Of a stretch of 64,000 bases of DNA, positions 1-64,000 are shown piece after piece. This stretch comes from Brachybacterium fresconis (lineage in GTDB: Bacteria > Actinomycetota > Actinomycetes > Actinomycetales > Dermabacteraceae): the NCBI RefSeq assembly GCF_017876515.1, contig NZ_JAGIOC010000001.1, positions 310,001 to 374,000 of the forward strand. Reading direction: 5' to 3'. Numbering within the stretch: position 1 is the stretch's first letter; every line of letters begins with the position of its first letter. The notes beneath the pieces were generated by a model. It had not been told where the DNA came from. It did not search any database and was given only the letters and a program-made list of their open reading frames with translations. Both the position numbers and the translations under genes were made by a program.

Positions 1-1007
1 TGGTGCCCAAGGGCCAGCGGCGCCTCGGGGGCCTGGATGACATGATCATCAGCCTCTATGCCGGCGGGATGACGATCCGGAACATCCAGCACCACCTGGC
101 CTCCACGATCGGCACGGACCTGTCGCACGAGACGATCTCCAACATCACCGACGCCGTGAGCGAGGAGGTCCTGGCGTGGCAGTCGCGGCCGCTGGAGGAG
201 TTCTATCCGGTGATCTATCTCGACGCAATCCGGATCAAGATCCGAGAGAACAGCCAGGTCCTCAACCGTGCCGCCTACATCGCAGTCGGCGTGGACCTCG
301 AGGGGATCAAGCACGTGCTGGGGATCTGGGTCCAGGACACCGAGGGCTCGGCGTTCTGGGCCCACGTCTGCGCCGATCTCGCCAACCGGGGCGTGCGGGA
401 CGTGCTGATCGTGTGCTGCGACGGGCTCAAGGGCCTGCCGGAGGCGATCGAGGCGACGTGGCCGGACTCGATGGTCCAGACCTGCGTGGTTCACCTGATC
501 CGGGCCGCGATGCGGTTCGTGGCCTACCAGGACCGCAAGAAGGTCGCCGCCGCGCTGAAGCCGATCTACACCGCCCCCAACGAAGAGACCGCGAGGAAGG
601 CGCTGGCCGAGTTCGAGGCCTCCGAGCTCGGCAAGAAATACCCTTCTGCAGCCGCGACCTGGGCGAACTCCTGGGAGCGGTTCATCCCGTTCCTGCAGTT
701 CCCACCCATGCTCCGCAAGGTCATCTACACGACCAACAGCATCGAGTCGCTCAACTTCCAGCTGCGGAAAGTGACCAAGAACCGCGGCCACTTCCCCTCG
801 ACCGAGGCGGCGGTGAAGCTGCTCTGGCTGGCGATCTGCAACATCGAAGACAAACGCGCCGCCGAACGCGCTCGGGACCGGGGCAAACCCGCCGGCCAGC
901 GCAAAGCCCAGGGCAGGCTCGTCGAAGGCCAGGCCGTCACGAACTGGAAGCAGGCCCTCGCCCAGCTCGCCGCGGCCTACCCCGACCGGATCAACCCCTA
1001 CCTGTGA
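1..1007 (+). CDS. IS256-family transposase, 5' end outside window
   Basis: Last 334 residues of a mutator/IS256-type DDE transposase; the reading frame is open to the left edge, so the N-terminus (family members are about 400-430 aa) lies outside the window. Visible landmarks are the first catalytic Asp in YLDAIRIKIR, the second in IVCCDGLKGLPEAI and the Glu in TTNSIESLNFQLRK, followed by the usual C-terminal WKQALAQLA helix. It ends with TGA about 30 bp before the element's right terminal repeat. It is a different IS256 subgroup from the one at 34.9-36.3 kb, judging by the diverged protein. Confidence 0.93.
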   Translation, partial: VPKGQRRLGGLDDMIISLYAGGMTIRNIQHHLASTIGTDLSHETISNITDAVSEEVLAWQSRPLEEFYPVIYLDAIRIKIRENSQVLNRAAYIAVGVDLEGIKHVLGIWVQDTEGSAFWAHVCADLANRGVRDVLIVCCDGLKGLPEAIEATWPDSMVQTCVVHLIRAAMRFVAYQDRKKVAAALKPIYTAPNEETARKALAEFEASELGKKYPSAAATWANSWERFIPFLQFPPMLRKVIYTTNSIESLNFQLRKVTKNRGHFPSTEAAVKLLWLAICNIEDKRAAERARDRGKPAGQRKAQGRLVEGQAVTNWKQALAQLAAAYPDRINPYL

Positions 1008-1040
1008 CCACCCCGCTTACACAGACAAGTTGACAGGCCC
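1..1040 (+). mobile_element. IS256-family element, right part
   Basis: Transposase plus a right terminus near 1019-1040 (acacagacaagttgacaggc), which read inwards begins GGGCCTGTCAAC, a typical IS256-family end. The left end is outside the window, so the target duplication cannot be checked. The next bases belong to IS1380-derived or unassigned DNA. Confidence 0.8.
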
Positions 1041-1269
1041 CCGGCTACGGCTAGAGCGGCGTCAAGGGCCTGAACGCGCAGGTCGCGACCATCTCGACGC
1101 TGCAGGCGGCACAGTGCCTGGACCGTGCTGGCCGCGATCGCGTTCAACCTCACCCGCGCTGCCGGGGTGCTGGCCTCGACCTTCCACGCCCGCGCCCGCT
1201 GGACCACCCTGCTCGATCACCTCATCGCGGTGCCCGCCCGGATCGCCAACCGCGCCCGATCCTGGCGAC

Positions 1270-1321
1270 TGCACCTGCCACGCAATTGGCCCTGGCAAAC
1301 CGCCTGGGAGAACCTCTTCGA
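1270..1321. repeat. Left copy of 52-bp target duplication of the IS1634 element
   Basis: 1270-1321 is identical base for base to 2967-3018; the two copies flank the IS1634-family element exactly. Long, variable target duplications are known for the IS1549/IS1634 group. The repeated DNA is coding sequence of the IS1380 remnant. Confidence 0.9.
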
Positions 1322-2966
1322 CCTGACTTGCACAGGTTTAGTGTGTCAGTGCGTCGAGGACGTGTCGGGCGTCGTCGGTGAGGTCGGGCTTCGCGGTGAT
1401 CTGCTGCCTGGCCAGGGTGATCGTGACGTCCTGCAGCGGGCGGAGGGTCTGGATGATCTTTCGGATGCTGAACCCGGTCGTGTCTTGGAGGTAGCGGGCG
1501 ATCGCCAGCGCGGTGAAGACGATGGTGAGGTGGGCTTCGATCGCGTCGCGCTGATGATGGAACATGGGTCTGGCCTGGAGGTCTGTCTTGCTCATTCGGA
1601 AGGACTGCTCCACGTGCCAGAGGTCGTGGTAGCTGGAGAGTACCTCCGGCGCGGCCATGGTGCTCGCGGGGATGTTGGTGACGTAGCCCTTCAGCCCGAC
1701 CAGCTGCTTCGCCTTCTCCAGCGACTCCTCATCCAGCTTCTTGCCGGCCGTGGTGGATTTGATGAACCGGGTGCCCTTGACGGAGGCGTCGCCGGCGATC
1801 ACGGCTCGGGCCCTGTTCTCCTGCTGGGTGAGGGTGTAGTTGTCGTGGACTGCGCGTTTGCGGGAGTAGGACCAGACCGCGCGCCAGTGCCCGGGATGCT
1901 CCTTCGCGTCCCAGACCGGCTCTTTGCGGCGTCGCTTCGTCTCGGTCTTGGTGGAGCCGTGCCGCGGGGTGACCGTGTCGATCAGCTGCCCATCGCTGAA
2001 CGCGTCCCCGTTCCAGTGGAAGTGATTGGCCAGGTCACCGGGGGCTTTCTTCGGCCGTGAGCCGACGATGAACTTCAGCTCCGCTTCGGCCAGGGCGTTC
2101 AGGTTCGCCATCGAGAGCATCCCGGCGTCCGCGACGACGACCATGTCCGCCAGGTTGTGTCGCGCCTGGAACTGCTTGATGATCGGCACGATCGTGAGGG
2201 TCTCCGCCTTGTTGCCCTCGAAGCAGCCGATCTCCAGCGGGAACCCGTTCCGGTCCACCAGCAGGCCGACCACGATCTGGGGATCGACCCTGCGCTCCTT
2301 GCTGAAGCCGACTTTCCTCAGTTCATCTTCCTTCGGGGCTTCGAAGTAGAGCGTGGTGACGTCGTAGAGCACCAGGGAGATGTCGCCGCTGGTCGAGGCG
2401 TGTTTGAAGCACTTCGCGGCAATGCGGTCGCGGTACTCACGCTCGCCGCAGCGCTGGAGAGCGGCGTGGAAGGTGTTGCGGTGGACCGGCTGGACGCCGA
2501 CATCGGCCAGGACGCGGCGGGAATCGCTCATCGAGGTCGGTTCGATCAGCCTCGCGGCGACGAGCTGGAAGAACGCCTCATCCTCGACGACATCGAAGCC
2601 GAGCGTGGACCAGGCCGAGCGGAGCGTCTCCACCAGCAGGCGAGAATGTTTCGACTGCACGACGGCCGCCTGTGGATCCTGGGAAAGGTCGAGGTCAAGA
2701 GCCCGTTGGCCGGCGTGGATCTTGTCCCTGCCGGCGCTCATCAACGCGGCGAGCTCCGCTTCGGTGCGTGCGGAGCCAAGATGCTCGAGGACCACGTCCC
2801 GACGGTTCTTCCGCTCGGCGATCTGCACGGCCGTCGCACCAGACGCCGTGGTCACCTTCCGCAGAAACACCATCCGGTTAGTGTGTCACTTCCACACTGC
2901 GCGAAGCGCTCACCAGCACGAACACGAGAGAATCTCCAGAATCGGCTCCTACCTGTGCAAGTCAGG
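1322..2966 (-). mobile_element. IS1634-family element, complete, 1645 bp
   Basis: The ends are perfect 16-bp inverted repeats: CCTGACTTGCACAGGT at 1322 and its reverse complement ending at 2966. One intact transposase fills it. It is flanked by a 52-bp direct repeat (1270-1321 and 2967-3018), and removing element plus one repeat restores the IS1380 frame. Confidence 0.92.
1338..2873 (-). CDS. IS1634-family transposase
   Basis: 511-aa DDE transposase of the IS4/IS1634 superfamily. The first Asp lies in LYDVTTLYFEA, the second in VVVADAGMLSMANL and the Glu in the YREK-like YHDLWHVEQSFRMSK. It starts at ATG close to the right terminal repeat and its TAA stop lies 16 bp from the left end. There is no frameshift or internal stop, and length is normal for the family (about 480-560 aa), so it is probably active. 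Confidence 0.93.
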   Translation of the reverse strand: MVFLRKVTTASGATAVQIAERKNRRDVVLEHLGSARTEAELAALMSAGRDKIHAGQRALDLDLSQDPQAAVVQSKHSRLLVETLRSAWSTLGFDVVEDEAFFQLVAARLIEPTSMSDSRRVLADVGVQPVHRNTFHAALQRCGEREYRDRIAAKCFKHASTSGDISLVLYDVTTLYFEAPKEDELRKVGFSKERRVDPQIVVGLLVDRNGFPLEIGCFEGNKAETLTIVPIIKQFQARHNLADMVVVADAGMLSMANLNALAEAELKFIVGSRPKKAPGDLANHFHWNGDAFSDGQLIDTVTPRHGSTKTETKRRRKEPVWDAKEHPGHWRAVWSYSRKRAVHDNYTLTQQENRARAVIAGDASVKGTRFIKSTTAGKKLDEESLEKAKQLVGLKGYVTNIPASTMAAPEVLSSYHDLWHVEQSFRMSKTDLQARPMFHHQRDAIEAHLTIVFTALAIARYLQDTTGFSIRKIIQTLRPLQDVTITLARQQITAKPDLTDDARHVLDALTH

Positions 2967-3018
2967 TGCACCTGCCACGCAATTGGCCCTGGCAAACCGC
3001 CTGGGAGAACCTCTTCGA
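2967..3018. repeat. Right copy of 52-bp target duplication of the IS1634 element
   Basis: Identical to 1270-1321; see the left copy. The one-base ambiguity (52 or 53 bp) arises because both flank and element offer a C at the left junction. Confidence 0.9.
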
Positions 3019-3269
3019 CACCACCGCCAGCAGCCTGTTGACGACCTGACCAGCAGCGATCTGTCCCTACGAGAAGGAACCGAAGTGGAAATGCCGGACA
3101 GACCGGCGGCTCCCGCGCGCCGTCACGCCGGAATCAGGGTCGCTGCTCTACCGAAACCATCGAGCATCACCCCGGAAACCCGATCGGCGCATCGAGGCTG
3201 AGGCCAGCACCACCTGCCAAATCAGGCACACCATCGTGCAGCTGGCGGCCAATCCCGGTGACGTATACC

Positions 3270-4714
3270 GGCTCTTCCCGGTTCGTGGTGATGGGGAGCG
3301 TCGCGTCGTTGGCGTAGAACGGCTCGTGGTCCTGCTGTGATGGGTGTTGTCAAGACATCCACATTCCAGAGGACCACGAGCCTGTGCACGAGAATACTGG
3401 TTCGCAGCGGGATGCTGCGAGCACGATCTTCAACCTGCCCAACTACCGCGTCATCGATGCCGTCGACCTGCCCGATGGCAGCCGGCGGGTGGTGATCGCC
3501 TCGACCGTCCCGCCGGGCTGTCCGTCCTGCGGGGCGCTCGCGACGCAGGTCCACTCCCGCCGGATGCAGCAAGTCAGGGACGTTCCCGTCGCCGGGGCGA
3601 CGGTGGTGGTGTGGGCCAAGCGGCGCTGGTTCTGTCTCGAGCCGGCCTGCGCCCGGGGCACGTTCGCTGAGGCCACCGAGCAGATCCCCCGATACGCCCG
3701 CTCGACCACCAGGCTGCGCGATCAAGTCGTCTCGGCCGTGATCACCTCCGGCCGGGCAGCTTCCGAGGTCGCCCGGGCCCACGGCGTCTCGTGGTGGCTG
3801 GTCCAGGCCGCCCTCAGCGCCGCTGCCGTGGTCCTGACCGACGTCGAGAAGACGTGCGTGACCCGGCTGGGCATCGATGAGCACCGCTACCGGTCAGTGC
3901 GCTGGTTCCGCACCGATCAGGGCTCCTGGAGGCGGTTCGAGCCGTGGATGACGACACTGGTCGACCTGGCCACCGGGCAGGTCCTGGGCATCGTCGACGG
4001 CCGCGACAGCGCCACCGTCGGGGACTGGCTCGCCCAGCGCTCCGAGGCCTGGCGGGAGCGGATCGAGATCGTCGCGATCGACCCCTCGGCCGCGTTCCGC
4101 AAAGCACTACGGACCTACCTGCCCCGCGCCGCGGTCTCGGTCGACAAGTTCCACCTCGTAAAGCTCGGCAACGACATGGTCACCACCATCAGGCAGCGCC
4201 TGGCCCGCACCCACCGCGGTCGCCGGGGCCGCAAGGACGACCCGGCCTGGGCCCACCGGATGCTGCTGCTACGCGGCGGCGACACCCTCACCCCGCGAGC
4301 CTGGGAGCGGCTCGAGGACGTGTTCCGCACCGATGACCCCACCGACGAGCTCTCCGCCGCCTGGGGCATCAAGGAGCAACTCCGCCGCCTGCTGGCCACC
4401 GACACCCTCGCCCAGGCCTGGGACGAACGGATGCGGATGGGCTACTTCGCCCAGATCGCGAACATGCCCGAGGCGACAAAGCTCTACGACACCGTCGTGG
4501 CCTGGTGGGACGCGATCGAGGTCCTCATCGTCACCGGCGCGACCACCGCCCGCGTCGAGGCCGCGAACACCGGCATCAAGAACATCAAACGCACCGGCCG
4601 CGGATTCCGCAACGCGGAGAACTACCGGATGCGTATCCTGCTGACCAGCGCCGCGAGAACCGTAGCGTGAACACCCTCCACAGCAGGGTCATTCACCACG
4701 AACCGCGAAGAGCC
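3270..4714 (+). mobile_element. ISL3-family element, copy 1, 1445 bp
   Basis: The terminal inverted repeats are about 22 bp (GGCTCTTCCCGG... at 3270; the other end reads GGCTCTTCGCGG... inwards from 4714) with one mismatch. An exact 8-bp target duplication, CGTATACC, lies at 3262-3269 and 4715-4722. The same element with different flanks lies inverted at 52375-53819. Confidence 0.95.
3384..4670 (+). CDS. ISL3-family transposase (copy 1)
   Basis: 428-aa transposase: an N-terminal zinc-finger-like segment (CPSCGALATQVHSRR, then WFCLEPAC), an HTH region around residues 100-140, then the DDE core with Asp in RLGIDEHRYRS, Asp in EIVAIDPSAAFRKAL and the C-terminal Glu in ARVEAANTGIKNIKR. GTG start. 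The product is identical over its whole length to that of the copy at 52419-53705, so one copy arose from the other very recently or both came from a common recent source. Confidence 0.95.
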   Translation: MHENTGSQRDAASTIFNLPNYRVIDAVDLPDGSRRVVIASTVPPGCPSCGALATQVHSRRMQQVRDVPVAGATVVVWAKRRWFCLEPACARGTFAEATEQIPRYARSTTRLRDQVVSAVITSGRAASEVARAHGVSWWLVQAALSAAAVVLTDVEKTCVTRLGIDEHRYRSVRWFRTDQGSWRRFEPWMTTLVDLATGQVLGIVDGRDSATVGDWLAQRSEAWRERIEIVAIDPSAAFRKALRTYLPRAAVSVDKFHLVKLGNDMVTTIRQRLARTHRGRRGRKDDPAWAHRMLLLRGGDTLTPRAWERLEDVFRTDDPTDELSAAWGIKEQLRRLLATDTLAQAWDERMRMGYFAQIANMPEATKLYDTVVAWWDAIEVLIVTGATTARVEAANTGIKNIKRTGRGFRNAENYRMRILLTSAARTVA

Positions 4715-4807
4715 CGTATACCGGAGACGCCCTTCGGCTTCGTGTTTCAGAATATCGCGTATCGACAACAGATCCTTGGTGGTGACGACTTCGACGAGAG
4801 CAGGCAT
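4715..4807 (-). pseudogene. 5' fragment of an unidentified gene cut by ISL3
   Basis: A minus-strand frame starts at ATG 4807 behind a GGAAGG ribosome site and reads MPALVEVVTTKDLLSIRDIL and about 8 more codons before running into the ISL3 target duplication. Joined to the sequence left of 3262 it runs on without a recognisable domain to a stop in IS1380-derived DNA. I do not recognise the family; it may be a chance frame. Confidence 0.3.
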
Positions 4808-5352
4808 CTGGGGGCCTTCCGCTGCGGGTGCGCTTACCCCTCAGAGTGAGCGGATCACCTCTTTCGCAGGACATTTGATGCACCGCTGACCTGCTCCGAT
4901 AGGAGAGGAATACGGGTTTCGGGTAGAATCCTGGTGTCGTTGGCGGATGGGGCCATGACAGGGTGTGTGCAAGACCCCGGGAGGAATGTTCCCGGGGTCT
5001 TGTTCCTTCCGGCCAACGGAGAGGATCAGCGCGTGCGAGCGATGCTGAGGTCGCGATCGTCCAAGTGCGAGACCCCCGTGGTCGGGATCGAAGCGGTACA
5101 GAAACTTGCCCGCCTGTCCAGTCCGGGTCGTCCTGCCGGCGTCGAGGTCACTGAGCAGCTGCTGCTCATCGTCAGGTCAGCGGGGCCGAGGACAAGGGAA
5201 TTATCAATACCTGTGGATCGGTGTCCCGGTATCGGGCGAAGCACGGAAAGCGTATCGAGCCACATAGACTCGGATGGCCGACCAAGTTCCTCGATCTGTA
5301 GCTCGCGGCCATGTCCCAGCGCAGGAATCTACGGATGTGGCGGGCCCAGCGG
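4808..5352. other. Stretch without a recognisable gene
   Basis: About 540 bp between the ISL3 flank and the small membrane-protein gene. Open frames on either strand (for example 5026-5265 minus) have no ribosome site or recognisable protein pattern. The one structured element is the hairpin at 4971-5001. Confidence 0.5.
4971..5001 (+). terminator. Strong hairpin, probable terminator
   Basis: A perfect 12-bp stem (aagaccccggga at 4971-4982 against 4990-5001), a 7-nt loop, then tgttcctt. No gene leads into it from the left, although a TAGAAT hexamer lies about 45 bp upstream. A short transcript ending here is possible but unproven. Confidence 0.5.
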
Positions 5353-5565
5353 TCAGCCGTTTCTGTCTTCGTCAGCTGGGTCTTCACCGGGTCGTTTCCG
5401 TAACTGGTCGGCGCCGATGCCGAGTATGAGTCCGATCGATGGGCCCAGAGCAATGCCCAGGGCGACGTTGTCAAGCAGCACGCCGAGCAAGACTCCGAGT
5501 CCGGTTCCAAGCGCTAATCCGGGCCCGAGCATTGAGCTCCCCGATGACTCCTTCTTCTCCGTCAT
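5353..5565 (-). CDS. Small glycine-zipper membrane protein
   Basis: 70 aa. A charged N-terminus (MTEKKESSGSS) is followed by two hydrophobic helices rich in Gly/Leu with GxxxG-like spacing (LGPGLALGTGLGVLLGVLL and IALGPSIGLILGIGAD), and an acidic C-tail. This composition suits a small two-helix membrane protein that could oligomerise through Gly packing. Start ATG behind GGAG. The function is unknown. It is followed by unassigned DNA, so it appears to be transcribed alone. Confidence 0.6.
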   Translation of the reverse strand: MTEKKESSGSSMLGPGLALGTGLGVLLGVLLDNVALGIALGPSIGLILGIGADQLRKRPGEDPADEDRNG

Positions 5566-5618
5566 AACTCCAGCGTAGAGCAGGGAAGCGCCTGGAGTGT
5601 TGTCAAGGCCTGGGGACG

Positions 5619-6053
5619 TTAGGCTGCGGCCATGGCCGTCGCCCCGAGCCGTTCGGCGACCTGCTCAGCGGTGGCCTGCGGGGCACTCGGGTGCCCGGCA
5701 AGGTAGCGCAGCGTCTCGTCGCTGGCCCGGGGAGCGGAGGAGGCGTGGAAGATCGCGGTGCGGTCCGTCAGTCGCCGCGCGATGCGATCGATGAACTCGG
5801 CCGTCAGGTCGGTGCGTCGGGTGACCGGATAGGTCATCCACCGCTGGTCGAGGTCGATCAGGTGCTCCAGGGTGTGCTCGGCGGTGGCCGGGTTGTGAGC
5901 GATCTTGCGCAGCACCTCGGACGTGACTCCGCAGCGGGCGAGGTTGTCGAGGACCTCGGCGTCGTCGCTGGACTCGGCTGCTCGCAGGACGAGCGGGACG
6001 GTGCGGGGGTCTTCCAGGAGCTGGGGGTCTGCGTATTCGGCGAGGTCGTTCAT
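5619..6053 (-). CDS. Variant leucine-rich-repeat-like protein (paralogue of 51049-51471)
   Basis: About 144 aa from ATG 6053, which has GGAGG 9 bp upstream; a longer frame to 6221 lacks such a site. The protein is built of short degenerate helical repeats around phrases such as LARCGVTSEVLRKIAHNPAT, LEHLIDLDQRWMTYPVTRRTD and LRYLAGHPSAPQATAEQVAE, the pattern of variant LRR proteins, which act as protein-interaction scaffolds. Roughly two thirds of residues match the paralogue at 51.0-51.5 kb. Both lie on the minus strand, one near each ISL3 copy. Partner and role are unknown. Confidence 0.7.
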   Translation of the reverse strand: MNDLAEYADPQLLEDPRTVPLVLRAAESSDDAEVLDNLARCGVTSEVLRKIAHNPATAEHTLEHLIDLDQRWMTYPVTRRTDLTAEFIDRIARRLTDRTAIFHASSAPRASDETLRYLAGHPSAPQATAEQVAERLGATAMAAA

Positions 6054-6192
6054 GGCATGCTCCTCCGTGAGGTCAGGTGGCTCGTGTACCTCAGAAGTGG
6101 GCGCAGGAGCGGCCCCGCGGGACGCCGGGAATGCGGGGAGGCGGCAATGTGGTGATGTGAACTTGTGGTTGACGGGACCTTCCTCGGTGGCG

Positions 6193-7299
6193 TCAGGGCC
6201 TGTCTGCCGAGTCGTGGCCATTCATGTCGCCGAGGGCATCATGGGCGGCATGTTCGCGCAGGTGGTCGCCGGTGTAGGGGATCGTGAAGCGGACGAATCC
6301 GTGGCCTGCCGGCTCGATGATCCCGTCCCGGATGAGGCGTCGCCGATACTCGCCGGCGTACTGGGGGGGGGTCACGCCCAACCGTTCGGCGACCACCCTG
6401 GTGCGGGCCGGTCCGTCTTCCTGCGCCATGGCGAGCAGGTACGTGCGGTCAACGGGCGACAGCGGGCGCAGGGCCGGCGTGTGGACGTGCCGTCCGAGCC
6501 GACGGCGGGCCGCGTCGATGCCGGCGGCGACGGCCGCACTGGCGACGGGGCCACCGTCCTTCTGGTTACGCACGGAGTGGTAGCCGACGAGCTGGATCAT
6601 GAAGGGGTAACCCTCGATCGTGTTCGCTGCACGGTCCAGCGCCTGGGCGTCGATCTCGCGGCCACCGTCGGCGATCGTCTGCGCGATGGCGGTGCGCACG
6701 TCGGGGCGGTCGACGCGGCCGACGTTGTGGTGGTCGGCTCGACGCAGAAACGTCGTTCCTTCGTGATCGAGCAGTTCCTCGATCGGGGTGGACAGACCGG
6801 CAGCGGCGAAAGCGAACGGTCGCGCTTCTCGCCGCGCGTACTGGACGATCTCTCCGAGTTTGCGCAGTTCCTCGACATCGGCAGCCTGGATCTCGTCGAT
6901 GGACAGGACGAGTCCGCTGCCGCGGGGTGCAAGGGCGTCGGTTAGCTCGGTGACCTGGGAGCGGAGGGTGGATTCTGCCGGGTAGCGGTCTGTCCAGGAC
7001 CCGCCGGCGCCGACCGGACCGACCTCCAGGTCGGCTGACTCGAGCTGTATCGGCGGATTCCCGGAGTACTGCTGGAGAAGGCGGGGGAGATGATCACGCG
7101 TAAGTCGATCCAAAAGCCCGGAACTGGAGCTTTCGGTGATGACCAGCCACCCGTCGGTCTCGGCCGCGTGGCGGTACGCGTCCAGCAACACGGTCTTGCC
7201 CATGCCTCGCTGGCCGGACAGCAGCACGGTGAGCCCCGTGGGGTCCATGGAGTCTGCGAAGGCTTCGTCGAACTCGTCGAGCAGTTCATCGCGGCCCAC
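6193..7299 (-). CDS. AAA/Orc1-like ATPase, N-terminus possibly shortened
   Basis: 368 aa with Walker A GQRGMGKTVLL at about residues 29-39, Walker B LVLSIDEIQAAD at about 150-161, an Arg-containing sensor region, and a C-terminal winged-helix-like segment (LAMAQEDGPARTRVVAERLGVTPPQYAGEYRRRLIRDGII). This is the architecture of archaeal-type ATPases found near DNA-handling or signalling genes. Homologues normally have about 20 residues before VGRDEL. Here the frame hits a stop 17 codons upstream of the only usable GTG at 7299, with no good ribosome site, so the 5' end may have decayed. The substrate is unknown. Confidence 0.75.
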   Translation of the reverse strand: MGRDELLDEFDEAFADSMDPTGLTVLLSGQRGMGKTVLLDAYRHAAETDGWLVITESSSSGLLDRLTRDHLPRLLQQYSGNPPIQLESADLEVGPVGAGGSWTDRYPAESTLRSQVTELTDALAPRGSGLVLSIDEIQAADVEELRKLGEIVQYARREARPFAFAAAGLSTPIEELLDHEGTTFLRRADHHNVGRVDRPDVRTAIAQTIADGGREIDAQALDRAANTIEGYPFMIQLVGYHSVRNQKDGGPVASAAVAAGIDAARRRLGRHVHTPALRPLSPVDRTYLLAMAQEDGPARTRVVAERLGVTPPQYAGEYRRRLIRDGIIEPAGHGFVRFTIPYTGDHLREHAAHDALGDMNGHDSADRP

Positions 7300-7505
7300 C
7301 AGGTGGTGCGGGAAGGATCCTGTAGGTTCTCGCGCGACCTGTCAGGGGTGCGACGCTGTGAACTGCGGCGCGACAAGGAGGTTACCTGGTCGAATTCTCA
7401 TGAAGTTGTCGGGTTCCTCAAGGCGGTGAGTGGTGCCGAGGGCAACCTGGCCGAAACTAGAGCTGTGCCGTTGATCGATTGGGTTGTCGGTGGTGGCGGA
7501 ATGGT

Positions 7506-7835
7506 TCAAGACTTGACGAGGCGCCGTACTGCGTCCGAAGCCTCCTTCAGCTTGATCTCGGCTTCTTCTCCGCCTTCGCGAGCGGCATCGAGGACGCAGT
7601 GACGGAGGTGGTCGTCGAGCAGTCCCAGCGCAACGTTCTCGAGCGCGCTGTTCAGAGCGGAGATCTGGGTGAGGATGTCGATGCAGTAGACATCCTCATC
7701 GACCATCCGAGAGATTCCACGGGCTTGGCCTTCGATGCGCTTGAGGCGGTTGAGGTAGCGGGGTTTGTCCTGGATGTAGCCGTGGGGTCCGCTGTGGCAG
7801 GCCTGTTCCTCGGTGGGGTCAGTTGCAGTGCTCAT
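7506..7835 (-). CDS. csoR: Copper-sensing repressor CsoR
   Basis: 109-aa DUF156/CsoR protein, an all-helical Cu(I)-responsive repressor. The three ligands of the family are visible: Cys in VYCIDILTQ, then His and Cys in LDDHLRHCV, with the basic DNA-contact helix RLKRIEGQARGI before them. ATG 7835 is chosen over ATG 7847 because GGAA is suitably spaced. It lies 26 bp downstream of copB on the same strand and is probably co-transcribed, giving autoregulation through the palindrome at 10062-10076. Apo-CsoR binds TACCC-N5-GGGTA-type operators and releases them on Cu(I) binding. Confidence 0.93.
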   Translation of the reverse strand: MSTATDPTEEQACHSGPHGYIQDKPRYLNRLKRIEGQARGISRMVDEDVYCIDILTQISALNSALENVALGLLDDHLRHCVLDAAREGGEEAEIKLKEASDAVRRLVKS

Positions 7836-7861
7836 GAGTGATTCCATTCGGTGAGGGAGGA

Positions 7862-10060
7862 TCAGTGGCGAGCCCGGACGGCGGCGACGGTCGCTTCCGG
7901 ACGCAGGTCGAGGCGTCGCAGGAGCTGGGCGTTCAGGGCGACGACGATGGTGGACAGGGACATGAGGATCGCGCCGACGGACATCGGCAGCACGAATCCG
8001 ATGGGGGCGAGGATTCCGGCCGCGAGTGGCACGGACAGCAGGTTGTAGCCGGCTGCCCACCAGAGGTTCTGCTTCATCTTGCGGTAGGCGGCTCGGGAGA
8101 GTTCGATGACCGAGAGTACCGAGCGTGGATCGGAGCTGGCGAGCACGACCCCGGCGGAGGCGATCGCGACGTCGGTGCCGGCACCGATGGCGATGCCGAC
8201 ATCTGCCTGAGCGAGTGCAGGGGCGTCGTTGACGCCGTCGCCGACCATCGCGACCTTCTTGCCCTCCTTCTGGAGCTGGACGACCTTCGAGGACTTGTCC
8301 TCGGGGCGCACCCCAGCGAAAACCCTGTCGATTCCGAGCTCCTTGCCGACACTGTTCGCGACCGCCTCGGCGTCGCCGGTGATCATGACGACCTCGACGT
8401 CCAAACTGTGCAGAGCATCGATGGCGTCGCGAGATTCGGGGCGCACCTCATCGGTGAGCTTGAGACCGCCGATCACCTCGCCGTCGCGGAGGACGTGGAG
8501 GATGATCGCGCCCTCCTGGCGCCAGGCCTCAGCCTCGTCGACTTCGCTCACTCCGGTTTCCTCGAGCAAGCGGGGACCGCCCACGCGGATCTCGTGCCCA
8601 TCCACCTGGGCACTCACGCCCAGCGCCGGGGTGGAGCTGACGTCAGAGCCCGCAGGAATCTGTGCTCCCTCGGCCTGAGCCTTGGCGACGATGGCGCGGG
8701 CGAGCGGGTGCTCGCTCTCCGCTTCGGCGGCAGCTGCCAGGGCCAGCACCTCGGTCTCGTCCGCACCGCGGGTGATGATCTCGGCGAGGGCGGGCTCGCC
8801 CTTGGTGAGGGTGCCGGTCTTGTCGAACAGGACGGCGTCGACGGTGCGCATTGCTTCCAGGGCCAGACGGTCCTTCACCAGAACACCGCCGCGGGCGGCC
8901 CGCTCGGTGGCGATGGAGACGACCAGCGGGATCGCGAGCCCCAGCGCGTGAGGGCAGGCGATGACCAGGACGGTCACTGTGCGAACAACGGCATCATCGG
9001 GCATGCCGAGCAGTGACCAGGTGATCGCGGTGATCACGGCGGCGCCGAGAGCGAACCAGAACAGCCACGCCGCAGCGGTATCTGCGATGCGCTGTGCGCG
9101 GGACGAGGAGTTCTGTGCTTCGGTCACCAGGCGCTGTATACCGGCGAGGGCGGTGTCGTCGCCCGTGGCGGTGACCTCGATGCGGAGGCTGGAGTCGGTG
9201 GCGACGGTGCCTGCCACGACGGAGTCTCCGGTGGAGCGCGTCACGGGGCGGGACTCGCCGGTGACCATGGACTCGTCCACGTCGGCGCGGCCTTCGCGGA
9301 TCGTGCCGTCGGCCGGGACGCTCGCCCCGGGGCGGACGAGGACGAGGTCGCCTCGCTGCAGCTCGGTGGGCGAGATGCTCACGAGCTCGTCGCCTTCGAT
9401 GCGTTCTGCCATGTCCGGGAGCAGGGCGGCCAGGGAGTCGAGTGCGGAGGTGGTCTGGGCGAGGGAACGCATCTCGACCCAGTGGCCCAGCAGCATGATC
9501 ACGATCAGCAGGGCGAGCTCCCACCAGAACTCGAGCTGGTGGTCGAGGAGGCCGAGGGTCGCACCCCAGGAGGCGATGAACGCGACCGTGATCGCGAGCC
9601 CGATCAGGAGCATCATCCCGGGCTGACGGGAACGGACCTCGGAGACGGCACCGGTGAGGAACGGGCGGCCACCCCAGACGTACATGACTGTGCCGAGGGC
9701 CGGGGCGATCCCCATCGCGCCGGGGACATCGGGAATGCTGTACCCGAGCAGCATCGCGAACATCGGCGAGAACACGACAACTGGGACCGCGATGATCAGG
9801 TTGATCCAGAACAACCGCCGGAACTGCCCGACGTGGTCCCCGTGACCGGCGTGACCCCCGTGCCCTGAATGACCCTCGTGTTCCAAGTGGTCCTCGTGGT
9901 CTCCGTGAGTTCCGTGGTCGTGATGCGCGTCGGGTGCGTCGTGCTCAGCAATACCGGTGTGGGCGCCATGAGGCGTGGGGGAAGGATGAGAGTGCTGCAT
10001 GCCGGGTTCTCCGTGGTCGTGACGGTGTGGGTGGTTGCCAGCGTTCATGCACCCGACCAT
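7862..10060 (-). CDS. copB: CopB-type copper P1B-ATPase with His-rich N-terminus
   Basis: 732-aa P-type ATPase. The first about 80 residues hold about 20 His in DH/GH repeats and no HMA Cys motif. Then come eight membrane segments, the actuator SMVTGESRPV, the membrane metal motif CPH in VLVIACPHALGLAIP, phosphorylation site DKTGTLTKGE, hinge [14 protein letters not shown], and a C-terminal pair of helices. CPH rather than CPC places it in the P1B-3 (CopB) group, which exports Cu(II)/Cu(I) or silver. ATG 10060 abuts the CsoR operator; ATG 10048 four codons later is an alternative and would leave a short leader. csoR follows 26 bp downstream. Confidence 0.93.
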   Translation of the reverse strand: MVGCMNAGNHPHRHDHGEPGMQHSHPSPTPHGAHTGIAEHDAPDAHHDHGTHGDHEDHLEHEGHSGHGGHAGHGDHVGQFRRLFWINLIIAVPVVVFSPMFAMLLGYSIPDVPGAMGIAPALGTVMYVWGGRPFLTGAVSEVRSRQPGMMLLIGLAITVAFIASWGATLGLLDHQLEFWWELALLIVIMLLGHWVEMRSLAQTTSALDSLAALLPDMAERIEGDELVSISPTELQRGDLVLVRPGASVPADGTIREGRADVDESMVTGESRPVTRSTGDSVVAGTVATDSSLRIEVTATGDDTALAGIQRLVTEAQNSSSRAQRIADTAAAWLFWFALGAAVITAITWSLLGMPDDAVVRTVTVLVIACPHALGLAIPLVVSIATERAARGGVLVKDRLALEAMRTVDAVLFDKTGTLTKGEPALAEIITRGADETEVLALAAAAEAESEHPLARAIVAKAQAEGAQIPAGSDVSSTPALGVSAQVDGHEIRVGGPRLLEETGVSEVDEAEAWRQEGAIILHVLRDGEVIGGLKLTDEVRPESRDAIDALHSLDVEVVMITGDAEAVANSVGKELGIDRVFAGVRPEDKSSKVVQLQKEGKKVAMVGDGVNDAPALAQADVGIAIGAGTDVAIASAGVVLASSDPRSVLSVIELSRAAYRKMKQNLWWAAGYNLLSVPLAAGILAPIGFVLPMSVGAILMSLSTIVVALNAQLLRRLDLRPEATVAAVRARH

Positions 10061-10061
10061 A

Positions 10062-10076
10062 TACCCCTAGGGGGTA
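10062..10076 (-). promoter_or_regulatory. CsoR operator upstream of copB
   Basis: The palindrome TACCCCTAGGGGGTA matches the TACCC-N5-GGGTA CsoR core. It sits directly at the copB start, and the stop codon of the upstream oxidoreductase (TAG, 10067-10069 on the minus strand) lies inside it, so the operator doubles as the 3' end of the previous gene. Confidence 0.8.
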
Positions 10077-11259
10077 TGTGTCGAGGGGTTGGATTCCGCT
10101 GTCAGCATCGGCGTGATCGAGGTGTGGAGGCGCGGCACGAGAGCCATCACGTCGGGGCCGGCGTCCAAGCCGCTGACTCCGACGAGCCGGCCCGCTCGGT
10201 CGTGGGTGAGGACGAGGGGGCTGGTAGAGAAGGCGCGCGTAGTCCCGAATCGGCCTGTGTGTCCAGCAGCGATGTAGAGGTGCTGGTGGATCTGTGCGCT
10301 GTAGAGGGCGCGGGGTCGGTAGGGCCCGGGGGTGTCCGCGAGCCCGAGCGAGGCCAGGACGCTGCGCGCGGCGTGCGCGCCCTGTGCCTCGGCGTCGCTC
10401 CAATGATCGATGCGCCAGATCGTGCCGTCAGACTCGTGGACCGCGACGCCTCCTGCGGCGTAGACGTTCTCGTGGTCACGGCTGCGCAGCCGAATCGACA
10501 GCGATCGCTCCACCCCAGGGGGAGGGGGAGAGTGGGCGCGTTCCAAGGGCGGTGATGGCCAGGTCCGCGGCAATGTCACGGCCGTCGGTGAACTCGGCGT
10601 GCAGCTCGCTCTCGACGAGCTCAAGGCGCGTCAGCGCGTGACCGAAGTGCGTGTCGACAGTGACCTGATGTGCCTGGGAAAGTTGTCCTGCGACCTGGGA
10701 GCCGAAGGCGGTGGCCCCTGGGATGGGCGAAGAGGCAGCGAGCGTGACCCTGCATCCAGCGTCGCGGAGGATTCCCGCGGTCTCGGCTCCGATGAACCCT
10801 GCGCCGTAGATCAGGACCCGCGGGGAGGGCGTGCGGTCAAGGACGCCGCGCACACGGAGCGCATCGTCCAGGGAGTGCAGATGCGTCACCCGTCCGCTCT
10901 CCAGGGCGGCAGGGCTGGCAATACTCGGAGGCAGGGCGCGTGGCGCGCTTCCCGTAGCGGCGATCAGTGCGTCATAGTCCACGCGGGCTCCAGTGCGCAG
11001 GTGAACGGTCTGCTCTTGGGGGTCCACCGCCTGGACGCGATCCCGGACTGGTGGAGCGGGCAGTGCTGGCAGATGTGCGTGATGGGGTTCGAGGAGGCCG
11101 GTGGCGACAGCCTTGTTGATCAGAGTGCGGTTATACGGGGTGGTTTCCGTATCGATGATCGCGGTTGTGGTGATCTCTTCGTGCTGGGCGAGTTCCCGGA
11201 TGGAGGCCGACCCCGCAGCTCCTGCACCGATGACGAGAACGTGTGTCGTGTCGGGCATT
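10067..11259 (-). pseudogene. NAD(P)/FAD-dependent oxidoreductase, frameshifted
   Basis: Starts at ATG 11259 (GGAG upstream) with FAD-binding VLVIGAGAAGSASIRELA, then YNRTLINKAVATG, an internal ATGSAPRAL motif and the second Rossmann signature LIYGAGFIGAETAGIL: a ferredoxin/rubredoxin-reductase-like flavoprotein. The N-terminal frame stops near 10476, but its continuation RLRSRDHENVYAAGGVAVHE is open in the neighbouring frame to 10067. Adding one base near 10495-10505 would restore about 397 aa. This is either a true frameshift or a sequencing error. It lies between the YHS gene and copB; a role in copper or thiol redox is inferred only from position. Confidence 0.8.
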
Positions 11260-11280
11260 GCCGAGCTCCGATCTATATGG

Positions 11281-11317
11281 GGGAGGGGGCGCACTGCCTG
11301 ACAGTGCGCCCCCTCCC
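11281..11317 (-). terminator. Terminator after the YHS gene
   Basis: A perfect 15-bp GC-rich stem (gggagggggcgcact at 11281-11295 against 11303-11317) with a 7-nt loop, placed 16 bp past the YHS-domain gene stop and 22 bp before the oxidoreductase start. Confidence 0.7.
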
Positions 11318-11332
11318 GCTGAGCGGTGGTCC

Positions 11333-11596
11333 TCAGGCGGCGACGTACTTCTGTGGGTCGGCGTCGAAAAGGGGGCCGCAGCCGGCGCAGCACAGCCAGT
11401 AGCGGGTGCCTTCGTAGTCACGGAACAAGCCCGCGGCCTCGGCGGCGCTCTTGACGACGGGCCTGCCCTCCATCACCGGGCAGGTGGCCATGTCGTCCTC
11501 CGCGGGGCCCATGGGGTTCGGGCGCCCCTCGGACTCCACGGGGGAGTGGGAGGTGTGGCCGCAGCAGCTGGAGTTCTGGTCGGTGGTGTCGTTCAT
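11333..11596 (-). CDS. YHS-domain metal-binding protein
   Basis: 87 aa. A Cys/His-rich leader (QNSSCCGHTSH) precedes a YHS/TRASH-type domain: MATCPVMEGRPVVKSAAEAA, a middle RDYEGTRYW and LCCAGCGPLFDADPQKY. The CPVM, Cys-Cys and CxxCG-like residues are the usual soft-metal ligands. Such proteins accompany copper ATPases and probably carry or sense Cu(I) in the cytosol. It lies 36 bp downstream of copA on the same strand and is likely in the copZ operon, which ends at the terminator 11281-11317. Confidence 0.8.
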   Translation of the reverse strand: MNDTTDQNSSCCGHTSHSPVESEGRPNPMGPAEDDMATCPVMEGRPVVKSAAEAAGLFRDYEGTRYWLCCAGCGPLFDADPQKYVAA

Positions 11597-11632
11597 GGGG
11601 TTCCTTCCATAGGGGTTTCGTGCGGGGAGGGG

Positions 11633-13906
11633 TCAGTTCTTCGCGATGGAGGTGAAGCCGCGCAGGCGCAGGCTGTTGCCCACGACGAAGACGCTGGAGA
11701 AGGCCATCGCGGCGCCGGCGAGCATGGGGTTGAGCATGCCGAGCGCGGCGACGGGGATCGCGGCCGTGTTGTAGGCGAAGGCCCAGAACAGGTTGGTTTT
11801 GATGGTCGAGAGCGTCTTGCGGGACAGGCGGATGGCATCGACGGCGCTGCGGAGGTCGCCGCGCACCAGGGTGATGTCGCTGGCCTCGATCGCGACGTCG
11901 GTGCCGGTGCCCATCGCCAGTCCCAGGTCGGCCTGGGCGAGGGCGGGGGCGTCGTTGACGCCGTCGCCCACCATTGCGACGGTCCGGCCCTCGCGCTGGA
12001 GGCGGGAGACCACATCGACCTTCTCCGACGGCAGGACTTCGGCGATGACCTCGTCGATGCCGACCTCGGCGGCGATCTGGCGGGCCACGGCCTCGTTGTC
12101 GCCGGTCAGCAGGACCGGGGTCAGCCCCAGCGCCTTCATCTCGGCGACGGCCTCAGCGCTGGTGGGCTTGACCGTGTCGGCGACCACCAGGATTCCCCGG
12201 GCGATTCCGTCCCAGCCGATGGCGACGACGGTCTTGCCCTGTTCCTCGGCCTCCGCCTTGGCCGCGGCGACCGCGGGGCTCAGGGCCATCTGCGTCTCGG
12301 CGAGGAGGCTCTCGCGGCCGACGACGACGGTGCGCCCGTCGACGGTGCCGCGTACACCCTTGCCCTCGACGTTGGTGAAGTCCGAGAGTGTCGGGAGTTC
12401 GCCGACCTCCTGCGTGGCGCCCTTGGCGATCGCTTGGGCGATCGGGTGCTCGGAGGAGTCCTCGACGGCGCCGGCCAGTCGCAGCAGCTCGGCGCGATCG
12501 GTGCCTTCATCGGTGACGACATCGGTGAGGGTCATCTTGCCGGTGGTGACGGTGCCGGTCTTGTCCAGCACCACGGTGTCGACCTTGCGGGTGGACTCGA
12601 GCACCTCGGGGCCCTTGATGAGCACCCCCATCTGAGCTCCGCGGCCGGTGCCCACCAGCAGGGCGGTCGGAGTCGCCAGACCAAGCGCGCAGGGGCAGGC
12701 GATCACGAGCACGGCGACGGCGGCGGTGAAGGCCGCGGTGACGGGGAACCCGGCGCCGAGCCACGCGCCGAGGGTCAGCGCGGCGACCAGGATGACGATC
12801 GGCACGAAGATCCCGGAGATGCGGTCGGCCAGGCGTTGGACCTCGGCCTTGCCGGTCTGGGCGTCCTCGACGAGCTTGGCCATCTGGGCCAGCTGGGTGT
12901 CGGAGCCGATGCGGGTTGCGCGGACCACGAGGCGTCCGCCGGCGTTGACGGTGGCGCCGGTGACGGCGTCCCCCTCACTCACCTCGACGGGGACCGACTC
13001 GCCGGTGAGCATGGAGGCGTCGACCGCGGAGGTGCCGGAGACGACGGTGCCGTCGGTGGCGATCTTCTCGCCGGGGCGGACGATGAAATCGTCACCCTCT
13101 ACGAGATCGTCGATGGCGATCTTCTGCTCCTGGCCTCCGCGCAGCACGGAGACTTCTTTCGCGCCGAGCTCGAGCAGGGCGCGCAGTGCGGCGCCGGCCT
13201 GGCGCTTGGAGCGCTTCTCGAAGTAGCGGCCGGCCAGGATGAACATCGTGACGCCCGCACCGACCTCGAGGTAGATGTTCGCTGCCCCGTCGGAGGGCGC
13301 GATCGTCAGCTCGAAGGGGTGAGTCATGCCTGGGGTGCCGGCGGTTCCGAAGAACAGTGCGTACAGGGACCACAGCAGGGCAGCGGAGGTGCCCATCGAG
13401 ATGAGCGTGTCCATCGTGGCTGCGCCGTGCTTGAGGTTCGTCCAGGCTGCCTTGTGGAACGGCCAGGCGCCCCACACGATGACCGGGGCCGCGAGCGCGA
13501 GCGAGAGCCACTGCCAGTAGGGGAACTGAATGGCGGGGATCATCGCCATCGCGATGACCGGGACGGTCAGCACGACCGCACCGATCAGCCGGGGGCGCAG
13601 GGAGGTCAGCTCCGGGTCGGAGCTCTCCTGATCGTCCCCAGGCGTATTCGCTGAGTCTTTGCGGGTGGCGGGCTTGGGTAGCGCGGCGGTGTATCCGGTC
13701 TTTTCGACTTCACTGACGAGCAGTTGCGGATCGTAGCCCTCCGGGACGGTCACCTTGGCTTTCTCGGTGGCGTAGTTGACGGTCGCGGTGATGCCGTCGA
13801 GCTTATTGAGTTTCCGCTCGATCCGGTTCGCGCAGGATGCGCACGTCATGCCGCCGATTTCCAGCTCGATGCCGGCCTCGGCGATGAGCGGTGTTTCGGG
13901 GTTCAC
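11633..13906 (-). CDS. copA: CopA-type Cu(I) P1B-ATPase
   Basis: 757 aa. One N-terminal HMA domain ([17 protein letters not shown], residues about 17-33), eight membrane segments, actuator [15 protein letters not shown] metal motif in [46 protein letters not shown], and the C-terminal helices with [14 protein letters not shown] and NSLRLR. This is the complete P1B-1 Cu(I) exporter set. GTG start at 13906 behind GGAAAGGA. It lies in the operon copZ - secreted protein - copA - YHS and is presumably controlled by the CsoR boxes at 15138-15187. Confidence 0.95.
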
Positions 13907-13954
13907 TGCAGGTCCTTTCCGATCTGTTGCGACGGTTGATCCGGCTCCATGGGG

Positions 13955-14905
13955 TCAGTGACCATCCGGGTGCGCATCGGCGCTCTCGTTCTCGGTGCCC
14001 TGCTCCGCTTGCACGACGAACTGCGCGGTGTGCACCTCGCCATCGATCTGGAAGTCCAGGTAGAGGTAGTAGCGGCCGGCCGTGGGGGCATCCGCCATGA
14101 AGGAGATCTCCGGGCCGGAGGTCTCCCCGGGTACCGGGTCCTCGCCCTCGGCGTGGACGTGGAGGTACTCCATATCGCCCTCGCGCAGGGCGACGAGATG
14201 GCCGAAGGCGCCGAGGTAGGGCTCCAAGGTGGTTACCGGAGCGCCGTCCTGGGTGACGCTCAGTGTGAGGTCGTTGGAGGTCCCGGCAGTCAGGTCCCCG
14301 TCCAGAGTCACTTCGAACCCGTCGACCTCGTCCTTCGCGGAGAGGGGACGGTCGGTGACCGGCGTGAGTTCGCTGGCAACGTCAACGGTTCGCGACAGCG
14401 TCAGGGTGTCCTCACCGTCGCCGGTGGGGGCGAAGTCGGCATAGATCTTGTACGTACCGGCTTCCTCCCACTGCCAGGGCAGGGACCAGCTCCCGGTGGA
14501 CGGGTCCAGCTCCGGGTGTACATGGCGGTATTGGGTGCCGTCGGTGCGGACCACGATCAGGTGCATCTCCTTCTCGTGTGCCTCCTGATACTCCGTGAGG
14601 GGGCTCCCGTCGGGGCCGGTGATCGTGTAGACGAGCTCTCCGGACTCCGCCGCGGACTGCGGAGCGGAGACCTCAGACAGCACATAGCCCTGCGAGGACA
14701 TCGATACTCCCTTCTGCGGTGCGGTCTCGGGCTGCGCATCCGCGCCTCCACCGTGGTCGGGATCGTCGTGCGAGGTGTCGGCTGCCTGCGCCGACCATCT
14801 CTCGACGACCCGGTCCGGGACGACGGCGCCGGCTGCGACGAATGCGCCGCCGAAGGTCACTGCGAGAGCAGCGCCGTAGGCGATCAGTCGTCCCGCGGCA
14901 TTCAT
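13955..14905 (-). CDS. Exported copper-cluster protein (FixH/DUF-like two-domain)
   Basis: 316 aa. An N-terminal membrane anchor or signal (LIAYGAALAVTFGGAFVAAG), an acidic His-containing linker, then two beta-rich domains: one with HLIVVRTDGTQYRHVHPELD and GTYKIYADFAPTG, the second with YLGAFGHLVALREGDMEYLHVH and YYLYLDFQIDGEVHTAQF. The HVHPELD/YLHVH histidines look like a metal site. Such proteins sit beside copZ/copA in many actinobacterial copper operons, probably as extracytoplasmic copper binders. It overlaps copZ by 4 bp (ATGA), showing translational coupling. Confidence 0.75.
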   Translation of the reverse strand: MNAAGRLIAYGAALAVTFGGAFVAAGAVVPDRVVERWSAQAADTSHDDPDHGGGADAQPETAPQKGVSMSSQGYVLSEVSAPQSAAESGELVYTITGPDGSPLTEYQEAHEKEMHLIVVRTDGTQYRHVHPELDPSTGSWSLPWQWEEAGTYKIYADFAPTGDGEDTLTLSRTVDVASELTPVTDRPLSAKDEVDGFEVTLDGDLTAGTSNDLTLSVTQDGAPVTTLEPYLGAFGHLVALREGDMEYLHVHAEGEDPVPGETSGPEISFMADAPTAGRYYLYLDFQIDGEVHTAQFVVQAEQGTENESADAHPDGH

Positions 14906-15114
14906 CGGGTCTTGACCGCCGAGTAGCCGGCCTCCTCGACCGCGGTGAGGACCTGTGCGTCGTCGAGGGGCTCCTCGGAGGTGACGACGAGGCGACCCGT
15001 CTGGGCGCTGACCTGAATGTCAGTCACCCCGGAGAGCTCGTCGACCTCCTCGCGGACGGACATCTCGCAGTGCCCACAGGTCATTCCGGTCACCTGGTAC
15101 TCGTTCGTCGTCAT
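14902..15114 (-). CDS. copZ: Copper chaperone CopZ (HMA domain)
   Basis: 70-aa single HMA domain with the Cu(I) motif GMTCGHCEMSVREEVDEL at residues 9-26 and the fold ending VLTAVEEAGYSAVKTR. It delivers Cu(I) to CopA and CsoR. It is the first gene of the operon, directly behind the CsoR box at 15138-15152. A broken second copy of its 3' half survives at 28139-28264. Confidence 0.93.
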   Translation of the reverse strand: MTTNEYQVTGMTCGHCEMSVREEVDELSGVTDIQVSAQTGRLVVTSEEPLDDAQVLTAVEEAGYSAVKTR

Positions 15115-15137
15115 GGTCGTGCTCCTCTCAGTTTATA

Positions 15138-15187
15138 TACCCCCACGGGGTATCGTTCCAGGATTGAGGCTATACCCCCTCCCGGTA
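15138..15187 (-). promoter_or_regulatory. CsoR operator(s) upstream of copZ
   Basis: The first site, TACCCCCACGGGGTA at 15138-15152, is a clean TACCC-N5-GGGTA palindrome 23 bp before copZ. A second, imperfect one, TACCCCCTCCCGGTA at 15173-15187, lies 20 bp further upstream. The two sites suggest tight CsoR control of the copZ-copA operon. Confidence 0.8.
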
Positions 15188-15238
15188 CCACGCAAGCCCC
15201 GTGGCTACGAGTGCCGGGCATCGGCTCGCCGGCTCCAC

Positions 15239-16804
15239 TCACCGCACGGATTCCTCGGAGGACCTCGATTCGGAAGCGGACTCGCCGGTGGGTCGGATAT
15301 GGCGCAACCGCGTAGCGGCAATGAGTGCGGCGAGAGCGGCGATGACGGCGGAGGCCATGCCGGCGGTGTTCAGCCCGCTGGTGAACGCCTGTTGCGCCGC
15401 GGTGGTCAGAGCTGCGCCGACCGTGTCGGGCAGCTGTTCCGCGGTGGCGAGGGCTCCGTCGATGCCGGTCTCCGCGGCGGCTGCTGCTTCTGTTGGCATG
15501 CCGTCGGGCATGGTGTCGGTGATCTGGCCGCGGTAGGTGGCGATGCCAATGCTGCCGATGACCGCCACCCCGAGGGAGATGCCCAAGTCGTTCACGGTGG
15601 TCGCCAAGCCGGAGGCGCCGCCGGCCTTCTCCGGCGGGACCGAGCTGACGACCAGTTCCGTCGTCAGCGCCATCGAGGGCGCAACCCCCGGGTACGTGAT
15701 CACGAAGCTCGCGATCACGAGTGCGAGACCGGTACCGGCATCGAGCTGGGTGAACAGTGCGTAGCCGACGACCTGCGTGAGCAGGCCGAGCGCGATCACG
15801 TTGCCAGGACGGAATTTCCGGGCCAGCATCGGGGAGAGGGTGGAGACGACGATGAGGACCGCCGCGGCGGGGATGATCGACAGCCCCGCCTGCATCGGTG
15901 AGAGCCCCTGAACCTGTTGCAGGTACTGGGTGAACAGGGAGTACACCCCTCCCAATGCCGCAGCCGACAGGAGGAAAACGGTGAGCGCTCCGCTGACGGT
16001 GCGGTTGGCGAACAGTCGCACATCCAGTAGAGGGTGTGTGGCCCGCAGCTGCCGGATCACGAACCATAGACCGATCAGCGCTCCGGCGACCAGCAGTCCG
16101 ATCGTCGGTCCGACCGGCTCCTGGGTAGCGAAGCGCTTGATGCTGTAGATGATCCCGAGTAGCGAAGTGACGAGAAGTAGTGCGCTGAACAGGTCGATCT
16201 TCGCAGTACGGTCCTTGTGCTCAGGTAGTAGCAGCGGGGCACCGATCGCGACCAGCGCCATCACCGGGACGGCGACCAGGAAGGTCGACTGCCAGCCGAA
16301 CGCCTCGAGCAGGAGCCCGCTGAGCAGGGGGCCGAGCGCGACGCCTGCGGAGATGCCGCCGGCCCACACCCCGACCGCGATGCCGCGGGCCTTCGGGTCG
16401 GCGAACAGTACGAAGATCAGCCCGAGGGTGGAGGGGAGCATCATGGCTCCTCCGAGCCCGAGAACGGCTCGCCAGAGGATCATCAGCTCTGGGCTCGTCG
16501 TCAGCGCCGCGGCGATCGAGACGATCCCGAACACGATGGCGCCAATCACCATGAGCCGGCGCTTGCCGACGCGGTCGCCGAGGACGCCCATCGCGACGAG
16601 GAACCCGGCCATCACGAACCCGTAGATGTCGAGGATCCATAGCAGCTGTGCGCTCGTCGGGCTCAGGTCCGCGGCCATGTTCGGGGCCGCGAGGAACAGG
16701 ATCGTCAACATCATGAACAGCAGCGTTGAGGGGATCACGAGTACCGCAAGACCCCACCACTGCTTCACCCCCGTCTGGGGCACAGGTGCATCTGACTCAG
16801 ACAT
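15239..16804 (-). CDS. MFS efflux pump, DHA2 (QacA/SmvA) type
   Basis: About 521 aa from ATG 16804 (GAGGT 8 bp upstream). Fourteen hydrophobic segments, as in the DHA2 family. Motif A is GVLGDRVGKRRLMVIGA after TM2, the TM1 motif region is LAAPNMAADLSPTSAQLLWI, and motif C-like GVALGPLLSGLLL lies in TM5. Close in pattern to SmvA/QacA pumps, which extrude quaternary ammonium compounds and dyes by proton antiport. The divergent TetR gene at 16972 shares the 167-bp control region and almost certainly represses it. Confidence 0.9.
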   Translation of the reverse strand: MSESDAPVPQTGVKQWWGLAVLVIPSTLLFMMLTILFLAAPNMAADLSPTSAQLLWILDIYGFVMAGFLVAMGVLGDRVGKRRLMVIGAIVFGIVSIAAALTTSPELMILWRAVLGLGGAMMLPSTLGLIFVLFADPKARGIAVGVWAGGISAGVALGPLLSGLLLEAFGWQSTFLVAVPVMALVAIGAPLLLPEHKDRTAKIDLFSALLLVTSLLGIIYSIKRFATQEPVGPTIGLLVAGALIGLWFVIRQLRATHPLLDVRLFANRTVSGALTVFLLSAAALGGVYSLFTQYLQQVQGLSPMQAGLSIIPAAAVLIVVSTLSPMLARKFRPGNVIALGLLTQVVGYALFTQLDAGTGLALVIASFVITYPGVAPSMALTTELVVSSVPPEKAGGASGLATTVNDLGISLGVAVIGSIGIATYRGQITDTMPDGMPTEAAAAAETGIDGALATAEQLPDTVGAALTTAAQQAFTSGLNTAGMASAVIAALAALIAATRLRHIRPTGESASESRSSEESVR

Positions 16805-16913
16805 GACGCACCTCGTTCGTCTCATGCTTCTTCGTTCTCATGGCCTCTGGCCCTTCCGTCCTTGACTGCGTTCCCGTGGGAGGGGCCCCACAACACCGAA
16901 CTCAGACATCGGT

Positions 16914-16955
16914 GTACGGGTTACAACGGATAGAGTAACCCATACATTCCCGTAC
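16914..16955. promoter_or_regulatory. Probable TetR operator between MFS pump and regulator
   Basis: Two overlapping inverted repeats: GTACGGG (16914-16920) with CCCGTAC (16949-16955), and GGGTTAC (16918-16924) with GTAACCC (16935-16941). They lie in the divergent promoter region, 17-58 bp before the tetR start, as expected for autoregulated TetR/pump pairs. Confidence 0.65.
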
Positions 16956-16971
16956 GAGTTAGAGGTGGAAG

Positions 16972-17598
16972 ATGCCGAACGTCAAGGGCACGACCGCAGC
17001 AGGTGAACGCGGCAAGAGCGGTCTGGGGGTCAATCAGCGTGCCGACGCACAGCGCAACCGGGCGAAGATCCTCGCCGCCGCGCCGGTCGCGCTGCGCAAG
17101 AACCCGGACGCTTCCGTCGCCGACATCGCCGCCGAAGCCGGCGTGGGCCGCATGACCCTGTACGGGCACTTCGCCAACCGTGCGGCACTGATCGATGCGA
17201 CCCTCGCGGACAGCCTCGAGCAGGCCGAGGACGTCCTCGGGAACGTGCCCCTCGACGGGGACCCAGTGGCAGCGCTCGAAGCCCTCATCACGTCGAGCTG
17301 GTCTCTCCTGGAACGCGTCCGCTCTGTGCTCGTAGTGGCACAGCGCGAACTGCCGTCAGCGCGCATCCGTGAGATGCATGAGGTGGCCGAGGGGCGCATG
17401 CAGGGTCTCTTCGAACGCGGACAGCGTGAAGGGGTGTTCCGCGCAGAGCTTCCGGTCAGCTGGCTGCTCGCCGTCACCCATTTGGCCATGAACGCTGCCG
17501 CCGAAGAGGTGACCGCCGGCCGAATCGAGCTCAAGGACGCCGCCGACCTCATCATCGGAACCCTGCTCCCAGCCTTCACCGTTCCCGAGATGCGCTGA
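16972..17598 (+). CDS. TetR-family repressor of the MFS pump
   Basis: 208 aa. The N-terminal TetR HTH spans about residues 25-70 (NRAKILAAAPVALRKNPDAS, then VADIAAEAGVGRMTLYGHFA), followed by an all-helical ligand domain. Start ATG 16972 behind GAGGTGGAA. Divergent from the DHA2 pump. Its 3' quarter has a degenerate relative at 28290-28433, beside the copZ fossil. Confidence 0.88.
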   Translation: MPNVKGTTAAGERGKSGLGVNQRADAQRNRAKILAAAPVALRKNPDASVADIAAEAGVGRMTLYGHFANRAALIDATLADSLEQAEDVLGNVPLDGDPVAALEALITSSWSLLERVRSVLVVAQRELPSARIREMHEVAEGRMQGLFERGQREGVFRAELPVSWLLAVTHLAMNAAAEEVTAGRIELKDAADLIIGTLLPAFTVPEMR

Positions 17599-17673
17599 AG
17601 GCCATACGAGTGCAGCAGGAGGCTCTCGCTCCCGCTGCCCCATTAGTGCCCGCTTTCGTCTCCCTCGACGTCA

Positions 17674-17697
17674 GGGGCGTGACCGTACGTCGTCAGG
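17674..17697. repeat. 24-bp scrap shared with the 3' end of the multicopper-oxidase gene
   Basis: 17674-17697 matches 28443-28466 at 22 of 24 bases; the latter spans the stop codon of the multicopper oxidase. In both places it follows tetR (here intact, there a fossil), which suggests that an oxidase gene once followed this tetR too. Confidence 0.5.
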
Positions 17698-17997
17698 ACG
17701 CGGGGTCGGTGCCTCGACGACTCGGTACCCCGCTCGCTGCCACACGTCGCTGAGAACTGCTCCGTAGGAGCCAGTTCCTTCCACAACGATCAGTACACCG
17801 TCGAGATCTCCCTCGGTTCGGCGTGAGATCCAGTCTCGGGCGCGTCGCAGCTCTGCAGGGCTGATCGGGAAGACGTTCTGATCTATGAAAGCGCCGTTCG
17901 GGACTTCGATGATCGCGTAGAAGTGGGTTGCGGCGTGGGTGTCGACGCCGACGACTTATCGGTGGATGTCCCCTACAGTGGCAGGCAGCGTGTTCAT
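17690..17997 (-). pseudogene. IS110-family transposase N-terminal remnant
   Basis: Minus-strand frame from ATG 17997 reading MNTLPATVGDIHR-stop-VVGVDTHAATHFYAIIEVPN and later LIVVEGTGSYGAVLSDVW. These are the DEDD Asp and the EGTGSYG motif of IS110 transposases. An in-frame TAA interrupts it at the position of a normally conserved Trp, and only about 100 codons remain before the frame ends. Inactive remnant. Confidence 0.75.
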
Positions 17998-17999
17998 GA

Positions 18000-18359
18000 C
18001 GATGTTCCTCTCGAATCGCTGGGACGGGACGTCGTTGCTGGCGTCGGCCCAGGATGAGAGTTACTACGAGGTGGGCCTGTAATGAGCCACGCCGTCGGGA
18101 TCGTGATCTCGACGGTGGACATGCTTCTGATCAAGCCATCGTAGTGGGCCAGGGCTGGCGCCGGGACCCGGTCCCTGCCGGACAGATCCCGGGAATGACA
18201 CCCCGTAGGGGTCAGCCGATTCAGGAGTCACGACGGGCGCCGGACTACCAGCCCCAACCCTGCCAGCCAGCCCCCGGGCCGGCCACCACGAACACTTACA
18301 GCCGATTCACACGTGCCGCCACGAGGGGTTGGCGAAGCCGGGAGAGGCTCAACGTCTCG
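18000..18359. other. Stretch without a gene
   Basis: About 360 bp upstream of the IS110 fragment. It contains an ACCCCGTAGGGGT palindrome near 18200-18212 that resembles a decayed CsoR-type box, but no credible reading frame. Probably IS110 flank plus relics of copper-cluster DNA. Confidence 0.4.
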
Positions 18360-18475
18360 AGAATGCGCTGGGATAAGCCGTGCCCAAGTGGCCGAGAGGC
18401 CATACCGAGCGTGGCGCGTCAGACGCGAGGATCACGCCGACGGCAGCGATGGTGACGTCCATGCCGGCACCGTCT
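18360..18475 (-). pseudogene. P-type ATPase C-terminal scrap
   Basis: The minus strand reads GAGMDVTIAAVGVILASDAP then RSVW..., recognisably the hinge-to-TM7 segment that in copB reads GAGTDVAIASAGVVLASSDP RSVL. Only about 35 codons remain, ending at a stop near 18360. It borders the nuoN stop codon directly, so it marks a deletion or recombination joint. Confidence 0.6.
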
Positions 18476-19909
18476 TTAGAACAGCAGGGGTCCTTCCAGA
18501 GCCGCCCACAGGAAACCGGCCAGGATGCCGAGCCCCAGGCTCGCGGTGGCAGCCACCCCGGCGGTGGCTGCCGGCCAGGTGGCCGCTCCGCCCGGGCGGG
18601 GGAAGCTAGCGCCGTTATCGGTAGGACGGGCGAACGCGGGCGCGAACCAGCGCAGGTAGTAGAACAGGCTGAGCACGCTGTTGAGCATCACGACCAGCGC
18701 CAACCAGCCGTGCCCGCCGTCCCAGGCTGCGGTGGCGGTGGTGAGCTTGCCGACGAACACGGCCAGCGGTGGGGTGCCCACCAGGCCCAGCAGCGCGACG
18801 AGCAGAGCCAGGGCCAGCCCGGGGCGGGACCGGGCCAGACCTCGGTAGTCACTCAGCTCGCGGTGGTGGGGCAGCGCTGCGGTGACGGCGAAGGCGGCGA
18901 CGTTGGCCAGGGCATAGGCGGCGAGGTAGAACAAGAATGAGGGCAGTGCCAGATCACTGCGACCCGCCGCGGCCACCGGGACGAGCAGGAACCCGACCTG
19001 GGCCACGGTCGACCAGCCCAGCAGCCGGCGGGGATCGGTCTGCCAGTACGCGGCAAGGTTGCCCACGACCATGGAGGTCGTGGCCAGCACGCCTGCGACG
19101 ACCAGCCAGGAGCCGTCGCCTTCGGAGATCGTGGCCACGAATCGGTAGACGGCTACCAGCGCTCCGATCTTGGGGACCGTGGTCAGGAACGTCGCGGCGG
19201 TGCCGCCGGTGCCCTGTGTGGCGTCGGGTACCCAGAAGTGCAGGGGCACGCCGCCGGCCTTGAACAGCAACCCGGCGAGCACGCCCAGCACGCCGACCCC
19301 CACGGCTGCGGCCGGGGCCCCGGGTAGCACGTCCCGCAGCAGGGCGTAGTCGGTGCCCCCGGCCACGGCGTAGAGCACGGTGACCCCGAGCATGAGCAGG
19401 ATCCCGGACAACGCGCCCATGAGGTAGGTCTTCATCGCCGCTTCGGCCCCGGCCCGGCCGCCGGTCAGGCCGATAATCCCGTACAAGGGGATGCTGACCA
19501 GCAGGAATCCGGCTACGAGCACGAGCAGGTCGGTGGTTCCGGCTAGCACCATCACCCCGGTGGTGGCGAAGAGCAGCAGCGCGTAGGTGTCGGACTCTCG
19601 CGGCGAGCCGGCGAGTTCCCCGGAGGCCACCCCGAGGACCAACAGGGTCGTCAGGGCCGCGATTATCCGGGCGGCTCCGGTGGCGACGTCCACAGCGAAG
19701 GTGCCTGAGAACGCGCTCTGTTCGGGGCCGGTCATCGCCACGGCGGCGGCGACCGTGGCACCGAGCAGGGCTACCGCGGCGACGGCGCGGGCGATCCACT
19801 GCCGCTGGCGGGGCAGGAATGAGCCGCCCAGCAGCACCACCAGGCCGCCGATGAAGACGAGGATCTCCGGCAGCAGCAGGGCGGGCCGCATCTGCATCGA
19901 GGCCTCCAC
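18476..19909 (-). CDS. nuoN: NuoN-like subunit of an orphan Complex I membrane arm
   Basis: 477 aa, about 14 membrane helices, homologous to the antiporter-like subunit NuoN. Pump residues kept: the Lys of TM7/8 in LLFKAGGVPLHFWVPDA and TTVPKIGALVAVYRF, and the TM12 Lys in GTPPLAVFVGKLTT. The TM5 Glu expected in the Glu-Leu-Leu-Ser-Ile-Pro-Leu-Tyr motif is missing: the sequence is GFLLVSIPLYGIIGL. It is the last gene of the minus-strand operon that begins with nuoA at 28044, 3 bp after nuoM. Without NuoE/F/G/I nearby, canonical NADH oxidation is not supported. Confidence 0.88.
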   Translation of the reverse strand: MEASMQMRPALLLPEILVFIGGLVVLLGGSFLPRQRQWIARAVAAVALLGATVAAAVAMTGPEQSAFSGTFAVDVATGAARIIAALTTLLVLGVASGELAGSPRESDTYALLLFATTGVMVLAGTTDLLVLVAGFLLVSIPLYGIIGLTGGRAGAEAAMKTYLMGALSGILLMLGVTVLYAVAGGTDYALLRDVLPGAPAAAVGVGVLGVLAGLLFKAGGVPLHFWVPDATQGTGGTAATFLTTVPKIGALVAVYRFVATISEGDGSWLVVAGVLATTSMVVGNLAAYWQTDPRRLLGWSTVAQVGFLLVPVAAAGRSDLALPSFLFYLAAYALANVAAFAVTAALPHHRELSDYRGLARSRPGLALALLVALLGLVGTPPLAVFVGKLTTATAAWDGGHGWLALVVMLNSVLSLFYYLRWFAPAFARPTDNGASFPRPGGAATWPAATAGVAATASLGLGILAGFLWAALEGPLLF

Positions 19910-19912
19910 CGG

Positions 19913-21409
19913 TTACCTCCCGACCAAGGAGACCAGGGCCGCGGAGGCCGGCTCGATCACCTCGAGCAGGACTCGAGGCAGCACCCCGATGAGCACGGAC
20001 AGGGCCAGCAGCGGACCGACCGACCACAGCTCCCGGACGCGCAGATCCGCGAACCCGGGCGATCGGCCCTCCGTGGGGCCGGTGAACACTTGCTGCAGCG
20101 CCCGCAGGAACAGGGCGGCCGTGACCAGGATGCCCGGCAGGGCGATGGCGGTGACCGGGGCGACCGCGATGCTGCCGGCGAAGATCTGGAACTCGGCGAT
20201 GAATCCGGAGAACCCGGGCAGGCCCAGGGAGGCGAAGGCACCGACCGCGAACAGCGCCGCATACCGCGGCGCGGGACCGGCCAGGCCTCCGTAGGAACCC
20301 ATGTCATAGGTGCCGGCCCGATCCTGCATCACCCCCGCCAGCAGGAACAGCGCGGCGGTGATCAACCCGTGGCTGACCATCTGCACCACCGCACCGGTGA
20401 CCGCCACCGAGCGGGCCTGCTCGGCGCCCTCGGCGACCAGACCCGCCGCACCCAGGGCCAGGACGATGTAGCCCATATGATTGACGGAGGTGTAGGCCAC
20501 CATCCGCTTGAGGTCCGTCTGAGCCAGCGCCACGAACGCTCCGTACAGCACCGAGACGATACCGATCGCCACGATCACCCAGGCCCAGGACCGCCACGCC
20601 TCCGGGAGCATCGGCATGGCGATGCGCACGAACCCATAGGTCCCCATCTTCAGCAACACCGCAGCCAGCACGGCCGAACCGGTCGCCGGGGCGTCGGTGT
20701 GGGCCGGTGGCAACCAGGTATGGAAGGGAACGGTGGGGGTCTTCACCGCGAGACCGACCACGATCGCCGCCAGCACCAGCCCCCCGGTCAGCGGGCTGTC
20801 ATCGAGCGGGGTGGCCGCGACAAGCTCGGGGATGTCGAAGGTGTGCGGTGCGGCGGCCACGTAGAGCCCGATAAAGCCCAGCAGCAGGGCCAGTGATCCC
20901 AGAAACGTGTAGAGGAAGAACTTCAGGGCCGAGCGGGCAGCGTTGCCATGGCCCCATCCGGCGATCACGAAGTACATGCCCACGATCGAGAGATCGAAGA
21001 ACACGAAGAACAGGATGAGGTCGGCTGCCACGAACACCCCCAGACTCACGCCCTGCAGGAACAGGAACAGGGCCGCCTGAATCCGGGGCCGGTCGGGCTG
21101 GCGCAGGGCGTAGACGGCACAGGCCAGGAACACGATCGTCGTCATGGCCACCAGCGGTAACGAGAGACCATCCACGCCCACGTGATAGCTGCTGTTCACC
21201 CCCGGGATCCACGGCACCTGCTGCTCGTACGCCAGTGCGTTTTGCCCCGGGTCCTCATAACCGACCCACAGCACTCCGACGAGCACCAGCTCGACCGCGC
21301 TCACGGCGACCCAGGCCCAGCGGGCGACCGCAGGGCCGACCGCCGGCATCGCCGCCAGGACGACGGCGCCGGCCAGGGGCAGGAAAACGATCAGACTCAG
21401 CATGCTCAT
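19913..21409 (-). CDS. nuoM: NuoM-like antiporter subunit
   Basis: 498 aa, about 14 membrane helices. NuoM landmarks: LFFVFFDLSIVGMYFVIAGW in TM5, KFFLYTFLGSLALLLGF, and the broken-helix segment PFHTWLPPAHTDAPATGSA with LLKMGTYGFVRI. The TM5 acidic residue, normally Glu (FWExMLxPMY), is Asp here. The conserved Lys residues of TM7/8 are present. It overlaps nuoL by 4 bp (ATGA). Confidence 0.9.
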   Translation of the reverse strand: MSMLSLIVFLPLAGAVVLAAMPAVGPAVARWAWVAVSAVELVLVGVLWVGYEDPGQNALAYEQQVPWIPGVNSSYHVGVDGLSLPLVAMTTIVFLACAVYALRQPDRPRIQAALFLFLQGVSLGVFVAADLILFFVFFDLSIVGMYFVIAGWGHGNAARSALKFFLYTFLGSLALLLGFIGLYVAAAPHTFDIPELVAATPLDDSPLTGGLVLAAIVVGLAVKTPTVPFHTWLPPAHTDAPATGSAVLAAVLLKMGTYGFVRIAMPMLPEAWRSWAWVIVAIGIVSVLYGAFVALAQTDLKRMVAYTSVNHMGYIVLALGAAGLVAEGAEQARSVAVTGAVVQMVSHGLITAALFLLAGVMQDRAGTYDMGSYGGLAGPAPRYAALFAVGAFASLGLPGFSGFIAEFQIFAGSIAVAPVTAIALPGILVTAALFLRALQQVFTGPTEGRSPGFADLRVRELWSVGPLLALSVLIGVLPRVLLEVIEPASAALVSLVGR

Positions 21410-23319
21410 CCCATCACGGCATAGACGGACCAGGCCACGACGCCGATCGCGAGGACCGCGACGGCCTGGAGGAAGTACTGGTGGATGGCTCCGGTCTGCG
21501 GGATCCGGGCCAGATGCCCGAGCCGGCGGACCCGACCGGCGAGGATCTCCACCCCACGGTCCACTCCGTCGTCATCGACCCTCGCCGCCAGGTGACCGGT
21601 CACGTCGACGGCGTGCGCGGTGGCGTCGAACCCGGCGTCGAGAAACCGGTCGTCGGCACGGGCGGCGATTCGCGCTAGCACAGGCACCGCCCCGGCGGCG
21701 GCCATCACGGTGCGGTCCAGGACGTGGTCATCGAACCGAGCCAGGGCGTGCGCCAGGGACAGGGACGGGCGGACGACGACGGCATGCGCGATCCTCTCCA
21801 GCCCCAGCCACTCACGGGCCCATCTCGGCTCGGGGGCGCGTAGCCGCAGCATCAGCAGCAGCACGGCCGCCGCGATCACGGCCGAGAGAGCCAGCTCGAC
21901 GGCCGAGACCTCGCCGTGCCCGCCCAGGGCCTGGGCGAGGGCCCGGCTGAGCGGGGGCAGAGCGAGCACGACGAGCCCGGCCGCGCCGGTGGCCAGCACG
22001 ACCAGCGGCGCCTGCGCCAGGGCCCCCACCTGGCCGGTGCCGCCCGCACGGACTCCCGCGCCGTCCCCGCGGCGCCAGATCGCCCACAGGGCCTTGCCGG
22101 CATAGGCGGCCGACAGGGCGGACGCCAGCAACCCGGCGGCATAGAGCCACGGGGAGGCCTCGAGCGCAGCAGCCAGCACGGCGTCCTTGGTCGCCCACAG
22201 GGACAGCGGGGCGATCCCCGCCAGGGCCAGCGCCCCCACGCTCGCGCAGACCCCGACAACCCGCCACCGACGCCCCACTCCGCGTAGTCTCGCGAGATCT
22301 TCGGTGCCCACCGCCGTCAACCATGCCCCGGCAGCCAGGAAGAGCAGGGCCTTGGTGGAGGCGTGCGCCACCAGATGGGCCGCGCCGCCACTGACCGCGC
22401 CGACGCCGGCAGCGAGAACGACGAACCCCAGCTGGGCGACCGTGGAGGCGGCCAGGAGCTGTTTGAGCTCCCGCTGGGCCAGCGCCACGATGCCCATCAG
22501 CACCGCGGTGAGCATCCCGAGCCAGGCGGCGACTGGCCCGGCCCACCCGGTCGCAGCCAACAACGGCTCCACGCGCAGAAGCAGAAAGCCGCCCATGGCC
22601 ACCATCGCCGCTGAGTGCAGCAGCGCGCTCACCGGGCTGGGACCCTGCATCGCCCCGGAGAGCCAGAACGAGAAGGGCAGCTGTGCGGCCTTCCCCAGGG
22701 CAGCGACCAGGATCCCGGCCGCGACGACGTGGCGCCACGGGTCCGTCGCGGCGGGGAGGTCAGCCAGCGCCATTCCTGCTCCGCCGGCCAGGGCGGCGCC
22801 GGCGGCGACGTAGAGGCCCAGGTCGGCGGTGCGGGTGGTGAGGAAGGCGGTGAGCCCCGCCGAGACCCGGTGCGGTTCCCGCCACCAGAACCCGATCAGG
22901 GCGTAGGAGGTCGCGCCCATCACCTCCCAAGCGAACAGCAGCGCCGGGATACTGGCGGCGGAGGCCGTGACCAAGGCCGCGGCGGAGAAGATCAGCATCA
23001 GCCCGTGGAAGCGGGCCCGGGACTCCCGGATGCTCCCAGCCGCGAAGACCAGCACCAGGAAGGTCACCGCGGCGATCATCGGTGCGGTCAGCGCCGCAAG
23101 GGCATCCACCTCCAGTGCGAAGTCGGCGCCGGCCAGGAACGGGGACGACAGCGCCGGCCTGGCCAGGGCGACGACTGCCGCCAGTGCCGTGGTGAGCCCA
23201 GCGGTGGCCACCGCGATCGGTGTCGCAACGCGTTCCCACCGGCGGGTCAGGGCCAGCGCGGCGCCCATGCCCCCCGGGAGCAGCACCATGGCGAGCAACG
23301 CGCCCTCGGCCCCGCTCAT
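21406..23319 (-). CDS. nuoL: NuoL-like antiporter subunit
   Basis: 637 aa from ATG 23319, overlapping nuoK by 4 bp. TM5 Glu is present (LLFAWEVMGATSYALIGFWW), as are the TM7 Lys (GKAAQLPFSFWLSGAMQGPS) and the loop PVSALLHSAAMVAMGGFLLL, where the second usual His/Thr is Ser-Ala. The C-terminal part ends in a single helix after a hydrophilic stretch and is shorter than the long amphipathic HL helix of E. coli NuoL. It forms the distal pump of the membrane arm. Confidence 0.9.
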   Translation of the reverse strand: MSGAEGALLAMVLLPGGMGAALALTRRWERVATPIAVATAGLTTALAAVVALARPALSSPFLAGADFALEVDALAALTAPMIAAVTFLVLVFAAGSIRESRARFHGLMLIFSAAALVTASAASIPALLFAWEVMGATSYALIGFWWREPHRVSAGLTAFLTTRTADLGLYVAAGAALAGGAGMALADLPAATDPWRHVVAAGILVAALGKAAQLPFSFWLSGAMQGPSPVSALLHSAAMVAMGGFLLLRVEPLLAATGWAGPVAAWLGMLTAVLMGIVALAQRELKQLLAASTVAQLGFVVLAAGVGAVSGGAAHLVAHASTKALLFLAAGAWLTAVGTEDLARLRGVGRRWRVVGVCASVGALALAGIAPLSLWATKDAVLAAALEASPWLYAAGLLASALSAAYAGKALWAIWRRGDGAGVRAGGTGQVGALAQAPLVVLATGAAGLVVLALPPLSRALAQALGGHGEVSAVELALSAVIAAAVLLLMLRLRAPEPRWAREWLGLERIAHAVVVRPSLSLAHALARFDDHVLDRTVMAAAGAVPVLARIAARADDRFLDAGFDATAHAVDVTGHLAARVDDDGVDRGVEILAGRVRRLGHLARIPQTGAIHQYFLQAVAVLAIGVVAWSVYAVMG

Positions 23320-23618
23320 CGGGACAGCTCCTCGGCCATGTCCGTCATGTCGGTCTGGCGCCGGCGGTGCAGCAACGTGGCCACGGCGAAGCCCATGGCC
23401 ATCTCCACGGTCATCGCCGCCAGCACGACCAGCAGCAGCACCTGCCCGGAAGGGTCCGGGGCCAGGAACCACCAGAATCCGGCGGCGGCCAGCAACACCC
23501 CGTTGATCATCAGCTCCAGACCCATCATCACCATCACCACCACCTGCTGGGACAGCGCTCCGTAGAGGCCCACCGCGAACAGCGCGGCGGCCACCACCAG
23601 CACGGCTTCCAGGGTCAT
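23316..23618 (-). CDS. nuoK: NuoK-like subunit
   Basis: 100 aa, three membrane helices. The two membrane Glu residues essential in NuoK are both present (MGLELMINGVLLA and LAAMTVEMAMGFAV), so the E-channel acidic pair is intact. It overlaps nuoJ and nuoL by 4 bp each. The Met content is high. Confidence 0.9.
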   Translation of the reverse strand: MTLEAVLVVAAALFAVGLYGALSQQVVVMVMMGLELMINGVLLAAAGFWWFLAPDPSGQVLLLVVLAAMTVEMAMGFAVATLLHRRRQTDMTDMAEELSR

Positions 23619-24178
23619 CGGCCCACACCCCCCGGCTGGGGATCGTCGGCCGGCCGGCGGCGTAGGTCGTCACCGAACCGGTCGTAGCGGGTGCGATGAG
23701 CGGCCAGCACCACCCCGGACACGATGGTTGCCACCAGGACCGCACCCACCACGACCATGACCAGCATCTTCTCGTCCATGATCGCCAAGCCGATCGCCTG
23801 CGTGAGGTCCTCGGGCGGGGCGCCGCGTCGCTCCGGCCAGGGGATGAGCAGGGCGCCGGCAGCCAGCAGCCCGAAAACGCCGGCCGAGGCGCCGATCGCC
23901 GTCTTCTTCCCGTGGGTCATGTCCATCGGCATCAGCGCCGGGTTCATGCCCATGAACATCACCATGTAAACAGCCATCACCGCCATCTCCATCACCATCA
24001 TCAAGATCGTGATGACCCCGAGATAGCTCTGCTGCAAGAGGAGGATCTGCACTCCCACGGCGATGAACGACAGCGCCAGGGCGTAGGTGGCCCGGGCCAT
24101 GGAGTCCACCACGAACACGGCTACGCCCGCGGCCACGGCCACCACGGCGAGTACCCAGAACACGATTGTGAACAGCAC
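23615..24178 (-). CDS. nuoJ: NuoJ-like subunit with a Met-dense core
   Basis: 187 aa, five predicted helices. The NuoJ TM3 region is LQQSYLGVITILMMVMEMAV. Residues 60-87 contain 12 Met in 28 positions (including MVMEMAVMAVYMVMFMGMNP), far denser than in respiratory NuoJ. Its C-tail is hydrophilic. It overlaps nuoK by 4 bp and starts 3 bp after the nuoH stop. The Met clustering resembles copper-handling membrane proteins, but it may simply be a trait of this subfamily. Confidence 0.87.
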   Translation of the reverse strand: MLFTIVFWVLAVVAVAAGVAVFVVDSMARATYALALSFIAVGVQILLLQQSYLGVITILMMVMEMAVMAVYMVMFMGMNPALMPMDMTHGKKTAIGASAGVFGLLAAGALLIPWPERRGAPPEDLTQAIGLAIMDEKMLVMVVVGAVLVATIVSGVVLAAHRTRYDRFGDDLRRRPADDPQPGGVGR

Positions 24179-24858
24179 GGTTCAGCCCTTCCCGACGACG
24201 ACGAGAGACACGACCAGGTCCTGGGCCACGGCCGCAGGCAGCAAGACCACCCACCCGATCTCCATGAACCGGTCCGGTCGGAACATCGGCAGCTTCCGCC
24301 GCAACCACACCAGCACGGTCAGCACCGCCACGGTCTTCACCAGCACCCACGCCCAGCCCGGCAGCACGGGCCCGGCGCCCCCGCCCAGGAACAGCGGTAC
24401 CGCGAAGGCCGCCCCGGCAGCCAACAACGCGTAGCGCCCGGCCAGGAAAACAAGGCGGTCCAACCCGGAGAGTTCACTCAGCACACCACCGGCAATGTCC
24501 GCGGAAAGGGCCGGGGCGAACGGGCCCCACACCGAGAACCCGGTCACCCCGATCAGATAGACCAGGAACGCCACCGGCATCCACACCACGAACCACAGGC
24601 CCTCCTGCGCGGCAGCCACCTCCCCGACGCGAAGACTGCCAGCCGCGATCGCCGGGGCCACCAGCGCAAACATCAAGGGGAGCTCGTATGCCAGCCCATG
24701 GGCAAGGAACCGGTAGCCACCCACCAGGCTGTGCGTCGAATTGGCGCCCCACCCGGCCAACCACACCAGGGCCCAGACCATGACGTCCACGGCGTTGAAC
24801 CACACCACCCCCACGTCCAGGTCCGCCAGCGTCCTGAATCGGCCCAGGTTCTCTGCCG

Positions 24859-25872
24859 CTACTTTGCGGGTTCGGGCTCTCGGTCGAGGGCCTCGTAGTG
24901 GAGCGTCTCGAACTCTACCGGGGTGAGCATCCCGAGGGAGCCGTGGAGACGCCGGTTGTTGTACCAGTCGACCCAGCCGGCGGTCGCGAACTCGACGTCC
25001 GAGAGCGTCCGGAAGGGGCCGGCGTGGAAGACCGTGGTGCGGATGCACTCGGTCTTGTACAGGCCGTTCACGCCCTCCATGAGGGCGTTGTCATACGCGT
25101 CGCCGACGGTCCCGATCGACGGGGCAATGCCCTCGAGGTCGAGGTGCTCGGTGTACCGGACCGAGGTGTACTGGGACCCGGCATCGCTGTGCGCTACCAA
25201 AGATCCTGGTGGGACCGGGTTTCCGTCGCGGTCGCGCTGCCACAGTGCGATCCGCAGCGGAGTCATCACCAGGTCGGTGCGCATGCTGGAGCTGGCGTGC
25301 CAGCCCACGATCCGCTGGGCGAACACGTCCACGACGAACGCGACATAGACGAACCCCGCCCACGTCCGGACATACGTGAAATCGGTGACCCAGACCCGGT
25401 CCGGAGCCGGAGCCGTGAAGTCACGACTCAGCAGGTCACCGGCACGTTTCCCATCCGGATTAGGGATGGTGGTGCGCAGCTTCTTCACCCGCCGCACGCC
25501 CTCGAGGCCAAGGGTCCGCATGGCCCGGTCGACCGCGCCGCGGGAGGTGCCGGCGAGGCCTTCTTGGCGGCGGAGCAAGGCAACCCACTTCCGTCGCCCG
25601 TACAAGCCCTCCGGCGTCATCTGCACCTGCCCGGTGACCGGGTTGAACTTCCATGCAAGCTCGCGGACCTTGTCCTCGACCAGAGCGTCTGTGACGGTGC
25701 GAGCAGCGATGCGGGCCGGCCGTTTCCAGGCCCGGTAGGTGCGTGCAGCGATCTCCAGGCCCTGCTGGCGCAGGACGCGGAGGATCGACTCGACTGCATA
25801 GCCCTCGGCGCGCATCTCGTCGATGAAGGCGAGGATCAGCGGTTGCGGGGGTCGAGCTCCCCCGCGAAGAAA
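24859..25872 (-). CDS. IS3-family transposase OrfB (integrase domain)
   Basis: Retroviral-type rve domain of IS3 elements: Asp in DRVWVTDFTYVRTWAGFVYV, Asp in LVAHSDAGSQYTSVRY and the Glu in DNALMEGVNGLYKTE, closing with WVDWYNNRRLHGSLGMLTPVEFE. It has no own start; the frame joins orfA by a -1 frameshift around the TTTTC run near 25870 (minus strand), giving an OrfAB fusion, as usual for the family. Confidence 0.9.
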   Translation of the reverse strand, partial: FLRGGARPPQPLILAFIDEMRAEGYAVESILRVLRQQGLEIAARTYRAWKRPARIAARTVTDALVEDKVRELAWKFNPVTGQVQMTPEGLYGRRKWVALLRRQEGLAGTSRGAVDRAMRTLGLEGVRRVKKLRTTIPNPDGKRAGDLLSRDFTAPAPDRVWVTDFTYVRTWAGFVYVAFVVDVFAQRIVGWHASSSMRTDLVMTPLRIALWQRDRDGNPVPPGSLVAHSDAGSQYTSVRYTEHLDLEGIAPSIGTVGDAYDNALMEGVNGLYKTECIRTTVFHAGPFRTLSDVEFATAGWVDWYNNRRLHGSLGMLTPVEFETLHYEALDREPEPAK

Positions 25873-26147
25873 ATTGAGGCCCGGCGGAGGATCTCGTTGT
25901 CCTCCCGCAATCGCTTGACCTCGGCCTTCAGTCGTTTGACCTCGGCGGATTCTTCGGTCGTGGTGCCGGGACGGGACCCGTCGTCGACCTCGGCCTGGGC
26001 CAGCCAGCGCCGCACGGACTCCCGCGAGACGCCCTCTTGGCGGGCGACCGCGGCCGTCGCCGCGGTCAGGGTGGGGTACTCCTGGGCGTGCTCGCGCACG
26101 AGCCGCACGCACCTCGCGCGCAGCTGGGGATCGATCTTCTTCGGCAT
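25836..26147 (-). CDS. IS3-family OrfA (HTH protein)
   Basis: About 103 aa from ATG 26147 (GAGAGGATGG upstream; ATG 26156 also possible). HTH_Tnp_1 region with KKIDPQLRARCVRLVREHAQ and ARQEGVSRESVRRWLAQAEV, then a leucine-zipper-like helix EVKRLKAEVKRLREDNEILR. It supplies DNA binding and is the 5' partner of the frameshifted OrfAB transposase. Confidence 0.88.
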   Translation of the reverse strand: MPKKIDPQLRARCVRLVREHAQEYPTLTAATAAVARQEGVSRESVRRWLAQAEVDDGSRPGTTTEESAEVKRLKAEVKRLREDNEILRRASIFFAGELDPRNR

Positions 26148-26458
26148 GCTGTCCATCCTCTCGGACTCAAACAGCAGCGGCATCAAACCTGGGCCGATTC
26201 ACCGCGACCATTACGAACGCCCCGACCAGCAGGCCCGCGCCACCGATCCGCCACAGCAGCGTGTCCGCGGCCACGGTGGTCCGGCGCCGCTGCCGCAGCA
26301 GCCGCGCGGTGCGGGCCACGGGCGCCACCCAACCACCGGAGGCGCCGTGGGCGCGAGCGGACAATGCCGCCTCCAGAGCAACAGCGAAGAACGCGAGGCC
26401 GCCCAGAATGATGGCTGCCAGTACGGCCCATCCGGCAGAGACGGTCGTCACCACGGAC

Positions 26459-27709
26459 TCAGACATGCCTCGCCTCCTGGACGGCCGGGAACGGAACAAG
26501 ATCCAAGCTCGCCACCGCCAGCCGCACAGAGGCCACTTCCACCCCTGGCACCAGGTGCGGCACAATCTCCCAAGGCACCACACCTGTCTCGATCGGCGCC
26601 ACGGGCTCCTCGTTGCGTGTCTCGGCCCGGATCACGTCGAGGCTCCACAGCAACCGGTCGTGGGCGTCCCCGAGACAACGGCTCGGCAAGCCATGACGCT
26701 CTAGATCAGCGGAGGTGAGAGGCAGAACGCTCCGCAGAGACCAACGCAGCAGCCGCGATTTCCGCACTGTGCGGTACAACCGCTCAACGGCGTCCTGGGC
26801 AGCATCTTGTTCGCCGTGCAGCAGTGTGTCCCGGGCATGGCGGGCACGGGCTGCCGCATCTTCCGCCCCCGCAAGTGCCAGCAACGCCAGGGCACTGTCA
26901 CACCGCACCGCCGGGGACACGGGGCCGGGACGCTTCGCCTGCACCGGAGTCCCGTAGCCCCCACCATCGATCACAGCTGCCTCGGCGTCGACCACGACAT
27001 CGCCCTGCAACGAGCAGCGAAGGACCAGCCCTGCCGGCCAGAACGGCAAGACAGGACCCAGCGCCAGATGCAGGACATCCATCTCCAGACCGTCACGGTC
27101 TTCCCCGCCCTGGGCCAACGGAATGCCCCCCGGAGCCATGTCCATTCCGCCGTGGCCGCCATGACCCTCGTGGCTCTCGTGGCCGCCATGACCCTCGTGG
27201 CCGCCATGGCCGTCGTGGTTCTCGTGGCCCGCCTGGTCATGTTCCATCTCGCCATGGTCTGGGTTCCTCATACCGGGGTGTTCTTCGGGGGGCGTCCCGT
27301 CGTGCTCACCATGGTCGAGGTCCCCGTCGTCCATGTCGTTGGAGTCGTCAGAAAGCTGAGGTTCCTGCAGTCGGCCCTGCGCATCTGCTCTATGACCGGG
27401 AGTGTCGAGAAGGAGGTCAGCGGCGGTGCGTAGAGCCAATGCCACAGCGTCGGGCGAGCTGATGCTGGTGCGTACCCGCGGACCGGGCATCTGCTCCCAG
27501 ATGAGGTCCACCAGTTCCGCCAGTTCAGGGCCGGGCACGCCGCACACCGCAAGGACGTCCGCATCGGCTGGGGTCCACGCCCGTCGCCATCCACGGCGCA
27601 GCATCTGATGTTCGAGCTCCACACGTATCGACCACTGGCCCGGCGGCTCGACAACGAGGACGTGGGCAGCACGGACGGCGAGTCCGGCGAGGAGTTCGTT
27701 CAGACCCAT
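26459..27709 (-). CDS. NuoB/NuoD-like fusion with His-rich linker, no N2 cysteines
   Basis: 416 aa from ATG 27709, overlapping nuoA by 10 bp and nuoH by 8 bp. Residues about 15-82 follow the C-terminal half of NuoB (ADADVLAVCGVPGPELAELV then IWEQMPGPRVRTSI, compare ADxxxVxGxxxxKMAPxLRxxYxQMPEPRxVISMG). Residues 133-186 hold 14 His in GH/EH/DH repeats. Residues about 205-250 follow the N-terminal sheet of NuoD (LALGPVLPFWPAGLVLRCSL). Only four scattered Cys occur and no CC motif, so the N2 Fe-S cluster cannot form. I infer a peripheral cap on the membrane arm, perhaps metal-binding. It could also be a regulatory subunit. Confidence 0.7.
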   Translation of the reverse strand: MGLNELLAGLAVRAAHVLVVEPPGQWSIRVELEHQMLRRGWRRAWTPADADVLAVCGVPGPELAELVDLIWEQMPGPRVRTSISSPDAVALALRTAADLLLDTPGHRADAQGRLQEPQLSDDSNDMDDGDLDHGEHDGTPPEEHPGMRNPDHGEMEHDQAGHENHDGHGGHEGHGGHESHEGHGGHGGMDMAPGGIPLAQGGEDRDGLEMDVLHLALGPVLPFWPAGLVLRCSLQGDVVVDAEAAVIDGGGYGTPVQAKRPGPVSPAVRCDSALALLALAGAEDAAARARHARDTLLHGEQDAAQDAVERLYRTVRKSRLLRWSLRSVLPLTSADLERHGLPSRCLGDAHDRLLWSLDVIRAETRNEEPVAPIETGVVPWEIVPHLVPGVEVASVRLAVASLDLVPFPAVQEARHV

Positions 27710-28044
27710 CGAAACGCCCCTTCCCGCCAAGCCCAGGCCACAGCGACAAGCAGAGCGCCGAGAAAGAGGAACATCTCGACGACTGCGGAGAGCCCCTTCT
27801 CAATCACGACCACGGCCCAGGGGTACATGAACAGCATCTCGACGTCGAAGGCCAGGAAGATGATGGACGCAAGATACCAACGCACGTGGAAGCGCGATAG
27901 GGCGTGCTCCTGGGGCACCCATCCAGATTGGGCAGGCAACGAGGTCAACGGATCGACGTGAACCGTCAAGACACGATGCGCCGCGAACAGCGCCACGAGG
28001 GTCAGCATCGCCACCAAGGCCATGGCCACAATCCCGAAATACAT
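27700..28044 (-). CDS. nuoA: NuoA-like subunit
   Basis: 114 aa, three helices, first gene of the operon. NuoA signature: ALSRFHVRWYLASIIFLAFD followed by VEMLFMYPWAVVV, with the conserved Asp/Glu (FDVE) of the NuoA TM1-2 region present. Start ATG 28044 with GAAAGGT about 7 bp upstream; an extended frame to 28092 lacks a ribosome site. Confidence 0.9.
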   Translation of the reverse strand: MYFGIVAMALVAMLTLVALFAAHRVLTVHVDPLTSLPAQSGWVPQEHALSRFHVRWYLASIIFLAFDVEMLFMYPWAVVVIEKGLSAVVEMFLFLGALLVAVAWAWREGAFRWV

Positions 28045-28138
28045 CACGATCCGACCTTTCGGCAGGGCGGGGCATAGAGCTCTGGGCTCCATGATAGGGA
28101 GGAACCCACCGTAGCGAGATCTTCCCTCTCACTCTGAA

Positions 28139-28264
28139 TCATCTGACTGAACCGGCCTCCTCGACTGCGCCGAGGACCGTGGTGTCGTCGATTTCGTTCT
28201 CGGAGGTGACGACGAGGCGAACCGTCTGGGCGCTCACCTGGAGGTCGGTCACCTCGGAGAGCCC
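28139..28264 (-). pseudogene. copZ: copZ 3'-half fossil
   Basis: The minus strand reads LSEVTDLQVSAQTVRLVVTS, then ENEIDDTTVLGAVEEAGSVR-stop, clearly the second half of CopZ (LSGVTDIQVSAQTGRLVVTS in the intact gene at 14902-15114). The Cu(I)-binding GMTCxxC half is missing. It abuts the TetR fossil. Confidence 0.8.
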
Positions 28265-28289
28265 CCGACAACGTCGGAGGGTCTCCCCT

Positions 28290-28433
28290 GGCGGGGGACA
28301 ACGGGAAGGCACGCTCCATGCGGGCCTTCCGGCGAGCAGGTTGGTCGCTGGCACACGTCTGTTCGTGAACGCCGCGGACGATGAGGTGACGGTCGGTCGA
28401 ATCGATCGCAGTGACGCAGCCGGTCTCACCGTG
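28290..28433 (+). pseudogene. tetR 3'-part fossil
   Basis: The plus strand reads GGGQREGTLHAGLPASRLVA then GTRLFVNAADDEVTVGRIDR, matching the intact TetR at 16972-17598 (GQREGVFRAELPVSWLLAVT, HLAMNAAAEEVTAGRIELKD). No start and no HTH remain. Order and orientation relative to the copZ fossil are those of the intact copZ-MFS-tetR block with its middle deleted. Confidence 0.75.
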
Positions 28434-28461
28434 GCGCCCTCGGGGGCGTGGCCGTACGGCG

Positions 28462-29964
28462 TCAGGGCGCGTAGTCGATGCCGGTCATCATGCCGACCTC
28501 CTGGTGGTACGCGTTGTGGCAGTGCGCTGCCCACCGGCCCGGATTGTCCGCATCGAAGTCGAGGGCGAACGATTCCATAGGCGCGAGCATCACCGTGTCC
28601 TTCCGGAGCCCCGACGGCAGGGCGAAGGTATGCCCGTGGATGTGGAGGGGGTGGCTCATCATCGTCTGGTTGGTCGCGAGGATGCGCGCACGCTGTCCCT
28701 CGCGGATGCTGAGTGGCGTGTTCTGCCCGTAGGGGGCGCCGTTGATGGCCCATTGGTACGGCCGCATCGAGCCTTGGAACGCGAGCTCGAGCTCGGTGTC
28801 GACGGCGCGGTCCTCGAGTCGCGCGGCCTCGGCCGGTTCCAGAGTGGATCCGATGAGGACCTCCCCATCGAGCTCCCGGACCTGGACGTCCGCAGCGGGC
28901 GCTTCCCCGGCACCGGTCCTCAGCACGGCGAGCCCTTGGCCGCCGCTGGGTTTCCCGACGGGACGGGCCACCAGAGGGAACATGCCGTCCTTCACGGTGA
29001 CCACCACGTCGTACCGTTCGCCCATGCCGAGATAGAGCGCCTTGGCGGTGACCGGTTCGACGGGGAATCCGTCCGATTGGGTGACGGAGAGGTCGTGGTC
29101 GCCGAGCGCGAGGGCGAAGATGGTGTCGGCGGAGGCGTTGATCATGCGGATGCGCACGCGCTGGCCGGGCTTCGCGTCGAAGATCTGCGGTGCTTCGGGG
29201 ATCCGGCCGTTGATGAGGAAGTGGGGGTAGGCCACGTCACCGGCGTCGCCCCAGGGTGCGTTCCCCATCGGCATGCCGCCGTGGTCCATGCCGCCAGGTC
29301 CGTCGTCGCCCATGGGCATGTCGCCGTGGTCCATGCCGCCGCCATCCGAAGGCCGGGCGCCGGTCAGCGCGGCCAGGACCTCGTCGGGGGTCTGTCCGGT
29401 GCCATCGATCCAGTCATCGAGGGTCACGATCCATTCCGCATCGTAGTCACCGGGTTCGTCGGGATCGTCGATGATCAGCGGTGCGTAGAGCCCGCGGTCC
29501 AGCTGCAGGCCGACGTGGGAGTGGAGGAAGTAGGTGCCGGGGTCGGGGGCGACGAACTCGTAGCTGAAAGAGGTGTCTGGCTCGACCGGGTCCTGGGTCA
29601 TTCCGGGCACCCCGTCGGCTGCGTTGTGCAGTCGGATGCCGTGCCAGTGGATCGTGGAGGCCTCGGGCAGGCGGTTCTCGAGCGTGATGCGCAGCAGATC
29701 CCCGGCCGTGGCGCGGATCAGCGGCCCGGGGAGGGACTCGCCGTATGCCCAGGTCGAGACCGTCTTCCCTCCGAGGTCCACCGTCGTCGGCGCCGCGGCG
29801 AGGGTCTGGGTGACGACGTTCTGACCGGCTTTCGGCGTCAGGGCAGGAGGCGGTGCGAAGCCTCCAACTTCGGTCGGAGCGGCTCGGTCGCCACATGCCG
29901 CGAGCGTCAGTGCTGCCGCGCCGAGGCCTCCGGAGAACACGGTGCGGCGGGAAAAAGTCTTCAC
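28462..29964 (-). CDS. Multicopper oxidase (CueO/laccase-like), Tat lipoprotein
   Basis: About 500 aa from GTG 29964 (AGAAGGA upstream). Tat signal SRRTVFSGGLGAAALTLAACG with lipobox LAAC. Copper sites: THWHG-type TIHWHGIRLHN, YFLHSHVGLQ, HPLHIHGHTF and HCHNAYHQEVGMM with the axial Met (T1, T2 and T3 ligands complete). A Met/His-rich insert around residues 240-270 (MDHGDMPMGDD repeats) resembles CueO's cuprous-oxidase segment. Likely oxidises Cu(I) to Cu(II) outside the membrane. Regulation by the adjacent two-component system is plausible. Confidence 0.93.
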   Translation of the reverse strand: MKTFSRRTVFSGGLGAAALTLAACGDRAAPTEVGGFAPPPALTPKAGQNVVTQTLAAAPTTVDLGGKTVSTWAYGESLPGPLIRATAGDLLRITLENRLPEASTIHWHGIRLHNAADGVPGMTQDPVEPDTSFSYEFVAPDPGTYFLHSHVGLQLDRGLYAPLIIDDPDEPGDYDAEWIVTLDDWIDGTGQTPDEVLAALTGARPSDGGGMDHGDMPMGDDGPGGMDHGGMPMGNAPWGDAGDVAYPHFLINGRIPEAPQIFDAKPGQRVRIRMINASADTIFALALGDHDLSVTQSDGFPVEPVTAKALYLGMGERYDVVVTVKDGMFPLVARPVGKPSGGQGLAVLRTGAGEAPAADVQVRELDGEVLIGSTLEPAEAARLEDRAVDTELELAFQGSMRPYQWAINGAPYGQNTPLSIREGQRARILATNQTMMSHPLHIHGHTFALPSGLRKDTVMLAPMESFALDFDADNPGRWAAHCHNAYHQEVGMMTGIDYAP

Positions 29965-29995
29965 AGGTGCAGTCCTTCTAGAGCGAGGGGTGGTG

Positions 29996-30232
29996 TCATG
30001 GCCGAAAGGCGTCCAAGACCAGCCGTCGTCGTTGCTCGAACTCATCGGCCGTGATCTCTCCTCGAGCCAGGCGCAGCGAGAGTTCCCCGATCGCCTCGTT
30101 CTCGTCCCGAGCGCGTCGGGGGCGCCCGGGCAACACGGTGCGTGCCAGCAGCAGCGCCGAGGCCCAGAGGAGGGCGAGCAGACCGGCGACGATCACCCAT
30201 ACCAGCCACGACATCGCATCGGTAGGCATCAT
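29996..30232 (-). CDS. SHOCT-domain membrane protein
   Basis: 78 aa. One N-terminal helix (WLVWVIVAGLLALLWASALLL) and a C-terminal SHOCT motif (LSLRLARGEITADEFEQRRR). SHOCT domains are short C-terminal interaction modules. It lies 31 bp upstream of the oxidase gene, probably in the same transcript, with the divergent two-component system on the other side. Confidence 0.75.
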   Translation of the reverse strand: MMPTDAMSWLVWVIVAGLLALLWASALLLARTVLPGRPRRARDENEAIGELSLRLARGEITADEFEQRRRLVLDAFRP

Positions 30233-30395
30233 CGAGGGTCTCCTTGGTGGGTCGAGTTCGTACGCGACGTGGTCCCCACCAGGTTCCCCGGGGCGGGCGA
30301 AGTTCTCGTCGAGAGTTCCTCAAGATCTGGTCCAGATAGTCCGCCTGCACCTCTGTAGACGCGCGATCTCCAGGAACGAAGACCAGACTGGAGCC

Positions 30396-31109
30396 ATGAG
30401 GAATGAAACGGATCGAGCAGCAGCGATGGTTCTCGTTGTCGAGGACGAAGCCGCGCTGTCGGATGTGGTCCAGGCGTATCTGGTGAAGGCCGGCCACGCG
30501 ACTGCGAGCGCGCGGAACGGGCCGGAAGCGGTGGAGATGGCCCATGCCTTGTCGCCGGACGTGATCATCCTCGACCTCGGCCTGCCTGGGCTCGACGGTC
30601 TAGAGGTGATGCGCAGGATCCGCGCCTTCTCCGACTGCTACGTGCTGATCACGACGGCACGGTCAGAGGAGGTGGATCGCCTGGTGGGCCTGTCGGTGGG
30701 CGCGGACGACTACCTCACCAAACCGTTCAGCGTGCGTGAGCTCGTCGCCCGAGTTCAGACCGTACTGCGCAGGCCCCGCGCCGAATCCGGGACGGCGTCT
30801 TCGGACACCGTGCGCACGTACGGAGAGCTCGAGATCGACACGGCTGCCCAGGAGGTGCGCCTCGCCGGCCTGCCACTCCCGCTGACCCCCACTGAGAGAG
30901 GACTTCTGATGACCCTGGCGCTCAGTCCTGGCCAGGCCTTCAGTCGCCGACAGCTGATGGAGGCCGTCTGGGGCGACAGCTGGATCGGGGATGACCATCT
31001 CGTCGACGTGCACATCGCCAACCTCCGACGAAAGCTCGACGAGACGGCTGAAACTGCACGGTTCGTCACCACGGTGCGCGGTATCGGATACCGGATGGGA
31101 AAGGGATGA
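30396..31109 (+). CDS. OmpR/PhoB-family response regulator, probably copper-responsive
   Basis: About 237 aa. Receiver domain with VLVVEDEAALSD, phosphoacceptor Asp in VIILDLGLPGLDGL, and Lys in YLTKPFSVRELVARV; then a winged-helix DNA-binding domain ending LVDVHIANLRRKLDETAETA, VRGIGYRMGKG. ATG 30396 with GGAG; ATG 30426 is an alternative. It sits 163 bp from the divergent SHOCT/oxidase genes, the usual CopR-like arrangement. The sensor gene follows after 4 bp. Confidence 0.9.
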   Translation: MRNETDRAAAMVLVVEDEAALSDVVQAYLVKAGHATASARNGPEAVEMAHALSPDVIILDLGLPGLDGLEVMRRIRAFSDCYVLITTARSEEVDRLVGLSVGADDYLTKPFSVRELVARVQTVLRRPRAESGTASSDTVRTYGELEIDTAAQEVRLAGLPLPLTPTERGLLMTLALSPGQAFSRRQLMEAVWGDSWIGDDHLVDVHIANLRRKLDETAETARFVTTVRGIGYRMGKG

Positions 31110-31113
31110 GCTC

Positions 31114-32253
31114 GTGACTGCACCGGGTACATCTGTGCGAACGGTTCGCGGCGGCACCAGCTTGGCCTCGCGCCTGATGATCGGCCAACTCATCGTGCTG
31201 CTCGCCGGCGCACTCACCATCACGGCGCTGACGGTGATCATCGGGCCCGCCGTCTTCCACTACCACCTGCTCCAGACCGACCTCCCCGTGGGCAGCGCCG
31301 AACTCGTCCACATCGAACGCGCCTACCGCGACGCACTCGCCCTCGCCCTCGGCGTCGGACTGGTGGTCTCCCTCCTGGCCGCGGGACTGGTCACCTGGAA
31401 CTTGGCACGACGACTCCGCCAGACGCTTCACGGCCTCACCTCGGCTGTCGATAAACTGGCCCGCGGCCACTACTCCACGCGCGTGCCCTCCGTCGGAGCC
31501 GGGACCGAGCTGGACTCGCTGGCCGCCACGCTCAACGACATGGCAGCACGCCTGGATGCCGTCGAAGAGAGCCGACGCCAACTGCTCTCCGACCTCGCCC
31601 ATGAGCTGCGCACTCCGATCGCCGCCCTCTCGGCGCATCACGAGGCGATGGCCGATGGTGTCATCGAACCCGAGATGGCCATGCCCATCCTCGCCAGCCA
31701 GACCATGCGCCTGTCGCGGTTGGCTGACGACATCAGTGAAGTGTCTCGTGCCGAGGAGGGCCAGCTCCCGGTGGAGCTGCGCCCCCTCGCCGTCGATCAC
31801 CTGCTGGAGTCGATACTCCGGGAGTGGGAGGAGCGGTTCGAGACGGCCGGGGTGGCATTGCGACGAGAAATGGCCCTGCGCCACTCTGCGACGATTCACG
31901 CAGATCCCGACCGCCTCGCTCAAGTGCTCGGGAACCTACTGAGCAATGCTCTGCGGCACACGTCACCCAGAGGCACAGTCACGGTCTCGTCGGCCACCCA
32001 CGGCAGCACGGTGGAGATCGCGGTAACGGATGACGGCGAGGGGTTCACCAATGAGGACAGCTCACGCCTGTTCGAACGGTTCTTCCGCGCCGACAGCTCC
32101 CGCACCCGTGAGAACTCCGGATCGGGTATCGGCCTGACGATCAGTCGAGCCCTGATCGATGCGCACGGCGGGACCATGGCCGCAGCCAGTGAGGGCCCCG
32201 GACAGGGAGCCACATTCACCATCCGGCTTCCCCGAGCGACCGCAGGCCGCTGA
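31114..32253 (+). CDS. Sensor histidine kinase of the copper-region two-component system
   Basis: About 380 aa from GTG 31114. TM helices at about residues 20-42 and 72-94 with a very short extracytoplasmic loop, then HAMP (ARRLRQTLHGLTSAVDKLAR), HisKA with His in LLSDLAHELRTPIAALSAHH, and HATPase with N box QVLGNLLSNALRHT, G1 VTDDGEGF and G2 NSGSGIGLTISRAL. The short sensor loop suggests sensing in or near the membrane. The ligand is unknown; copper is inferred from context. Confidence 0.9.
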   Translation: MTAPGTSVRTVRGGTSLASRLMIGQLIVLLAGALTITALTVIIGPAVFHYHLLQTDLPVGSAELVHIERAYRDALALALGVGLVVSLLAAGLVTWNLARRLRQTLHGLTSAVDKLARGHYSTRVPSVGAGTELDSLAATLNDMAARLDAVEESRRQLLSDLAHELRTPIAALSAHHEAMADGVIEPEMAMPILASQTMRLSRLADDISEVSRAEEGQLPVELRPLAVDHLLESILREWEERFETAGVALRREMALRHSATIHADPDRLAQVLGNLLSNALRHTSPRGTVTVSSATHGSTVEIAVTDDGEGFTNEDSSRLFERFFRADSSRTRENSGSGIGLTISRALIDAHGGTMAAASEGPGQGATFTIRLPRATAGR

Positions 32254-32272
32254 GCCCGCCGCACTGCACCCC

Positions 32273-33040
32273 TCAGACGATCGTGGTGAAGTTGCCGATC
32301 CGTACCTGCAGCAGTGCCATCCACTGCTCCCACACGCCGGTGACCAGCAGGAGTCCGATGGCGATGAGCACGCAGCCACCGATGATCTGCAGCATGCGGC
32401 GATGCCGGGACAGCACTTTGGAGATGCCGAGGGCGCGCCGGAACACGAGGGCGAAGAGGATGAACGGAACCCCAAGCCCGATCGCATAGCCGAAAGCCAG
32501 GAGCGCGCCGCGGCTCGCGGAGGCCTCACCGAGGCTGAGTGCGGCGACCGCGGCGAACGTCGGTCCGATGCACGGGGTCCAGGAGAAGCCGAACGTGATC
32601 CCGAGCAGGGGTGCGCCGGCGAGTCCGGCATCGGGGCGCTTCCGGATCCGTTTCTCACCGGAGAGACGGGGGAAGATTCCCACGAACACCAGGCCCATGA
32701 GGATGACCAGCACCCCGGCGATCCGATTGATCGCGCTCATGTACTGGACCATCAATGACCCGAGGGCGCCGACGAATCCGCCGATGACCAGGAACACCGC
32801 AGTGAATCCGGCCACGAACAGCACCGCTCCGGCGACCAGGCGCCACGGACGCTCCCCAGGATCGCTGGTGCGGCGCGGTCCGGCGTTGTCTCCGGTGAGG
32901 CCGGTGATGTATCCAAGGTAGCCAGGGACCACCGGGAGTACGCACGGGGAGAGAAACGCGACCAGACCGGCAACTGTCGACAGGAGCAGGGCTGCGGCCA
33001 GGGGTCCACTCAACACGGTGGTGGCGAAGAGTTCACCCAT
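32273..33040 (-). CDS. ccdA: CcdA-type thiol-electron transporter
   Basis: 255 aa, six to seven helices. The two redox Cys are in FLSPCVLPVVPGYLGYITG and FGFSWTPCIGPTFAAVAAL, the hallmark of CcdA/DsbD-beta proteins that pass electrons from cytosolic thioredoxin to extracytoplasmic thiol proteins. It shares one base with the TlpA-like gene (TGATG), so the two are coupled; it probably keeps the TlpA-like protein or CueP reduced. Confidence 0.9.
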   Translation of the reverse strand: MGELFATTVLSGPLAAALLLSTVAGLVAFLSPCVLPVVPGYLGYITGLTGDNAGPRRTSDPGERPWRLVAGAVLFVAGFTAVFLVIGGFVGALGSLMVQYMSAINRIAGVLVILMGLVFVGIFPRLSGEKRIRKRPDAGLAGAPLLGITFGFSWTPCIGPTFAAVAALSLGEASASRGALLAFGYAIGLGVPFILFALVFRRALGISKVLSRHRRMLQIIGGCVLIAIGLLLVTGVWEQWMALLQVRIGNFTTIV

Positions 33041-33702
33041 CAGGCGGCCTCCGCCAGCACGGTCTCCAGGAGACTCTCGAGGGTGCTCTGATCGGCAGCG
33101 CCCGTGATCCGGGCGGCTACTCGTCCTTCAGCATCGAGGATCAATGTCGTGGGGACGGCGTTGGGCGAGACGCTGCCGTCCATGGACGCGATCACGACCC
33201 CGTCGGGGTCCGGGATCGAGGGATAGGTGATGCCGAAGGTCTCCTCGAACGCGGCGGCCGGTCCGGCCTTGTCGCGGGTGTTCACTCCCACGAACTCCAC
33301 CCCCTGGGCGCCATATTCGCTATGCACTGCCTTCAACGCTGGACCTTCGACCCGGCACGGTGGACACGAGGCGTACCAGACGTTGATCACCAACGGTGCA
33401 CCGCGCAGCGCCGTGGAGTCGAAGTCGTCTGCGCTGTACGTCGTTCCCCGGATCTCCAGAGGAGCGGCGCGTCCCTCCGGGGGGATCTCGACGACAACAC
33501 CATCACCGGAGACATACCCGGCGTTCGCCTCACTCGCCGCATCCGAGGAACCGCTGCACGCCGCAAGAAAGGGAGCAAGGACGAGCAGACCGCCGCCCAG
33601 TCGGAGCGTGGTCCGCCGACTCGGGCCGGGCCGAGCCCCGCTCCGCACGACTGGGTCGATGACGGGGCGTCGAAGTGCGGTGCGGATGCTTCGTCGGCTC
33701 AC
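33040..33702 (-). CDS. TlpA/ResA-like thioredoxin lipoprotein
   Basis: 220 aa. An Arg-rich start with SRRT and a lipobox (LLVLAPFLAACSG), then a thioredoxin fold with WYASCPPCRVEGPALK (CPPC active site) and the cis-Pro in SPNAVPTTLILDAEGRV. A periplasm-side thiol reductase, operating with CcdA. It overlaps the cueP stop by 4 bp (ATGA). Confidence 0.9.
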   Translation of the reverse strand: MSRRSIRTALRRPVIDPVVRSGARPGPSRRTTLRLGGGLLVLAPFLAACSGSSDAASEANAGYVSGDGVVVEIPPEGRAAPLEIRGTTYSADDFDSTALRGAPLVINVWYASCPPCRVEGPALKAVHSEYGAQGVEFVGVNTRDKAGPAAAFEETFGITYPSIPDPDGVVIASMDGSVSPNAVPTTLILDAEGRVAARITGAADQSTLESLLETVLAEAA

Positions 33703-34352
33703 GTCAGCTGGAGACTGGTCAGACAGGTCAGATCATCCTCCGCCTGGGTCGAGATGGACGCGCCCCCCGCGTAGTCCTCGAGGGTGCACGTGAGCTCCGC
33801 GGTGATCCCGCGCGGCAGCCAGAAACCGAGGAACCCGTTGTCATGTGTGGTGCGAGTGCCCTCCTCGAGGATCTCGCCCGAGCTGCTGTCGACCACGCTC
33901 GCGGAGATCTCGCGGCTGCGCAGCTCCCCGCGGCACGTCGTCAGACTGTGGAACGCGCACTCGTGCGTGGTCTCCACGAACGGGGCCACCGACAGATAGA
34001 ACTGATCCTGCGGAAGGGGGAGCTCGGCCTCGCGCCCTGCATCGTCTCGGAGCTGGAGGGACGTCGCAGTGACGCTGGCGATCAGGTTCTGTGGTCGCTC
34101 GGCCACCGGGAGCGCCTCGAGACGGTCGATGATCTCGTGCGCGTCCGCGTCGGCGAAGCCATGTTCCCGGAGCAGCTCCTGATCACCCGTGACGGATGCG
34201 GGCTCGGACCCGCCGGTCCCGCAACCGGCGACCACGAGCGGGAACAGGACGGCACCGATCACGAGCGATCGCCGGGGCAGCCGCACGGTACGACGACGGG
34301 GCCCACCCCCGGAGGAGGCGCGCGGGCCTCGAAGGTACGACGGGGTGGTCAT
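33699..34352 (-). CDS. cueP: CueP-family exported copper-binding protein
   Basis: 217 aa from ATG 34352. An N-terminal lipoprotein signal (LVIGAVLFPLVVAGCG) precedes the CueP domain: LPQDQFYLSVAPFVETTHEC, FHSLTTCRGEL, NGFLGFWLPRGITAEL and C-terminal TCTLEDYAGGAS/DLTCLTSLQLT. The Cys pairs and His are the family's copper ligands and disulfide. The start overlaps the ydhK stop (TGATG). With TlpA-like and CcdA it forms a redox-plus-copper unit. Confidence 0.87.
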   Translation of the reverse strand: MTTPSYLRGPRASSGGGPRRRTVRLPRRSLVIGAVLFPLVVAGCGTGGSEPASVTGDQELLREHGFADADAHEIIDRLEALPVAERPQNLIASVTATSLQLRDDAGREAELPLPQDQFYLSVAPFVETTHECAFHSLTTCRGELRSREISASVVDSSSGEILEEGTRTTHDNGFLGFWLPRGITAELTCTLEDYAGGASISTQAEDDLTCLTSLQLT

Positions 34353-34907
34353 CACGCAGGCTCGATCTCGCTCTCGACGACCCACTTGTGGTTCGTCATC
34401 ATCATCCCGTCGGCCTCGTAGTCGACCATGTACACGGTCTCCTCGGTGGCACTGTCGATGGTGGCTTCAGCGCCCTCCATGCCCGTCATGTGGTCGGCGG
34501 TGATGACCACTTCGGTGCCCTCCGCCAGCGGTGCGTCGCCCGGGTTCTCGAGCTCCTCGTGAACGACCCATTTGTGGTCGGTGACCGGCTCGCCGCCATC
34601 GGTCGGGGTGAAGCTGACCGAGTAGGTCGTGGTGTCGAAGGCACCGGAGATCGTCGCCGTCGCCCCCTCCATGCCCTCCATGTGGTCCGCCGTGAGTGTC
34701 ACTTCCGTGCCGACCGGGAACTCGGGATCCTCCGCGGGCACCATCCCCTCAGGCGCTGGGCCGCCATCCATCGGGTGCTCCATGCCCCCGTTGCCACCAC
34801 CATCGGACGCCTCCGATGCCTCGGACCCACCCGATGTCTGACCGTCGTCAGACCCGTTGTCGGTGCATCCGGCAAACACAATCGCACCGGTGAAGACGAC
34901 GGCCGCG

Positions 34908-36340
34908 GGTCAAGTCCTGGGTAGTGGTGTAGCGGTGTTTTCCTTCGATGTTCCGGGGTAGGGGTCAGGCGGTGAGGGTGTCCGGGTGGTCTGTGGGGGT
35001 TACCTCCTGGTGGTCGGGGCTGGTGGTGACCAGGAGGAGCTGGGAGCGGCGGAGGACGTCGAGGCCGAGGTAGCGGCGTCCCTCTAACCATTCGTCGGTC
35101 TGCTCGGCCAGGACCGCGCCGACGAGCCGGGTGACTGCGGCGCGGTTGGGGAAGATGCTGACCGCGTCGGTGCGGCGGCGGATCTCGCGGTTCAGTCGCT
35201 CTTGGGGGTTGTTCGACCAGATCTGACGCCAGATCTCTTTGGGGAAGCTGGTGAAGGCCAGCAGGTCCTCCCGGGCTCCGGCGAGGTGGTCGGCGAGGTC
35301 GGGCCAGCGTTCGCTGGTCTGTTCCAGCAGCCGGTCGAACTGAGCGTTGACCGAGGCCGCGTCGGGCTGGTCATAGACCGCATGCAGCCCGGCCTTCACT
35401 GCTGGCCACGCCGTCTTCGGGCACGCGCTCATCAGGTTCGCGGCGTAGTGGGTGCGGCACCGCTGCCAGCTCGTGCCGGGCAGGTTCGCCGCGATCGCCT
35501 CGGTGAGCCCGCGGTGGGCATCGCTGGTCACCAGACGCACTCCCGTGAGGCCGCGGGCGACGAGGTCGGCGAAGAACGTGTTCCACGCCGCCGCGGTCTC
35601 GCTGGTGGCGACCTGCATGCCCAGGCATTCGCGGTGGCCGTCGTTGTTGACGCCGGTGGCGACCAGCACCACCGCGCCTATGACGCGTCCGCCCTCGCGG
35701 ACCTTCATCGACAGCGCGTCGGCGGCCACGAAGGTGAACGGCCCCGACTCGTCCAGGGGCCGGTGGCGGAACGCTTTGACCTGCTCATCCAGCTCGGCTG
35801 CCATCCGGGAGACCTGCGACTTCGAGAGCCCGTCGATGCCCAAAGTCTTGACGAGCTTGTCCATCCGGCGGGTGGAGACGCCGGCGAGGTAGCAGTCCGC
35901 GATCACGGTGATCAGCGCGGCCTCGGCGCGCTTGCGGCGCTCGAGCAGCCAATGCGGGAAATAGGTGCCCGAGCGGAGCTTGGGCACGGCCACGTCGAGG
36001 GTACCGACGCGGGTGTCGAGCTCGCGGTGGCGGTACCCGTTGCGCTGGGTGGTGCGGTCCGGGGCGGGGCGACCGTACTCGGCGCCGGCGACCAGGTCGG
36101 CGTCCGCGGACAGCAGCATGTTGATCGTGTTCTGCAGCAGATCACGCATCAGATCGGGCGACGCCTCGGACAGGGCGTGACTGAGCAGGCCAGCAGGGTC
36201 GACAATATGAGGAGCGGTCATCGTGATGACTCCGTTCGAGTGAGAAGTAGAGAGCTTTCTCGAAGGATCACACGGTGGCCGCGTCCACGTCGGAAACGTT
36301 CACGCGGCCACCGCGCTACACCACTATGCGGGACTCAACT
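34908..36340 (-). mobile_element. IS256-family element inserted in ydhK, 1433 bp
   Basis: Exact 8-bp target duplication CGGCCGCG at 34900-34907 and 36341-36348. Imperfect terminal repeats share GTGGTGTAGCG within the first about 27 bp. The transposase is intact. Confidence 0.93.
34965..36221 (-). CDS. IS256-family transposase
   Basis: 418 aa, full-length mutator-type transposase. Catalytic residues: Asp in FTFVAADALSMKVREGG, Asp in GVRLVTSDAHRGLTEAIAAN and Glu in SNNPQERLNREIRRRTDAVS. Further typical segments are GTLDVAVPKLRSGTYFPHWL and CRTHYAANLMS. Starts at ATG 36221. Subgroup differs from the element at the left edge. Confidence 0.95.
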   Translation of the reverse strand: MTAPHIVDPAGLLSHALSEASPDLMRDLLQNTINMLLSADADLVAGAEYGRPAPDRTTQRNGYRHRELDTRVGTLDVAVPKLRSGTYFPHWLLERRKRAEAALITVIADCYLAGVSTRRMDKLVKTLGIDGLSKSQVSRMAAELDEQVKAFRHRPLDESGPFTFVAADALSMKVREGGRVIGAVVLVATGVNNDGHRECLGMQVATSETAAAWNTFFADLVARGLTGVRLVTSDAHRGLTEAIAANLPGTSWQRCRTHYAANLMSACPKTAWPAVKAGLHAVYDQPDAASVNAQFDRLLEQTSERWPDLADHLAGAREDLLAFTSFPKEIWRQIWSNNPQERLNREIRRRTDAVSIFPNRAAVTRLVGAVLAEQTDEWLEGRRYLGLDVLRRSQLLLVTTSPDHQEVTPTDHPDTLTA

Positions 36341-36598
36341 CGGCCGCGAGGCGACCGAAAGAACGACGAGAACGCATAATCTCTCCTAGTCAGAGGACAC
36401 TTTGCACCAGCCTATGCGCCCCAGGTCAAGGTCTCCTCAAGGTCAGATCTTCACTTCTTGAGCACCGCGCTGACCAGTCGGCCCGCATTGCCTCCGAACG
36501 TACGGTCTACTCGCTTCCGTCCTACGGGGCGCCCTGGCTATCGTCGTCGAGGCGGGCTGGTATCCGCCGGGCCGTTCGGAACGAGAAGGAGCAGGACC

Positions 36599-37009
36599 AT
36601 GACCCATCACGTCGCATCAATGCTTCAGACCTACCCGAAGGACCTCGGCACCATCGACCAGCAGAAGCTCGCCGCATGCATCGAGGCCTGCTTCGAGTGC
36701 GCCCAGACCTGCACAGCCTGCGCGGACGCCTGCTTGGCCGAGGACATGGTGGCGGAGTTGACCCAGTGCATCCGCCGGAACCAGGACTGCGCCGACGTCT
36801 GCGAAGCCACCGGACGCGTCCTGTCCCGTCAGACCGGGAAGAACGTCGCCCTCAACCGTGCCCTGCTCGAGGCATGTCAGACGGCGTGCCGGTCCTGCGC
36901 CGAGGAGTGCGAGAAGCACGCCGGCATGCACGAGCACTGCAAGGTCTGCGCGGACGCCTGTCGTCGCTGCGAGCAGGCCTGCGCCGAAATGCTGGCCTCG
37001 ATCAGCTGA
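36599..37009 (+). CDS. csp: Four-helix-bundle copper storage protein (Csp-like)
   Basis: 136 aa from ATG 36599 (AAGGAG upstream). DUF326-type Cys pattern: 17 Cys along four helices, e.g. CIEACFECAQTCTACADAC, CIRRNQDCADVC, CQTACRSCAEEC and CKVCADACRRCEQAC. In Csp proteins such Cys line the bundle core and bind many Cu(I). There is no signal peptide, so it is the cytosolic (Csp3-like) type. It is transcribed alone and ends at the hairpin 37026-37066. Confidence 0.9.
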   Translation: MTHHVASMLQTYPKDLGTIDQQKLAACIEACFECAQTCTACADACLAEDMVAELTQCIRRNQDCADVCEATGRVLSRQTGKNVALNRALLEACQTACRSCAEECEKHAGMHEHCKVCADACRRCEQACAEMLASIS

Positions 37010-37025
37010 CGACGCTGCGTCTACA

Positions 37026-37066
37026 CGCAGAGGGAGCCCCAACCGTTGGTCGGGGCTCCCTCTGCG
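37026..37066. terminator. Bidirectional terminator between csp and nlpC gene
   Basis: A perfect 15-bp stem (37026-37040 against 37052-37066, CGCAGAGGGAGCCCC) with an 11-nt loop, between convergent genes. Confidence 0.8.
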
Positions 37067-37085
37067 CTGGCGTTGTGGCGTGCGG

Positions 37086-37916
37086 TCAGCGGAAGGTGAC
37101 GAAGGTCGGCGAACCCCAGATGGTCCGCTCCGTGACGGCACCCGGGCTGCGTCCCGCGTCGATGACCGTGTCGCCACCGGCGTAGATGCCGAGGTGGCCG
37201 GGCCACACCACGAGGTCACCGGGCTGGGCCTCGGACTTGGAGATCGTGGTGCCGGCCGCGACCTGCTGCGACGAGGTACGGGGCAGGTCGATACCGGCCT
37301 GCTTGTACGCGTAGGAGCTCAGGCCCGAGCAGTCGAAGCTGACGCCCGGCTTGGAGGTCCCCCACGAGTAGGAGGCCCCGATCTGGCTGCGCGCGGCGTC
37401 GACGATCGCCTGCTGCGAGTTCGTCGCGGAGTTCGAGGGGGCGGGAGCAGAGGTTCCACCGCCCGAGGTCGATGCGCCGCCGTTCAGTGCGCCGCGCGTC
37501 TCGGGGCCCACGATGCCGTCGATCTTCAGGCCATGCGAGCGCTGGAAGTCCTTCACGGCCCCATGGGTGAGCTTGCCGAACTTTCCGTCGACGGACAGCG
37601 AGGCACCGTGTTCGTTCAGTGCCGTCTGGAGCTGCTCGACCGACGAGCCCTGCGATCCCCACCGCAGCTTCTCGGCCGTGGAGACGGACGTCGCGTGTGC
37701 CGGGGCCGGCGCCGCCGGCGCAGCAGCCTGTGCAGAAATGGCAGGTGCGGCGGGCGACGCGGCGGGGGCGGCCTGAGCCGGGCCCGCGGCGAAAGCGGAT
37801 CCGAGGAGGACCGTGCCGAGGACAGCGGCACCGCCGGTGCCCCGCAACGCGCGGCCAGCGGTCCCGACAGGCGTGACTGCTCGGCCGAAGGCGCGGTGGG
37901 TGTTGTTATGGGCCAT
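37086..37916 (-). CDS. Secreted NlpC/P60 (C40) cell-wall hydrolase
   Basis: About 276 aa from ATG 37916. Signal peptide (GGAAVLGTVLLGSAFAAGPAQA), an Ala/Pro-rich linker, a peptidoglycan-binding PG_binding_1 domain (WGSQGSSVEQLQTALNEHGA to IVGPETRGALNG), then NlpC/P60 with catalytic Cys in GVSFDCSGLSSYAYKQAG, His in DLVVWPGHLGIYAGGD. A cell-wall peptide hydrolase, probably host housekeeping or element-encoded wall remodelling. The 250-bp leader holds a CsoR-like palindrome at 38120-38134. Confidence 0.9.
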   Translation of the reverse strand: MAHNNTHRAFGRAVTPVGTAGRALRGTGGAAVLGTVLLGSAFAAGPAQAAPAASPAAPAISAQAAAPAAPAPAHATSVSTAEKLRWGSQGSSVEQLQTALNEHGASLSVDGKFGKLTHGAVKDFQRSHGLKIDGIVGPETRGALNGGASTSGGGTSAPAPSNSATNSQQAIVDAARSQIGASYSWGTSKPGVSFDCSGLSSYAYKQAGIDLPRTSSQQVAAGTTISKSEAQPGDLVVWPGHLGIYAGGDTVIDAGRSPGAVTERTIWGSPTFVTFR

Positions 37917-38119
37917 GTTTCTACTCCGTAGGTTTCCCTCCTCGAGACGGGAGGGAGTCGATGACTTCGTCAGTGCCGCAGCGACGGCAGAGCGACCAGT
38001 GAAGCGCCAGCTCATTTCGTGGGCAGTGAAACCAACGTACGGGCTGGTTCGGCGGTTCTACGGAGGCATGGGGTGCCCTGCTTGAAGATTTTACCGCGGC
38101 TTTGCGCACGCTCTCCTGA

Positions 38120-38134
38120 TACCCCCGGAGGGTA
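38120..38134. promoter_or_regulatory. CsoR-like palindrome
   Basis: TACCCCCGGAGGGTA fits TACCC-N5-GGGTA with the same 15-bp length as the boxes before copZ and copB. It lies about 200 bp upstream of the NlpC/P60 gene and 170 bp past the lsr2 stop. It may be chance in GC-rich DNA. Confidence 0.35.
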
Positions 38135-38259
38135 GGCCGGGCCTTTACCTGTACGGTCGAAAGGATGGCGCGAGAGATCGAACGCATTCTCAAGATTGTC
38201 TTAAGGCAGCGCTGCACTCATCAGCGGACCCGTGCTGCAAGATGTGCGCGGACGCACCA

Positions 38260-38290
38260 CGGCCCGGCACCATCCAGGTGTGCCGGGCCG
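38260..38290 (-). terminator. Terminator after lsr2
   Basis: An 11-bp stem cggcccggcac (38260-38270) with its complement at 38280-38290 and a 9-nt loop, 19 bp past the lsr2 stop. Confidence 0.7.
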
Positions 38291-38308
38291 AGTGAGGACA
38301 GTGCGGAG

Positions 38309-38626
38309 TCAGTTCGCCTTGGCGTAGGCCTCACGGACATCGGCGCGAATGCGACCCCGCTCCGAGACCTCGTAACCGTTCGCGACCGCCCACTGGCGGA
38401 TCTTCGCGGCGTCGCCGCCGGTGCTGGCACCGGTGCCGCGCTGCGCACGACCACCAGTGCGCCGCGCCATAACGGTCCACTTCTCCATCTCGGAGCGCAG
38501 CTGACGAGTGTTGTCCTCGTTCAGGTCGATCTCGTACGAGACGCCGTCCAGCCCAAACGTCACCGTGTTCGTTGCATCCGAACCATCGATATCGTCAACG
38601 AGCAGAACCTGGGTCTTGCGAGCCAT
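38309..38626 (-). CDS. lsr2: Nucleoid-associated xenogeneic silencer Lsr2
   Basis: 105 aa. The N-terminal dimerisation domain (MARKTQVLLVDDIDGSDATN, VTFGLDGVSYEIDL) and the C-terminal AT-hook-like domain (AAKIRQWAVANGYEVSERGR) are both complete; the RGR motif that enters the minor groove is present. Start ATG 38626 with GGAGG. A H-NS-like silencer of AT-rich foreign DNA. It follows the sigma-like operon by 76 bp on the same strand. Confidence 0.93.
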   Translation of the reverse strand: MARKTQVLLVDDIDGSDATNTVTFGLDGVSYEIDLNEDNTRQLRSEMEKWTVMARRTGGRAQRGTGASTGGDAAKIRQWAVANGYEVSERGRIRADVREAYAKAN

Positions 38627-38702
38627 TGTGACCTCCAGTGATTAGAGTGATTGCGCGGACAGTGTAGGCACACTTCCCTTGAGGAGTCGTGCATATTGGC
38701 GT

Positions 38703-39695
38703 TCAGTCGGCGTTTCGGTAGTCCGCGAACTGTCGGCGAGAGATCGCGAGGATTTCATTGAGATGTGATCCGATCTCGCGGCGGCTGGCCGGCTCAGTCA
38801 CGCCGAGCTCTGCGACCAGCTCCTTTCGCGTAGGGAACTCTCCCTCGCAGTGATGCGCGAAGAACACCCGCGCCACGCTCGCCATAGGGACCGGCTGACG
38901 CTTCGGCGCGCGAAGACGCGTAGCCTCTCGTTCGGCGTCTCTCCGCGCGCATTCGGCCACGATCGACCGAATCCGTGCAGTGCGCTCAGACGCCCCCTCA
39001 TCCGGTACATCCGTCCAGGCCAGACGATCCTCACCGAACAGAGACGGATCCTCCAACGGGATCGACCTAAGGCTGCCGAGACCCCGGATCGTGATCAGGA
39101 CGGACTGCCGCGCGGCGTCCTTTCGAGTCGCGTACATGCGGGTGTTGTGGAAGTCGACGAGTTCGGCATCGGAGGGGGTGCGTGCATGCTCGGCCTCGAA
39201 CAGTTCACGGGAACGTTTCACCATCTTCGCCCGACGATCGTGAGAGCTGTCGCCCGGGACCCCGGCAGTTCCGTTCAGTAGACCTTTTCGTCGGTCTTCA
39301 CGGATCCAGTACCGCGTCTCCGCTTCCAGGATCGTCGGCAGGTTTCGTGAGTAGTTGAACACACTGCTGGTCCCGGGCCCGGACTTCGCCCTCCACCGAG
39401 TTTCGAGCATTCTCATCAGCGCATCTCCGAAATAGGAGAGGACCAGATCCTTGTCGTGGTAGTCCAGACGCGAGATATGCTGCGCCCTCTTCAGGACCCG
39501 CGCAATTTCGCTTTCATGTGTGTACAAAAATTCATCGAGAAGGACGCGCTTCTCGACCCGGTTCCGGGCGTGGAGTATCTGGCACATCTCGGCCTTCCAC
39601 GGCGTCTCGAGCGTGTCCCGATCGCAATCGCAGCGACGATGATGATCAGCCCGCCGGCGGAGCCTCGCAGTCGTGTTCAGCAGCAGCGCGGTCAT
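38703..39695 (-). CDS. Sigma-70-like factor, element-encoded type
   Basis: About 330 aa from ATG 39695, overlapping the mIHF-like gene by 4 bp. An N-terminal helix region FLYTHESEIARVLKRAQHIS with ILEAETRYWIREDRRKG recalls sigma region 2; RSRELFEAEHARTPSDAELV is a region-3-like segment as in WhiG/FliA; the C-terminal HTH is FPTRKELVAELGVTEPASRR. It is unusually divergent and could also be a sigma-like regulator. Last gene of the four-gene overlapping operon starting at 42886. Confidence 0.6.
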   Translation of the reverse strand: MTALLLNTTARLRRRADHHRRCDCDRDTLETPWKAEMCQILHARNRVEKRVLLDEFLYTHESEIARVLKRAQHISRLDYHDKDLVLSYFGDALMRMLETRWRAKSGPGTSSVFNYSRNLPTILEAETRYWIREDRRKGLLNGTAGVPGDSSHDRRAKMVKRSRELFEAEHARTPSDAELVDFHNTRMYATRKDAARQSVLITIRGLGSLRSIPLEDPSLFGEDRLAWTDVPDEGASERTARIRSIVAECARRDAEREATRLRAPKRQPVPMASVARVFFAHHCEGEFPTRKELVAELGVTEPASRREIGSHLNEILAISRRQFADYRNAD

Positions 39696-40144
39696 CGTGC
39701 GTCCTCCCTGGGAAGCGGGGCGGCGGCGAAAGGGAAACCTGGCCACACGGTCAGGTCCTGGGCCTCCTGGATCAGGCCGTGGGAGATGAACGCATCCAGC
39801 ACCGCCAGCAGGCGCCGTCCGCGGGCCTGCTCGTCGAGGACGTAGGCGAGGGTGACGTGTCCGGTCGCAGTGCGGGACTCGGTGGCCTCGAGGATGTGCA
39901 GCATCTGGGCGATGACTGCGCGGGCGCGTGCGGCGCCGATCCCCGGGCCGGCGGTGATGATCTGGTCCAGGCGCAGACGCAGCAGCGGCTTCTCGCCCGA
40001 TGCCGCGGCGGCGACGATGGCTTCCCACGGGGTGACGGTGCCATCGGTGATCAGTTGCAGGAGTTCTCCGCGGGCCGCGTTGGCGACACGCCGCTCGGTA
40101 AGGAGCAGGGTCATGTCGATCTCGTCGGTGGGGTGCTCAGACAT
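39692..40144 (-). CDS. mIHF-like (actinobacterial integration host factor) protein
   Basis: 150 aa. The N-terminal half fits actinobacterial IHF: LTERRVANAARGELLQLITD, then LRLDQIITAGPGIGAARARA with the GxGxxxAR H2TH-like DNA contact (compare LPGVGKVRA). An extra C-terminal domain (LAYVLDEQARGRRLLAVLDA) is absent from chromosomal mIHF (about 105 aa). Likely a DNA-bending protein of the element. ATG 40144 overlaps the previous stop by 8 bp. Confidence 0.6.
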   Translation of the reverse strand: MSEHPTDEIDMTLLLTERRVANAARGELLQLITDGTVTPWEAIVAAAASGEKPLLRLRLDQIITAGPGIGAARARAVIAQMLHILEATESRTATGHVTLAYVLDEQARGRRLLAVLDAFISHGLIQEAQDLTVWPGFPFAAAPLPREDAR

Positions 40145-41072
40145 CTCGGGCCTCGAAGACGGTGCGGACGGCGGTGGATTCGAGTGATGGGGCGACCGTC
40201 AGGGCACGGATCGCGCGCGTCGTGGATACCCGGTCGGAGGGGTGGAGGTCGTTGTAGCGGGAGATGATCTGCTCGAGGCCGGCGCCGATGCCGAGCGACC
40301 GGGCGACGCGCCGGACCCGGGGACCGACCTGGGGATCGCCGACGGCGACGCGCACCTGGTCGGCGAGATCGCGGCGGATCTGGGTGCTGAGGTAGCGGAT
40401 CGGATCGACGTTCCGAGTGGTCGCCGGGTCCAGGCAGCGGTCCAGAGAGCGCAGGATGCGACTGTCCGGGCCCGACGAGCCGTAGACGACGTGGGTGACG
40501 ACGAGGTCGAGCTGCTGATCATCCAACAACCGACCCGCGGCCTCGTGATCCTCGACGCCGGTGATCTCCCGGCAGATCGAGTCTGCGACGTGGTGGACGC
40601 ACTCGTGGGCAAACCGCTCGAGGTGGGTGAGCATCGTCCACCGCGCGAGCTCACCGTGCTCGATGAACTCATCGAGCAGTCGCGTCGCCTCGTACGCGGA
40701 CAGCAAGGGTGCCCGGTGCGTCGGCCACATCGCGCCCGTGGGCCGACCGAGCTCACCGTGGCCCTCTGCGAGGTCGATGGCACCGTCCAGGTGGATACCG
40801 GCGGCGTCCACGCTCCAGCCCGCCGCGACCGAGTCCACTCGGGCTGGGTCGGCGGCGCGCAGGGCCCCGTCCCGCCAGGCGATGGTTGCCGGCAGGGTGC
40901 CGGTCCGGTTGGCCTTGTGGCCGCCGACGCCCCGGGCTGGACGGATCCACATGGTCGGCGGCAAGGCGTGCAGCCGCACTCGGTGGCGGGGCCGCGCCTG
41001 CTCTTTCGCGCAGCGTGCCCAGATCATCTGATCCAGCAGTGTGCACAGCTGCGCGGAGGTGGCGTAGTTCAT
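40137..41072 (-). CDS. Unknown protein in the sigma/mIHF/CpaE operon
   Basis: 311 aa from ATG 41072, overlapping the ATPase gene by 4 bp (ATGA). A soluble, Arg- and His-rich protein. HLERFAHECVHHVADSICRE forms a His/Cys-containing helix. The C-terminal half is helical, with PIRYLSTQIRRDLADQVRVA and RRVARSLGIGAGLEQIISRY, which looks HTH-like. I do not recognise the family. Position suggests a DNA- or ATPase-interacting partner. Confidence 0.6.
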   Translation of the reverse strand: MNYATSAQLCTLLDQMIWARCAKEQARPRHRVRLHALPPTMWIRPARGVGGHKANRTGTLPATIAWRDGALRAADPARVDSVAAGWSVDAAGIHLDGAIDLAEGHGELGRPTGAMWPTHRAPLLSAYEATRLLDEFIEHGELARWTMLTHLERFAHECVHHVADSICREITGVEDHEAAGRLLDDQQLDLVVTHVVYGSSGPDSRILRSLDRCLDPATTRNVDPIRYLSTQIRRDLADQVRVAVGDPQVGPRVRRVARSLGIGAGLEQIISRYNDLHPSDRVSTTRAIRALTVAPSLESTAVRTVFEARDV

Positions 41073-42886
41073 CGGCGCAGCCACCGCTTCCACCACGGGA
41101 GCCCAGAGCGCACCGTTCCCGGGTCGCGCAGGTCGAACTCCGGATCGCCCGTGACGGCGAGGAGGACGTCCATGACGACGCCGTACAGGGTGGGGACCGC
41201 GTAGGGGATGCGCCGGGCGACGAGGTCGTCGTAGATGCGGTCGTCGTAGTGGATCGAGCCCTTCCACGACGAGTCCTTGCCCAGCAGCTGCGGCAGCTTG
41301 CCGTAGTCGGTGATCGACGGTCGGACCTTGTTCGCGATCGACATCATCCGCGTCGCTTCGGCGCAGTGCTGACGAAGCGACTCCATCGCCACGAGCAGGT
41401 TCTCCACGCCCGGTGTGGTCAGCTCGCAGATCCCGACCCCGTAGCCACCGCGGGCCAGTAGCGGCGCAATGACCCGGTCGATCACTCCGGTCGAGTCCAG
41501 GCCTTCGGTGATCTGGGTGTCGATGATGACCAGGTCGAACCGGCCACGCGCGATCTGGAGGACCTCGATGTAGTGCTCGGCCGTGACCGTAGCGATCTCC
41601 GTACCGATGTCGTCGCTGCCCTTGACCGGGCGGGGCGCCTGGACGAACGAGAACGCGAGGTGATCGCCGCGGCCTTGCCGTGCCTGGTTCAACTGCTCGG
41701 GGGAGAGGATCGCCGAGGCGAGGTCACCGATCATGACGGCGTCGTAGATCGAAGGGAGGTCCGTGGTCCGTACCCGCAGGTACAGGCCGAGATCGCCCTG
41801 AGCACGGTTCGCGTCGATCAGGCACACCGACTTGCCTCCGATTTCGGCGGCCGCCTGCGCAATTGCCAGCGCGAGGGTGGACTTGCCCTCCCCGCCCTTC
41901 CCGGAAAAGCAGGCGATCACTTCGGCGGGGGCGGTGCTGCGCCGGCTGCGTCTGGTGGCACTGGCCTTGGTGACGTCATCCAGTGCGGTATCGGCATCGA
42001 CCTCGCCCTCGACGCCCGGCCTTTCGAGACTGTCGGAGAGATCGTCGAAGAGCTCGTCATCCAGAGGGTCGAGCTGCGGATCCGGATCGGTGATCGGTGC
42101 CGAGTCGGTGTCGGCGGCGAAGGTCGGCAGGGCGATCCGACGCCTGCCCGGAAACACCGGCACGCTCTCATCCAGTTCCGACTCGACCCGGGGACTGCGC
42201 GAGCCTTGCTGCGGGGTGGGGGAGTGGAACCCGTCGAACTCCTCCTCATCGTCCGCTTCCGAGCCGTCCGACAGCGCTGCCGCGGGCTCGGGATCGTCGG
42301 CGGAATCCTCGAGCCAGTCCGTCAGCGCCGACTGCGCTGCGGCGCGTTTGGTGATGGGCGCAGACTCTGCGAGGGGCGGCGCCGGGTGCGCGGCATCGTC
42401 GTCCTCATCGTTCAGCCAGTCCTCGACGGGCTCGACAGGCGCCCGATCAGACGAGCCGGGCTCGGTCGTGGTGGAGTCGTTGCCCTGCTGCCTGACTGCG
42501 GGCGTCTCGGGCAGAGGCTGGGGGATCGTGCCGTCGGCCTCGACGCGGATGCCCTGCAGCGCCGGGTCAAGATCGTGGAAGCCGAGTGCTCCGAGATACT
42601 CGCCCAGGCTCGACGCCATCGGGATCGAACTACGCGTCTCTCCAAGGATCGGGTCCGCCCCGCGCACGATCACCACCGGGGCCGTTTCGGGCAGGCGGGA
42701 AATCAGCTGCTCGAGCCCGATCTGCTTGTGATCCTCGACCAGCACCGGCAACGCCGAAGTGGCCGCCGCCTCACGGATGCGCCGAGAGACCTCGGGGAAC
42801 CCGTCGCCGGAAACGACCTCGAACCCGAAGCTCGCCAACGCGTCTCGCACATGGGGCAGTCCGATGACTGCGAGTGAGTTGCTCAT
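41069..42886 (-). CDS. CpaE/TadZ-like ParA-family ATPase with long acidic linker
   Basis: 605 aa. N-terminal receiver-like domain (VVSGDGFPEVSRRIREAAAT, PVVIVRGADPILGETRSS, residues 1-110), a disordered Asp/Glu-rich linker (about 130-320), then a MinD/ParA ATPase with deviant Walker A CFSGKGGEGKSTLALAIAQA, switch VCLIDANRAQGDLGLYL and Walker B FDLVIIDTQITEG. This is the layout of CpaE/TadZ localisation ATPases. It ends in a basic WWKRWLRR tail that could touch membrane or DNA. First gene of the operon; promoter candidate at 42890-42923. Confidence 0.75.
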   Translation of the reverse strand: MSNSLAVIGLPHVRDALASFGFEVVSGDGFPEVSRRIREAAATSALPVLVEDHKQIGLEQLISRLPETAPVVIVRGADPILGETRSSIPMASSLGEYLGALGFHDLDPALQGIRVEADGTIPQPLPETPAVRQQGNDSTTTEPGSSDRAPVEPVEDWLNDEDDDAAHPAPPLAESAPITKRAAAQSALTDWLEDSADDPEPAAALSDGSEADDEEEFDGFHSPTPQQGSRSPRVESELDESVPVFPGRRRIALPTFAADTDSAPITDPDPQLDPLDDELFDDLSDSLERPGVEGEVDADTALDDVTKASATRRSRRSTAPAEVIACFSGKGGEGKSTLALAIAQAAAEIGGKSVCLIDANRAQGDLGLYLRVRTTDLPSIYDAVMIGDLASAILSPEQLNQARQGRGDHLAFSFVQAPRPVKGSDDIGTEIATVTAEHYIEVLQIARGRFDLVIIDTQITEGLDSTGVIDRVIAPLLARGGYGVGICELTTPGVENLLVAMESLRQHCAEATRMMSIANKVRPSITDYGKLPQLLGKDSSWKGSIHYDDRIYDDLVARRIPYAVPTLYGVVMDVLLAVTGDPEFDLRDPGTVRSGLPWWKRWLRR

Positions 42887-42889
42887 ACT

Positions 42890-42923
42890 GGTTATATGCC
42901 ACGGTGCACCGAATCAAGTGCAC
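42890..42923 (-). promoter_or_regulatory. Promoter and tandem GTGCAC palindromes between divergent genes
   Basis: On the minus strand TTGATT and TATAAC (15-bp spacer) lie just before ATG 42886, implying a nearly leaderless message. GTGCAC palindromes at 42904-42909 and 42918-42923, 14 bp apart, overlap this promoter and look like an operator. Confidence 0.45.
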
Positions 42924-42963
42924 GAGACTTCGTTCCTGCAGGCAGACATGGAACGATGACCTG

Positions 42964-43692
42964 ATGCAGTTCGAGCGGACGACGGGCGGAATTATGGAGA
43001 TCACACGCGAGGAAGCAACCTCGCGCCGGCGCACATTCGCCCAGTGGGCCGCCGCCGCGCACGACCCCCTCGTGCCCATGACGACCCGCGTCGACATAGA
43101 CCGCCGCTTCCGCGAATGGACCCGCCGTACCCCCACCTTCACCATCGCGTGGGCCACCGGCGTGACGGCCACGATCCTGGATACCTTGCCGCCGTCGGAC
43201 CCCTGGCGGAACCCGCACCCGGGCTTCGGCACCTTCCGCGACGGCAGCGACGTGACCTTCGTGCCCGAGGATGAGGACGAATGGGATCGCGAACGGCTGC
43301 TGCTGGACATCAACCTCATCGCCATCGCCGACCCCATGCCGCCCGGCGCTGCCCGGGTCATGGCCGCCTGTGCGGCTAGTAGCGAAGACGGCCAGTTCAC
43401 CCTCACCGAGCTCCGCAAAGGGACTGAGTCCCGCCGCGACGCCGTCATCGCCGACATCGCCCAGTCGATCGTCCTATGGTCGCTGTGGCGCCGACGCAGC
43501 TACTGCGGCAACGACGACGAGTTCCCGCTGTCGATGATGTACGGCTGGCTCTCCTACGCCTCCGCCGTCGAAGATGGACGCCCCGTGCCCCACGAGATCA
43601 TCGACCCCGACATCTTCACCGCCGCGCTCACCGACGAGGACTATCGCGCCACCGCTGCCCCCGAGGAAGAGGCGGATCGCGACAACTCGTGA
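42964..43692 (+). CDS. Unknown acidic protein, divergent from the CpaE-like gene
   Basis: 242 aa from ATG 42964 (ATG 42994 possible). No membrane segment or signal. Trp-rich N-terminal part (RTFAQWAAAAHDPLVPMTTR), an acidic stretch VTFVPEDEDEWDRERLLLDI, helical middle, acidic C-terminus (EEEADRDNS). Codon use is that of a real GC-rich gene (strong third-position GC). Family not recognised. Confidence 0.55.
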   Translation: MQFERTTGGIMEITREEATSRRRTFAQWAAAAHDPLVPMTTRVDIDRRFREWTRRTPTFTIAWATGVTATILDTLPPSDPWRNPHPGFGTFRDGSDVTFVPEDEDEWDRERLLLDINLIAIADPMPPGAARVMAACAASSEDGQFTLTELRKGTESRRDAVIADIAQSIVLWSLWRRRSYCGNDDEFPLSMMYGWLSYASAVEDGRPVPHEIIDPDIFTAALTDEDYRATAAPEEEADRDNS

Positions 43693-43944
43693 AAGCCGTC
43701 GTCCGCGCGTAGCGCGCTTCAGCAATCTCCGTCGTAGCCCGAACATCAATCGCTCGGCAGTCCCGACGTCTGCCGACGTCTACTTGCCCGAGGTCAGGAA
43801 GGTAGTAGACGGTGCACGCCGACACGGGCTCCTTCCGGGCACCCGTTGGAGACCCGTTCGAGCACTCTCAACTGTCAGTGGCTGGCCCCGATTCGTCATG
43901 CAGACAGTGTCTCGCCTTCGCGCCGGAGATGCGCGGCCGAGCTC

Positions 43945-44115
43945 TTACTTCTCGGGGAGTTCTAGAACCGACCGAAGCACAGAATCCAGGTCTACGGGCT
44001 CGGCGATCTCGATGGTGAGGTCACCGTCGAAAACGTGGTCGTAGCCGCGTGCGGTGATCTCCCAAGTGCCATGGACAGGCGATGCAGAAGCGTCTGTCCA
44101 GAGGAGTAGGACGAG
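43945..44115 (-). pseudogene. 3' end of an unidentified gene cut by IS30
   Basis: The minus strand reads LLLWTDASASPVHGTWEITA, then RGYDHVFDGDLTIEIAEPVD and a stop at 43945; about 57 codons outside the element, upstream part replaced by the IS30 terminus. Unknown family. 43693-43944 between this and the previous gene holds nothing recognisable. Confidence 0.4.
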
Positions 44116-45223
44116 GGTGGTGTCATAGCGTCGTAGCAACACTCCCGGTCGGTGGGGGCTCGAGGCGAGGAGGCCTGGGATGGTGCGGCGGCGGCTCACG
44201 TTCGCGGAGCGGATGGAGATCTCGACGGGATCGAAGGCCGGGTGGGGAGTCCGTCGAATCGCTTCTCACCTGGGTAGATGCCCGTCAGTGGTCTCCAGGG
44301 AGATGCGACGGAACTCGACGAAGACACGTGGCTACCAAGCCGTGACCGCGGACGTGAAAGCGCAACGCCAGCGTTCGCGTCCACAGGTCCGGAAGGTTGC
44401 GAAGGATCCGGTGCTCGAGGCCAGGGTGAACGCCGACCTCGCGGCGTCGTGGACGCCAAACGAGATCGCGGGTCGCTTGCGTCTGGAGGCCGCAGACCCG
44501 ACCGTTGACCGCATGGCGAACTCTCCCGACGCTCAGGGCCGCACCGTCAGCGGAGAAGCGATCTACCAGTACATCTACGCGATCCCCCGCGGGGAACTCG
44601 CCAAGCGCGGGATCTTTCTGCAGTCCAAGCGGACCAAGCGCCGGCCCCGCACCACCGGCCGGACCAGGGGCGGGCCGATCGTGGGGATGGTCCCGATCGC
44701 GGAACGGGGCGAGGACGCCGCGAAGCGGCGGGTGCCGGGGCACTGGGAGGGCGACCTGATCATCGGGAAGAACGGCAGCTCGTGCGCCGCGACCCTGGTG
44801 GAACGGATGAGCGGGTTCACCGGCCTGCTCGCCCTACCCTCCAAACACGCCGAGGGCACGGCGGACGCGGTCATCGAGTACTTCACCGAGCTACCCCGGA
44901 TGATGCAGTCCTCGCTGGCGTGGGACCAGGGCTCCGAGATGGCGCAGCACGCGAAGGTCTCCCTGGCCACGGACATGCCAGTCTACTTCGCCGACCCCCA
45001 CTCGCCCTGGCAGCGGCCGTCCAACGAGAACACGAACCGGCTCTACCGGGAGTACCTCCCCAAGGGCACCGTGATCCCCGACCACCAGCCCTACCTCACC
45101 ACCATCGCCGAAGAGATCAACAACCGACCCCGACGCCGACTCGGCTTCCTGACACCGACAGAATCCTTCGCCCGACTACTTGCCGGCGAACCCCATGTTG
45201 CTTCCACGCTTTGACACCACCCC
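44115..45223 (+). mobile_element. IS30-family element
   Basis: The terminal repeats are about 25 bp (GGTGGTGTCATAGCGTCGTA at the left, GGTGGTGTCAAAGCGTGGAA read inwards from the right), about 22 of 25 matching. The right end runs into a C9-10 tract, so the exact junction and target duplication are uncertain by a few bases. Confidence 0.85.
44180..45214 (+). CDS. IS30-family transposase
   Basis: 344 aa from ATG 44180 (GAGGAGG upstream). N-terminal HTH (AGWGVRRIASHLGRCPSVVS), then the DDE core: Asp in PGHWEGDLIIGKNGSS, Asp in SLAWDQGSEMAQHAK, Glu in WQRPSNENTNRLYREYLPKG, and the terminal EEINNRPRRRLGFLTPTESF. Full length. Confidence 0.95.
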   Translation: MVRRRLTFAERMEISTGSKAGWGVRRIASHLGRCPSVVSREMRRNSTKTRGYQAVTADVKAQRQRSRPQVRKVAKDPVLEARVNADLAASWTPNEIAGRLRLEAADPTVDRMANSPDAQGRTVSGEAIYQYIYAIPRGELAKRGIFLQSKRTKRRPRTTGRTRGGPIVGMVPIAERGEDAAKRRVPGHWEGDLIIGKNGSSCAATLVERMSGFTGLLALPSKHAEGTADAVIEYFTELPRMMQSSLAWDQGSEMAQHAKVSLATDMPVYFADPHSPWQRPSNENTNRLYREYLPKGTVIPDHQPYLTTIAEEINNRPRRRLGFLTPTESFARLLAGEPHVASTL

Positions 45224-45555
45224 CCCCCCACACGGCCTGCGGTAACCAGCCGCCCTTCTCGCGATTAATCAACGTCCCCGATCAGTACATCTAGGTGTGA
45301 TGTCCAGGGACGTTGTTGCGTGACTCGCGGGTGATTTGCTGACGGGCGAAGGCCTCCTGTTGCGAGAGTGGAGCTGTCTATGCTAGCGGACATGTCAGTC
45401 TCCCTTTAGGCGGACACGGACTTCCCTGCTGACGGACAGTTGATCTCCCTGTCTGTGGCGATGGGGTCGGGGTCGTGTCGGTCCCGAGATGCGCGTCCCT
45501 CCGGGGTTTGCTCGAGGTCTTCGACCACCACGAGCAGGTTCCACCGGAGGGACGC

Positions 45556-47130
45556 ATGAAGAAGTCTGACAGGGAGATCATGGAGATTCTGGAAGCGTTC
45601 GACGCGACGGGAAGTGCGCACTCGGCCGCGCCGCTGGCGGGGGTGGATGCGAAGACAGTGCGGCGCTACGTCGCCGCCCGTGACGCTGGAGCCCCGGTGA
45701 CGGGGCCGGGCCGGCGGCCACGGATGCTCGATGGGTTCTTACCCAAGATCGAGGAATGGGTCGACCGGTCCAGCGGCAAGGTCCGCGCCGATGTGGTCCA
45801 CGAGCGGCTGGTCTCGCTGGGGTTCGAGGGCACCGAGCGAACCACCCGGCGGGCGGTCGCGCGGGTCAAGGCGGCGTGGCGGGCCGGACGTCAGCGCACG
45901 TATCGGCCCTGGATCACCGAGCCGGGCTTGTGGTTGCAGTTCGACTGGGGCGAGGGCCCGAAGGTCCCCGGCCCGGACGGGACGCTGCGGCGGACGTGGC
46001 TGTTCTGCGCCTGGCTGGCCTTTTCGAGGTTCCGGGTCGTGATCCCGGTCTGGGACCAGACCTTGCCGACGCTGATCACGTGCCTGGACGCGACGCTACG
46101 GCGTCTGGGCGGGGTGCCGACCTATGTGCTGACCGACAATCCCAAGACCGTCTCGATCGATCACGTGGCCGGGGTGCCGGTCCGCCACCCGCAGATCGTC
46201 GAGGTCGGTCGCCACTACGGCATGGGCGTCCATACCTGTGTCCCGTTCGATCCGGAGTCCAAGGGCGGGACCGAATCGACGGTGAAGATCGCCAAGGCCG
46301 ACGTGGTGCCCACCGACGCGAACCTGCGCTCCGACTACGCCTCGTTCGCCGAGCTCGAGGCCGCCTGCGAGGCATTCATGGGGAAGGTCAATCAGCGCCG
46401 CCACCGGGAGTCCGCCCGGATCCCCGCCGAGGCGCTGGCCGAGGAGCGTGCCCGGTTGCATGTGCTGCCGTCTGCTCCGCACACGATGGCGCTGGGCCAG
46501 ACCCGGATGGTCAATACCGATCAGACGGTGCGGTTCGGGTCGGTGCGCTACTCCACGCCGCCGGGCCTGGTCGGGGCCGAGGTCTGGGTCCGTGCGGCTG
46601 GGATGGAGCTGGTGGTCATCGCAGACCTCGACGCCCTGCCACGAGTCCCAGACTGGGCCGGCGGGCGGAGCGGGCTGGTCGAGGTCGCCCGCCACCAGCT
46701 CTCGACTCCGGGGACCCCGCGGATCGACCTGTCCCACTATCCCGACCACCCCCAGGACCCCGCCGGCGCGCCACGCCTACTGCGGCCGCGGGCCCGCAAC
46801 AGCGCCGAGCGCGACTTCCTGGCCCTCGGGGACGGGGCGCAGGCCTGGCTGATCGAAGCCTCCGCGGCCGGGACGGTGCGGATCCGAGCCAAGATGGCCG
46901 CCGCTGTTGAACTCGCCGCCCTGGTCGGCACCGAGGCCGTCGATGCCGCGCTGGGAATCGCCGCAGCGGCAGGGCGCTTCGCCGAGGGCGACCTCGCCAC
47001 GATCGTTGACCACCACGCCAGCGGTGCCACTGCCGCCGACCTCGTGATCGCCGACGAGACCTACTCCATCCAGCCCGGCACCACCAGCTGGGCCGGGTTC
47101 ACCACCACCCGCAAGGAGCACACCCGATGA
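45556..47130 (+). CDS. istA: IS21-family transposase IstA
   Basis: 524 aa from ATG 45556 (GGAGGGACGC upstream). N-terminal HTH (KKSDREIMEILEAFDATGSA, LAGVDAKTVRRYVAARDAGA), rve core with Asp in LWLQFDWGEGPKVPGPDG, Asp in GVPTYVLTDNPKTVSID and Glu in FDPESKGGTESTVKIAKADV, then the beta-barrel C-terminus. The stop overlaps istB by 4 bp. Confidence 0.95.
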   Translation: MKKSDREIMEILEAFDATGSAHSAAPLAGVDAKTVRRYVAARDAGAPVTGPGRRPRMLDGFLPKIEEWVDRSSGKVRADVVHERLVSLGFEGTERTTRRAVARVKAAWRAGRQRTYRPWITEPGLWLQFDWGEGPKVPGPDGTLRRTWLFCAWLAFSRFRVVIPVWDQTLPTLITCLDATLRRLGGVPTYVLTDNPKTVSIDHVAGVPVRHPQIVEVGRHYGMGVHTCVPFDPESKGGTESTVKIAKADVVPTDANLRSDYASFAELEAACEAFMGKVNQRRHRESARIPAEALAEERARLHVLPSAPHTMALGQTRMVNTDQTVRFGSVRYSTPPGLVGAEVWVRAAGMELVVIADLDALPRVPDWAGGRSGLVEVARHQLSTPGTPRIDLSHYPDHPQDPAGAPRLLRPRARNSAERDFLALGDGAQAWLIEASAAGTVRIRAKMAAAVELAALVGTEAVDAALGIAAAAGRFAEGDLATIVDHHASGATAADLVIADETYSIQPGTTSWAGFTTTRKEHTR

Positions 47131-47909
47131 CCGCCACCACGACGATGCTCGCGCCGCCGTTGCCCGAGGATCTCACCGCAGTTCTGAAGCGCATGCGCAT
47201 GCCCTATCTGCGAGCTGCGGCCCCGGACGTGCTGGCCACCGCGAAGTCCCAGCGCTGGGACCCCACCGAGGTCCTTCGCGTGCTACTCGCTGAGGAGGTC
47301 CGAGGCAGGGACGCGGCCACGAAAGCGATGCGCCGCAAGAGCGCCGGACTGCCGGCCGGCAAGACCTTCGAGACCTGGCGCGAGAAAGATTCCTCGATTC
47401 CTGCCCCGACCCAGTCGGCCCTGGCCACCCTGGAATGGATCCACCGCGCCGAGAACCTCGCCATCAGCGGACCCTCCGGGACCGGGAAGACACACTTCGT
47501 CGAGGCCCTCGCCCACCAGGTGATCGATGCCGGTATGCGGGTCTCCTGGTTCACCCTGGAGTCGCTGACCGCCGCGATCGGACGGGCCAGCGTGGACGGC
47601 TCCATCAGCAAGGTCATCGCCCGCATCGCCCGCGCCGACCTGATCGTCGTCGACGACATCGGCATGCTGCCCTCAGGGCAGGCTGCCGCCGAGGCCTTCT
47701 ACCGACTCGTCGACGCGACCTACGAGCGCAGGAGCCTGGCCGTGACCAGCAATCTTCATCCCTCCGGTTTCGACAGCTTCATGCCCAAGACCCTCGCCAC
47801 CGCGGCCGTGGACCGCCTCCTGCACCACGCCCACGTCATCACCACCGAGGGCACCTCGATGCGCCTGGCCGAAGCCACCGCCGGACACGGCGTCGTCCCA
47901 CTGACCTAA
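47127..47909 (+). CDS. istB: IS21-family helper ATPase IstB
   Basis: 260 aa, AAA+ DnaA/DnaC-like. Walker A ISGPSGTGKTHFVEALAHQV, Walker B ADLIVVDDIGMLPSGQAAAE, sensor-1 SLAVTSNLHPSGFDSFM. It assembles on target DNA and recruits IstA. Overlaps istA (ATGA), the conserved IS21 layout. Confidence 0.95.
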   Translation: MTATTTMLAPPLPEDLTAVLKRMRMPYLRAAAPDVLATAKSQRWDPTEVLRVLLAEEVRGRDAATKAMRRKSAGLPAGKTFETWREKDSSIPAPTQSALATLEWIHRAENLAISGPSGTGKTHFVEALAHQVIDAGMRVSWFTLESLTAAIGRASVDGSISKVIARIARADLIVVDDIGMLPSGQAAAEAFYRLVDATYERRSLAVTSNLHPSGFDSFMPKTLATAAVDRLLHHAHVITTEGTSMRLAEATAGHGVVPLT

Positions 47910-48045
47910 TCAGCCGGGAGATCAACTGACCGCGGACAGCGAGATGAACTGTCCGCGGACAGGGAGATCTGCTGACCGCCCACAGGGACATCCCGCTGAC
48001 CGTTGACAGTCTAGGAACCGCTTCACGCACACAGGAGGCCTTCTC

Positions 48046-49041
48046 ATGTCCCACGCTAACGCCGCTCTGACCCCGCGCGCTCGTCTGCGGCTGGCTCGAC
48101 TCATCGTCGAGGAGCATTGGCCTGTCGCTGTCGCGGCGAAGATGTTCATGGTCTCGCCGCCAACGGCCCGGAAGTGGGCGGCTCGCTTCCGGGCCGAGGG
48201 CCCCACCGGAATGCGTGATCGATCCAGCCGGCCCCACTCGATGCCGACCAGAACGCCGCCGGCGATGGTGAAGCGGATCGTCAAGGCCAGGTGGCGTCGA
48301 CGGCTCGGGCCCGTGCAGATCGCCGGCGAGCTCCGCATCGCGGCGTCGACGGTCCATGCCGTTCTCGTGCGCTGCCGGATCAACCGGCTCAGTCGCATCG
48401 ACCGGGTCACCGGCGAGCCGATCCGCCGATACGAGCACGACCATCCAGGGTCGCTGATCCACGTCGACGTCACGAAGTTCGGTCGTATCCCTGACGGTGG
48501 CAGGCACCGGTTCGTTGGACGACAGCAGGGACTGAAACATCGAGCGGCGACTTCGGACCGCGAAGGCACCCGCAACTACCGCTATCAGCCGCGCCTCGGG
48601 GTCGGCTACCTGCATACCGTCATCGATGATCACTCAAGGGTTGCCTACCTCGAGATGCACTCCGATGAGCGCAAGGAGACCGCCGTCGGGGTACTGCGGC
48701 GCGCGGTCGCATGGTTCGCCGAGCACGAGGTGAGTGTCGAACGGGTGTTGTCGGACAACGGCTCGGCCTATCGGTCGGGGGCCTGGCGCGATGCTTGCAC
48801 GGAACTCGGGATCACGCACAAGCGGACCCGGCCCTACCGGCCTCAGACGAACGGGAAGATCGAACGATTCCACCGCACGCTCGCCGACGGCTGGGCCTAC
48901 GCCCGCTTCTACACGTCAGAGACCGAACGCAGGGCCGCGCTGCCCGGATGGCTGCACTTCTATAATCACCACCGGATCCACTCCGCGATCGGAGCCCCAC
49001 CCGCCAGCAGGATCAACAACCTCTCTGGACATCACATCTAG
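48046..49041 (+). CDS. IS481-family transposase, stop codon supplied by target DNA
   Basis: 331 aa from ATG 48046 (AGGAGG upstream). HTH domain (RLRLARLIVEEHWPVAVAAK, ARKWAARFRAEGPTGMRDRS), rve core: Asp in IHVDVTKFGRIPDGG, Asp in VERVLSDNGSAYRSGAWRD, Glu in YRPQTNGKIERFHRTLADGW. The last codons are NNLSGHHI; the element ends at 49036 but the TAG stop is 49039-49041, inside the TCTAGG target repeat. Confidence 0.93.
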   Translation: MSHANAALTPRARLRLARLIVEEHWPVAVAAKMFMVSPPTARKWAARFRAEGPTGMRDRSSRPHSMPTRTPPAMVKRIVKARWRRRLGPVQIAGELRIAASTVHAVLVRCRINRLSRIDRVTGEPIRRYEHDHPGSLIHVDVTKFGRIPDGGRHRFVGRQQGLKHRAATSDREGTRNYRYQPRLGVGYLHTVIDDHSRVAYLEMHSDERKETAVGVLRRAVAWFAEHEVSVERVLSDNGSAYRSGAWRDACTELGITHKRTRPYRPQTNGKIERFHRTLADGWAYARFYTSETERRAALPGWLHFYNHHRIHSAIGAPPASRINNLSGHHI

Positions 49042-49562
49042 GGAACTCGAAGGGAGCTCAGCTCGTGTGCGAGCGCCGCGACCTGCTCGGGGTCTGCTGT
49101 GCTCTCGGCATCGATGACCAGTGCGTCCTCGTCGGTCGGAGGTTCAAAACTCGCGCGATGTTCTTGCAGGACAGAGTCCGTGACGTCGTGGCGATCGTGA
49201 GATCTTCTGTTGACGCGAATGCGTTCGCTTTGCAGGTCAGCGCCGATCTGCACCCAGACGAGCGCGAACGGCGCGTTGGACCTCTCCGCGACAGCCCGCC
49301 ATCCATCGCGAATGAAGCGCGGCGAACCGGTGTCGTCTACGACGACGTGGTGACCTGCCTCCAGTAGCGCTTGGCCACGCTCGTGGGCGATCTGGTTCGT
49401 CTTTGCCCACTCCTCCCACGGAATGCCCTGGCCGCCGTATAGGCCGCGCTCCTCGTTGATGAGGTCGAGGCTGATCACGCTCGCAGGTAGACCCTCAGCC
49501 AATCGGGCTGCCAAGGTGCTCTTACCCGAGAAGGACAGTCCACACATCAGCGTCAGTGTCAT
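49038..49562 (-). CDS. P-loop kinase-like ATPase (AAA_33/zeta-like)
   Basis: 174 aa. P-loop MCGLSFSGKSTLAARLAEG, ASVISLDLINEERGLYG, HHVVVDDTGSPRFIRDGWRA and the lid RIRVNRRSHDRHDVTD. These fit small-molecule or zeta-toxin-like kinases, and the substrate is unknown. ATG 49562. Its TAG stop (49040-49038, minus) uses the same CTAG as the IS481 transposase, so the insertion left this protein intact. No antitoxin-like partner is visible. Confidence 0.8.
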   Translation of the reverse strand: MTLTLMCGLSFSGKSTLAARLAEGLPASVISLDLINEERGLYGGQGIPWEEWAKTNQIAHERGQALLEAGHHVVVDDTGSPRFIRDGWRAVAERSNAPFALVWVQIGADLQSERIRVNRRSHDRHDVTDSVLQEHRASFEPPTDEDALVIDAESTADPEQVAALAHELSSLRVP

Positions 49563-49654
49563 CTCGGCAACCTACCGGCGTCTCGGCCTTCCGTCGCCTT
49601 CAATAGCGGAGCGAACCACACTCACCATGGGGCCGATGGCCGCGCCGCATTCCC

Positions 49655-50935
49655 TCAGACCAGTAGCGACATGGACTCCAGCGCCCGGTGCCGGAACAAC
49701 GTGTGGGGCCGATCAAGGCTTGGTCCGGCGTCGGTCCCGATCGCATCGAGGACCTGGCTGAGCGAGCCGAACGAGACGTCGCCCGCCATCTCGATCTCCG
49801 TCGGGGCGGTTGAGAGCTTCGTGGGCACGATGTATCCGTGAACGTCGGAGCCGCGACCATAGCGAGCTTGGAGTGCCTGCACCTCGTCGCGGACGACGTT
49901 GCAATGGACCTGGCCGTCGCTGATGATCTCGGATCCGGCGATCTCCAGGCCGTCGGCGCCGAGCGGCGGTACCGCGATCAGGTGCACGGACCGGCCGACG
50001 ACGATGGCGACCTGTGACCGCACCAGGGAAACGCCGGCACGAGGAGTCACCCGGTCAGGCAGCAGGATCACGCGCGCGCCGTCACGGTGGCCGAATGCGC
50101 CTGTCAGCGCGCTGAGCAGTCGCTCGATGTCAGCACTGCGGGAGCCAATCGACGTAGCGCCGACCTGCGTGATGAACGAGGAGTCGATGATCCCGTCCTC
50201 CCGCGAAGAGCGGGACAGCACGACGCCGAAGGATGCACAGGTCGTGAGCATGCTTGCGATGAGGCAGAGCGGGCTGCCGAGCATGGGGAGCGGCGTGCCA
50301 GCGTCAAGGTAGATACACACGGCCCCTGCCACGGTGATGAGGAGGGTTCCGACCAGTCCCCACCGGCGGAGGATGCTCCGCGTGATCACCAGCAGCGACC
50401 AGACCAGGTGAGCTCCCACTCCGCACAGAAGCGCCATCGGCGTCGAGAGTGCTTCGATGCGCGCGAGCGGCAGGCCAAGTGTTGTGGCAGCGGCTGCCCC
50501 GGCCAATACCCAAGCCAGGAAGGCGACTACGAGCAGGACTGTGCGGGCGTGCCGACGACGCGGGGTCTTCGTGTCCGTCTCAGATGAGCTCACATCGACG
50601 GGGATATACCAGTCCCAAAGGGTGGGATCGACATCCAACATTCGAGCGGCTTCAGTTCTGTGCTCGGGATGAAAGACGCGGCGCCGTGCGGCATTCGGAG
50701 CTGGCGGCGGCTCGGCGGCGGAAGGCGGGTCCTGGATTGCCAGGGTGCGGTCGTAGGTGGCCCGCCGAGAAGCACTGGACAGGACGTTGTATGCCGCGCT
50801 GACGTGTTTGGCGAGCTCATCGTCACCGCCAGCATCACCGTGCAGTGCCCGCATCTGAGTACGGAAGGCAGCGGTGATCTCGGTTCTCGAGGCATCGCGG
50901 GGCACGCCGAGGGTCTCGTAGTGCGTTAGTGCCAC
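49655..50935 (-). CDS. J-domain membrane protein
   Basis: About 426 aa from GTG 50935 (GGGAGGAGG 5 bp upstream). N-terminal J-domain (ALTHYETLGVPRDASRTEIT, AYNVLSSASRRATYDRTLA) whose HPD-like motif is altered (RALHGDAGGDDE, HGD instead of HPD), which would weaken DnaK stimulation. Four hydrophobic segments lie at about residues 130-240. The C-terminal 180-residue soluble domain (RLLSALTGAFGHRDGARVIL, LIAVPPLGADGLEIAG) recalls NERD-like nuclease-related domains but without a confident match. Confidence 0.7.
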   Translation of the reverse strand: MALTHYETLGVPRDASRTEITAAFRTQMRALHGDAGGDDELAKHVSAAYNVLSSASRRATYDRTLAIQDPPSAAEPPPAPNAARRRVFHPEHRTEAARMLDVDPTLWDWYIPVDVSSSETDTKTPRRRHARTVLLVVAFLAWVLAGAAAATTLGLPLARIEALSTPMALLCGVGAHLVWSLLVITRSILRRWGLVGTLLITVAGAVCIYLDAGTPLPMLGSPLCLIASMLTTCASFGVVLSRSSREDGIIDSSFITQVGATSIGSRSADIERLLSALTGAFGHRDGARVILLPDRVTPRAGVSLVRSQVAIVVGRSVHLIAVPPLGADGLEIAGSEIISDGQVHCNVVRDEVQALQARYGRGSDVHGYIVPTKLSTAPTEIEMAGDVSFGSLSQVLDAIGTDAGPSLDRPHTLFRHRALESMSLLV

Positions 50936-51048
50936 GTCGCCTCCTCCCGCCGGGCCGCCCTGTGCTCCGCGCCAGTGGGCAGAGCTCCCTCCTCGCGGGA
51001 CGTTCACGCTATCGCGCTCAATTCCCGGCGGCCCAGAGCCCCAGCCGA

Positions 51049-51471
51049 TCACACGGCGGGGAGAGTCTCTGCGCCGAGCCTGCGGGTGACGGTTTCGCTG
51101 GTCGCCGCCGGCGCCGACGGGTGCTCGGCCAGGTACCGGAGCGTCTCAGGCGCCGCGTTCGGGGCGGACGACGCGTGGAAGATCGCGTTGCGGTCGGTGA
51201 GTCGGCGGGCGATCCGGTCGATGAACGCGGGGGAGAGGTCAGCGCGGCGGGTGACGGGGAAGGTCAGCCACCGCTCGTCGAGCTCGATCAGGTGCTCCAG
51301 CGTGCCCTCGGCGGCGGCGGGGTTGTGCGCGATCTTGCGCAGCACCTCGCTGGACACGTCGGCGCGTGCGAGGCTGTCGAGGACCTGGGAGTCGTCGCTG
51401 AACTCGGCAGTGCGGAGATATTCGAGCATCGTGTGCGGACGGGGTGCGGCGTGCTGGGCGACGACGGTCAT
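51049..51471 (-). CDS. Variant leucine-rich-repeat-like protein (paralogue of 5619-6053)
   Basis: About 140 aa from ATG 51471 (GGAG upstream). The same repeat phrases as the paralogue: LARADVSSEVLRKIAHNPAA, LEHLIELDERWLTFPVTRRA, FIDRIARRLTDRNAIFHASS, LRYLAEHPSAPAATSETVTR. Role unknown; presumably a helical scaffold. Divergence at the N-terminus and at many single sites shows the two copies are old compared with the ISL3 copies near them. Confidence 0.7.
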   Translation of the reverse strand: MTVVAQHAAPRPHTMLEYLRTAEFSDDSQVLDSLARADVSSEVLRKIAHNPAAAEGTLEHLIELDERWLTFPVTRRADLSPAFIDRIARRLTDRNAIFHASSAPNAAPETLRYLAEHPSAPAATSETVTRRLGAETLPAV

Positions 51472-51637
51472 GGCGGCTCCTGCTCCTCGTATCCCGGCGC
51501 GTCCGGGTACTGACGCAGTGGGCGCGAGTACCTCGTGGCAGGACGGCCCCGCGGCTGAAAAGGAAGCGCTCCGGATCGGAGTCCGGTGCACGAGGTGCAT
51601 GGAAGGGCGGTGGCGCTACAGTCACTTGCCCCAAGCT

Positions 51638-52201
51638 TCAGGGCTGCAGGGGAAGCACTACGCCTCCTGTGCCGACACGGGCACGGCGGCCGAGCAGGCG
51701 GGCCTCTCCCGCGGCTTTCGAAGGGCGCACCGTGAGACTGTCCAGGCGGTGCTCGATACGTACCTCGACACTCCGAGCGATGATCTCTCGTCCGCGCCGA
51801 TCGGTGCGTTGCACAACCGGGGCGCCGACAGTCTCGACGTACCCCGTGGCGATGACGAACGACCGCACACAGAGCAGCACCTTGCGACCCACAGCAGAGT
51901 CGGTCAGTCGATGCGGCCCTTCGATAATGCGGGCCAGCTCATCGTCACTCATATCCGCGATCCGCTGCACGGTGGGATAGACGTCCATCCGGATCACAAG
52001 ATGACCCGGGTCGTCGGCGACCTTCGCGGCGACCTCGCCACTGGTAGCCAGTGCCCGTACGGCCTCGAGGTTGAGTCGGGGCACCAGCCCGTGATCGATC
52101 AGGTGCGCGAGGGAGGACCGGTCGATGCCGATGATTCGCGCGGCGAGGGCCACAGGGAGATGCTCGTCGGGATTCGGCTTGGTGCTGCGGACGGTTGGCA
52201 T
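51638..52201 (-). CDS. Unknown protein with HTH-like N-terminus
   Basis: 187 aa from ATG 52201 (no strong ribosome site). DEHLPVALAARIIGIDRSSL, AHLIDHGLVPRLNLEAVRAL looks like a MerR/excisionase-type helix-turn-helix. The middle contains VADDPGHLVIRMDVYPTVQR; the C-terminal tail is basic (RLLGRRARVG). Family not recognised. The ISL3 copy 2 lies 174 bp upstream and could have removed its promoter. Confidence 0.5.
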   Translation of the reverse strand: MPTVRSTKPNPDEHLPVALAARIIGIDRSSLAHLIDHGLVPRLNLEAVRALATSGEVAAKVADDPGHLVIRMDVYPTVQRIADMSDDELARIIEGPHRLTDSAVGRKVLLCVRSFVIATGYVETVGAPVVQRTDRRGREIIARSVEVRIEHRLDSLTVRPSKAAGEARLLGRRARVGTGGVVLPLQP

Positions 52202-52374
52202 TGTCAGAGCATTCCATACCCGCATGAGCATTTCGAGGATCACGCAGTTCCTGCTCGGTGGTATCGAAATGAGCGGCCCGCAGAATGTGACCGCTGGCCG
52301 GTTGACGGCGGGATGCTACGGCTGTGCACTGCACAGCTACTTCCGTGCCGAGATCGCTCAATGTCCGGTAATCG

Positions 52375-53819
52375 GGCTCTTCGCGGTTCGTGGTGAATGA
52401 CCCTGCTGTGGAGGGTGTTCACGCTACGGTTCTCGCGGCGCTGGTCAGCAGGATACGCATCCGGTAGTTCTCCGCGTTGCGGAATCCGCGGCCGGTGCGT
52501 TTGATGTTCTTGATGCCGGTGTTCGCGGCCTCGACGCGGGCGGTGGTCGCGCCGGTGACGATGAGGACCTCGATCGCGTCCCACCAGGCCACGACGGTGT
52601 CGTAGAGCTTTGTCGCCTCGGGCATGTTCGCGATCTGGGCGAAGTAGCCCATCCGCATCCGTTCGTCCCAGGCCTGGGCGAGGGTGTCGGTGGCCAGCAG
52701 GCGGCGGAGTTGCTCCTTGATGCCCCAGGCGGCGGAGAGCTCGTCGGTGGGGTCATCGGTGCGGAACACGTCCTCGAGCCGCTCCCAGGCTCGCGGGGTG
52801 AGGGTGTCGCCGCCGCGTAGCAGCAGCATCCGGTGGGCCCAGGCCGGGTCGTCCTTGCGGCCCCGGCGACCGCGGTGGGTGCGGGCCAGGCGCTGCCTGA
52901 TGGTGGTGACCATGTCGTTGCCGAGCTTTACGAGGTGGAACTTGTCGACCGAGACCGCGGCGCGGGGCAGGTAGGTCCGTAGTGCTTTGCGGAACGCGGC
53001 CGAGGGGTCGATCGCGACGATCTCGATCCGCTCCCGCCAGGCCTCGGAGCGCTGGGCGAGCCAGTCCCCGACGGTGGCGCTGTCGCGGCCGTCGACGATG
53101 CCCAGGACCTGCCCGGTGGCCAGGTCGACCAGTGTCGTCATCCACGGCTCGAACCGCCTCCAGGAGCCCTGATCGGTGCGGAACCAGCGCACTGACCGGT
53201 AGCGGTGCTCATCGATGCCCAGCCGGGTCACGCACGTCTTCTCGACGTCGGTCAGGACCACGGCAGCGGCGCTGAGGGCGGCCTGGACCAGCCACCACGA
53301 GACGCCGTGGGCCCGGGCGACCTCGGAAGCTGCCCGGCCGGAGGTGATCACGGCCGAGACGACTTGATCGCGCAGCCTGGTGGTCGAGCGGGCGTATCGG
53401 GGGATCTGCTCGGTGGCCTCAGCGAACGTGCCCCGGGCGCAGGCCGGCTCGAGACAGAACCAGCGCCGCTTGGCCCACACCACCACCGTCGCCCCGGCGA
53501 CGGGAACGTCCCTGACTTGCTGCATCCGGCGGGAGTGGACCTGCGTCGCGAGCGCCCCGCAGGACGGACAGCCCGGCGGGACGGTCGAGGCGATCACCAC
53601 CCGCCGGCTGCCATCGGGCAGGTCGACGGCATCGATGACGCGGTAGTTGGGCAGGTTGAAGATCGTGCTCGCAGCATCCCGCTGCGAACCAGTATTCTCG
53701 TGCACAGGCTCGTGGTCCTCTGGAATGTGGATGTCTTGACAACACCCATCACAGCAGGACCACGAGCCGTTCTACGCCAACGACGCGACGCTCCCCATCA
53801 CCACGAACCGGGAAGAGCC
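52375..53819 (-). mobile_element. ISL3-family element, copy 2, 1445 bp
   Basis: Same length and ends as copy 1 but in the opposite orientation. An exact 8-bp duplication GGTAATCG lies at 52367-52374 and 53820-53827, different from the CGTATACC of copy 1, so the two were separate insertions. Confidence 0.95.
52419..53705 (-). CDS. ISL3-family transposase (copy 2)
   Basis: 428 aa, identical in every residue to the product of 3384-4670, with the same zinc-finger-like N-terminus and DDE residues (GIDEHRYRS, AIDPSAAFRKAL, RVEAANTGIKNIKR). Both copies are intact and could supply transposase in trans to one another. Confidence 0.95.
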   Translation of the reverse strand: MHENTGSQRDAASTIFNLPNYRVIDAVDLPDGSRRVVIASTVPPGCPSCGALATQVHSRRMQQVRDVPVAGATVVVWAKRRWFCLEPACARGTFAEATEQIPRYARSTTRLRDQVVSAVITSGRAASEVARAHGVSWWLVQAALSAAAVVLTDVEKTCVTRLGIDEHRYRSVRWFRTDQGSWRRFEPWMTTLVDLATGQVLGIVDGRDSATVGDWLAQRSEAWRERIEIVAIDPSAAFRKALRTYLPRAAVSVDKFHLVKLGNDMVTTIRQRLARTHRGRRGRKDDPAWAHRMLLLRGGDTLTPRAWERLEDVFRTDDPTDELSAAWGIKEQLRRLLATDTLAQAWDERMRMGYFAQIANMPEATKLYDTVVAWWDAIEVLIVTGATTARVEAANTGIKNIKRTGRGFRNAENYRMRILLTSAARTVA

Positions 53820-53827
53820 GGTAATCG

Positions 53828-54400
53828 CCATTATCGGACGTTGAGTTCACGTGTCAAACGAAATTTATCAACAGAGGGCCGGACACCTCTTCAGCAATCA
53901 GCTGGAGGAGCCTGACGCATAGAACTTGAGCACTCCGCAGATCGTGCCCGCACGGCCAAATATGCGTTTCGGTGCAGCGGGATGGCTTCCCACCGCGACG
54001 TGGGTCCAGCTCGCCCTGACGGGTAGCCGCGGTGCAGGGGCACTTCGAGGTGTACGTGGGAGGTGACCCAGTGGATGACCCGTGAGGGCGCAGCGCTATC
54101 GATGCCCCGGCAGCCGAGAGTGGCCGCGCCGACACTGCCGCAGTTCTTCCCCACGTGCGAGCTCCGACGGGAAGGGCAGCCTTGCGACGGGCGAGACGGC
54201 CTGCCTGGTCTTGAGTCGCGGCAACGAGAGGACATGGGGGAGACTCTGGCCCTGGCCTCGAGCCGGCCCCGTTCTGTGCTCGCCCCGCGTGCCCCTGGTC
54301 CAGGTGCGGCACTCGAAGGTCGATCGCCGTCGTGATGGTGACCCCGAGGCTCGTGCGGTCTCCAGCCGGCGCGACTCTAGCGGTCACTCTAGCGGTCACA
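53828..54400. other. Decayed stretch between ISL3 and tRNA
   Basis: About 570 bp without a clean gene. On the minus strand GIDSAAPSRVIHWVTSHVHL in one frame and GELDPRRGGK in the next frame recall the end of an M23 peptidase (HxHxEV ... DPxxWL), so a frameshifted peptidase fragment is possible. No integrase is visible, although the position 3' of a tRNA gene would suit one. Confidence 0.3.
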
Positions 54401-54417
54401 TCGCCGCTAAGAAAGAC

Positions 54418-54454
54418 AACGCCCTGGCGAGAAACTTGTTCTCACCAGGGCGTT
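54418..54454 (-). terminator. Terminator of the tRNA-Pro gene
   Basis: Hairpin AACGCCCTGG/CCAGGGCGTT extended by GAGAA/TTCTC around one mismatch, followed on the minus strand by gtctttctta; 3 bp after the tRNA 3' end. Confidence 0.8.
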
Positions 54455-54456
54455 CG

Positions 54457-54530
54457 TCGGGCTGACAGGATTTGAACCTGCGACCCCATGACCCCCAGTC
54501 ATGTGCGCTACCAAGCTGCGCCACAGCCCG
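54457..54530 (-). tRNA. tRNA-Pro (anticodon GGG)
   Basis: 74 nt on the minus strand. Acceptor CGGGCTG/CAGCCCG with discriminator A, D arm GCGC-AGCTTGGTA-GCGC, anticodon stem CATGA/TCATG with loop CTGGGGG (anticodon GGG), T arm GCAGG-TTCAAAT-CCTGT. No CCA is encoded. The 3' end points to the accessory region, the side where integrases insert. Confidence 0.95.
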
Positions 54531-54717
54531 AGATCCTCCGAGTGAGGAGGACCGCGGTGCTCCGTCTCCGGAGGACCGAGGAACACAGTACCCCGCCGGT
54601 CGCCTCCGGAGCGAATCGGAAGCGGCGTGACCTGCGGCACTCTGGTTCGATGGCGTGGCAGAGTGACCGGGACGAGCCGTGTCCCGAGCGTGACGCCCCC
54701 AGCAGCAGGAGGTCCGG

Positions 54718-55398
54718 ATGGTCGACGAACAGGACCTCTCCGCCCGGCGCGCCGCGCCGGCCGAGCGGCCCACCGTCAGGGACGTCAGCGCGCTGACCGG
54801 ATACCGCGAGCAGGAGCCGCCGTGGAGCTGGCGGACCCTGGTGGAGAACCTCGCCCCGATGTCCGACCGGGTGCTCGACCTCGGCGCCGGGGGAGGGGAG
54901 ACGCTTCCCGCGGACGCCTTCGACCTGGTGCTCAGCAGGCACGAGGCCTACGACGCCTCCGACGTGGCCCGTGTCCTGGCTCCCGGCGGGACCTTCCTGA
55001 CCCAGCAGGTCGGCGGGGACGACCTCCAGGAGATCCGCGACGCCGTCGGGCTCGAGGCGCCCTTCTCGGAGGTCACGCTCGAGAACTTCGTGCACGAGCT
55101 GCACCGTTGTGGGCTGACCGTCCAGCGGTCCGACGCCTTCCACGGCGCGTACGAGTTCGACGACGTGGCGGCCCTACTCGCGTATCTGTGCCGGTCGCCG
55201 TGGGACGCCCCCGCGGACCTCGACGTCGACCGCCACCGCCCGCAGCTCGAAGCCCTGGAGGAGGAGAGGGCCGGCGGCCCGCTGACCGCCACCGTGAGCC
55301 GCTTCCTGATCCTCGCCCGAGCCCCCGGCCACCCCGACGCCGGCCGCACCGACTTCGCCGCGATCGCGCGCGAGCGCCCCGAGGTCCCGCGGGTCTGA
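54718..55398 (+). CDS. Class I SAM methyltransferase-like protein lacking motif II region
   Basis: 226 aa from ATG 54718 (AGGAGG upstream). Motif I is VLDLGAGGGE, but only about 3 residues later comes AFDLVLSRHEAYDASDVARV and LAPGGTFLTQQVGGDDLQEI, which normally follow 35-45 residues further on. The segment with beta-2/beta-3 and the acidic ribose ligand is thus absent. It may be a non-catalytic relative or an internally deleted gene; the frame is otherwise clean. Substrate unknown. Confidence 0.75.
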   Translation: MVDEQDLSARRAAPAERPTVRDVSALTGYREQEPPWSWRTLVENLAPMSDRVLDLGAGGGETLPADAFDLVLSRHEAYDASDVARVLAPGGTFLTQQVGGDDLQEIRDAVGLEAPFSEVTLENFVHELHRCGLTVQRSDAFHGAYEFDDVAALLAYLCRSPWDAPADLDVDRHRPQLEALEEERAGGPLTATVSRFLILARAPGHPDAGRTDFAAIARERPEVPRV

Positions 55399-55433
55399 GC
55401 GGCTCGGCGCCCCGCCGGCGCTAGGGTGCCCAC

Positions 55434-56375
55434 ATGCCTGCTCCGACGCGGTCGACGCCCCACGGCGAGACCCCGTACTCGCCGTCCTCCCTGCTGCGCG
55501 CGCTGACCGCGAATCCGTACGACGTCGACGCCCTGCGGGAGCAGGATCCCCACCCCGAGCCCGCCCCGCCGGACAACGCGGCCATGCGCACGCTCACGGT
55601 GCTGCTCGCCCTCGCCCTGGGCTTCGTCGTCGCCGTCGCGGTCGTCGATCTCCGCCAGGGTGCAGCCGGGGACGACGACCCCCGCGCCCTGCTCGAGCAG
55701 GAGGTGATCGAGGCCCGCGGCGAGATCGACGCGCTGGAGGACCGGCAGGAGACCCTCGAGGGGGAGATCGCCGACGCCCAGGCCGCGGTCCTGGACGACA
55801 CCGATGCCGGGGCCTCCGAGCGCCTGCACGCCTACGAGGCCGCCGGGACGGGCTCGGCCCGGACCGGGCCCGGCGTCGTGCTCACCGTCGAGGACTCCGC
55901 CCCGCTGCCGGCGGGCCCCGGGGGCACGGCCGGGAGCGTCAACCGCGTCACCGACGGCGATCTGCAGATCGCCGTCAACGGACTGTGGGCCGCCGGCGCC
56001 GAGGCGATCGCGGTCAACGGCCAGCGGCTCAGCGCCACCAGCGCGATCCGCACCGCCGGCTCCGCGGTGCTGGTGGACTTCCGCCCCCTGTCCCCGCCAT
56101 ATGAGATCACCGCCCTCGGGGACCCCGATGACCTGCGCGAGGGCGTCGACGCGGGCGAGACGGGCCAGTACCTCTCGGGGATCTCCACCCGCTTCGGCAT
56201 CCAGCTGTCCTGGAGCAGCGCCGAGGAGCTCACGGTCCCGGCACGCACCGTCGGCACCCTCCACGAAGCCTCCGCCCTCGAGACCCCGCGCTCGAGCACC
56301 CCCGGGAACGGCTCGTCCACCGCCCCCGACAACGACCCCGCCTCCGGCGACGGGTCGCGGAAGGAGTCCGAATGA
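55434..56375 (+). CDS. DUF881 membrane-anchored protein (first copy)
   Basis: 313 aa. Pro-rich cytosolic N-terminus, one helix (LTVLLALALGFVVAVAVVDL), coiled coil (LLEQEVIEARGEIDALEDRQ), then the DUF881 beta domain (GPGVVLTVEDSAPLPAGPGG, LQIAVNGLWAAGAEAIAVNG, FRPLSPPYEITALGDPDDL). Overlaps sbp by 4 bp. DUF881-sbp-DUF881-FHA-MerR is a conserved actinobacterial gene row near cell-division and envelope functions. Confidence 0.9.
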   Translation: MPAPTRSTPHGETPYSPSSLLRALTANPYDVDALREQDPHPEPAPPDNAAMRTLTVLLALALGFVVAVAVVDLRQGAAGDDDPRALLEQEVIEARGEIDALEDRQETLEGEIADAQAAVLDDTDAGASERLHAYEAAGTGSARTGPGVVLTVEDSAPLPAGPGGTAGSVNRVTDGDLQIAVNGLWAAGAEAIAVNGQRLSATSAIRTAGSAVLVDFRPLSPPYEITALGDPDDLREGVDAGETGQYLSGISTRFGIQLSWSSAEELTVPARTVGTLHEASALETPRSSTPGNGSSTAPDNDPASGDGSRKESE

Positions 56376-56704
56376 TCGCCCTGATCGGCCTGGCCCTCGG
56401 CCTCGGACTGGGCATCGTGGTCCAGCCCGACGTGCCCGCCATGCTCCAGCCCTACCTCCCGATCGCCGTGGTCGCCGCGCTGGACACCCTGGCCGGGGGA
56501 CTGCGGGCGAGCCTCGACGGCGCCTTCGACGCCCACGTGTTCATCACCTCGTTCCTGTTCAACGTCCTGATCGCGGCCTTCCTGGTGTTCCTCGGCGACC
56601 AGCTGGGGGTCGGGGCCCAGCTGTCCACCGCCGTGATCGTGGTGCTCGGGATCCGCATCTTCTCCAACGCCGCCGCCATCCGACGTCTGCTCTTCCGGTC
56701 ATGA
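56372..56704 (+). CDS. sbp: Small basic protein Sbp (DUF1290)
   Basis: 110 aa, three hydrophobic segments: MIALIGLALGLGLGIVVQPD, YLPIAVVAALDTLAGGLRAS and FLFNVLIAAFLVFLGDQLGV, ending IRIFSNAAAIRRLLFRS. Matches the Sbp/DUF1290 family. Overlaps both DUF881 genes by 4 bp, so the three are translated as one unit. Confidence 0.9.
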   Translation: MIALIGLALGLGLGIVVQPDVPAMLQPYLPIAVVAALDTLAGGLRASLDGAFDAHVFITSFLFNVLIAAFLVFLGDQLGVGAQLSTAVIVVLGIRIFSNAAAIRRLLFRS

Positions 56705-57453
56705 GCGAGGGCACCCGCACCCCGGAGAGCCGCACGGAGCAGCAGCTCGTGCGGAGACGGCTGCGCGAGACCCTGCGTCCCCGGCCCACCGGGACCCAGC
56801 TGATCGTCGGCGTGCTGTGCCTGCTGCTGGGGCTGTCCATCGCCGCGCAGGTGCGGCAGACGGACGACTCCCTCGAGGGGGCCTCCCAGCAGGAGCTGGT
56901 GCGGCTGCTGGACGAGTCGGGCCGGCATGCGGCCGACCTCGAGGTCACCAACTCCGAACTGGATCGCACGCTGGAGACGCTGCGCTCCGGCCAGGAGGAC
57001 GACGTCGCCGCCCGCGATGCCGCCCAGCAGCGGCTGGAGACCCTCGAGATCGTCGCCGGGACCATCCCGGCGCACGGGCGCGGCATCGTGGTCTCGATCG
57101 CGGACCCCACCGGCGGCGTGCGCTCCTCGACCCTGCTCGGCGTCCTCCAGGAGCTGCGCAACGCCGGGGCCGAGGTGGTCCAGATCGACGACGTCCGGGT
57201 GGTGGCCTCCAGCTCGATCACCACCGCCGCGGACGGGCGGCTGGTCGTGGACGGATCCGTCCTCACCGCTCCTTACACGATCCGGGCGGTGGGCGATCCG
57301 GAGGTCATGGAGCCTGCTCTGCGGATCCCCGGCGGCGCCGCGGACTCGGTGACCGGCGACGGCGGGACGCTCGCGGTGGCGATCGAGCCGGACGTGCAGA
57401 TCGACGCGACGGTGGAGCTGTCCGAGCCGGAGTACTCCCGCGTGGTCAAGTGA
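56701..57453 (+). CDS. DUF881 membrane-anchored protein (second copy)
   Basis: 250 aa from ATG 56701. One helix (LIVGVLCLLLGLSIAAQVRQ), coiled coil (HAADLEVTNSELDRTLETLR), DUF881 domain (HGRGIVVSIADPTGGVRSST, LLGVLQELRNAGAEVVQIDD, TAPYTIRAVGDPEVMEPAL). Paralogue of the gene at 55434. Confidence 0.9.
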   Translation: MSEGTRTPESRTEQQLVRRRLRETLRPRPTGTQLIVGVLCLLLGLSIAAQVRQTDDSLEGASQQELVRLLDESGRHAADLEVTNSELDRTLETLRSGQEDDVAARDAAQQRLETLEIVAGTIPAHGRGIVVSIADPTGGVRSSTLLGVLQELRNAGAEVVQIDDVRVVASSSITTAADGRLVVDGSVLTAPYTIRAVGDPEVMEPALRIPGGAADSVTGDGGTLAVAIEPDVQIDATVELSEPEYSRVVK

Positions 57454-57578
57454 TCGTCAAATCCTGCTCTGCGGGACGTCGAAGAGACCCGTTCGCGGCA
57501 TTCGTCGTGCGAAGATGGTTCGGCGGGATCGTGCTCACGCACGGAGCGTGACCCGCCACGGCCAGGAAGGGGTGCGGA

Positions 57579-58022
57579 GTGTCCGGGAACACCGAGTGGA
57601 ACGACGAGAATCTCGACCACACGTCGAAATTGAGCGCCATCTCGCCGAGCGACCCGTCCGAGGACGCCGAGTCCGGCCTCTCGTCGCAGGATCGTCGGGC
57701 GATCGAGAACCTGCCCCCGCGCAGCGCGCTGCTCATCGTGCGGAAGGGCCCCAACCTCGGTGCGCGCTTCCTCCTGGACTCCGAGACCACCATCGCGGGT
57801 CGGCACCCGGCCAGCGAGATCTTCCTCGACGACGTGACGGTCTCGCGCAAGCATGCCGCCTTCGTCCGCGACGGCGAAGGATTCCTGGTGCGCGATCTGG
57901 GATCGCTCAACGGCACCTACGTGGGCAAGGACCGCGTCGACGAGGTGCGCCTGCAGCCCGGTCAGGACGTGCAGATCGGCAAGTACCGGCTCACGTACCA
58001 TCCCTTCCACGGGACGGCCTGA
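57579..58022 (+). CDS. FHA-domain protein (GarA/OdhI-like)
   Basis: 147 aa from GTG 57579. An acidic N-terminal tail lacks a clear ETTS motif, then comes an FHA domain: ALLIVRKGPNLGARFLLDSE, GRHPASEIFLDDVTVSRKHA with the Arg/Ser phosphothreonine contacts, and LRD-type VRDLGSLNGTYVGKDRV. Binds phosphothreonine; in the GarA/OdhI family it regulates 2-oxoglutarate metabolism under Ser/Thr kinases. Confidence 0.88.
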   Translation: MSGNTEWNDENLDHTSKLSAISPSDPSEDAESGLSSQDRRAIENLPPRSALLIVRKGPNLGARFLLDSETTIAGRHPASEIFLDDVTVSRKHAAFVRDGEGFLVRDLGSLNGTYVGKDRVDEVRLQPGQDVQIGKYRLTYHPFHGTA

Positions 58023-58026
58023 TCGG

Positions 58027-58719
58027 ATGCCGGCCTCCGCAGCGCGCAGGCCGAGTTCGTCCGGGGCCGCGCGGCTCAGCATCGGGCAGGTGCTCGGCAG
58101 CCTGCGCGACGAGTTCCCCGACCTGGCGCACTCCAAGCTGCACTACCTCGAGTCCGAGGGGCTGATCTCCCCCGAGCGCACCGCCAGCGGGTACCGCAAG
58201 TACTCGCGCGAGGACGTCGATCGCCTGCTGTTCGTGCTGCGCGCGCAGCGGGACCGCTTCTGGCCGCTCAAGGTCATCAAGGAGCACCTGCTCGAGCACG
58301 GCGTGGACTCCGAGGTCACCTCGATCGCGTCCCGACCCGGCCCCACCTCGTCCCCGCAGCCGGTGCGTCTGGACCGGCGCGGACTGGCCCGGCGCGCCGC
58401 GGTCGACGAGGACTTCCTCGCCGAGCTCGAGCAGTACGGGCTGCTGGCCGAGGGGCTGCTGTTCTACGGGACCGCCGAGCTGGAGATCGTCACCTCCGCG
58501 CGGGACCTGGCCGACGAGGGCCTGCATCCGAGGCACCTGGTGATGCTGCGCACCTCCGCCGAGCGCGAGGCGCACATGATCCGCTCGGTCGCCAGACCAC
58601 GCGCGCGCAGCGGGGACGCCGTCGCCCGCGGTGAGGCCGAGGATTTCGTGCGCGACCTGGGGGAGTCCATGGTGACCCTGCATTCCGCGGTGCTGCGCGC
58701 GAAGCTCCGGGAGACCTGA
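58027..58719 (+). CDS. ftsR: MerR-family regulator FtsR
   Basis: 230 aa from ATG 58027. MerR-like HTH: LSIGQVLGSLRDEFPDLAHS, KLHYLESEGLISPERTASGY, RKYSREDVDRLLFVLRAQRD. The C-terminal half (FLAELEQYGLLAEGLLFYGT, LHPRHLVMLRTSAEREAHMI) is the FtsR-type effector domain. In corynebacteria FtsR activates ftsZ; placed right after the FHA gene, as elsewhere in Actinobacteria. Confidence 0.85.
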   Translation: MPASAARRPSSSGAARLSIGQVLGSLRDEFPDLAHSKLHYLESEGLISPERTASGYRKYSREDVDRLLFVLRAQRDRFWPLKVIKEHLLEHGVDSEVTSIASRPGPTSSPQPVRLDRRGLARRAAVDEDFLAELEQYGLLAEGLLFYGTAELEIVTSARDLADEGLHPRHLVMLRTSAEREAHMIRSVARPRARSGDAVARGEAEDFVRDLGESMVTLHSAVLRAKLRET

Positions 58720-58913
58720 GCGGGCTTGCGCCGTCCCGCGGAGCCGCGGGAAACGGCCGGAAAACAGTCGGGAGGCGGTCGGGGACGTCCTGTCGGCGCA
58801 ATGGATCCGTGACCTTCGGGCGGCGCGTTGCTGTCTCCCCGGGGGTGGTTCGGGCTACTCTGGGCAGGTGCTCTCATCCTTCCCCCTCGGAGAGCCGGAA
58901 TCCGGAGGTAGCT

Positions 58914-59498
58914 GTGAACGCCACTCCTGGCGACGATCGCACGGAGCAGTCGACCGTGCCCGCCGAGCCCGCGCAGGGCGTCCTGTTCGATGACGTCGTG
59001 GACGCCCCCGATGAGCTGGGCTACCGCGGTCCGGCCGCCTGCAAGGCCGCCGGGATCACCTACCGCCAGCTCGATTACTGGGCCCGCACCGGTCTGGTCC
59101 TGCCGAGCGTCCGCGGAGCCAGCGGCTCCGGCAGCCAGCGGCTGTACGGCTTCCGGGACATCCTCGTGCTCAAGGTCGTCAAGCGCCTCCTCGACACCGG
59201 CGTCTCCCTGCAGCAGATCCGGGTCGCCGTCGGCGCCCTGCGGGAGCGCGGCATCGAGGACCTCGCCGGCATCACCCTGATGAGCGATGGCGCCTCCGTC
59301 TACGAGTGCACGTCCGCCGAGGACGTCTTCGACCTCGTCCAGGGCGGCCAGGGCGTCTTCGGCATCGCCGTCGGCCGGGTGTGGCGCGAGGTCGAGAACG
59401 ACCTGGCCGTGCTGCCCGGGGTCGACCCGGCCGATGACGCGGCCCTCGCCCTGCAGGACGAGCTGGCGGCCCGTCGCCGCTCGCGGCAGGCCGGCTGA
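58914..59498 (+). CDS. MerR-family regulator, Rv1828 type
   Basis: 194 aa from GTG 58914 (GGAGGT upstream). HTH: GYRGPAACKAAGITYRQLDY, WARTGLVLPSVRGASGSGSQ, RLYGFRDILVLKVVKRLLDT; then the family's C-terminal domain (GIEDLAGITLMSDGASVYEC, VFDLVQGGQGVFGIAVGRVW). No metal-binding Cys. Usually follows ftsR; targets are little known. Confidence 0.87.
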   Translation: MNATPGDDRTEQSTVPAEPAQGVLFDDVVDAPDELGYRGPAACKAAGITYRQLDYWARTGLVLPSVRGASGSGSQRLYGFRDILVLKVVKRLLDTGVSLQQIRVAVGALRERGIEDLAGITLMSDGASVYECTSAEDVFDLVQGGQGVFGIAVGRVWREVENDLAVLPGVDPADDAALALQDELAARRRSRQAG

Positions 59499-59513
59499 CC
59501 ACCACCGCAGCAC

Positions 59514-59558
59514 CACAGACAGCGGCGAGTCCCGGGGAGGGGCTCGCCGCTGTCTGTG
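59514..59558 (+). terminator. Terminator after the MerR gene
   Basis: A perfect 16-bp stem (59514-59529 with 59543-59558, core CAGCGGCGAG) and 13-nt loop, between convergent genes. Confidence 0.8.
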
Positions 59559-59642
59559 TGTGTCGGTGTATGTAACCGGGAAGCGGCGGGAGGCGCCGCA
59601 CTCCGCGTTCCGAGGTGCTGGTCGTTCCGGAGTGCTGGGCGC

Positions 59643-60434
59643 TCAGGAGTGCTGGCGGGAACTCAGCACGGTGCCCAGCAGGGTGTCGAAGTCCGCGGTG
59701 AGCCGCGTGCCGGAGGCCCCTTCGTACCGGTGCAGGGGGACGGCACCGCCCTGGGCCTGCTGCAGCCCCACGCGCTCCTCGATGACCGGCTCGAGGACCG
59801 CATCGCCGAAGAGGTCCCGCAGCTCTGCCAGACGGTACTGGTGCTCGACGGAGCGCGGACGATAGCGATTGACGACCAGACCCAGCGGCTGCAGGCGGGG
59901 AGCGATGCCGTCCTCCCGCATCTCGGTGGAGAGCTTGAGCGCGCGATCCGCCGCCGTCACCGCGAAGAATCCGGGCTCGGCGACGACCAGGGATCGGTCC
60001 GAGGCGGCGAGCGCCATCTGCGTGAGGCCGTTCAGCGAGGGCGGGCAGTCGATGAGCACCAGGTCGTACTGGTGGGTGCGCTTCTCGAGCGCCTCGCGGA
60101 GCCGCCGCACGTCCCGCGGGTTGGGGGTGGGGGAGTCCATGTGGGAGGAGCGGCTCGACCCGGGGATGACATCCAGGTGGGAGGCGGCGCCGGCCGACCA
60201 CGGGGTCGGCATGATCGAGCGGTCGATCGTCTCGGTCCGCGGGGACGAGAGCACCTCGGCGATATCCATCGTCGTCGAGGGCTCGCCCAGCAGCCCCAGC
60301 GTGGAGTCACCCTGCGGATCCAGATCGATCACGAGGGTGTTCACCTCCTGATGGAGGGCGGCAGAGGCCAGGCCCAGGGTCACCGACGTCTTGCCGACGC
60401 CGCCCTTCAGGGAACACACACTCACGATGAACAC
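59643..60434 (-). CDS. parA: ParA/Soj-family ATPase, orphan
   Basis: 263 aa. Walker A VCSLKGGVGKTSVTLGLASA, VIDLDPQGDSTLGLLGEP, Walker B YDLVLIDCPPSLNGLTQMAL. No parB is adjacent. It resembles the chromosomal orphan ParA proteins of Actinobacteria rather than the main origin-proximal Soj. It shares an intergenic region of 95 bp with the divergent RNA methyltransferase gene. Confidence 0.88.
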   Translation of the reverse strand: MFIVSVCSLKGGVGKTSVTLGLASAALHQEVNTLVIDLDPQGDSTLGLLGEPSTTMDIAEVLSSPRTETIDRSIMPTPWSAGAASHLDVIPGSSRSSHMDSPTPNPRDVRRLREALEKRTHQYDLVLIDCPPSLNGLTQMALAASDRSLVVAEPGFFAVTAADRALKLSTEMREDGIAPRLQPLGLVVNRYRPRSVEHQYRLAELRDLFGDAVLEPVIEERVGLQQAQGGAVPLHRYEGASGTRLTADFDTLLGTVLSSRQHS

Positions 60435-60529
60435 AGGGGGAGTCTACCGACCCGAGTCTGATCACCGGGTCCGCGACGGGCGGTAACCTGCGTCAATCAT
60501 GTCCGCACACGGTACTCAGGGGGCCGACG

Positions 60530-61546
60530 TTGTCGCAGATCACGCATGAGCTGGTGCTGGAGGTGCTCGACGGCTGCGGTGAGAGCGCCCTGCGGGAGGC
60601 CCGCGAGCTCGGGTCCGCTCGGCAGGTGTCCCCGACGGAGCTGACGCTGAGCACCGACGACCTCGACGCGGTGCGCGGCCTGCGCCGCGTCGTGGCGGCC
60701 TCCACCTCGCTCACCGTCCCCGCGCGGCGCCCCCGGGAACTGCTGGAGACCTCGGTCCAGCAGCGCCTCGGCGCGCTGCTGGAGGACCTCGGACGGCAGC
60801 GTCCGCGTCAGCGGTTCCACGGGCTGCGGGTGGAGGCGGCCGGTTCCGGGACCCCGGAGATGCGGCGGCTCGGTGAGGCCCTCGCCGAGAGCGCCGGGAT
60901 CCCCGTCGACGCGGACGGCGACCTGGTGGTGCGGGTGCGGCGCGGGGTCGGCGCGGGCACCTGGCAGGTGCTGCTGCGCACGACGCCGCGCCCGCTGTCC
61001 ACCCGCGCCTGGCGCACCGTGAACTACCCGGGGGCTGTGAATGCCACCATCGCGGCCACCGTGCTGGACCTGCTGGAGGTGGGTGAGGACGACAGCGTGC
61101 TGGACATGACCTGCGGGTCCGGGACGTTCCTGGTCGAGCAGCTGCACTCCGCGGCCCCCGCCCGCGCCGTCGGGGTGGACCGGGATCCGGAGGCGATCGA
61201 CGCCGCACGGGCCCACCAGCGTGCCGCGCGGCGCCGAGGTCGCATCGTCTGGGTCCTCGACGACGTGCTGACCAGCGATCTCGAGCCCGGCTTCACCCGG
61301 ATGCTGACGAATCCCCCCTGGGGCACGCTCCACGGGGACCATGAGGACAACGAGCAGCTGCTGGCGGACCTGCTGGCGCGGGCCGCACAGCTGGGCGTTC
61401 CGGACGCCCGGCTCGGGGTGCTCACCCACGAGATCACGCGGATGCAGCGGGTGCTGGAGCGCGAGACGGCCTGGCGGCCGGTGGGCGAGCACCGCTTCTT
61501 CCAGAAGGGGCACCACCCCCGGCTCTTCCTGCTCGAACGCCGCTGA
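60530..61546 (+). CDS. RNA guanine-N2-type methyltransferase
   Basis: 338 aa from TTG 60530. N-terminal THUMP-like region (VLEVLDGCGESALREARELG), then a class I fold with motif I SVLDMTCGSGTFLVEQLHSA, motif II VGVDRDPEAIDAARAHQ and motif IV MLTNPPWGTLHG. NPPW/NPPY enzymes of this build methylate guanine N2 in tRNA or rRNA (TrmN/Trm14/RlmL-like). Substrate not assignable from sequence. Confidence 0.8.
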   Translation: MSQITHELVLEVLDGCGESALREARELGSARQVSPTELTLSTDDLDAVRGLRRVVAASTSLTVPARRPRELLETSVQQRLGALLEDLGRQRPRQRFHGLRVEAAGSGTPEMRRLGEALAESAGIPVDADGDLVVRVRRGVGAGTWQVLLRTTPRPLSTRAWRTVNYPGAVNATIAATVLDLLEVGEDDSVLDMTCGSGTFLVEQLHSAAPARAVGVDRDPEAIDAARAHQRAARRRGRIVWVLDDVLTSDLEPGFTRMLTNPPWGTLHGDHEDNEQLLADLLARAAQLGVPDARLGVLTHEITRMQRVLERETAWRPVGEHRFFQKGHHPRLFLLERR

Positions 61547-61634
61547 CGGGAGTCACGCTCGCAACCGCCTCCGCAGGTCCCCGACGGGGCGACCGGGAGC
61601 CGTCGGCGGATCCGGTCCGCCACGGCTCGCGCCG

Positions 61635-62261
61635 TCACATCCCCCGTCGGCCCTCGGCCAGAGCGCGGATCGCGCCCTCGTCGCCGTGCACGCGCACCTG
61701 CGCCACCTCGTCGCGCCCGGAGGCCCAGAGCAGCAGCTCGAGCGCCTCGCCGTGGACGCGCAGGCTGCCGGCCGAGCGCCGGGAGCGCAGCTGGAGTCCT
61801 CCGCGCGGGGAGACCAGGCTGATGTCCGCCGCCACGTGCACGCTGATCCGGGACAGCAGCGTCAGGGCTCGCCAGGCCTGCGCCTGCTGGTCCGCGCTCA
61901 GGGCCCGCGGCTCCCAGTCCTTCTGGGCACGGCGCAGGTCCTCATGGTGGATCAGCAGCTCGCCCTGGCCGCTGAGGCGATCGACGGCTCCGACGGGGGA
62001 GCGGCCCGGCCCCTGCCGGAACCTCTCCACCCGCTCGGACCACGGCCGGGCCCGCTGCTCCTCCCGCACCGTCTTCGCTCGGCGTCCGAGCGGGCCCGGG
62101 AGCCGAGCGGCCATCACCACGGGGGTGTCGCGCTCGCGGTCCGAGAGGTGCTCGAGCAGGTCCGCGGCGTCCCAGCCCGGCAGGATCGTCGGCGCCTGGG
62201 GGCCCAGCGCCTGGAACGTGGTGGCGAACTGCTCGCGCTCGGGGTCGTGGCTCGTCGTCAT
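61635..62261 (-). CDS. TIGR03085-type DinB/mycothiol-dependent-like protein
   Basis: 208 aa. MTTSHDPEREQFATTFQALG, TILPGWDAADLLEHLSDRER (the usual His of the WTxxDLxxHL metal motif is partly kept), GELLIHHEDLRRAQKDWEPR and a C-terminal VHGEALELLLWASGRDEV. These fit the maleylpyruvate-isomerase/TIGR03085 metal-binding family. Function unknown. The stop is close to a GC-rich region without an obvious hairpin. Confidence 0.8.
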   Translation of the reverse strand: MTTSHDPEREQFATTFQALGPQAPTILPGWDAADLLEHLSDRERDTPVVMAARLPGPLGRRAKTVREEQRARPWSERVERFRQGPGRSPVGAVDRLSGQGELLIHHEDLRRAQKDWEPRALSADQQAQAWRALTLLSRISVHVAADISLVSPRGGLQLRSRRSAGSLRVHGEALELLLWASGRDEVAQVRVHGDEGAIRALAEGRRGM

Positions 62262-62268
62262 CGGGGCA

Positions 62269-63270
62269 TCACTCCTGGTTGCTGAAGGCCGCGTCGAAGG
62301 CCGCGTCCGAGGTGGGGTAGTCCAGCGACCTCAGGTGCTCGATCGCCTCGGCGGCCCCGTGGAGGCGGTCCATGCCGGCATCCTCCCATTCCACCGACAG
62401 CGGGCCGTCGTAGCCGATCGAGCGCAGCGCCCGCAGGCAGGCGTCGAAGGGGACGTCCCCGCGGCCGAAGGAGACGAAGTCCCACCCGCGGCGGGGATCG
62501 CCCCAGGGCAGGTGCGAGGACAGGCGCGTGTTGCGCCCGGTGATGCGCACTCGCACGTCCTTGCAGTGGACGTGGTAGATCCGGTCGGCGAAGTCGGTGA
62601 TGAAGGAGACCGGATCGATGTCCTGCCACATCATGTGCGAGGGGTCCCAGTTCAGGCCGAAGGACTCCCGGTGCCCGATGGCCTCGAGGGTGCGCCGGGT
62701 GGTCCAGTAGTCGTAGGCGATCTCGGAGGGGTGGACCTCGAGGGCGAAGCGGACCCCGCACTCCTCGAAGACGTCCAGGATCGGGTTCCACCGGTCGGCG
62801 AAATCCTGGTACCCCTGGTCGATGACCTCCTCGGGCACCGGCGGGAACATCGCCACGTACTTCCAGATGCTGGAGCCGGTGAAACCGGTGACGGTGTTCG
62901 CACCGAGTCGCCGGGCGAGGCGGGCGGCGTTCTTGACGTCCTCCGCGGCGCGCTGCCGCACGCCCTCGGGATCGCCGTCGCCCCAGATCCGCGAGGGCAG
63001 GATCCCCTGGTGGCGCAGGTCGATCGGATCGTCGCAGACGGCCTGGCCCACGAGGTGGTGGGAGATCGTCCAGACCTTCAACCCGTGCTTCTGCAGGATG
63101 CCCAGGCGGTCGGCGATGTAGTCGTCGTCGTCCCAGCGGCTGGCGTCCAGGTGCTCGGCGGAGATCGCGATCTCCAGGCCGTCGTAGCCCCAGGAGGAGG
63201 CGTGCGCGGCGACCTCCTCGAGGGTGAGGTCGCCCCACTGTCCGGTGAACAGGGTGTGCGGATGAGCCAT
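62269..63270 (-). CDS. Sugar phosphate isomerase/epimerase (xylose-isomerase-like TIM barrel)
   Basis: 333 aa from ATG 63270. AP_endonuc_2/TIM-barrel features: GYDGLEIAISAEHLDASRWD, VRFALEVHPSEIAYDYWTTR (metal-binding Glu), FGLNWDPSHMMWQDIDPV, YHVHCKDVRV and GPLSVEWEDAGMDR (second Glu). Metal-dependent isomerase or epimerase for a sugar or inositol. It follows the Gfo/Idh gene by 36 bp on the same strand; such pairs interconvert keto-sugars. Confidence 0.87.
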   Translation of the reverse strand: MAHPHTLFTGQWGDLTLEEVAAHASSWGYDGLEIAISAEHLDASRWDDDDYIADRLGILQKHGLKVWTISHHLVGQAVCDDPIDLRHQGILPSRIWGDGDPEGVRQRAAEDVKNAARLARRLGANTVTGFTGSSIWKYVAMFPPVPEEVIDQGYQDFADRWNPILDVFEECGVRFALEVHPSEIAYDYWTTRRTLEAIGHRESFGLNWDPSHMMWQDIDPVSFITDFADRIYHVHCKDVRVRITGRNTRLSSHLPWGDPRRGWDFVSFGRGDVPFDACLRALRSIGYDGPLSVEWEDAGMDRLHGAAEAIEHLRSLDYPTSDAAFDAAFSNQE

Positions 63271-63306
63271 GGCGATGGTGCTCCTTCTGGTGTGAGGGGT
63301 GGGGTC

Positions 63307-64000
63307 TCAGAGGGCGACGGCGGCCCCGTCGGCGGCGTCGGAGGCGATGATCGCGTCCAGCACGCGCTGCAGCGCGAGGCCGTCCGCGAAGTCCGGGGCG
63401 AAGCCGGCGCTCGCGCCGTCCGCTCCGTCGCGGATGGCGACCAGCAGGTCCCGGGCCTGGTTCGAGAAGGCGTTCTCCCAGCCCAGCACGTGGCCCTGCG
63501 GCCACCAGGCCTCGAGATAGGGGTGCTCGGGCTCGGTGACCAGGACCCGGGTGAAGCCCTGCTCGGCCACCGGGACGGTGGCGTCGAGGAACCAGAGCTC
63601 ATTGGGGCTCTCGAGGTCGAAGCGCAGCGCGCCACGGCTGCCGAACAGCTCGATGCTCAGTCGGTTCTTGGCACCGGCGGCCATCCGGGAGACCTCCACG
63701 GACGCCATCGCACCGCCGTCGAGCTCCAGGGTGGCCCAGGCGGCGTCGTCGACCGTGACGTCCTCCATCCCCTGGGGCCCGGGACGTCGCGGCACGAGCG
63801 TGGACAGGCGCCCGCGCACCGAGGTCGCGCGCTGCCCGGTGAGGTGCTGGATCTGGTCGATCGCATGGGAGCCGATGTCGCCGAGGGCCCCGGAGCCGGC
63901 GGTCTCCTTCCGCAGCCGCCAGGACATCCCGGCGTCCTCGTCCACCAGCCAGTCCTGGAGGTAGGAGGCCTTGGCCTGCCGGATGGTGCCGAGCCGGCCG
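63307..64000 (-). CDS. Gfo/Idh/MocA oxidoreductase, 5' end outside window
   Basis: About 230 C-terminal residues; the frame is open to the right edge, so the NAD(P)-binding Rossmann part is outside. Visible: SWRLRKETAGSGALGDIGSH with AIDQIQHLTGQ (the GxGxxxDxGxHxxD motif holding the catalytic His), then the beta-sheet substrate domain (VTVDDAAWATLELDGGAMAS, IELFGSRGALRFDLESPNEL). NAD(P)-dependent sugar or inositol dehydrogenase, partner of the TIM-barrel gene. Confidence 0.9.
   Translation of the reverse strand, partial: GRLGTIRQAKASYLQDWLVDEDAGMSWRLRKETAGSGALGDIGSHAIDQIQHLTGQRATSVRGRLSTLVPRRPGPQGMEDVTVDDAAWATLELDGGAMASVEVSRMAAGAKNRLSIELFGSRGALRFDLESPNELWFLDATVPVAEQGFTRVLVTEPEHPYLEAWWPQGHVLGWENAFSNQARDLLVAIRDGADGASAGFAPDFADGLALQRVLDAIIASDAADGAAVAL

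Follow-up and report, generated by a model that had tools for sequence, protein, structure and literature searches.

What can the membrane arm of complex I do when no module remains to feed it electrons? The question is raised by a 64,000-nucleotide stretch of Brachybacterium fresconis DNA (contig NZ_JAGIOC010000001.1; here the window), in which an operon of the order nuoA-BD-H-J-K-L-M-N, BD being an unclassified fusion of NuoB and NuoD, lies among copper genes (Table 1). The operon is real; Pfam recognises A, J, L, M and N together with the 3′ part of nuoH, NCBIfam recognises K, and BD matched no family in Pfam or NCBIfam. An earlier note on this DNA had described eight minus-strand genes, whose identities (A, BD, H and J–N) hold, although they are not all intact, nuoH being interrupted. 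Its observation that E, F, G and I are missing extends beyond this locus: no genes of the nuoCDEFGI type stand beside any of the 106 loci compared, so the unit is not mostly a companion of complete nuo operons. Nor did a search for such genes elsewhere in the 4.63-Mb B. fresconis genome return any family match to NuoD or NuoF, and two of 27 unit-carrying genomes are without any NuoD. Copper genes flank the operon on both sides, as had been proposed, according to their Pfam matches.

Table 1. Features of the nuo operon and its copper neighbourhood (positions in the window).
Feature	Position	Strand	Evidence
nuoA-like gene, 114 aa	27700..28044	-	Pfam PF00507, E 9.7e-23
BD gene, 416 aa: NuoB-like (no cluster ligands) and NuoD-like halves joined by a metal-rich linker	26459..27709	-	
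BD linker, His/Asp/Gly-rich, about residues 113-190	27140..27373	-	alignment; disordered, pLDDT about 45
nuoH 5′ fragment, runs into element then stops	26167..26466	-	comparison with intact L037 nuoH
IS3-type element splitting nuoH, 1,367 bp	24835..26201	-	inverted ends, rve, absent from L037
Element orfA	25836-26147		
Element rve transposase	about 24859-25830		Pfam rve
nuoH 3′ fragment	24182..24834	-	Pfam PF00146, E 2.1e-40
nuoJ-like gene	23615..24178	-	Pfam PF00499, E 2.1e-11
NuoJ residues 59-89, third helix with methionine ladder, LMMVMEMAVMAVYMVMFMGMNPALMPMDMTH	23912..24004	-	
nuoK-like gene	23316..23618	-	NCBIfam NuoK
nuoL-like antiporter subunit	21406..23319	-	PF00361, E 3.4e-47
nuoM-like antiporter subunit	19913..21409	-	TIGR01972, 484 bits
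nuoN-like antiporter subunit	18476..19909	-	PF00361, E 1.9e-48
Second metal P-type ATPase	7862..10060	-	Pfam; CsoR-type site at 10062
copA-type P-type ATPase	11633-13906	-	Pfam HMA, E1-E2_ATPase (copZ–copA cluster)
Gene of unknown type between copZ and copA-type ATPase	13955-14905	-	
copZ	14902-15114	-	as for copA-type ATPase
CsoR-type site by copZ cluster (11633..15114), TACCCCCACGGGGTA	15138		
Multicopper oxidase	28462..30045	-	Pfam Cu-oxidase domains
CueP-type copper-binding protein	33699..34385	-	PF21172, E 2.5e-46
DUF326 protein, copper-storage-protein type	36458..37009	+	PF03860

Missing catalytic parts and a broken nuoH could be taken as signs that the operon is a decaying fragment of an ordinary complex I. 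The element that splits nuoH ends in 40-bp inverted repeats (24835-24874 and 26162-26201, 78% complementary), and 18 bp of the target are gone at the insertion point when compared with the near-identical copy in Brachybacterium squillarum (L037), where the gene is intact. Six identical copies of the element are found in the genome, and since five of these lie outside nuoH the break is recent. With nuoH disrupted, the complex is probably inactive in B. fresconis itself. The insertion lay beyond the observations of the earlier note, as did the methionine helix of NuoJ, the spread into Proteobacteria and the earlier papers discussed below. For the family, decay is refuted. The whole eight-gene unit stands by itself at about 100 loci, in Actinomycetes, Rubrobacter and Alpha- and Gammaproteobacteria, where it is conserved and mobile. 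Comparison with B. squillarum reveals purifying selection on most genes, with dN/dS of about 0.08-0.3 in J, L, M and N and 0 in K; the features it has gained are invariant across classes; and its NuoM sequences group as a single clade (support 100/97) apart from the NuoM of complex I used for comparison, in a tree whose outgroup L169 is treated as another partial cluster and not as canonical. Decay is thus a highly improbable account of the unit, true only of nuoH in B. fresconis. We read the family as monophyletic, horizontally moving, redox-free and derived from the membrane arm of complex I. Streptomyces-like genomes also hold a different partial cluster elsewhere; equating the unit with the SCO4599-4608 cluster of Streptomyces coelicolor is unsupported, and no link between the two was found in the literature.

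The unit shares with complex I (NDH-1) homologous A, B, D, H and J–N subunits and their proton-path residues (nuoH being intact in L037), but it has no C, E, F, G or I and no NADH or electron-input module, its B and D are fused and shortened, and it carries metal-binding inserts and a methionine helix in J. The first half of BD is NuoB by profile comparison and the second has the NuoD fold (8e9h_D, Z 15.6 over 198 residues; model pLDDT 83, pTM 0.79). The quinone and Fe-S parts are degenerate, as had been noticed: alignments and hhalign against canonical NuoB place none of the N2 cluster cysteines in BD, and the quinone-site HPxTHG motif is gone from the NuoD half, GPQHPSTHG having become GPVLPFWPAG (GPFFPGLPGG in the Alphaproteobacteria and Rubrobacter sequences). 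The energy-converting hydrogenase-related (Ehr), Mbx and Fpo complexes also resemble complex I in their modules and have changed catalytic parts, but they keep their Fe-S small subunits; the B half of the unit differs from these in being without cluster cysteines, and neither the Fe-S small-subunit nor the Ni-binding cysteines of [NiFe] group 4 hydrogenase/Ehr occur in BD. The junction between the two halves is instead rich in metal-binding sequence, with His/Met repeats in the alignment of Actinomycetes and two to five HMBD domains in place of the linker in Alphaproteobacteria and Rubrobacter. HMBD domains are known in CusB and P-type ATPases, and Met-His repeats are of the CopA/PcoA type; here they are placed between complex I-like B and D halves. 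Linker histidines are more numerous at loci close to copper genes (median 16 vs 8, p 2e-4). One could imagine that Cu at BD replaces cluster N2, such that electron exchange of copper with quinone (or another carrier) would drive or use pumping. Multicopper oxidases, thiol-redox genes and cupredoxins nearby, and an A/H/J/K charge axis that is kept, are consistent with such a copper-redox device, but the HPxTHG motif is lost, the charged quinone-loop residues of NuoH are replaced, and the metal inserts are long, disordered and ill suited to a defined electron path. We regard it as improbable.

The retention of pump residues noted earlier for K, L and M extends to A and, for the most part, to N, and these residues are invariant or nearly so. 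The NuoA loop residues equivalent to E. coli D79/E81 are invariant in 86 homologues; NuoL keeps the equivalents of E144, D178, K229, K342 and K399; NuoM keeps K234, K265 and E407, with E144 changed to D; and the key lysines of NuoN are kept. The earlier suggestion of an ion pump or antiporter driven by something other than NADH:quinone chemistry is supported by the absence of input genes, the pump activity itself being presumptive. Like the Mrp-type Na+/H+ antiporters, which exchange ions without redox chemistry, the unit has complex I-type antiporter subunits; unlike them it has BD, NuoA, NuoH and three separate antiporter subunits, and none of the eight genes is MrpE, F or G, all being otherwise accounted for. 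Two other Proton_antipo_M loci in the B. fresconis genome have Mrp-like frame sizes.

The third helix of NuoJ carries a methionine ladder that is near-invariant among 105 homologues: residues 60, 61, 65, 68, 72, 76 and 78 are Met and residue 64 is Glu in 52 of 52 aligned sequences, and M63 and M74 are present in at least 90%. The ladder is absent from 15 canonical actinobacterial NuoJ sequences, which have V, Y, G, A, L and other residues there, and is retained in Halomonas, Alphaproteobacteria and Rubrobacter, whose NuoJ is only ~38-46% identical to that of actinomycetes. A helix is predicted at 51-78 in a NuoJ model (pLDDT 73) that served for helix limits only. NuoK has added M31, M69 and M73 beside E35/E72. 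The HMBD domains, His/Met linkers and methionine helix extend the metal-rich motifs of the earlier note to a link with copper of a biochemical type. Copper need not itself be moved: bound to BD and the J/K methionines it might gate a pump or antiporter, switching the flow of H+ (or Na+) in L/M/N and so guarding membrane potential or cytoplasmic pH in copper stress. Pump residues that are kept, copper-type regulation and metal inserts on a cytosolic BD hub with no obvious pore all fit this description, but a near-invariant ladder that spans a whole membrane helix is seemingly more than a sensor needs, and we consider such gating possible but rather unlikely.

The unit is often next to copper genes, at 70 of 106 loci compared with 3 of 40 control regions (0.148 vs 0.006 copper genes per kb), figures that include 80 genome loci selected for their similarity to a copy from a copper island; in a less biased class sample copper genes stand within about 10 kb of only 6 of 20. 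Nine of ten inspected proteobacterial and Rubrobacter plasmid loci have copper genes; plasmids in general abound in genes for metal resistance. The majority of Streptomyces-like members lack copper genes within 10 kb, and in several the linker is short, yet the methionine ladder is still kept, and one of them, G209, carries a site of the CsoR type. CsoR-type operators precede nuoA in 15 of 119 copies and in none of 324 gene-upstream control windows, and all share a 5-bp spacing in a search that allowed 0-12. There is no CsoR-type site before nuoA of B. fresconis, and no strict-form CueR-type operator was found upstream of the proteobacterial copies. The link to copper had been described as positional plus motifs only; the position is confirmed, and the operators carried by some copies suggest that the link is regulatory as well. 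We consider that these patterns argue for a strong link of the unit to copper.

Partial operons of this kind have been described before. The 'NDH-1 partial 2 operon' of Salinispora comprises seven nuo genes of the membrane portion that were judged to have been acquired horizontally (Penn and Jensen, 2012; PMC3314556), and Kocuria flava S43 has A, H, J, K, L, M and N without E/F/G/I (PMC6002675); the likeness lies in clustered A, H and J–N genes without the rest, shared by strains named in PMC6002675. In the passages concerned both papers assign the operon to marine adaptation, and those passages contain no BD gene, methionine ladder or copper for the nuo unit. Our searches for a copper-nuo link gave only these two papers. 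Their proposal, a Na+/H+ pump serving marine or hyperosmotic life, agrees with the published trees and distribution and with the homology of L/M/N to Mrp subunits. However, among our hosts are strains from soil, clinical sources and glaciers, and copper genes, CsoR-type sites, the ladder and HMBD domains all speak against it; furthermore, K. polaris CD08-4 and K. marina SO9-6 of PMC6002675 are in our set (L054 and L066), one of them given a copper-mine origin in a table of that paper. We find the marine explanation very unlikely.

To the reading that we prefer, a redox-free, complex I-derived antiporter dedicated to copper, in which Cu(I) would be moved via J/K coupled to H+, we give an even chance. 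That the proton machinery of complex I has become a Cu(I) exporter driven by protons, in which a cytosolic copper hub occupies what was the quinone site and the ladder takes the place of NuoJ's gating helix, falls in our judgement a little short of that. BD would sit at the place where quinone binds in complex I, receive copper there as a cytosolic hub and pass Cu(I) to a methionine-lined J/K path beside the charge axis; the movement of Cu(I) could then be electrostatically coupled to that of protons in L/M/N, most likely with Cu(I) going outward and H+ inward. Exchange of this kind would mean that the proton motive force replaces ATP. Cu(I) transport and its direction are what we infer from sequence, and direction and ion coupling are guesses. 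Against transport, Met-rich helices need not conduct copper, and an extra exporter would be redundant because Cu-ATPases are already plentiful in the neighbourhood.

It is still debated how a reaction at one end of complex I is coupled to proton movement at the other. A natural relative in which the coupling path is whole, the input has been swapped and the gating helix of NuoJ is altered would offer a test of which parts are needed for coupling. If copper is moved, the unit would represent a new route to copper resistance that plasmids spread among several classes of bacteria, mycobacteria among them, and the name 'NADH-quinone oxidoreductase' would have to be replaced in the annotation of a group of genes.

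The eight subunits of the operon follow one another in the window with overlapping or abutting ends, and all but BD, the NuoB–NuoD fusion, match Pfam or NCBIfam families. Where the earlier note counted eight genes, the subunits and their order stand, but nuoH is split by a 1,367-bp IS3-type element. In the homologous Brachybacterium squillarum region L037 (94–98% DNA identity to the window) nuoH is uninterrupted, and the window's insertion point lacks 18 bp present in the L037 gene. The 4.63-Mb host genome holds six full copies of the element, the nuoH splitter included, and as all six are identical the break must be recent. The unit is also damaged on plasmids: the Ornithinimicrobium copy (L035) has many broken frames, and in the Pseudarthrobacter plasmid copy (L194) an IS3 insertion adjoins a shortened BD. 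Against B. squillarum, dN/dS is 0 for K, 0.08 for M, 0.23 for the 3′ part of nuoH, 0.25–0.30 for J, L and N, and 0.55 for BD; nuoA is identical, and no usable value comes from the short 5′ part of nuoH, with 6 against 1 changes.

Features of the window (positions in nucleotides)
Feature	Position	Strand	Remarks
Operon nuoA, BD, nuoH, nuoJ, nuoK, nuoL, nuoM, nuoN	18476-28044	minus	in transcription order
nuoA	28044-27700	minus	
BD	27709-26459	minus	416 aa
IS3-type element in nuoH	24835-26201		inverted ends 24835-24874 and 26162-26201; integrase-core transposase (Pfam)
Perfect CsoR-type palindromes TACCC-N5-GGGTA	10062, 15138		before two metal ATPase operons
Perfect CsoR-type palindrome TACCC-N5-GGGTA	38120		between 37086-38015 (NlpC/P60 protein) and 38165
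Degenerate HMA/CopZ-like stretch	28139-28500		just upstream of nuoA; appears frame-disrupted; also detected in L037
Unclassified 316-aa gene	13955-14905		between copZ and copA; same place in L037, L088 and L094
About 3 kb with TetR gene, copZ region to nuoN	15437-18413		missing there in L037
Mutator-family transposase segment	34908-36340		missing in B. squillarum, where the region is otherwise colinear

The lack of E, F, G and I input genes, first noticed at this operon, extends to the whole set: E. coli queries found NuoB/C/D/E/F/G/I-like genes adjoining the unit in none of 106 homologous loci, and the same queries do pick up a different nuo-like cluster in control region L169. Nowhere in the host genome was there a family match to NuoD (PF00346) or NuoF (PF01512), and its remaining Proton_antipo_M loci have Mrp-like frame sizes. 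NuoD-family genes lie elsewhere in 25 of the 27 genomes in which BD had matches; the two exceptions are the window's genome and G376, so the unit cannot borrow a complex I input arm everywhere.

Across 82–86 homologues, the equivalents of NuoL E144/D178/K229/K342/K399 (E. coli numbering), NuoM K234/K265/E407, NuoK E36/E72, NuoA D79/E81 and NuoH E157/E228 are invariant or close to it, with Asp at NuoM E144. The pump residues that the earlier note described as largely kept in K, L and M are thus confirmed, and those of A and H are kept as well. The striking change relative to 15 canonical actinobacterial operons lies in NuoJ and NuoK, where the methionine share is 9.2% against 2.3% and 8.5% against 3.0%, respectively. 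NuoJ helix 3 reads LMMxMEMxxMAxxMxMxMxMNPALMPMxMxH where the canonical protein has VVYTGA...LFLFVLMLVG, and the methionine helix is predicted to span residues 51–78. Met60, 61, 65, 68, 72, 76 and 78 and Glu64 are invariant in a 52-sequence alignment, and positions 60, 61, 64, 68, 72, 76 and 78 among 105 sequences; the pattern is kept, with small changes at the far end, in Halomonas, Roseivivax, Acuticoccus, Sulfitobacter, Roseovarius, Nitratireductor, Paracoccus and Rubrobacter. In known structures of complex I this helix bears the π-bulge gate that lies between NuoK and the charge axis on the quinone side, and a soft-metal-type methionine ladder would adjoin that coupling axis.

The descent of BD is visible in both halves. 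NuoB structures are recovered with a profile built from 19 homologues (best E 5e-5), and hhalign against canonical NuoB gives E 4e-9. In the AlphaFold2 model (pLDDT 83, pTM 0.79; folded parts over 90) residues 199–408 match NuoD (8e9h_D, Z 15.6, 198 aligned, 3.4 Å), NuoB chains are also among the structural matches, and the D part in Rubrobacter and Alphaproteobacteria matches PF00346 directly (E down to 4e-17). Neither the alignments nor hhalign against canonical NuoB place any N2 cluster cysteine in the B half, and the quinone-site motif GPQHPSTHG has become GPVLPFWPAG; the earlier note had called the quinone and Fe–S parts degenerate. The linker joining the halves is rich in His, Asp and Met, and its His content is higher with copper genes nearby. 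Some relatives have MDHG/MDHS repeats in a row as their linker, and in Alphaproteobacteria and Rubrobacter the linker position is taken by 2–5 HMBD heavy-metal-binding domains. Since differing metal-binding inserts occupy one B/D junction, we argue that metal binding is probably the job of BD, which would act as a cytosolic copper-binding hub. Genome G388 has two different BD genes (G388:C1:3335606 and G388:C1:4241921).

At least one copper gene lies in the flanks of 70/106 loci against 3/40 control regions from unit-carrying genomes, a 24-fold difference in density, with markers drawn from two plasmids and the island in the window and with most of the 106 loci chosen by similarity to the window. 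Less biased are a class-wide sample, with copper genes within about 10 kb of the unit in 6 of 20, and the proteobacterial and Rubrobacter plasmid loci, selected solely by NuoJ/BD homology, with 9 of 10. Among the neighbours are copA, copZ, cueR, csoR, multicopper oxidases, cupredoxins, CopB and CopD; DUF305 and DUF326 head a Pfam count, free of chosen markers, over the nearest genes of 30 loci. A strict CsoR-type palindrome, presumably a CsoR operator, stands upstream of nuoA in 15/119 copies and in 0/324 control gene-upstream windows (p 1e-9, a guide only, as related copies are not independent). Its spacer is 5 bp in every match, 0–12 bp having been allowed, and it is present in L124, a Streptomyces-like copy without copper neighbours. 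No such site was found upstream of the window's own nuoA.

In the NuoM tree 27/27 family members form one clade (100/97), outside which fall the complex I sequences compared, from Actinobacteria and E. coli. The partial L169 cluster (G278:C1:3500001-3520000; B, C/D-like, I, H, K, L, M, N), from a Streptomyces-like genome, branches next to this family. Plasmid copies occur in Mycobacterium, Rhodococcus, Gordonia, Pseudonocardia, Arthrobacter and Curtobacterium, and the gammaproteobacterium Lysobacter (L052, L053) has actinobacterial-type copies close to the Janibacter and Brevibacterium versions. Together these show horizontal movement, and the Lysobacter copies suggest transfer across phyla. 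Alphaproteobacterial copies come after an additional orphan proton-conducting subunit, a DUF6629 gene and a sigma factor of the ECF type (L197:4238-5461, L198:5201-5716).

The Salinispora ‘NDH-1 partial 2 operon’, of seven genes, was read as a marine adaptation (Penn and Jensen, 2012; PMC3314556), as was a matching nuo set in Kocuria flava S43 (PMC6002675). Two Kocuria strains of the latter study are in our set (L054, K. polaris CD08-4; L066, K. marina SO9-6), and a copper mine is given as the source of the L066 strain. The passages on the operon in these two papers do not mention a fused BD, a methionine helix or a copper link, and no further account was found within the open literature searched.

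With the proton machinery kept, the redox parts lost, a copper-binding hub and a methionine ladder, the unit would fit a proton-coupled Cu(I) carrier. What the sequences show is the unit's make-up, its conservation, what it has lost and gained, its copper context and the putative operators; we infer Cu(I) as the ion moved, as well as its path, direction and coupling. The main rival reading is a copper-gated antiporter. If the unit is a Cu(I) carrier, the resistance context means that it would most simply be an exporter.

Follow-up and report, generated by a model that had tools for sequence, protein, structure and literature searches.

X, a 416 amino acid protein encoded at 26459..27709 on the minus strand of a 64,000-nucleotide stretch of Brachybacterium fresconis DNA (the window), is with near certainty a fusion of a NuoB fold and a NuoD fold, joined by a linker of the metal-binding type. 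Its gene belongs to a minus-strand operon that reads nuoA-X-nuoH-J-K-L-M-N, and contains no genes for NuoB, C, D, E, F, G, or I. Our preferred reading, given not quite even confidence, is that the X complex would be a redox-free, copper-responsive derivative of complex I, with pmf-driven export of Cu+ or another soft metal as its most plausible function. A sequence-only reading of the same DNA had proposed that X replaces the Q-module, and this part of the proposal is supported. X is encoded between nuoA and nuoH of a full membrane arm.

The N-half of X (residues 1-118; 27356..27709, minus) has a NuoB fold in which the four N2 Cys are missing. It is followed by a His-rich linker predicted to be disordered (residues 133-186; 27152..27313, minus) and by a C-half (residues 199-408; 26486..27115, minus) with a shortened, whole NuoD fold that lacks the quinone-binding His. 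In a Pfam search, X itself matched neither NuoB nor NuoD (PF00346) and was assigned to no family, and NCBIfam returned only weak NuoB matches (TIGR01957, 14.7 bits against a cut-off of 142.7). A profile of the N-halves of 76 relatives aligned with NuoB at an hhalign E value of 1e-6, and the hhalign comparison of the actinomycete C-half with NuoD was not significant. The NuoD identity of the C-half was settled because intermediate relatives match NuoD and because of the fold comparison. Intermediate relatives matched solved NuoD chains by phmmer (E=2e-12), and longer relatives with an equivalent operon matched PF00346 at up to E=6e-20 (49-72 bits against a cut-off of 24). Residues 199-408 of the X model span the whole NuoD chain (8e9h_D residues 36-439), with a VIA-align Z of 15.4 over 199 residues at 3.9 A. 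This AlphaFold2 model, built from an alignment of 63 relatives, has a pLDDT of at least 90 at 269 of its 416 residues and a disordered linker; the listed Foldseek matches in the PDB were all complex I-type chains, chiefly NuoD and NuoB. When modelled alone (AlphaFold2 pLDDT 91), the N-half matched NuoB, NDUFS7, and NdhK structures in the PDB with Z values up to 10.6 (Foldseek, VIA-align). The sequence-only reading had described X as a NuoB/NuoD fusion and had named structure prediction as a way to check it, with the lack of a NuoB or NuoD fold in either half as the refuting outcome. The prediction places a NuoB fold in the N-half and a NuoD fold in the C-half, so both folds are present and the fusion is not refuted; the NuoD part is a whole shortened NuoD and not, as had been claimed, the N-terminal sheet only.

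X contains 24 His, of which 14 fall within 54 residues (133-186), and its only Cys are at positions 56, 232, 270, and 345. The coordinates, the His cluster, and the four scattered Cys had all been given exactly by the earlier reading, which also held that the N2 ligands were lacking and asked for conserved Cys across homologues. Examination of the homologues revealed no invariant Cys in alignments of 12 and 63 relatives, and tandem CC was absent from all 76 N-halves analyzed. X is therefore without N2 ligands, as had been claimed. A group 4 NiFe hydrogenase or MBH identity was considered and rejected, since the CxxC pairs for the NiFe site are missing and none of the four Cys is invariant.

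Among the 76 relatives, His makes up 2.7% of the N-half, whereas 91% of the linkers carry at least four His (median 13), and the His content of the linker is therefore greater than expected by chance. The linker is His/Met-rich in most actinomycete relatives of X, and in deep actinobacteria and gammaproteobacteria it holds one to seven heavy-metal-binding domains (HMBD, PF19335), which were detected at up to E=8e-23, with E=4e-89 for a seven-copy member. Gammaproteobacterial X has up to seven HMBDs, and deep-branching actinobacterial X is a longer protein with NuoD above the Pfam cut-off and an HMBD in the linker. The His-rich linker is almost missing in a few members, and a Gly/Met-rich linker takes its place in L132, L133, L138, and Halomonas. 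Judged by its composition and domains, the putative metal-binding linker is a trait of the X family. The possibility that the His linker is a low-complexity accident was ruled out, as unrelated metal-binding HMBDs fill the equivalent place in distant relatives. The linker HMBDs match in sequence the HMBD N-termini of copper ATPases such as Legionella CopA (3rfu); in the CopA type the domain is appended to a P-type ATPase, whereas in X relatives it is inserted between the NuoB and NuoD folds. As separate observations, four members (L009, L010, L008, and L025) have a His-rich repeat at the X C-terminus, replacing or added to the linker repeat, and the NuoJ of Halomonas (L176) ends in GGHQHHHHH.

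In the window, nuoA (27700..28092, minus; PF00507 E=1e-22) encodes a TM1-2 loop with two His and a Met beside the E-channel Glu. A multicopper oxidase gene with an MDHGDM-type Met/His loop (28462..30045, minus) is located upstream of it in the same direction. An IS3-family insertion (24835..26198, minus) splits nuoH into a 5' part (26167..26466, minus), in which the match to intact nuoH stops at 26199 and the remainder is IS sequence, and a 3' part (24182..24834, minus; PF00146 E=2e-40). The operon continues, on the minus strand throughout, with nuoJ (23615..24178; PF00499), which encodes a TM3 methionine ladder followed by a Met/His motif, and nuoK (23316..23618; PF00420), whose product carries additional conserved Met flanking the two Glu. 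The last three genes all match PF00361: nuoL (21406..23322) retains the pump Lys/Glu/His, and the pump Lys is likewise retained in nuoM (19913..21409), with the TM5 Glu changed to Asp, and in nuoN (18476..19909), with the TM5 Glu changed to Leu. Homologues of NuoF, NuoG, and NuoI were not found near the operon. In the close relative Brachybacterium squillarum, the corresponding locus (L038) encodes an X that is 95% identical and has an intact nuoH, relative to which ~15 nuoH bases are missing at the IS3 junction. Because of the insertion and these missing bases, complex assembly is probably stopped and the operon of the window strain is probably inactive.

The order nuoA-X-nuoH-J-K-L-M-N was found at ~100 loci in two phyla, including some genomes without any complex I. 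All seven nuo subunits accompany X at 90 of 97 loci, and most of the remaining loci are truncated at a contig end; this co-occurrence is partly a sampling effect, because the loci were collected by similarity to X. The gammaproteobacterial set was found without X as query. A NuoJ profile search detected the X-type operon in 15 to 16 of 274 gammaproteobacteria, with 195 bits against 61 for canonical NuoJ. By tblastn, X was located on plasmids of Rhodococcus, Gordonia, Mycobacterium avium, Pseudonocardia, Arthrobacter, Curtobacterium, and others, with an identical gene order in every annotated plasmid locus inspected. When 84,980 species genomes were scanned, 270 X-like coding stretches were found, and the 80 that were fetched came from actinomycetes except for two from Lysobacter. 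X is present in ~30 of the 396 sampled genomes of the actinobacterial phylum, the raw tally of 120 being inflated by true NuoB matches. The host genome of the window strain has no NuoD, NuoB, or NuoF, and its only nuoH is the split copy; X is therefore no accessory of a resident complex I there. Five carrier genomes are without any NuoD or NuoB, and several other carriers have a full complex I. The idea that X borrows the cell's own complex I was ruled out by the carriers without NuoD or NuoB.

None of 76 actinobacterial relatives has the cluster N2 ligands or the quinone histidines of NuoD. The NuoD loop GPQHPSTHG reads GPVLPxWPAGL in the X family, and the His found at x in about one-third of the members matches neither canonical His position. 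In the NuoH of X-type operons, PFDLPEAExELVGG has become WGPFxPALGxDIAGG, with loss of the acidic loop between TM5 and TM6 and of the first amphipathic motif. The pump Lys of NuoL, NuoM, and NuoN is retained across X-type operons, together with the Asp and Leu replacements at TM5 of NuoM and NuoN. The NuoJ TM3-4 and NuoA TM1-2 loops are quinone-site loops in known complex I (PMC10036122), and new His/Met motifs sit in these same two loops in X-type operons.

Met makes up 13.9% of the NuoJ core in 83 X-type sequences and 13.2% in 12 deep relatives, compared with 3.8% in 30 canonical actinobacterial sequences. Nine NuoJ columns (60, 61, 65, 68, 72, 76, 78, 85, and 87) have Met in all 12 deep relatives; Met occupies these columns in at least 80% of X-type sequences and in 0-3% of the 30 canonical ones, all of which have Tyr at column 61. 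The conservation pattern of NuoJ H89, positioned after the helix, is like that of the nine Met columns. Five of the ladder Met lie within an 80-degree arc of NuoJ TM3, which is a modest departure from chance (p=0.03). In NuoK, Met rises to 10.0% from a canonical 4.4% and flanks both sides of the two Glu, and in NuoA it reaches 4.3% compared with 2.1%, with the sequence reading EMLFM at the E-channel Glu. The Met content of NuoL, NuoM, and NuoN is not raised, and that of NuoH is 2.9% compared with 2.3%. Together, the pump Lys and the Met of NuoA, NuoJ, and NuoK suggest that the complex may be functional as an ion or metal transporter and not a passive plug.

Metal genes occur within ~10 kb in 46 of 64 flanked loci and are absent in 18. 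The markers found in the 64 loci are a copper storage protein (18), CopZ (18), multicopper oxidase (16), DUF305 (16), a P1B ATPase (14), and CsoR (9). In relatives, a 3.7-Mb genome has about two to four copper ATPases that score above the family cut-off, so ~2% of 20-kb stretches would hold one by chance compared with the 22% seen, the background being an estimate. On a Halomonas plasmid, the operon adjoins copC, copD, a multicopper oxidase, copB, and a two-component system. The CsoR type-2 operator has the form TACCCC-N3-GGGGTA (PMC3902906). Of 96 loci, 13 have a predicted site of this type within the 200 bp that precede nuoA, compared with 40 of 4800 random windows taken from the 96 loci themselves (0.8%; Fisher 1e-11). 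None was found before six canonical nuo operons, and a CsoR-like site is absent upstream of nuoA in 83 of the 96 loci. The 13 operator loci include several related mycolicibacteria, whereas those of Arthrobacter, Cryobacterium, Gordonia, Rhodococcus, and others occur independently. In the window, no CsoR site is present upstream of nuoA or of the multicopper oxidase gene, even with a relaxed pattern, and CsoR-type palindromes precede two copper ATPase units (10062 and 15138). The metal link suggested by the sequence-only reading has thus been strengthened by the HMBDs of relatives, the copper gene neighborhoods, and the CsoR-type operators. Among individual neighbors, the storage-like proteins (Csp) of the 18 loci are Cys-rich and four-helix (e.g., L100 18176-18583 and L069 7167-7727), and MerR and mercuric-reductase-like genes adjoin the operon at L103 (14765-16698) and L198 (441-1760), suggesting that the metal may not always be copper.

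In the proposed mechanism, X would form the soluble lid of a redox-free complex I derivative. X may dock onto NuoA/H/J/K in the manner of NuoB and NuoD, which would bring the linker to the old quinone site, where it could capture a soft metal, most likely Cu+, from the cytoplasm. From the linker, the metal would pass to the NuoA TM1-2 and NuoJ TM3-4 loops, where the Met/His motifs would receive it, and would then travel along a putative conduit in which the NuoJ TM3 methionine ladder is joined by Met/Glu positions in NuoA and NuoK. The outward movement would be powered by protons flowing through NuoL/M/N, and copper regulators would control this pmf-driven exporter. A metal transport function of the X complex is possible, at a little below even probability. 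More tentatively, the complex could represent a new transporter class, in which a complex I arm has been re-purposed from quinone redox to metal binding and a Met/Glu-lined E-channel moves Cu+ or a soft metal, coupled to NuoL/M/N proton flow. The transport direction and the ion identity are guesses; export is the likelier direction because the neighbors are efflux, oxidation, and storage genes.

Other explanations of the operon have to be weighed against metal export. An Mrp-like Na+/H+ (or K+/H+) antiporter for salt or pH stress, with X sealing or regulating the complex and the metal motifs being secondary, is rather unlikely. In line with the published 'marine adaptation gene' interpretation, three papers describe the operon as the 'NDH-1 partial 2 operon' or partial nuo operon of marine actinomycetes and tie it to osmoadaptation in marine Salinispora, Kocuria, and Streptomyces (PMC3314556, PMC6002675, PMC6676996), and the retained antiporter Lys would also suit such a function. 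The gene order given in PMC6676996, nuoA - hypothetical protein - nuoH-J-K-L-M-N, is that of the X operon; within the available portions of these papers, the operon is attributed to salt adaptation and the hypothetical protein is not analyzed. The Mrp Na+/H+ antiporter resembles the X operon in having antiporter-like subunits without a redox module. Genes for MrpB, E, F, and G are lacking in the X operon, which instead encodes NuoA, NuoH, and a lid built of NuoB and NuoD folds. However, an antiporter of this kind leaves unexplained the metal linkers and HMBDs, the invariant Met of NuoA, NuoJ, and NuoK, the CsoR operators, and the copper islands, and one published carrier came from copper-rich mine fluid (PMC6676996). 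The present findings question the published salt-adaptation reading, to which, as far as the available portions of those papers extend, they add the fusion, the metal domains, the Met ladder, and the CsoR sites.

The metal-responsive plug or sensor put forward by the sequence-only reading, in which metal binding by the linker gates proton or cation flow and tunes the pmf under metal stress without the metal being moved, is unlikely. The position of the linker between two docking domains, its predicted disorder, its metal-ligand composition, and the copper linkage of the operon are consistent with such gating, but the invariant membrane-buried Met of NuoA, NuoJ, and NuoK, which are absent from canonical subunits, are not explained by it. 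Another proposal comes from Marinobacter atlanticus, in which nuoADHJKL lies inside a copper operon and is up-regulated with it, and for which Eddie et al. suggested energy from copper redox (PMC8233155). By its published description, this cluster is like the X operon in having complex I-like genes in a copper resistance operon and a 'NuoD' without redox partners, and it is reported without nuoM/N, unlike the X operon (PMC8233155). Its rise together with the copper operon also counts in favor of the metal-export reading. A copper-redox-driven pump, with linker copper as electron carrier to quinone or another acceptor, would also agree with the frequency of multicopper oxidases among the neighbors (16 of 64); it is quite improbable for the X complex, in which NuoH has lost its acidic loop and first amphipathic region at the quinone site, NuoD has lost its two quinone histidines, and no other redox subunit is encoded. 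The view of the operon as a decaying remnant, or as an accessory module using the soluble arm of the cell's complex I, could draw on the interrupted nuoH of the window strain and on the several carriers that also have a full complex I. It is highly improbable and largely refuted, given eight genes in fixed order in two phyla, invariant new motifs, and the five carrier genomes without NuoD or NuoB.

The X operon shares with complex I (NDH-1) the NuoB and NuoD folds, seven membrane subunits in nuo order, the pump Lys in L, M, and N, and the E-channel Glu in A and K. It differs from complex I in that NuoB and NuoD are fused by a metal-binding linker, the N2 Cys and quinone ligands are gone, C, E, F, G, and I are missing, NuoA/J/K are Met-rich, and the operon is linked to copper. 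How quinone-site chemistry is coupled to distant proton pumps in complex I is a long-standing question, and a natural relative with the pumps and the coupling region, no redox cofactor, and a putative metal-binding linker in the corresponding place would allow the pump half to be studied without electron transfer. If a metal is moved, the operon would represent a new pmf-driven metal efflux system that has spread on plasmids in actinomycetes and gammaproteobacteria, including Mycobacterium avium plasmids. Its genes are currently annotated as 'NADH dehydrogenase' and 'hypothetical protein'. A literature search that lay mostly outside subscription journals found no paper analyzing X, its metal domains, or the methionine ladder, and no papers on copper-induced nuo genes in actinobacteria.

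Several further features were observed in the window. The P-type ATPase encoded at 7862-10060 (minus) has a His-rich N-terminus (HHDHGTHGDHEDH...), and the palindrome at 10062 lies just 5' of its start. The palindrome at 15138 is upstream of the unit formed by 13955-14905 and copA. The gene at 13955-14905 (minus) encodes a 316 amino acid protein with HVHPE/HVHAE motifs and no Pfam match, possibly a periplasmic copper protein, and it adjoins copA both here and in B. squillarum. Another CsoR-type palindrome was found at 38120, near an NlpC/P60-like gene. Two transposase genes, at 3384-4670 (plus) and 52419-53705 (minus), encode identical 428 amino acid products in opposite orientation and bracket a ~49-kb segment containing the copper and nuo genes, possibly a mobile island.
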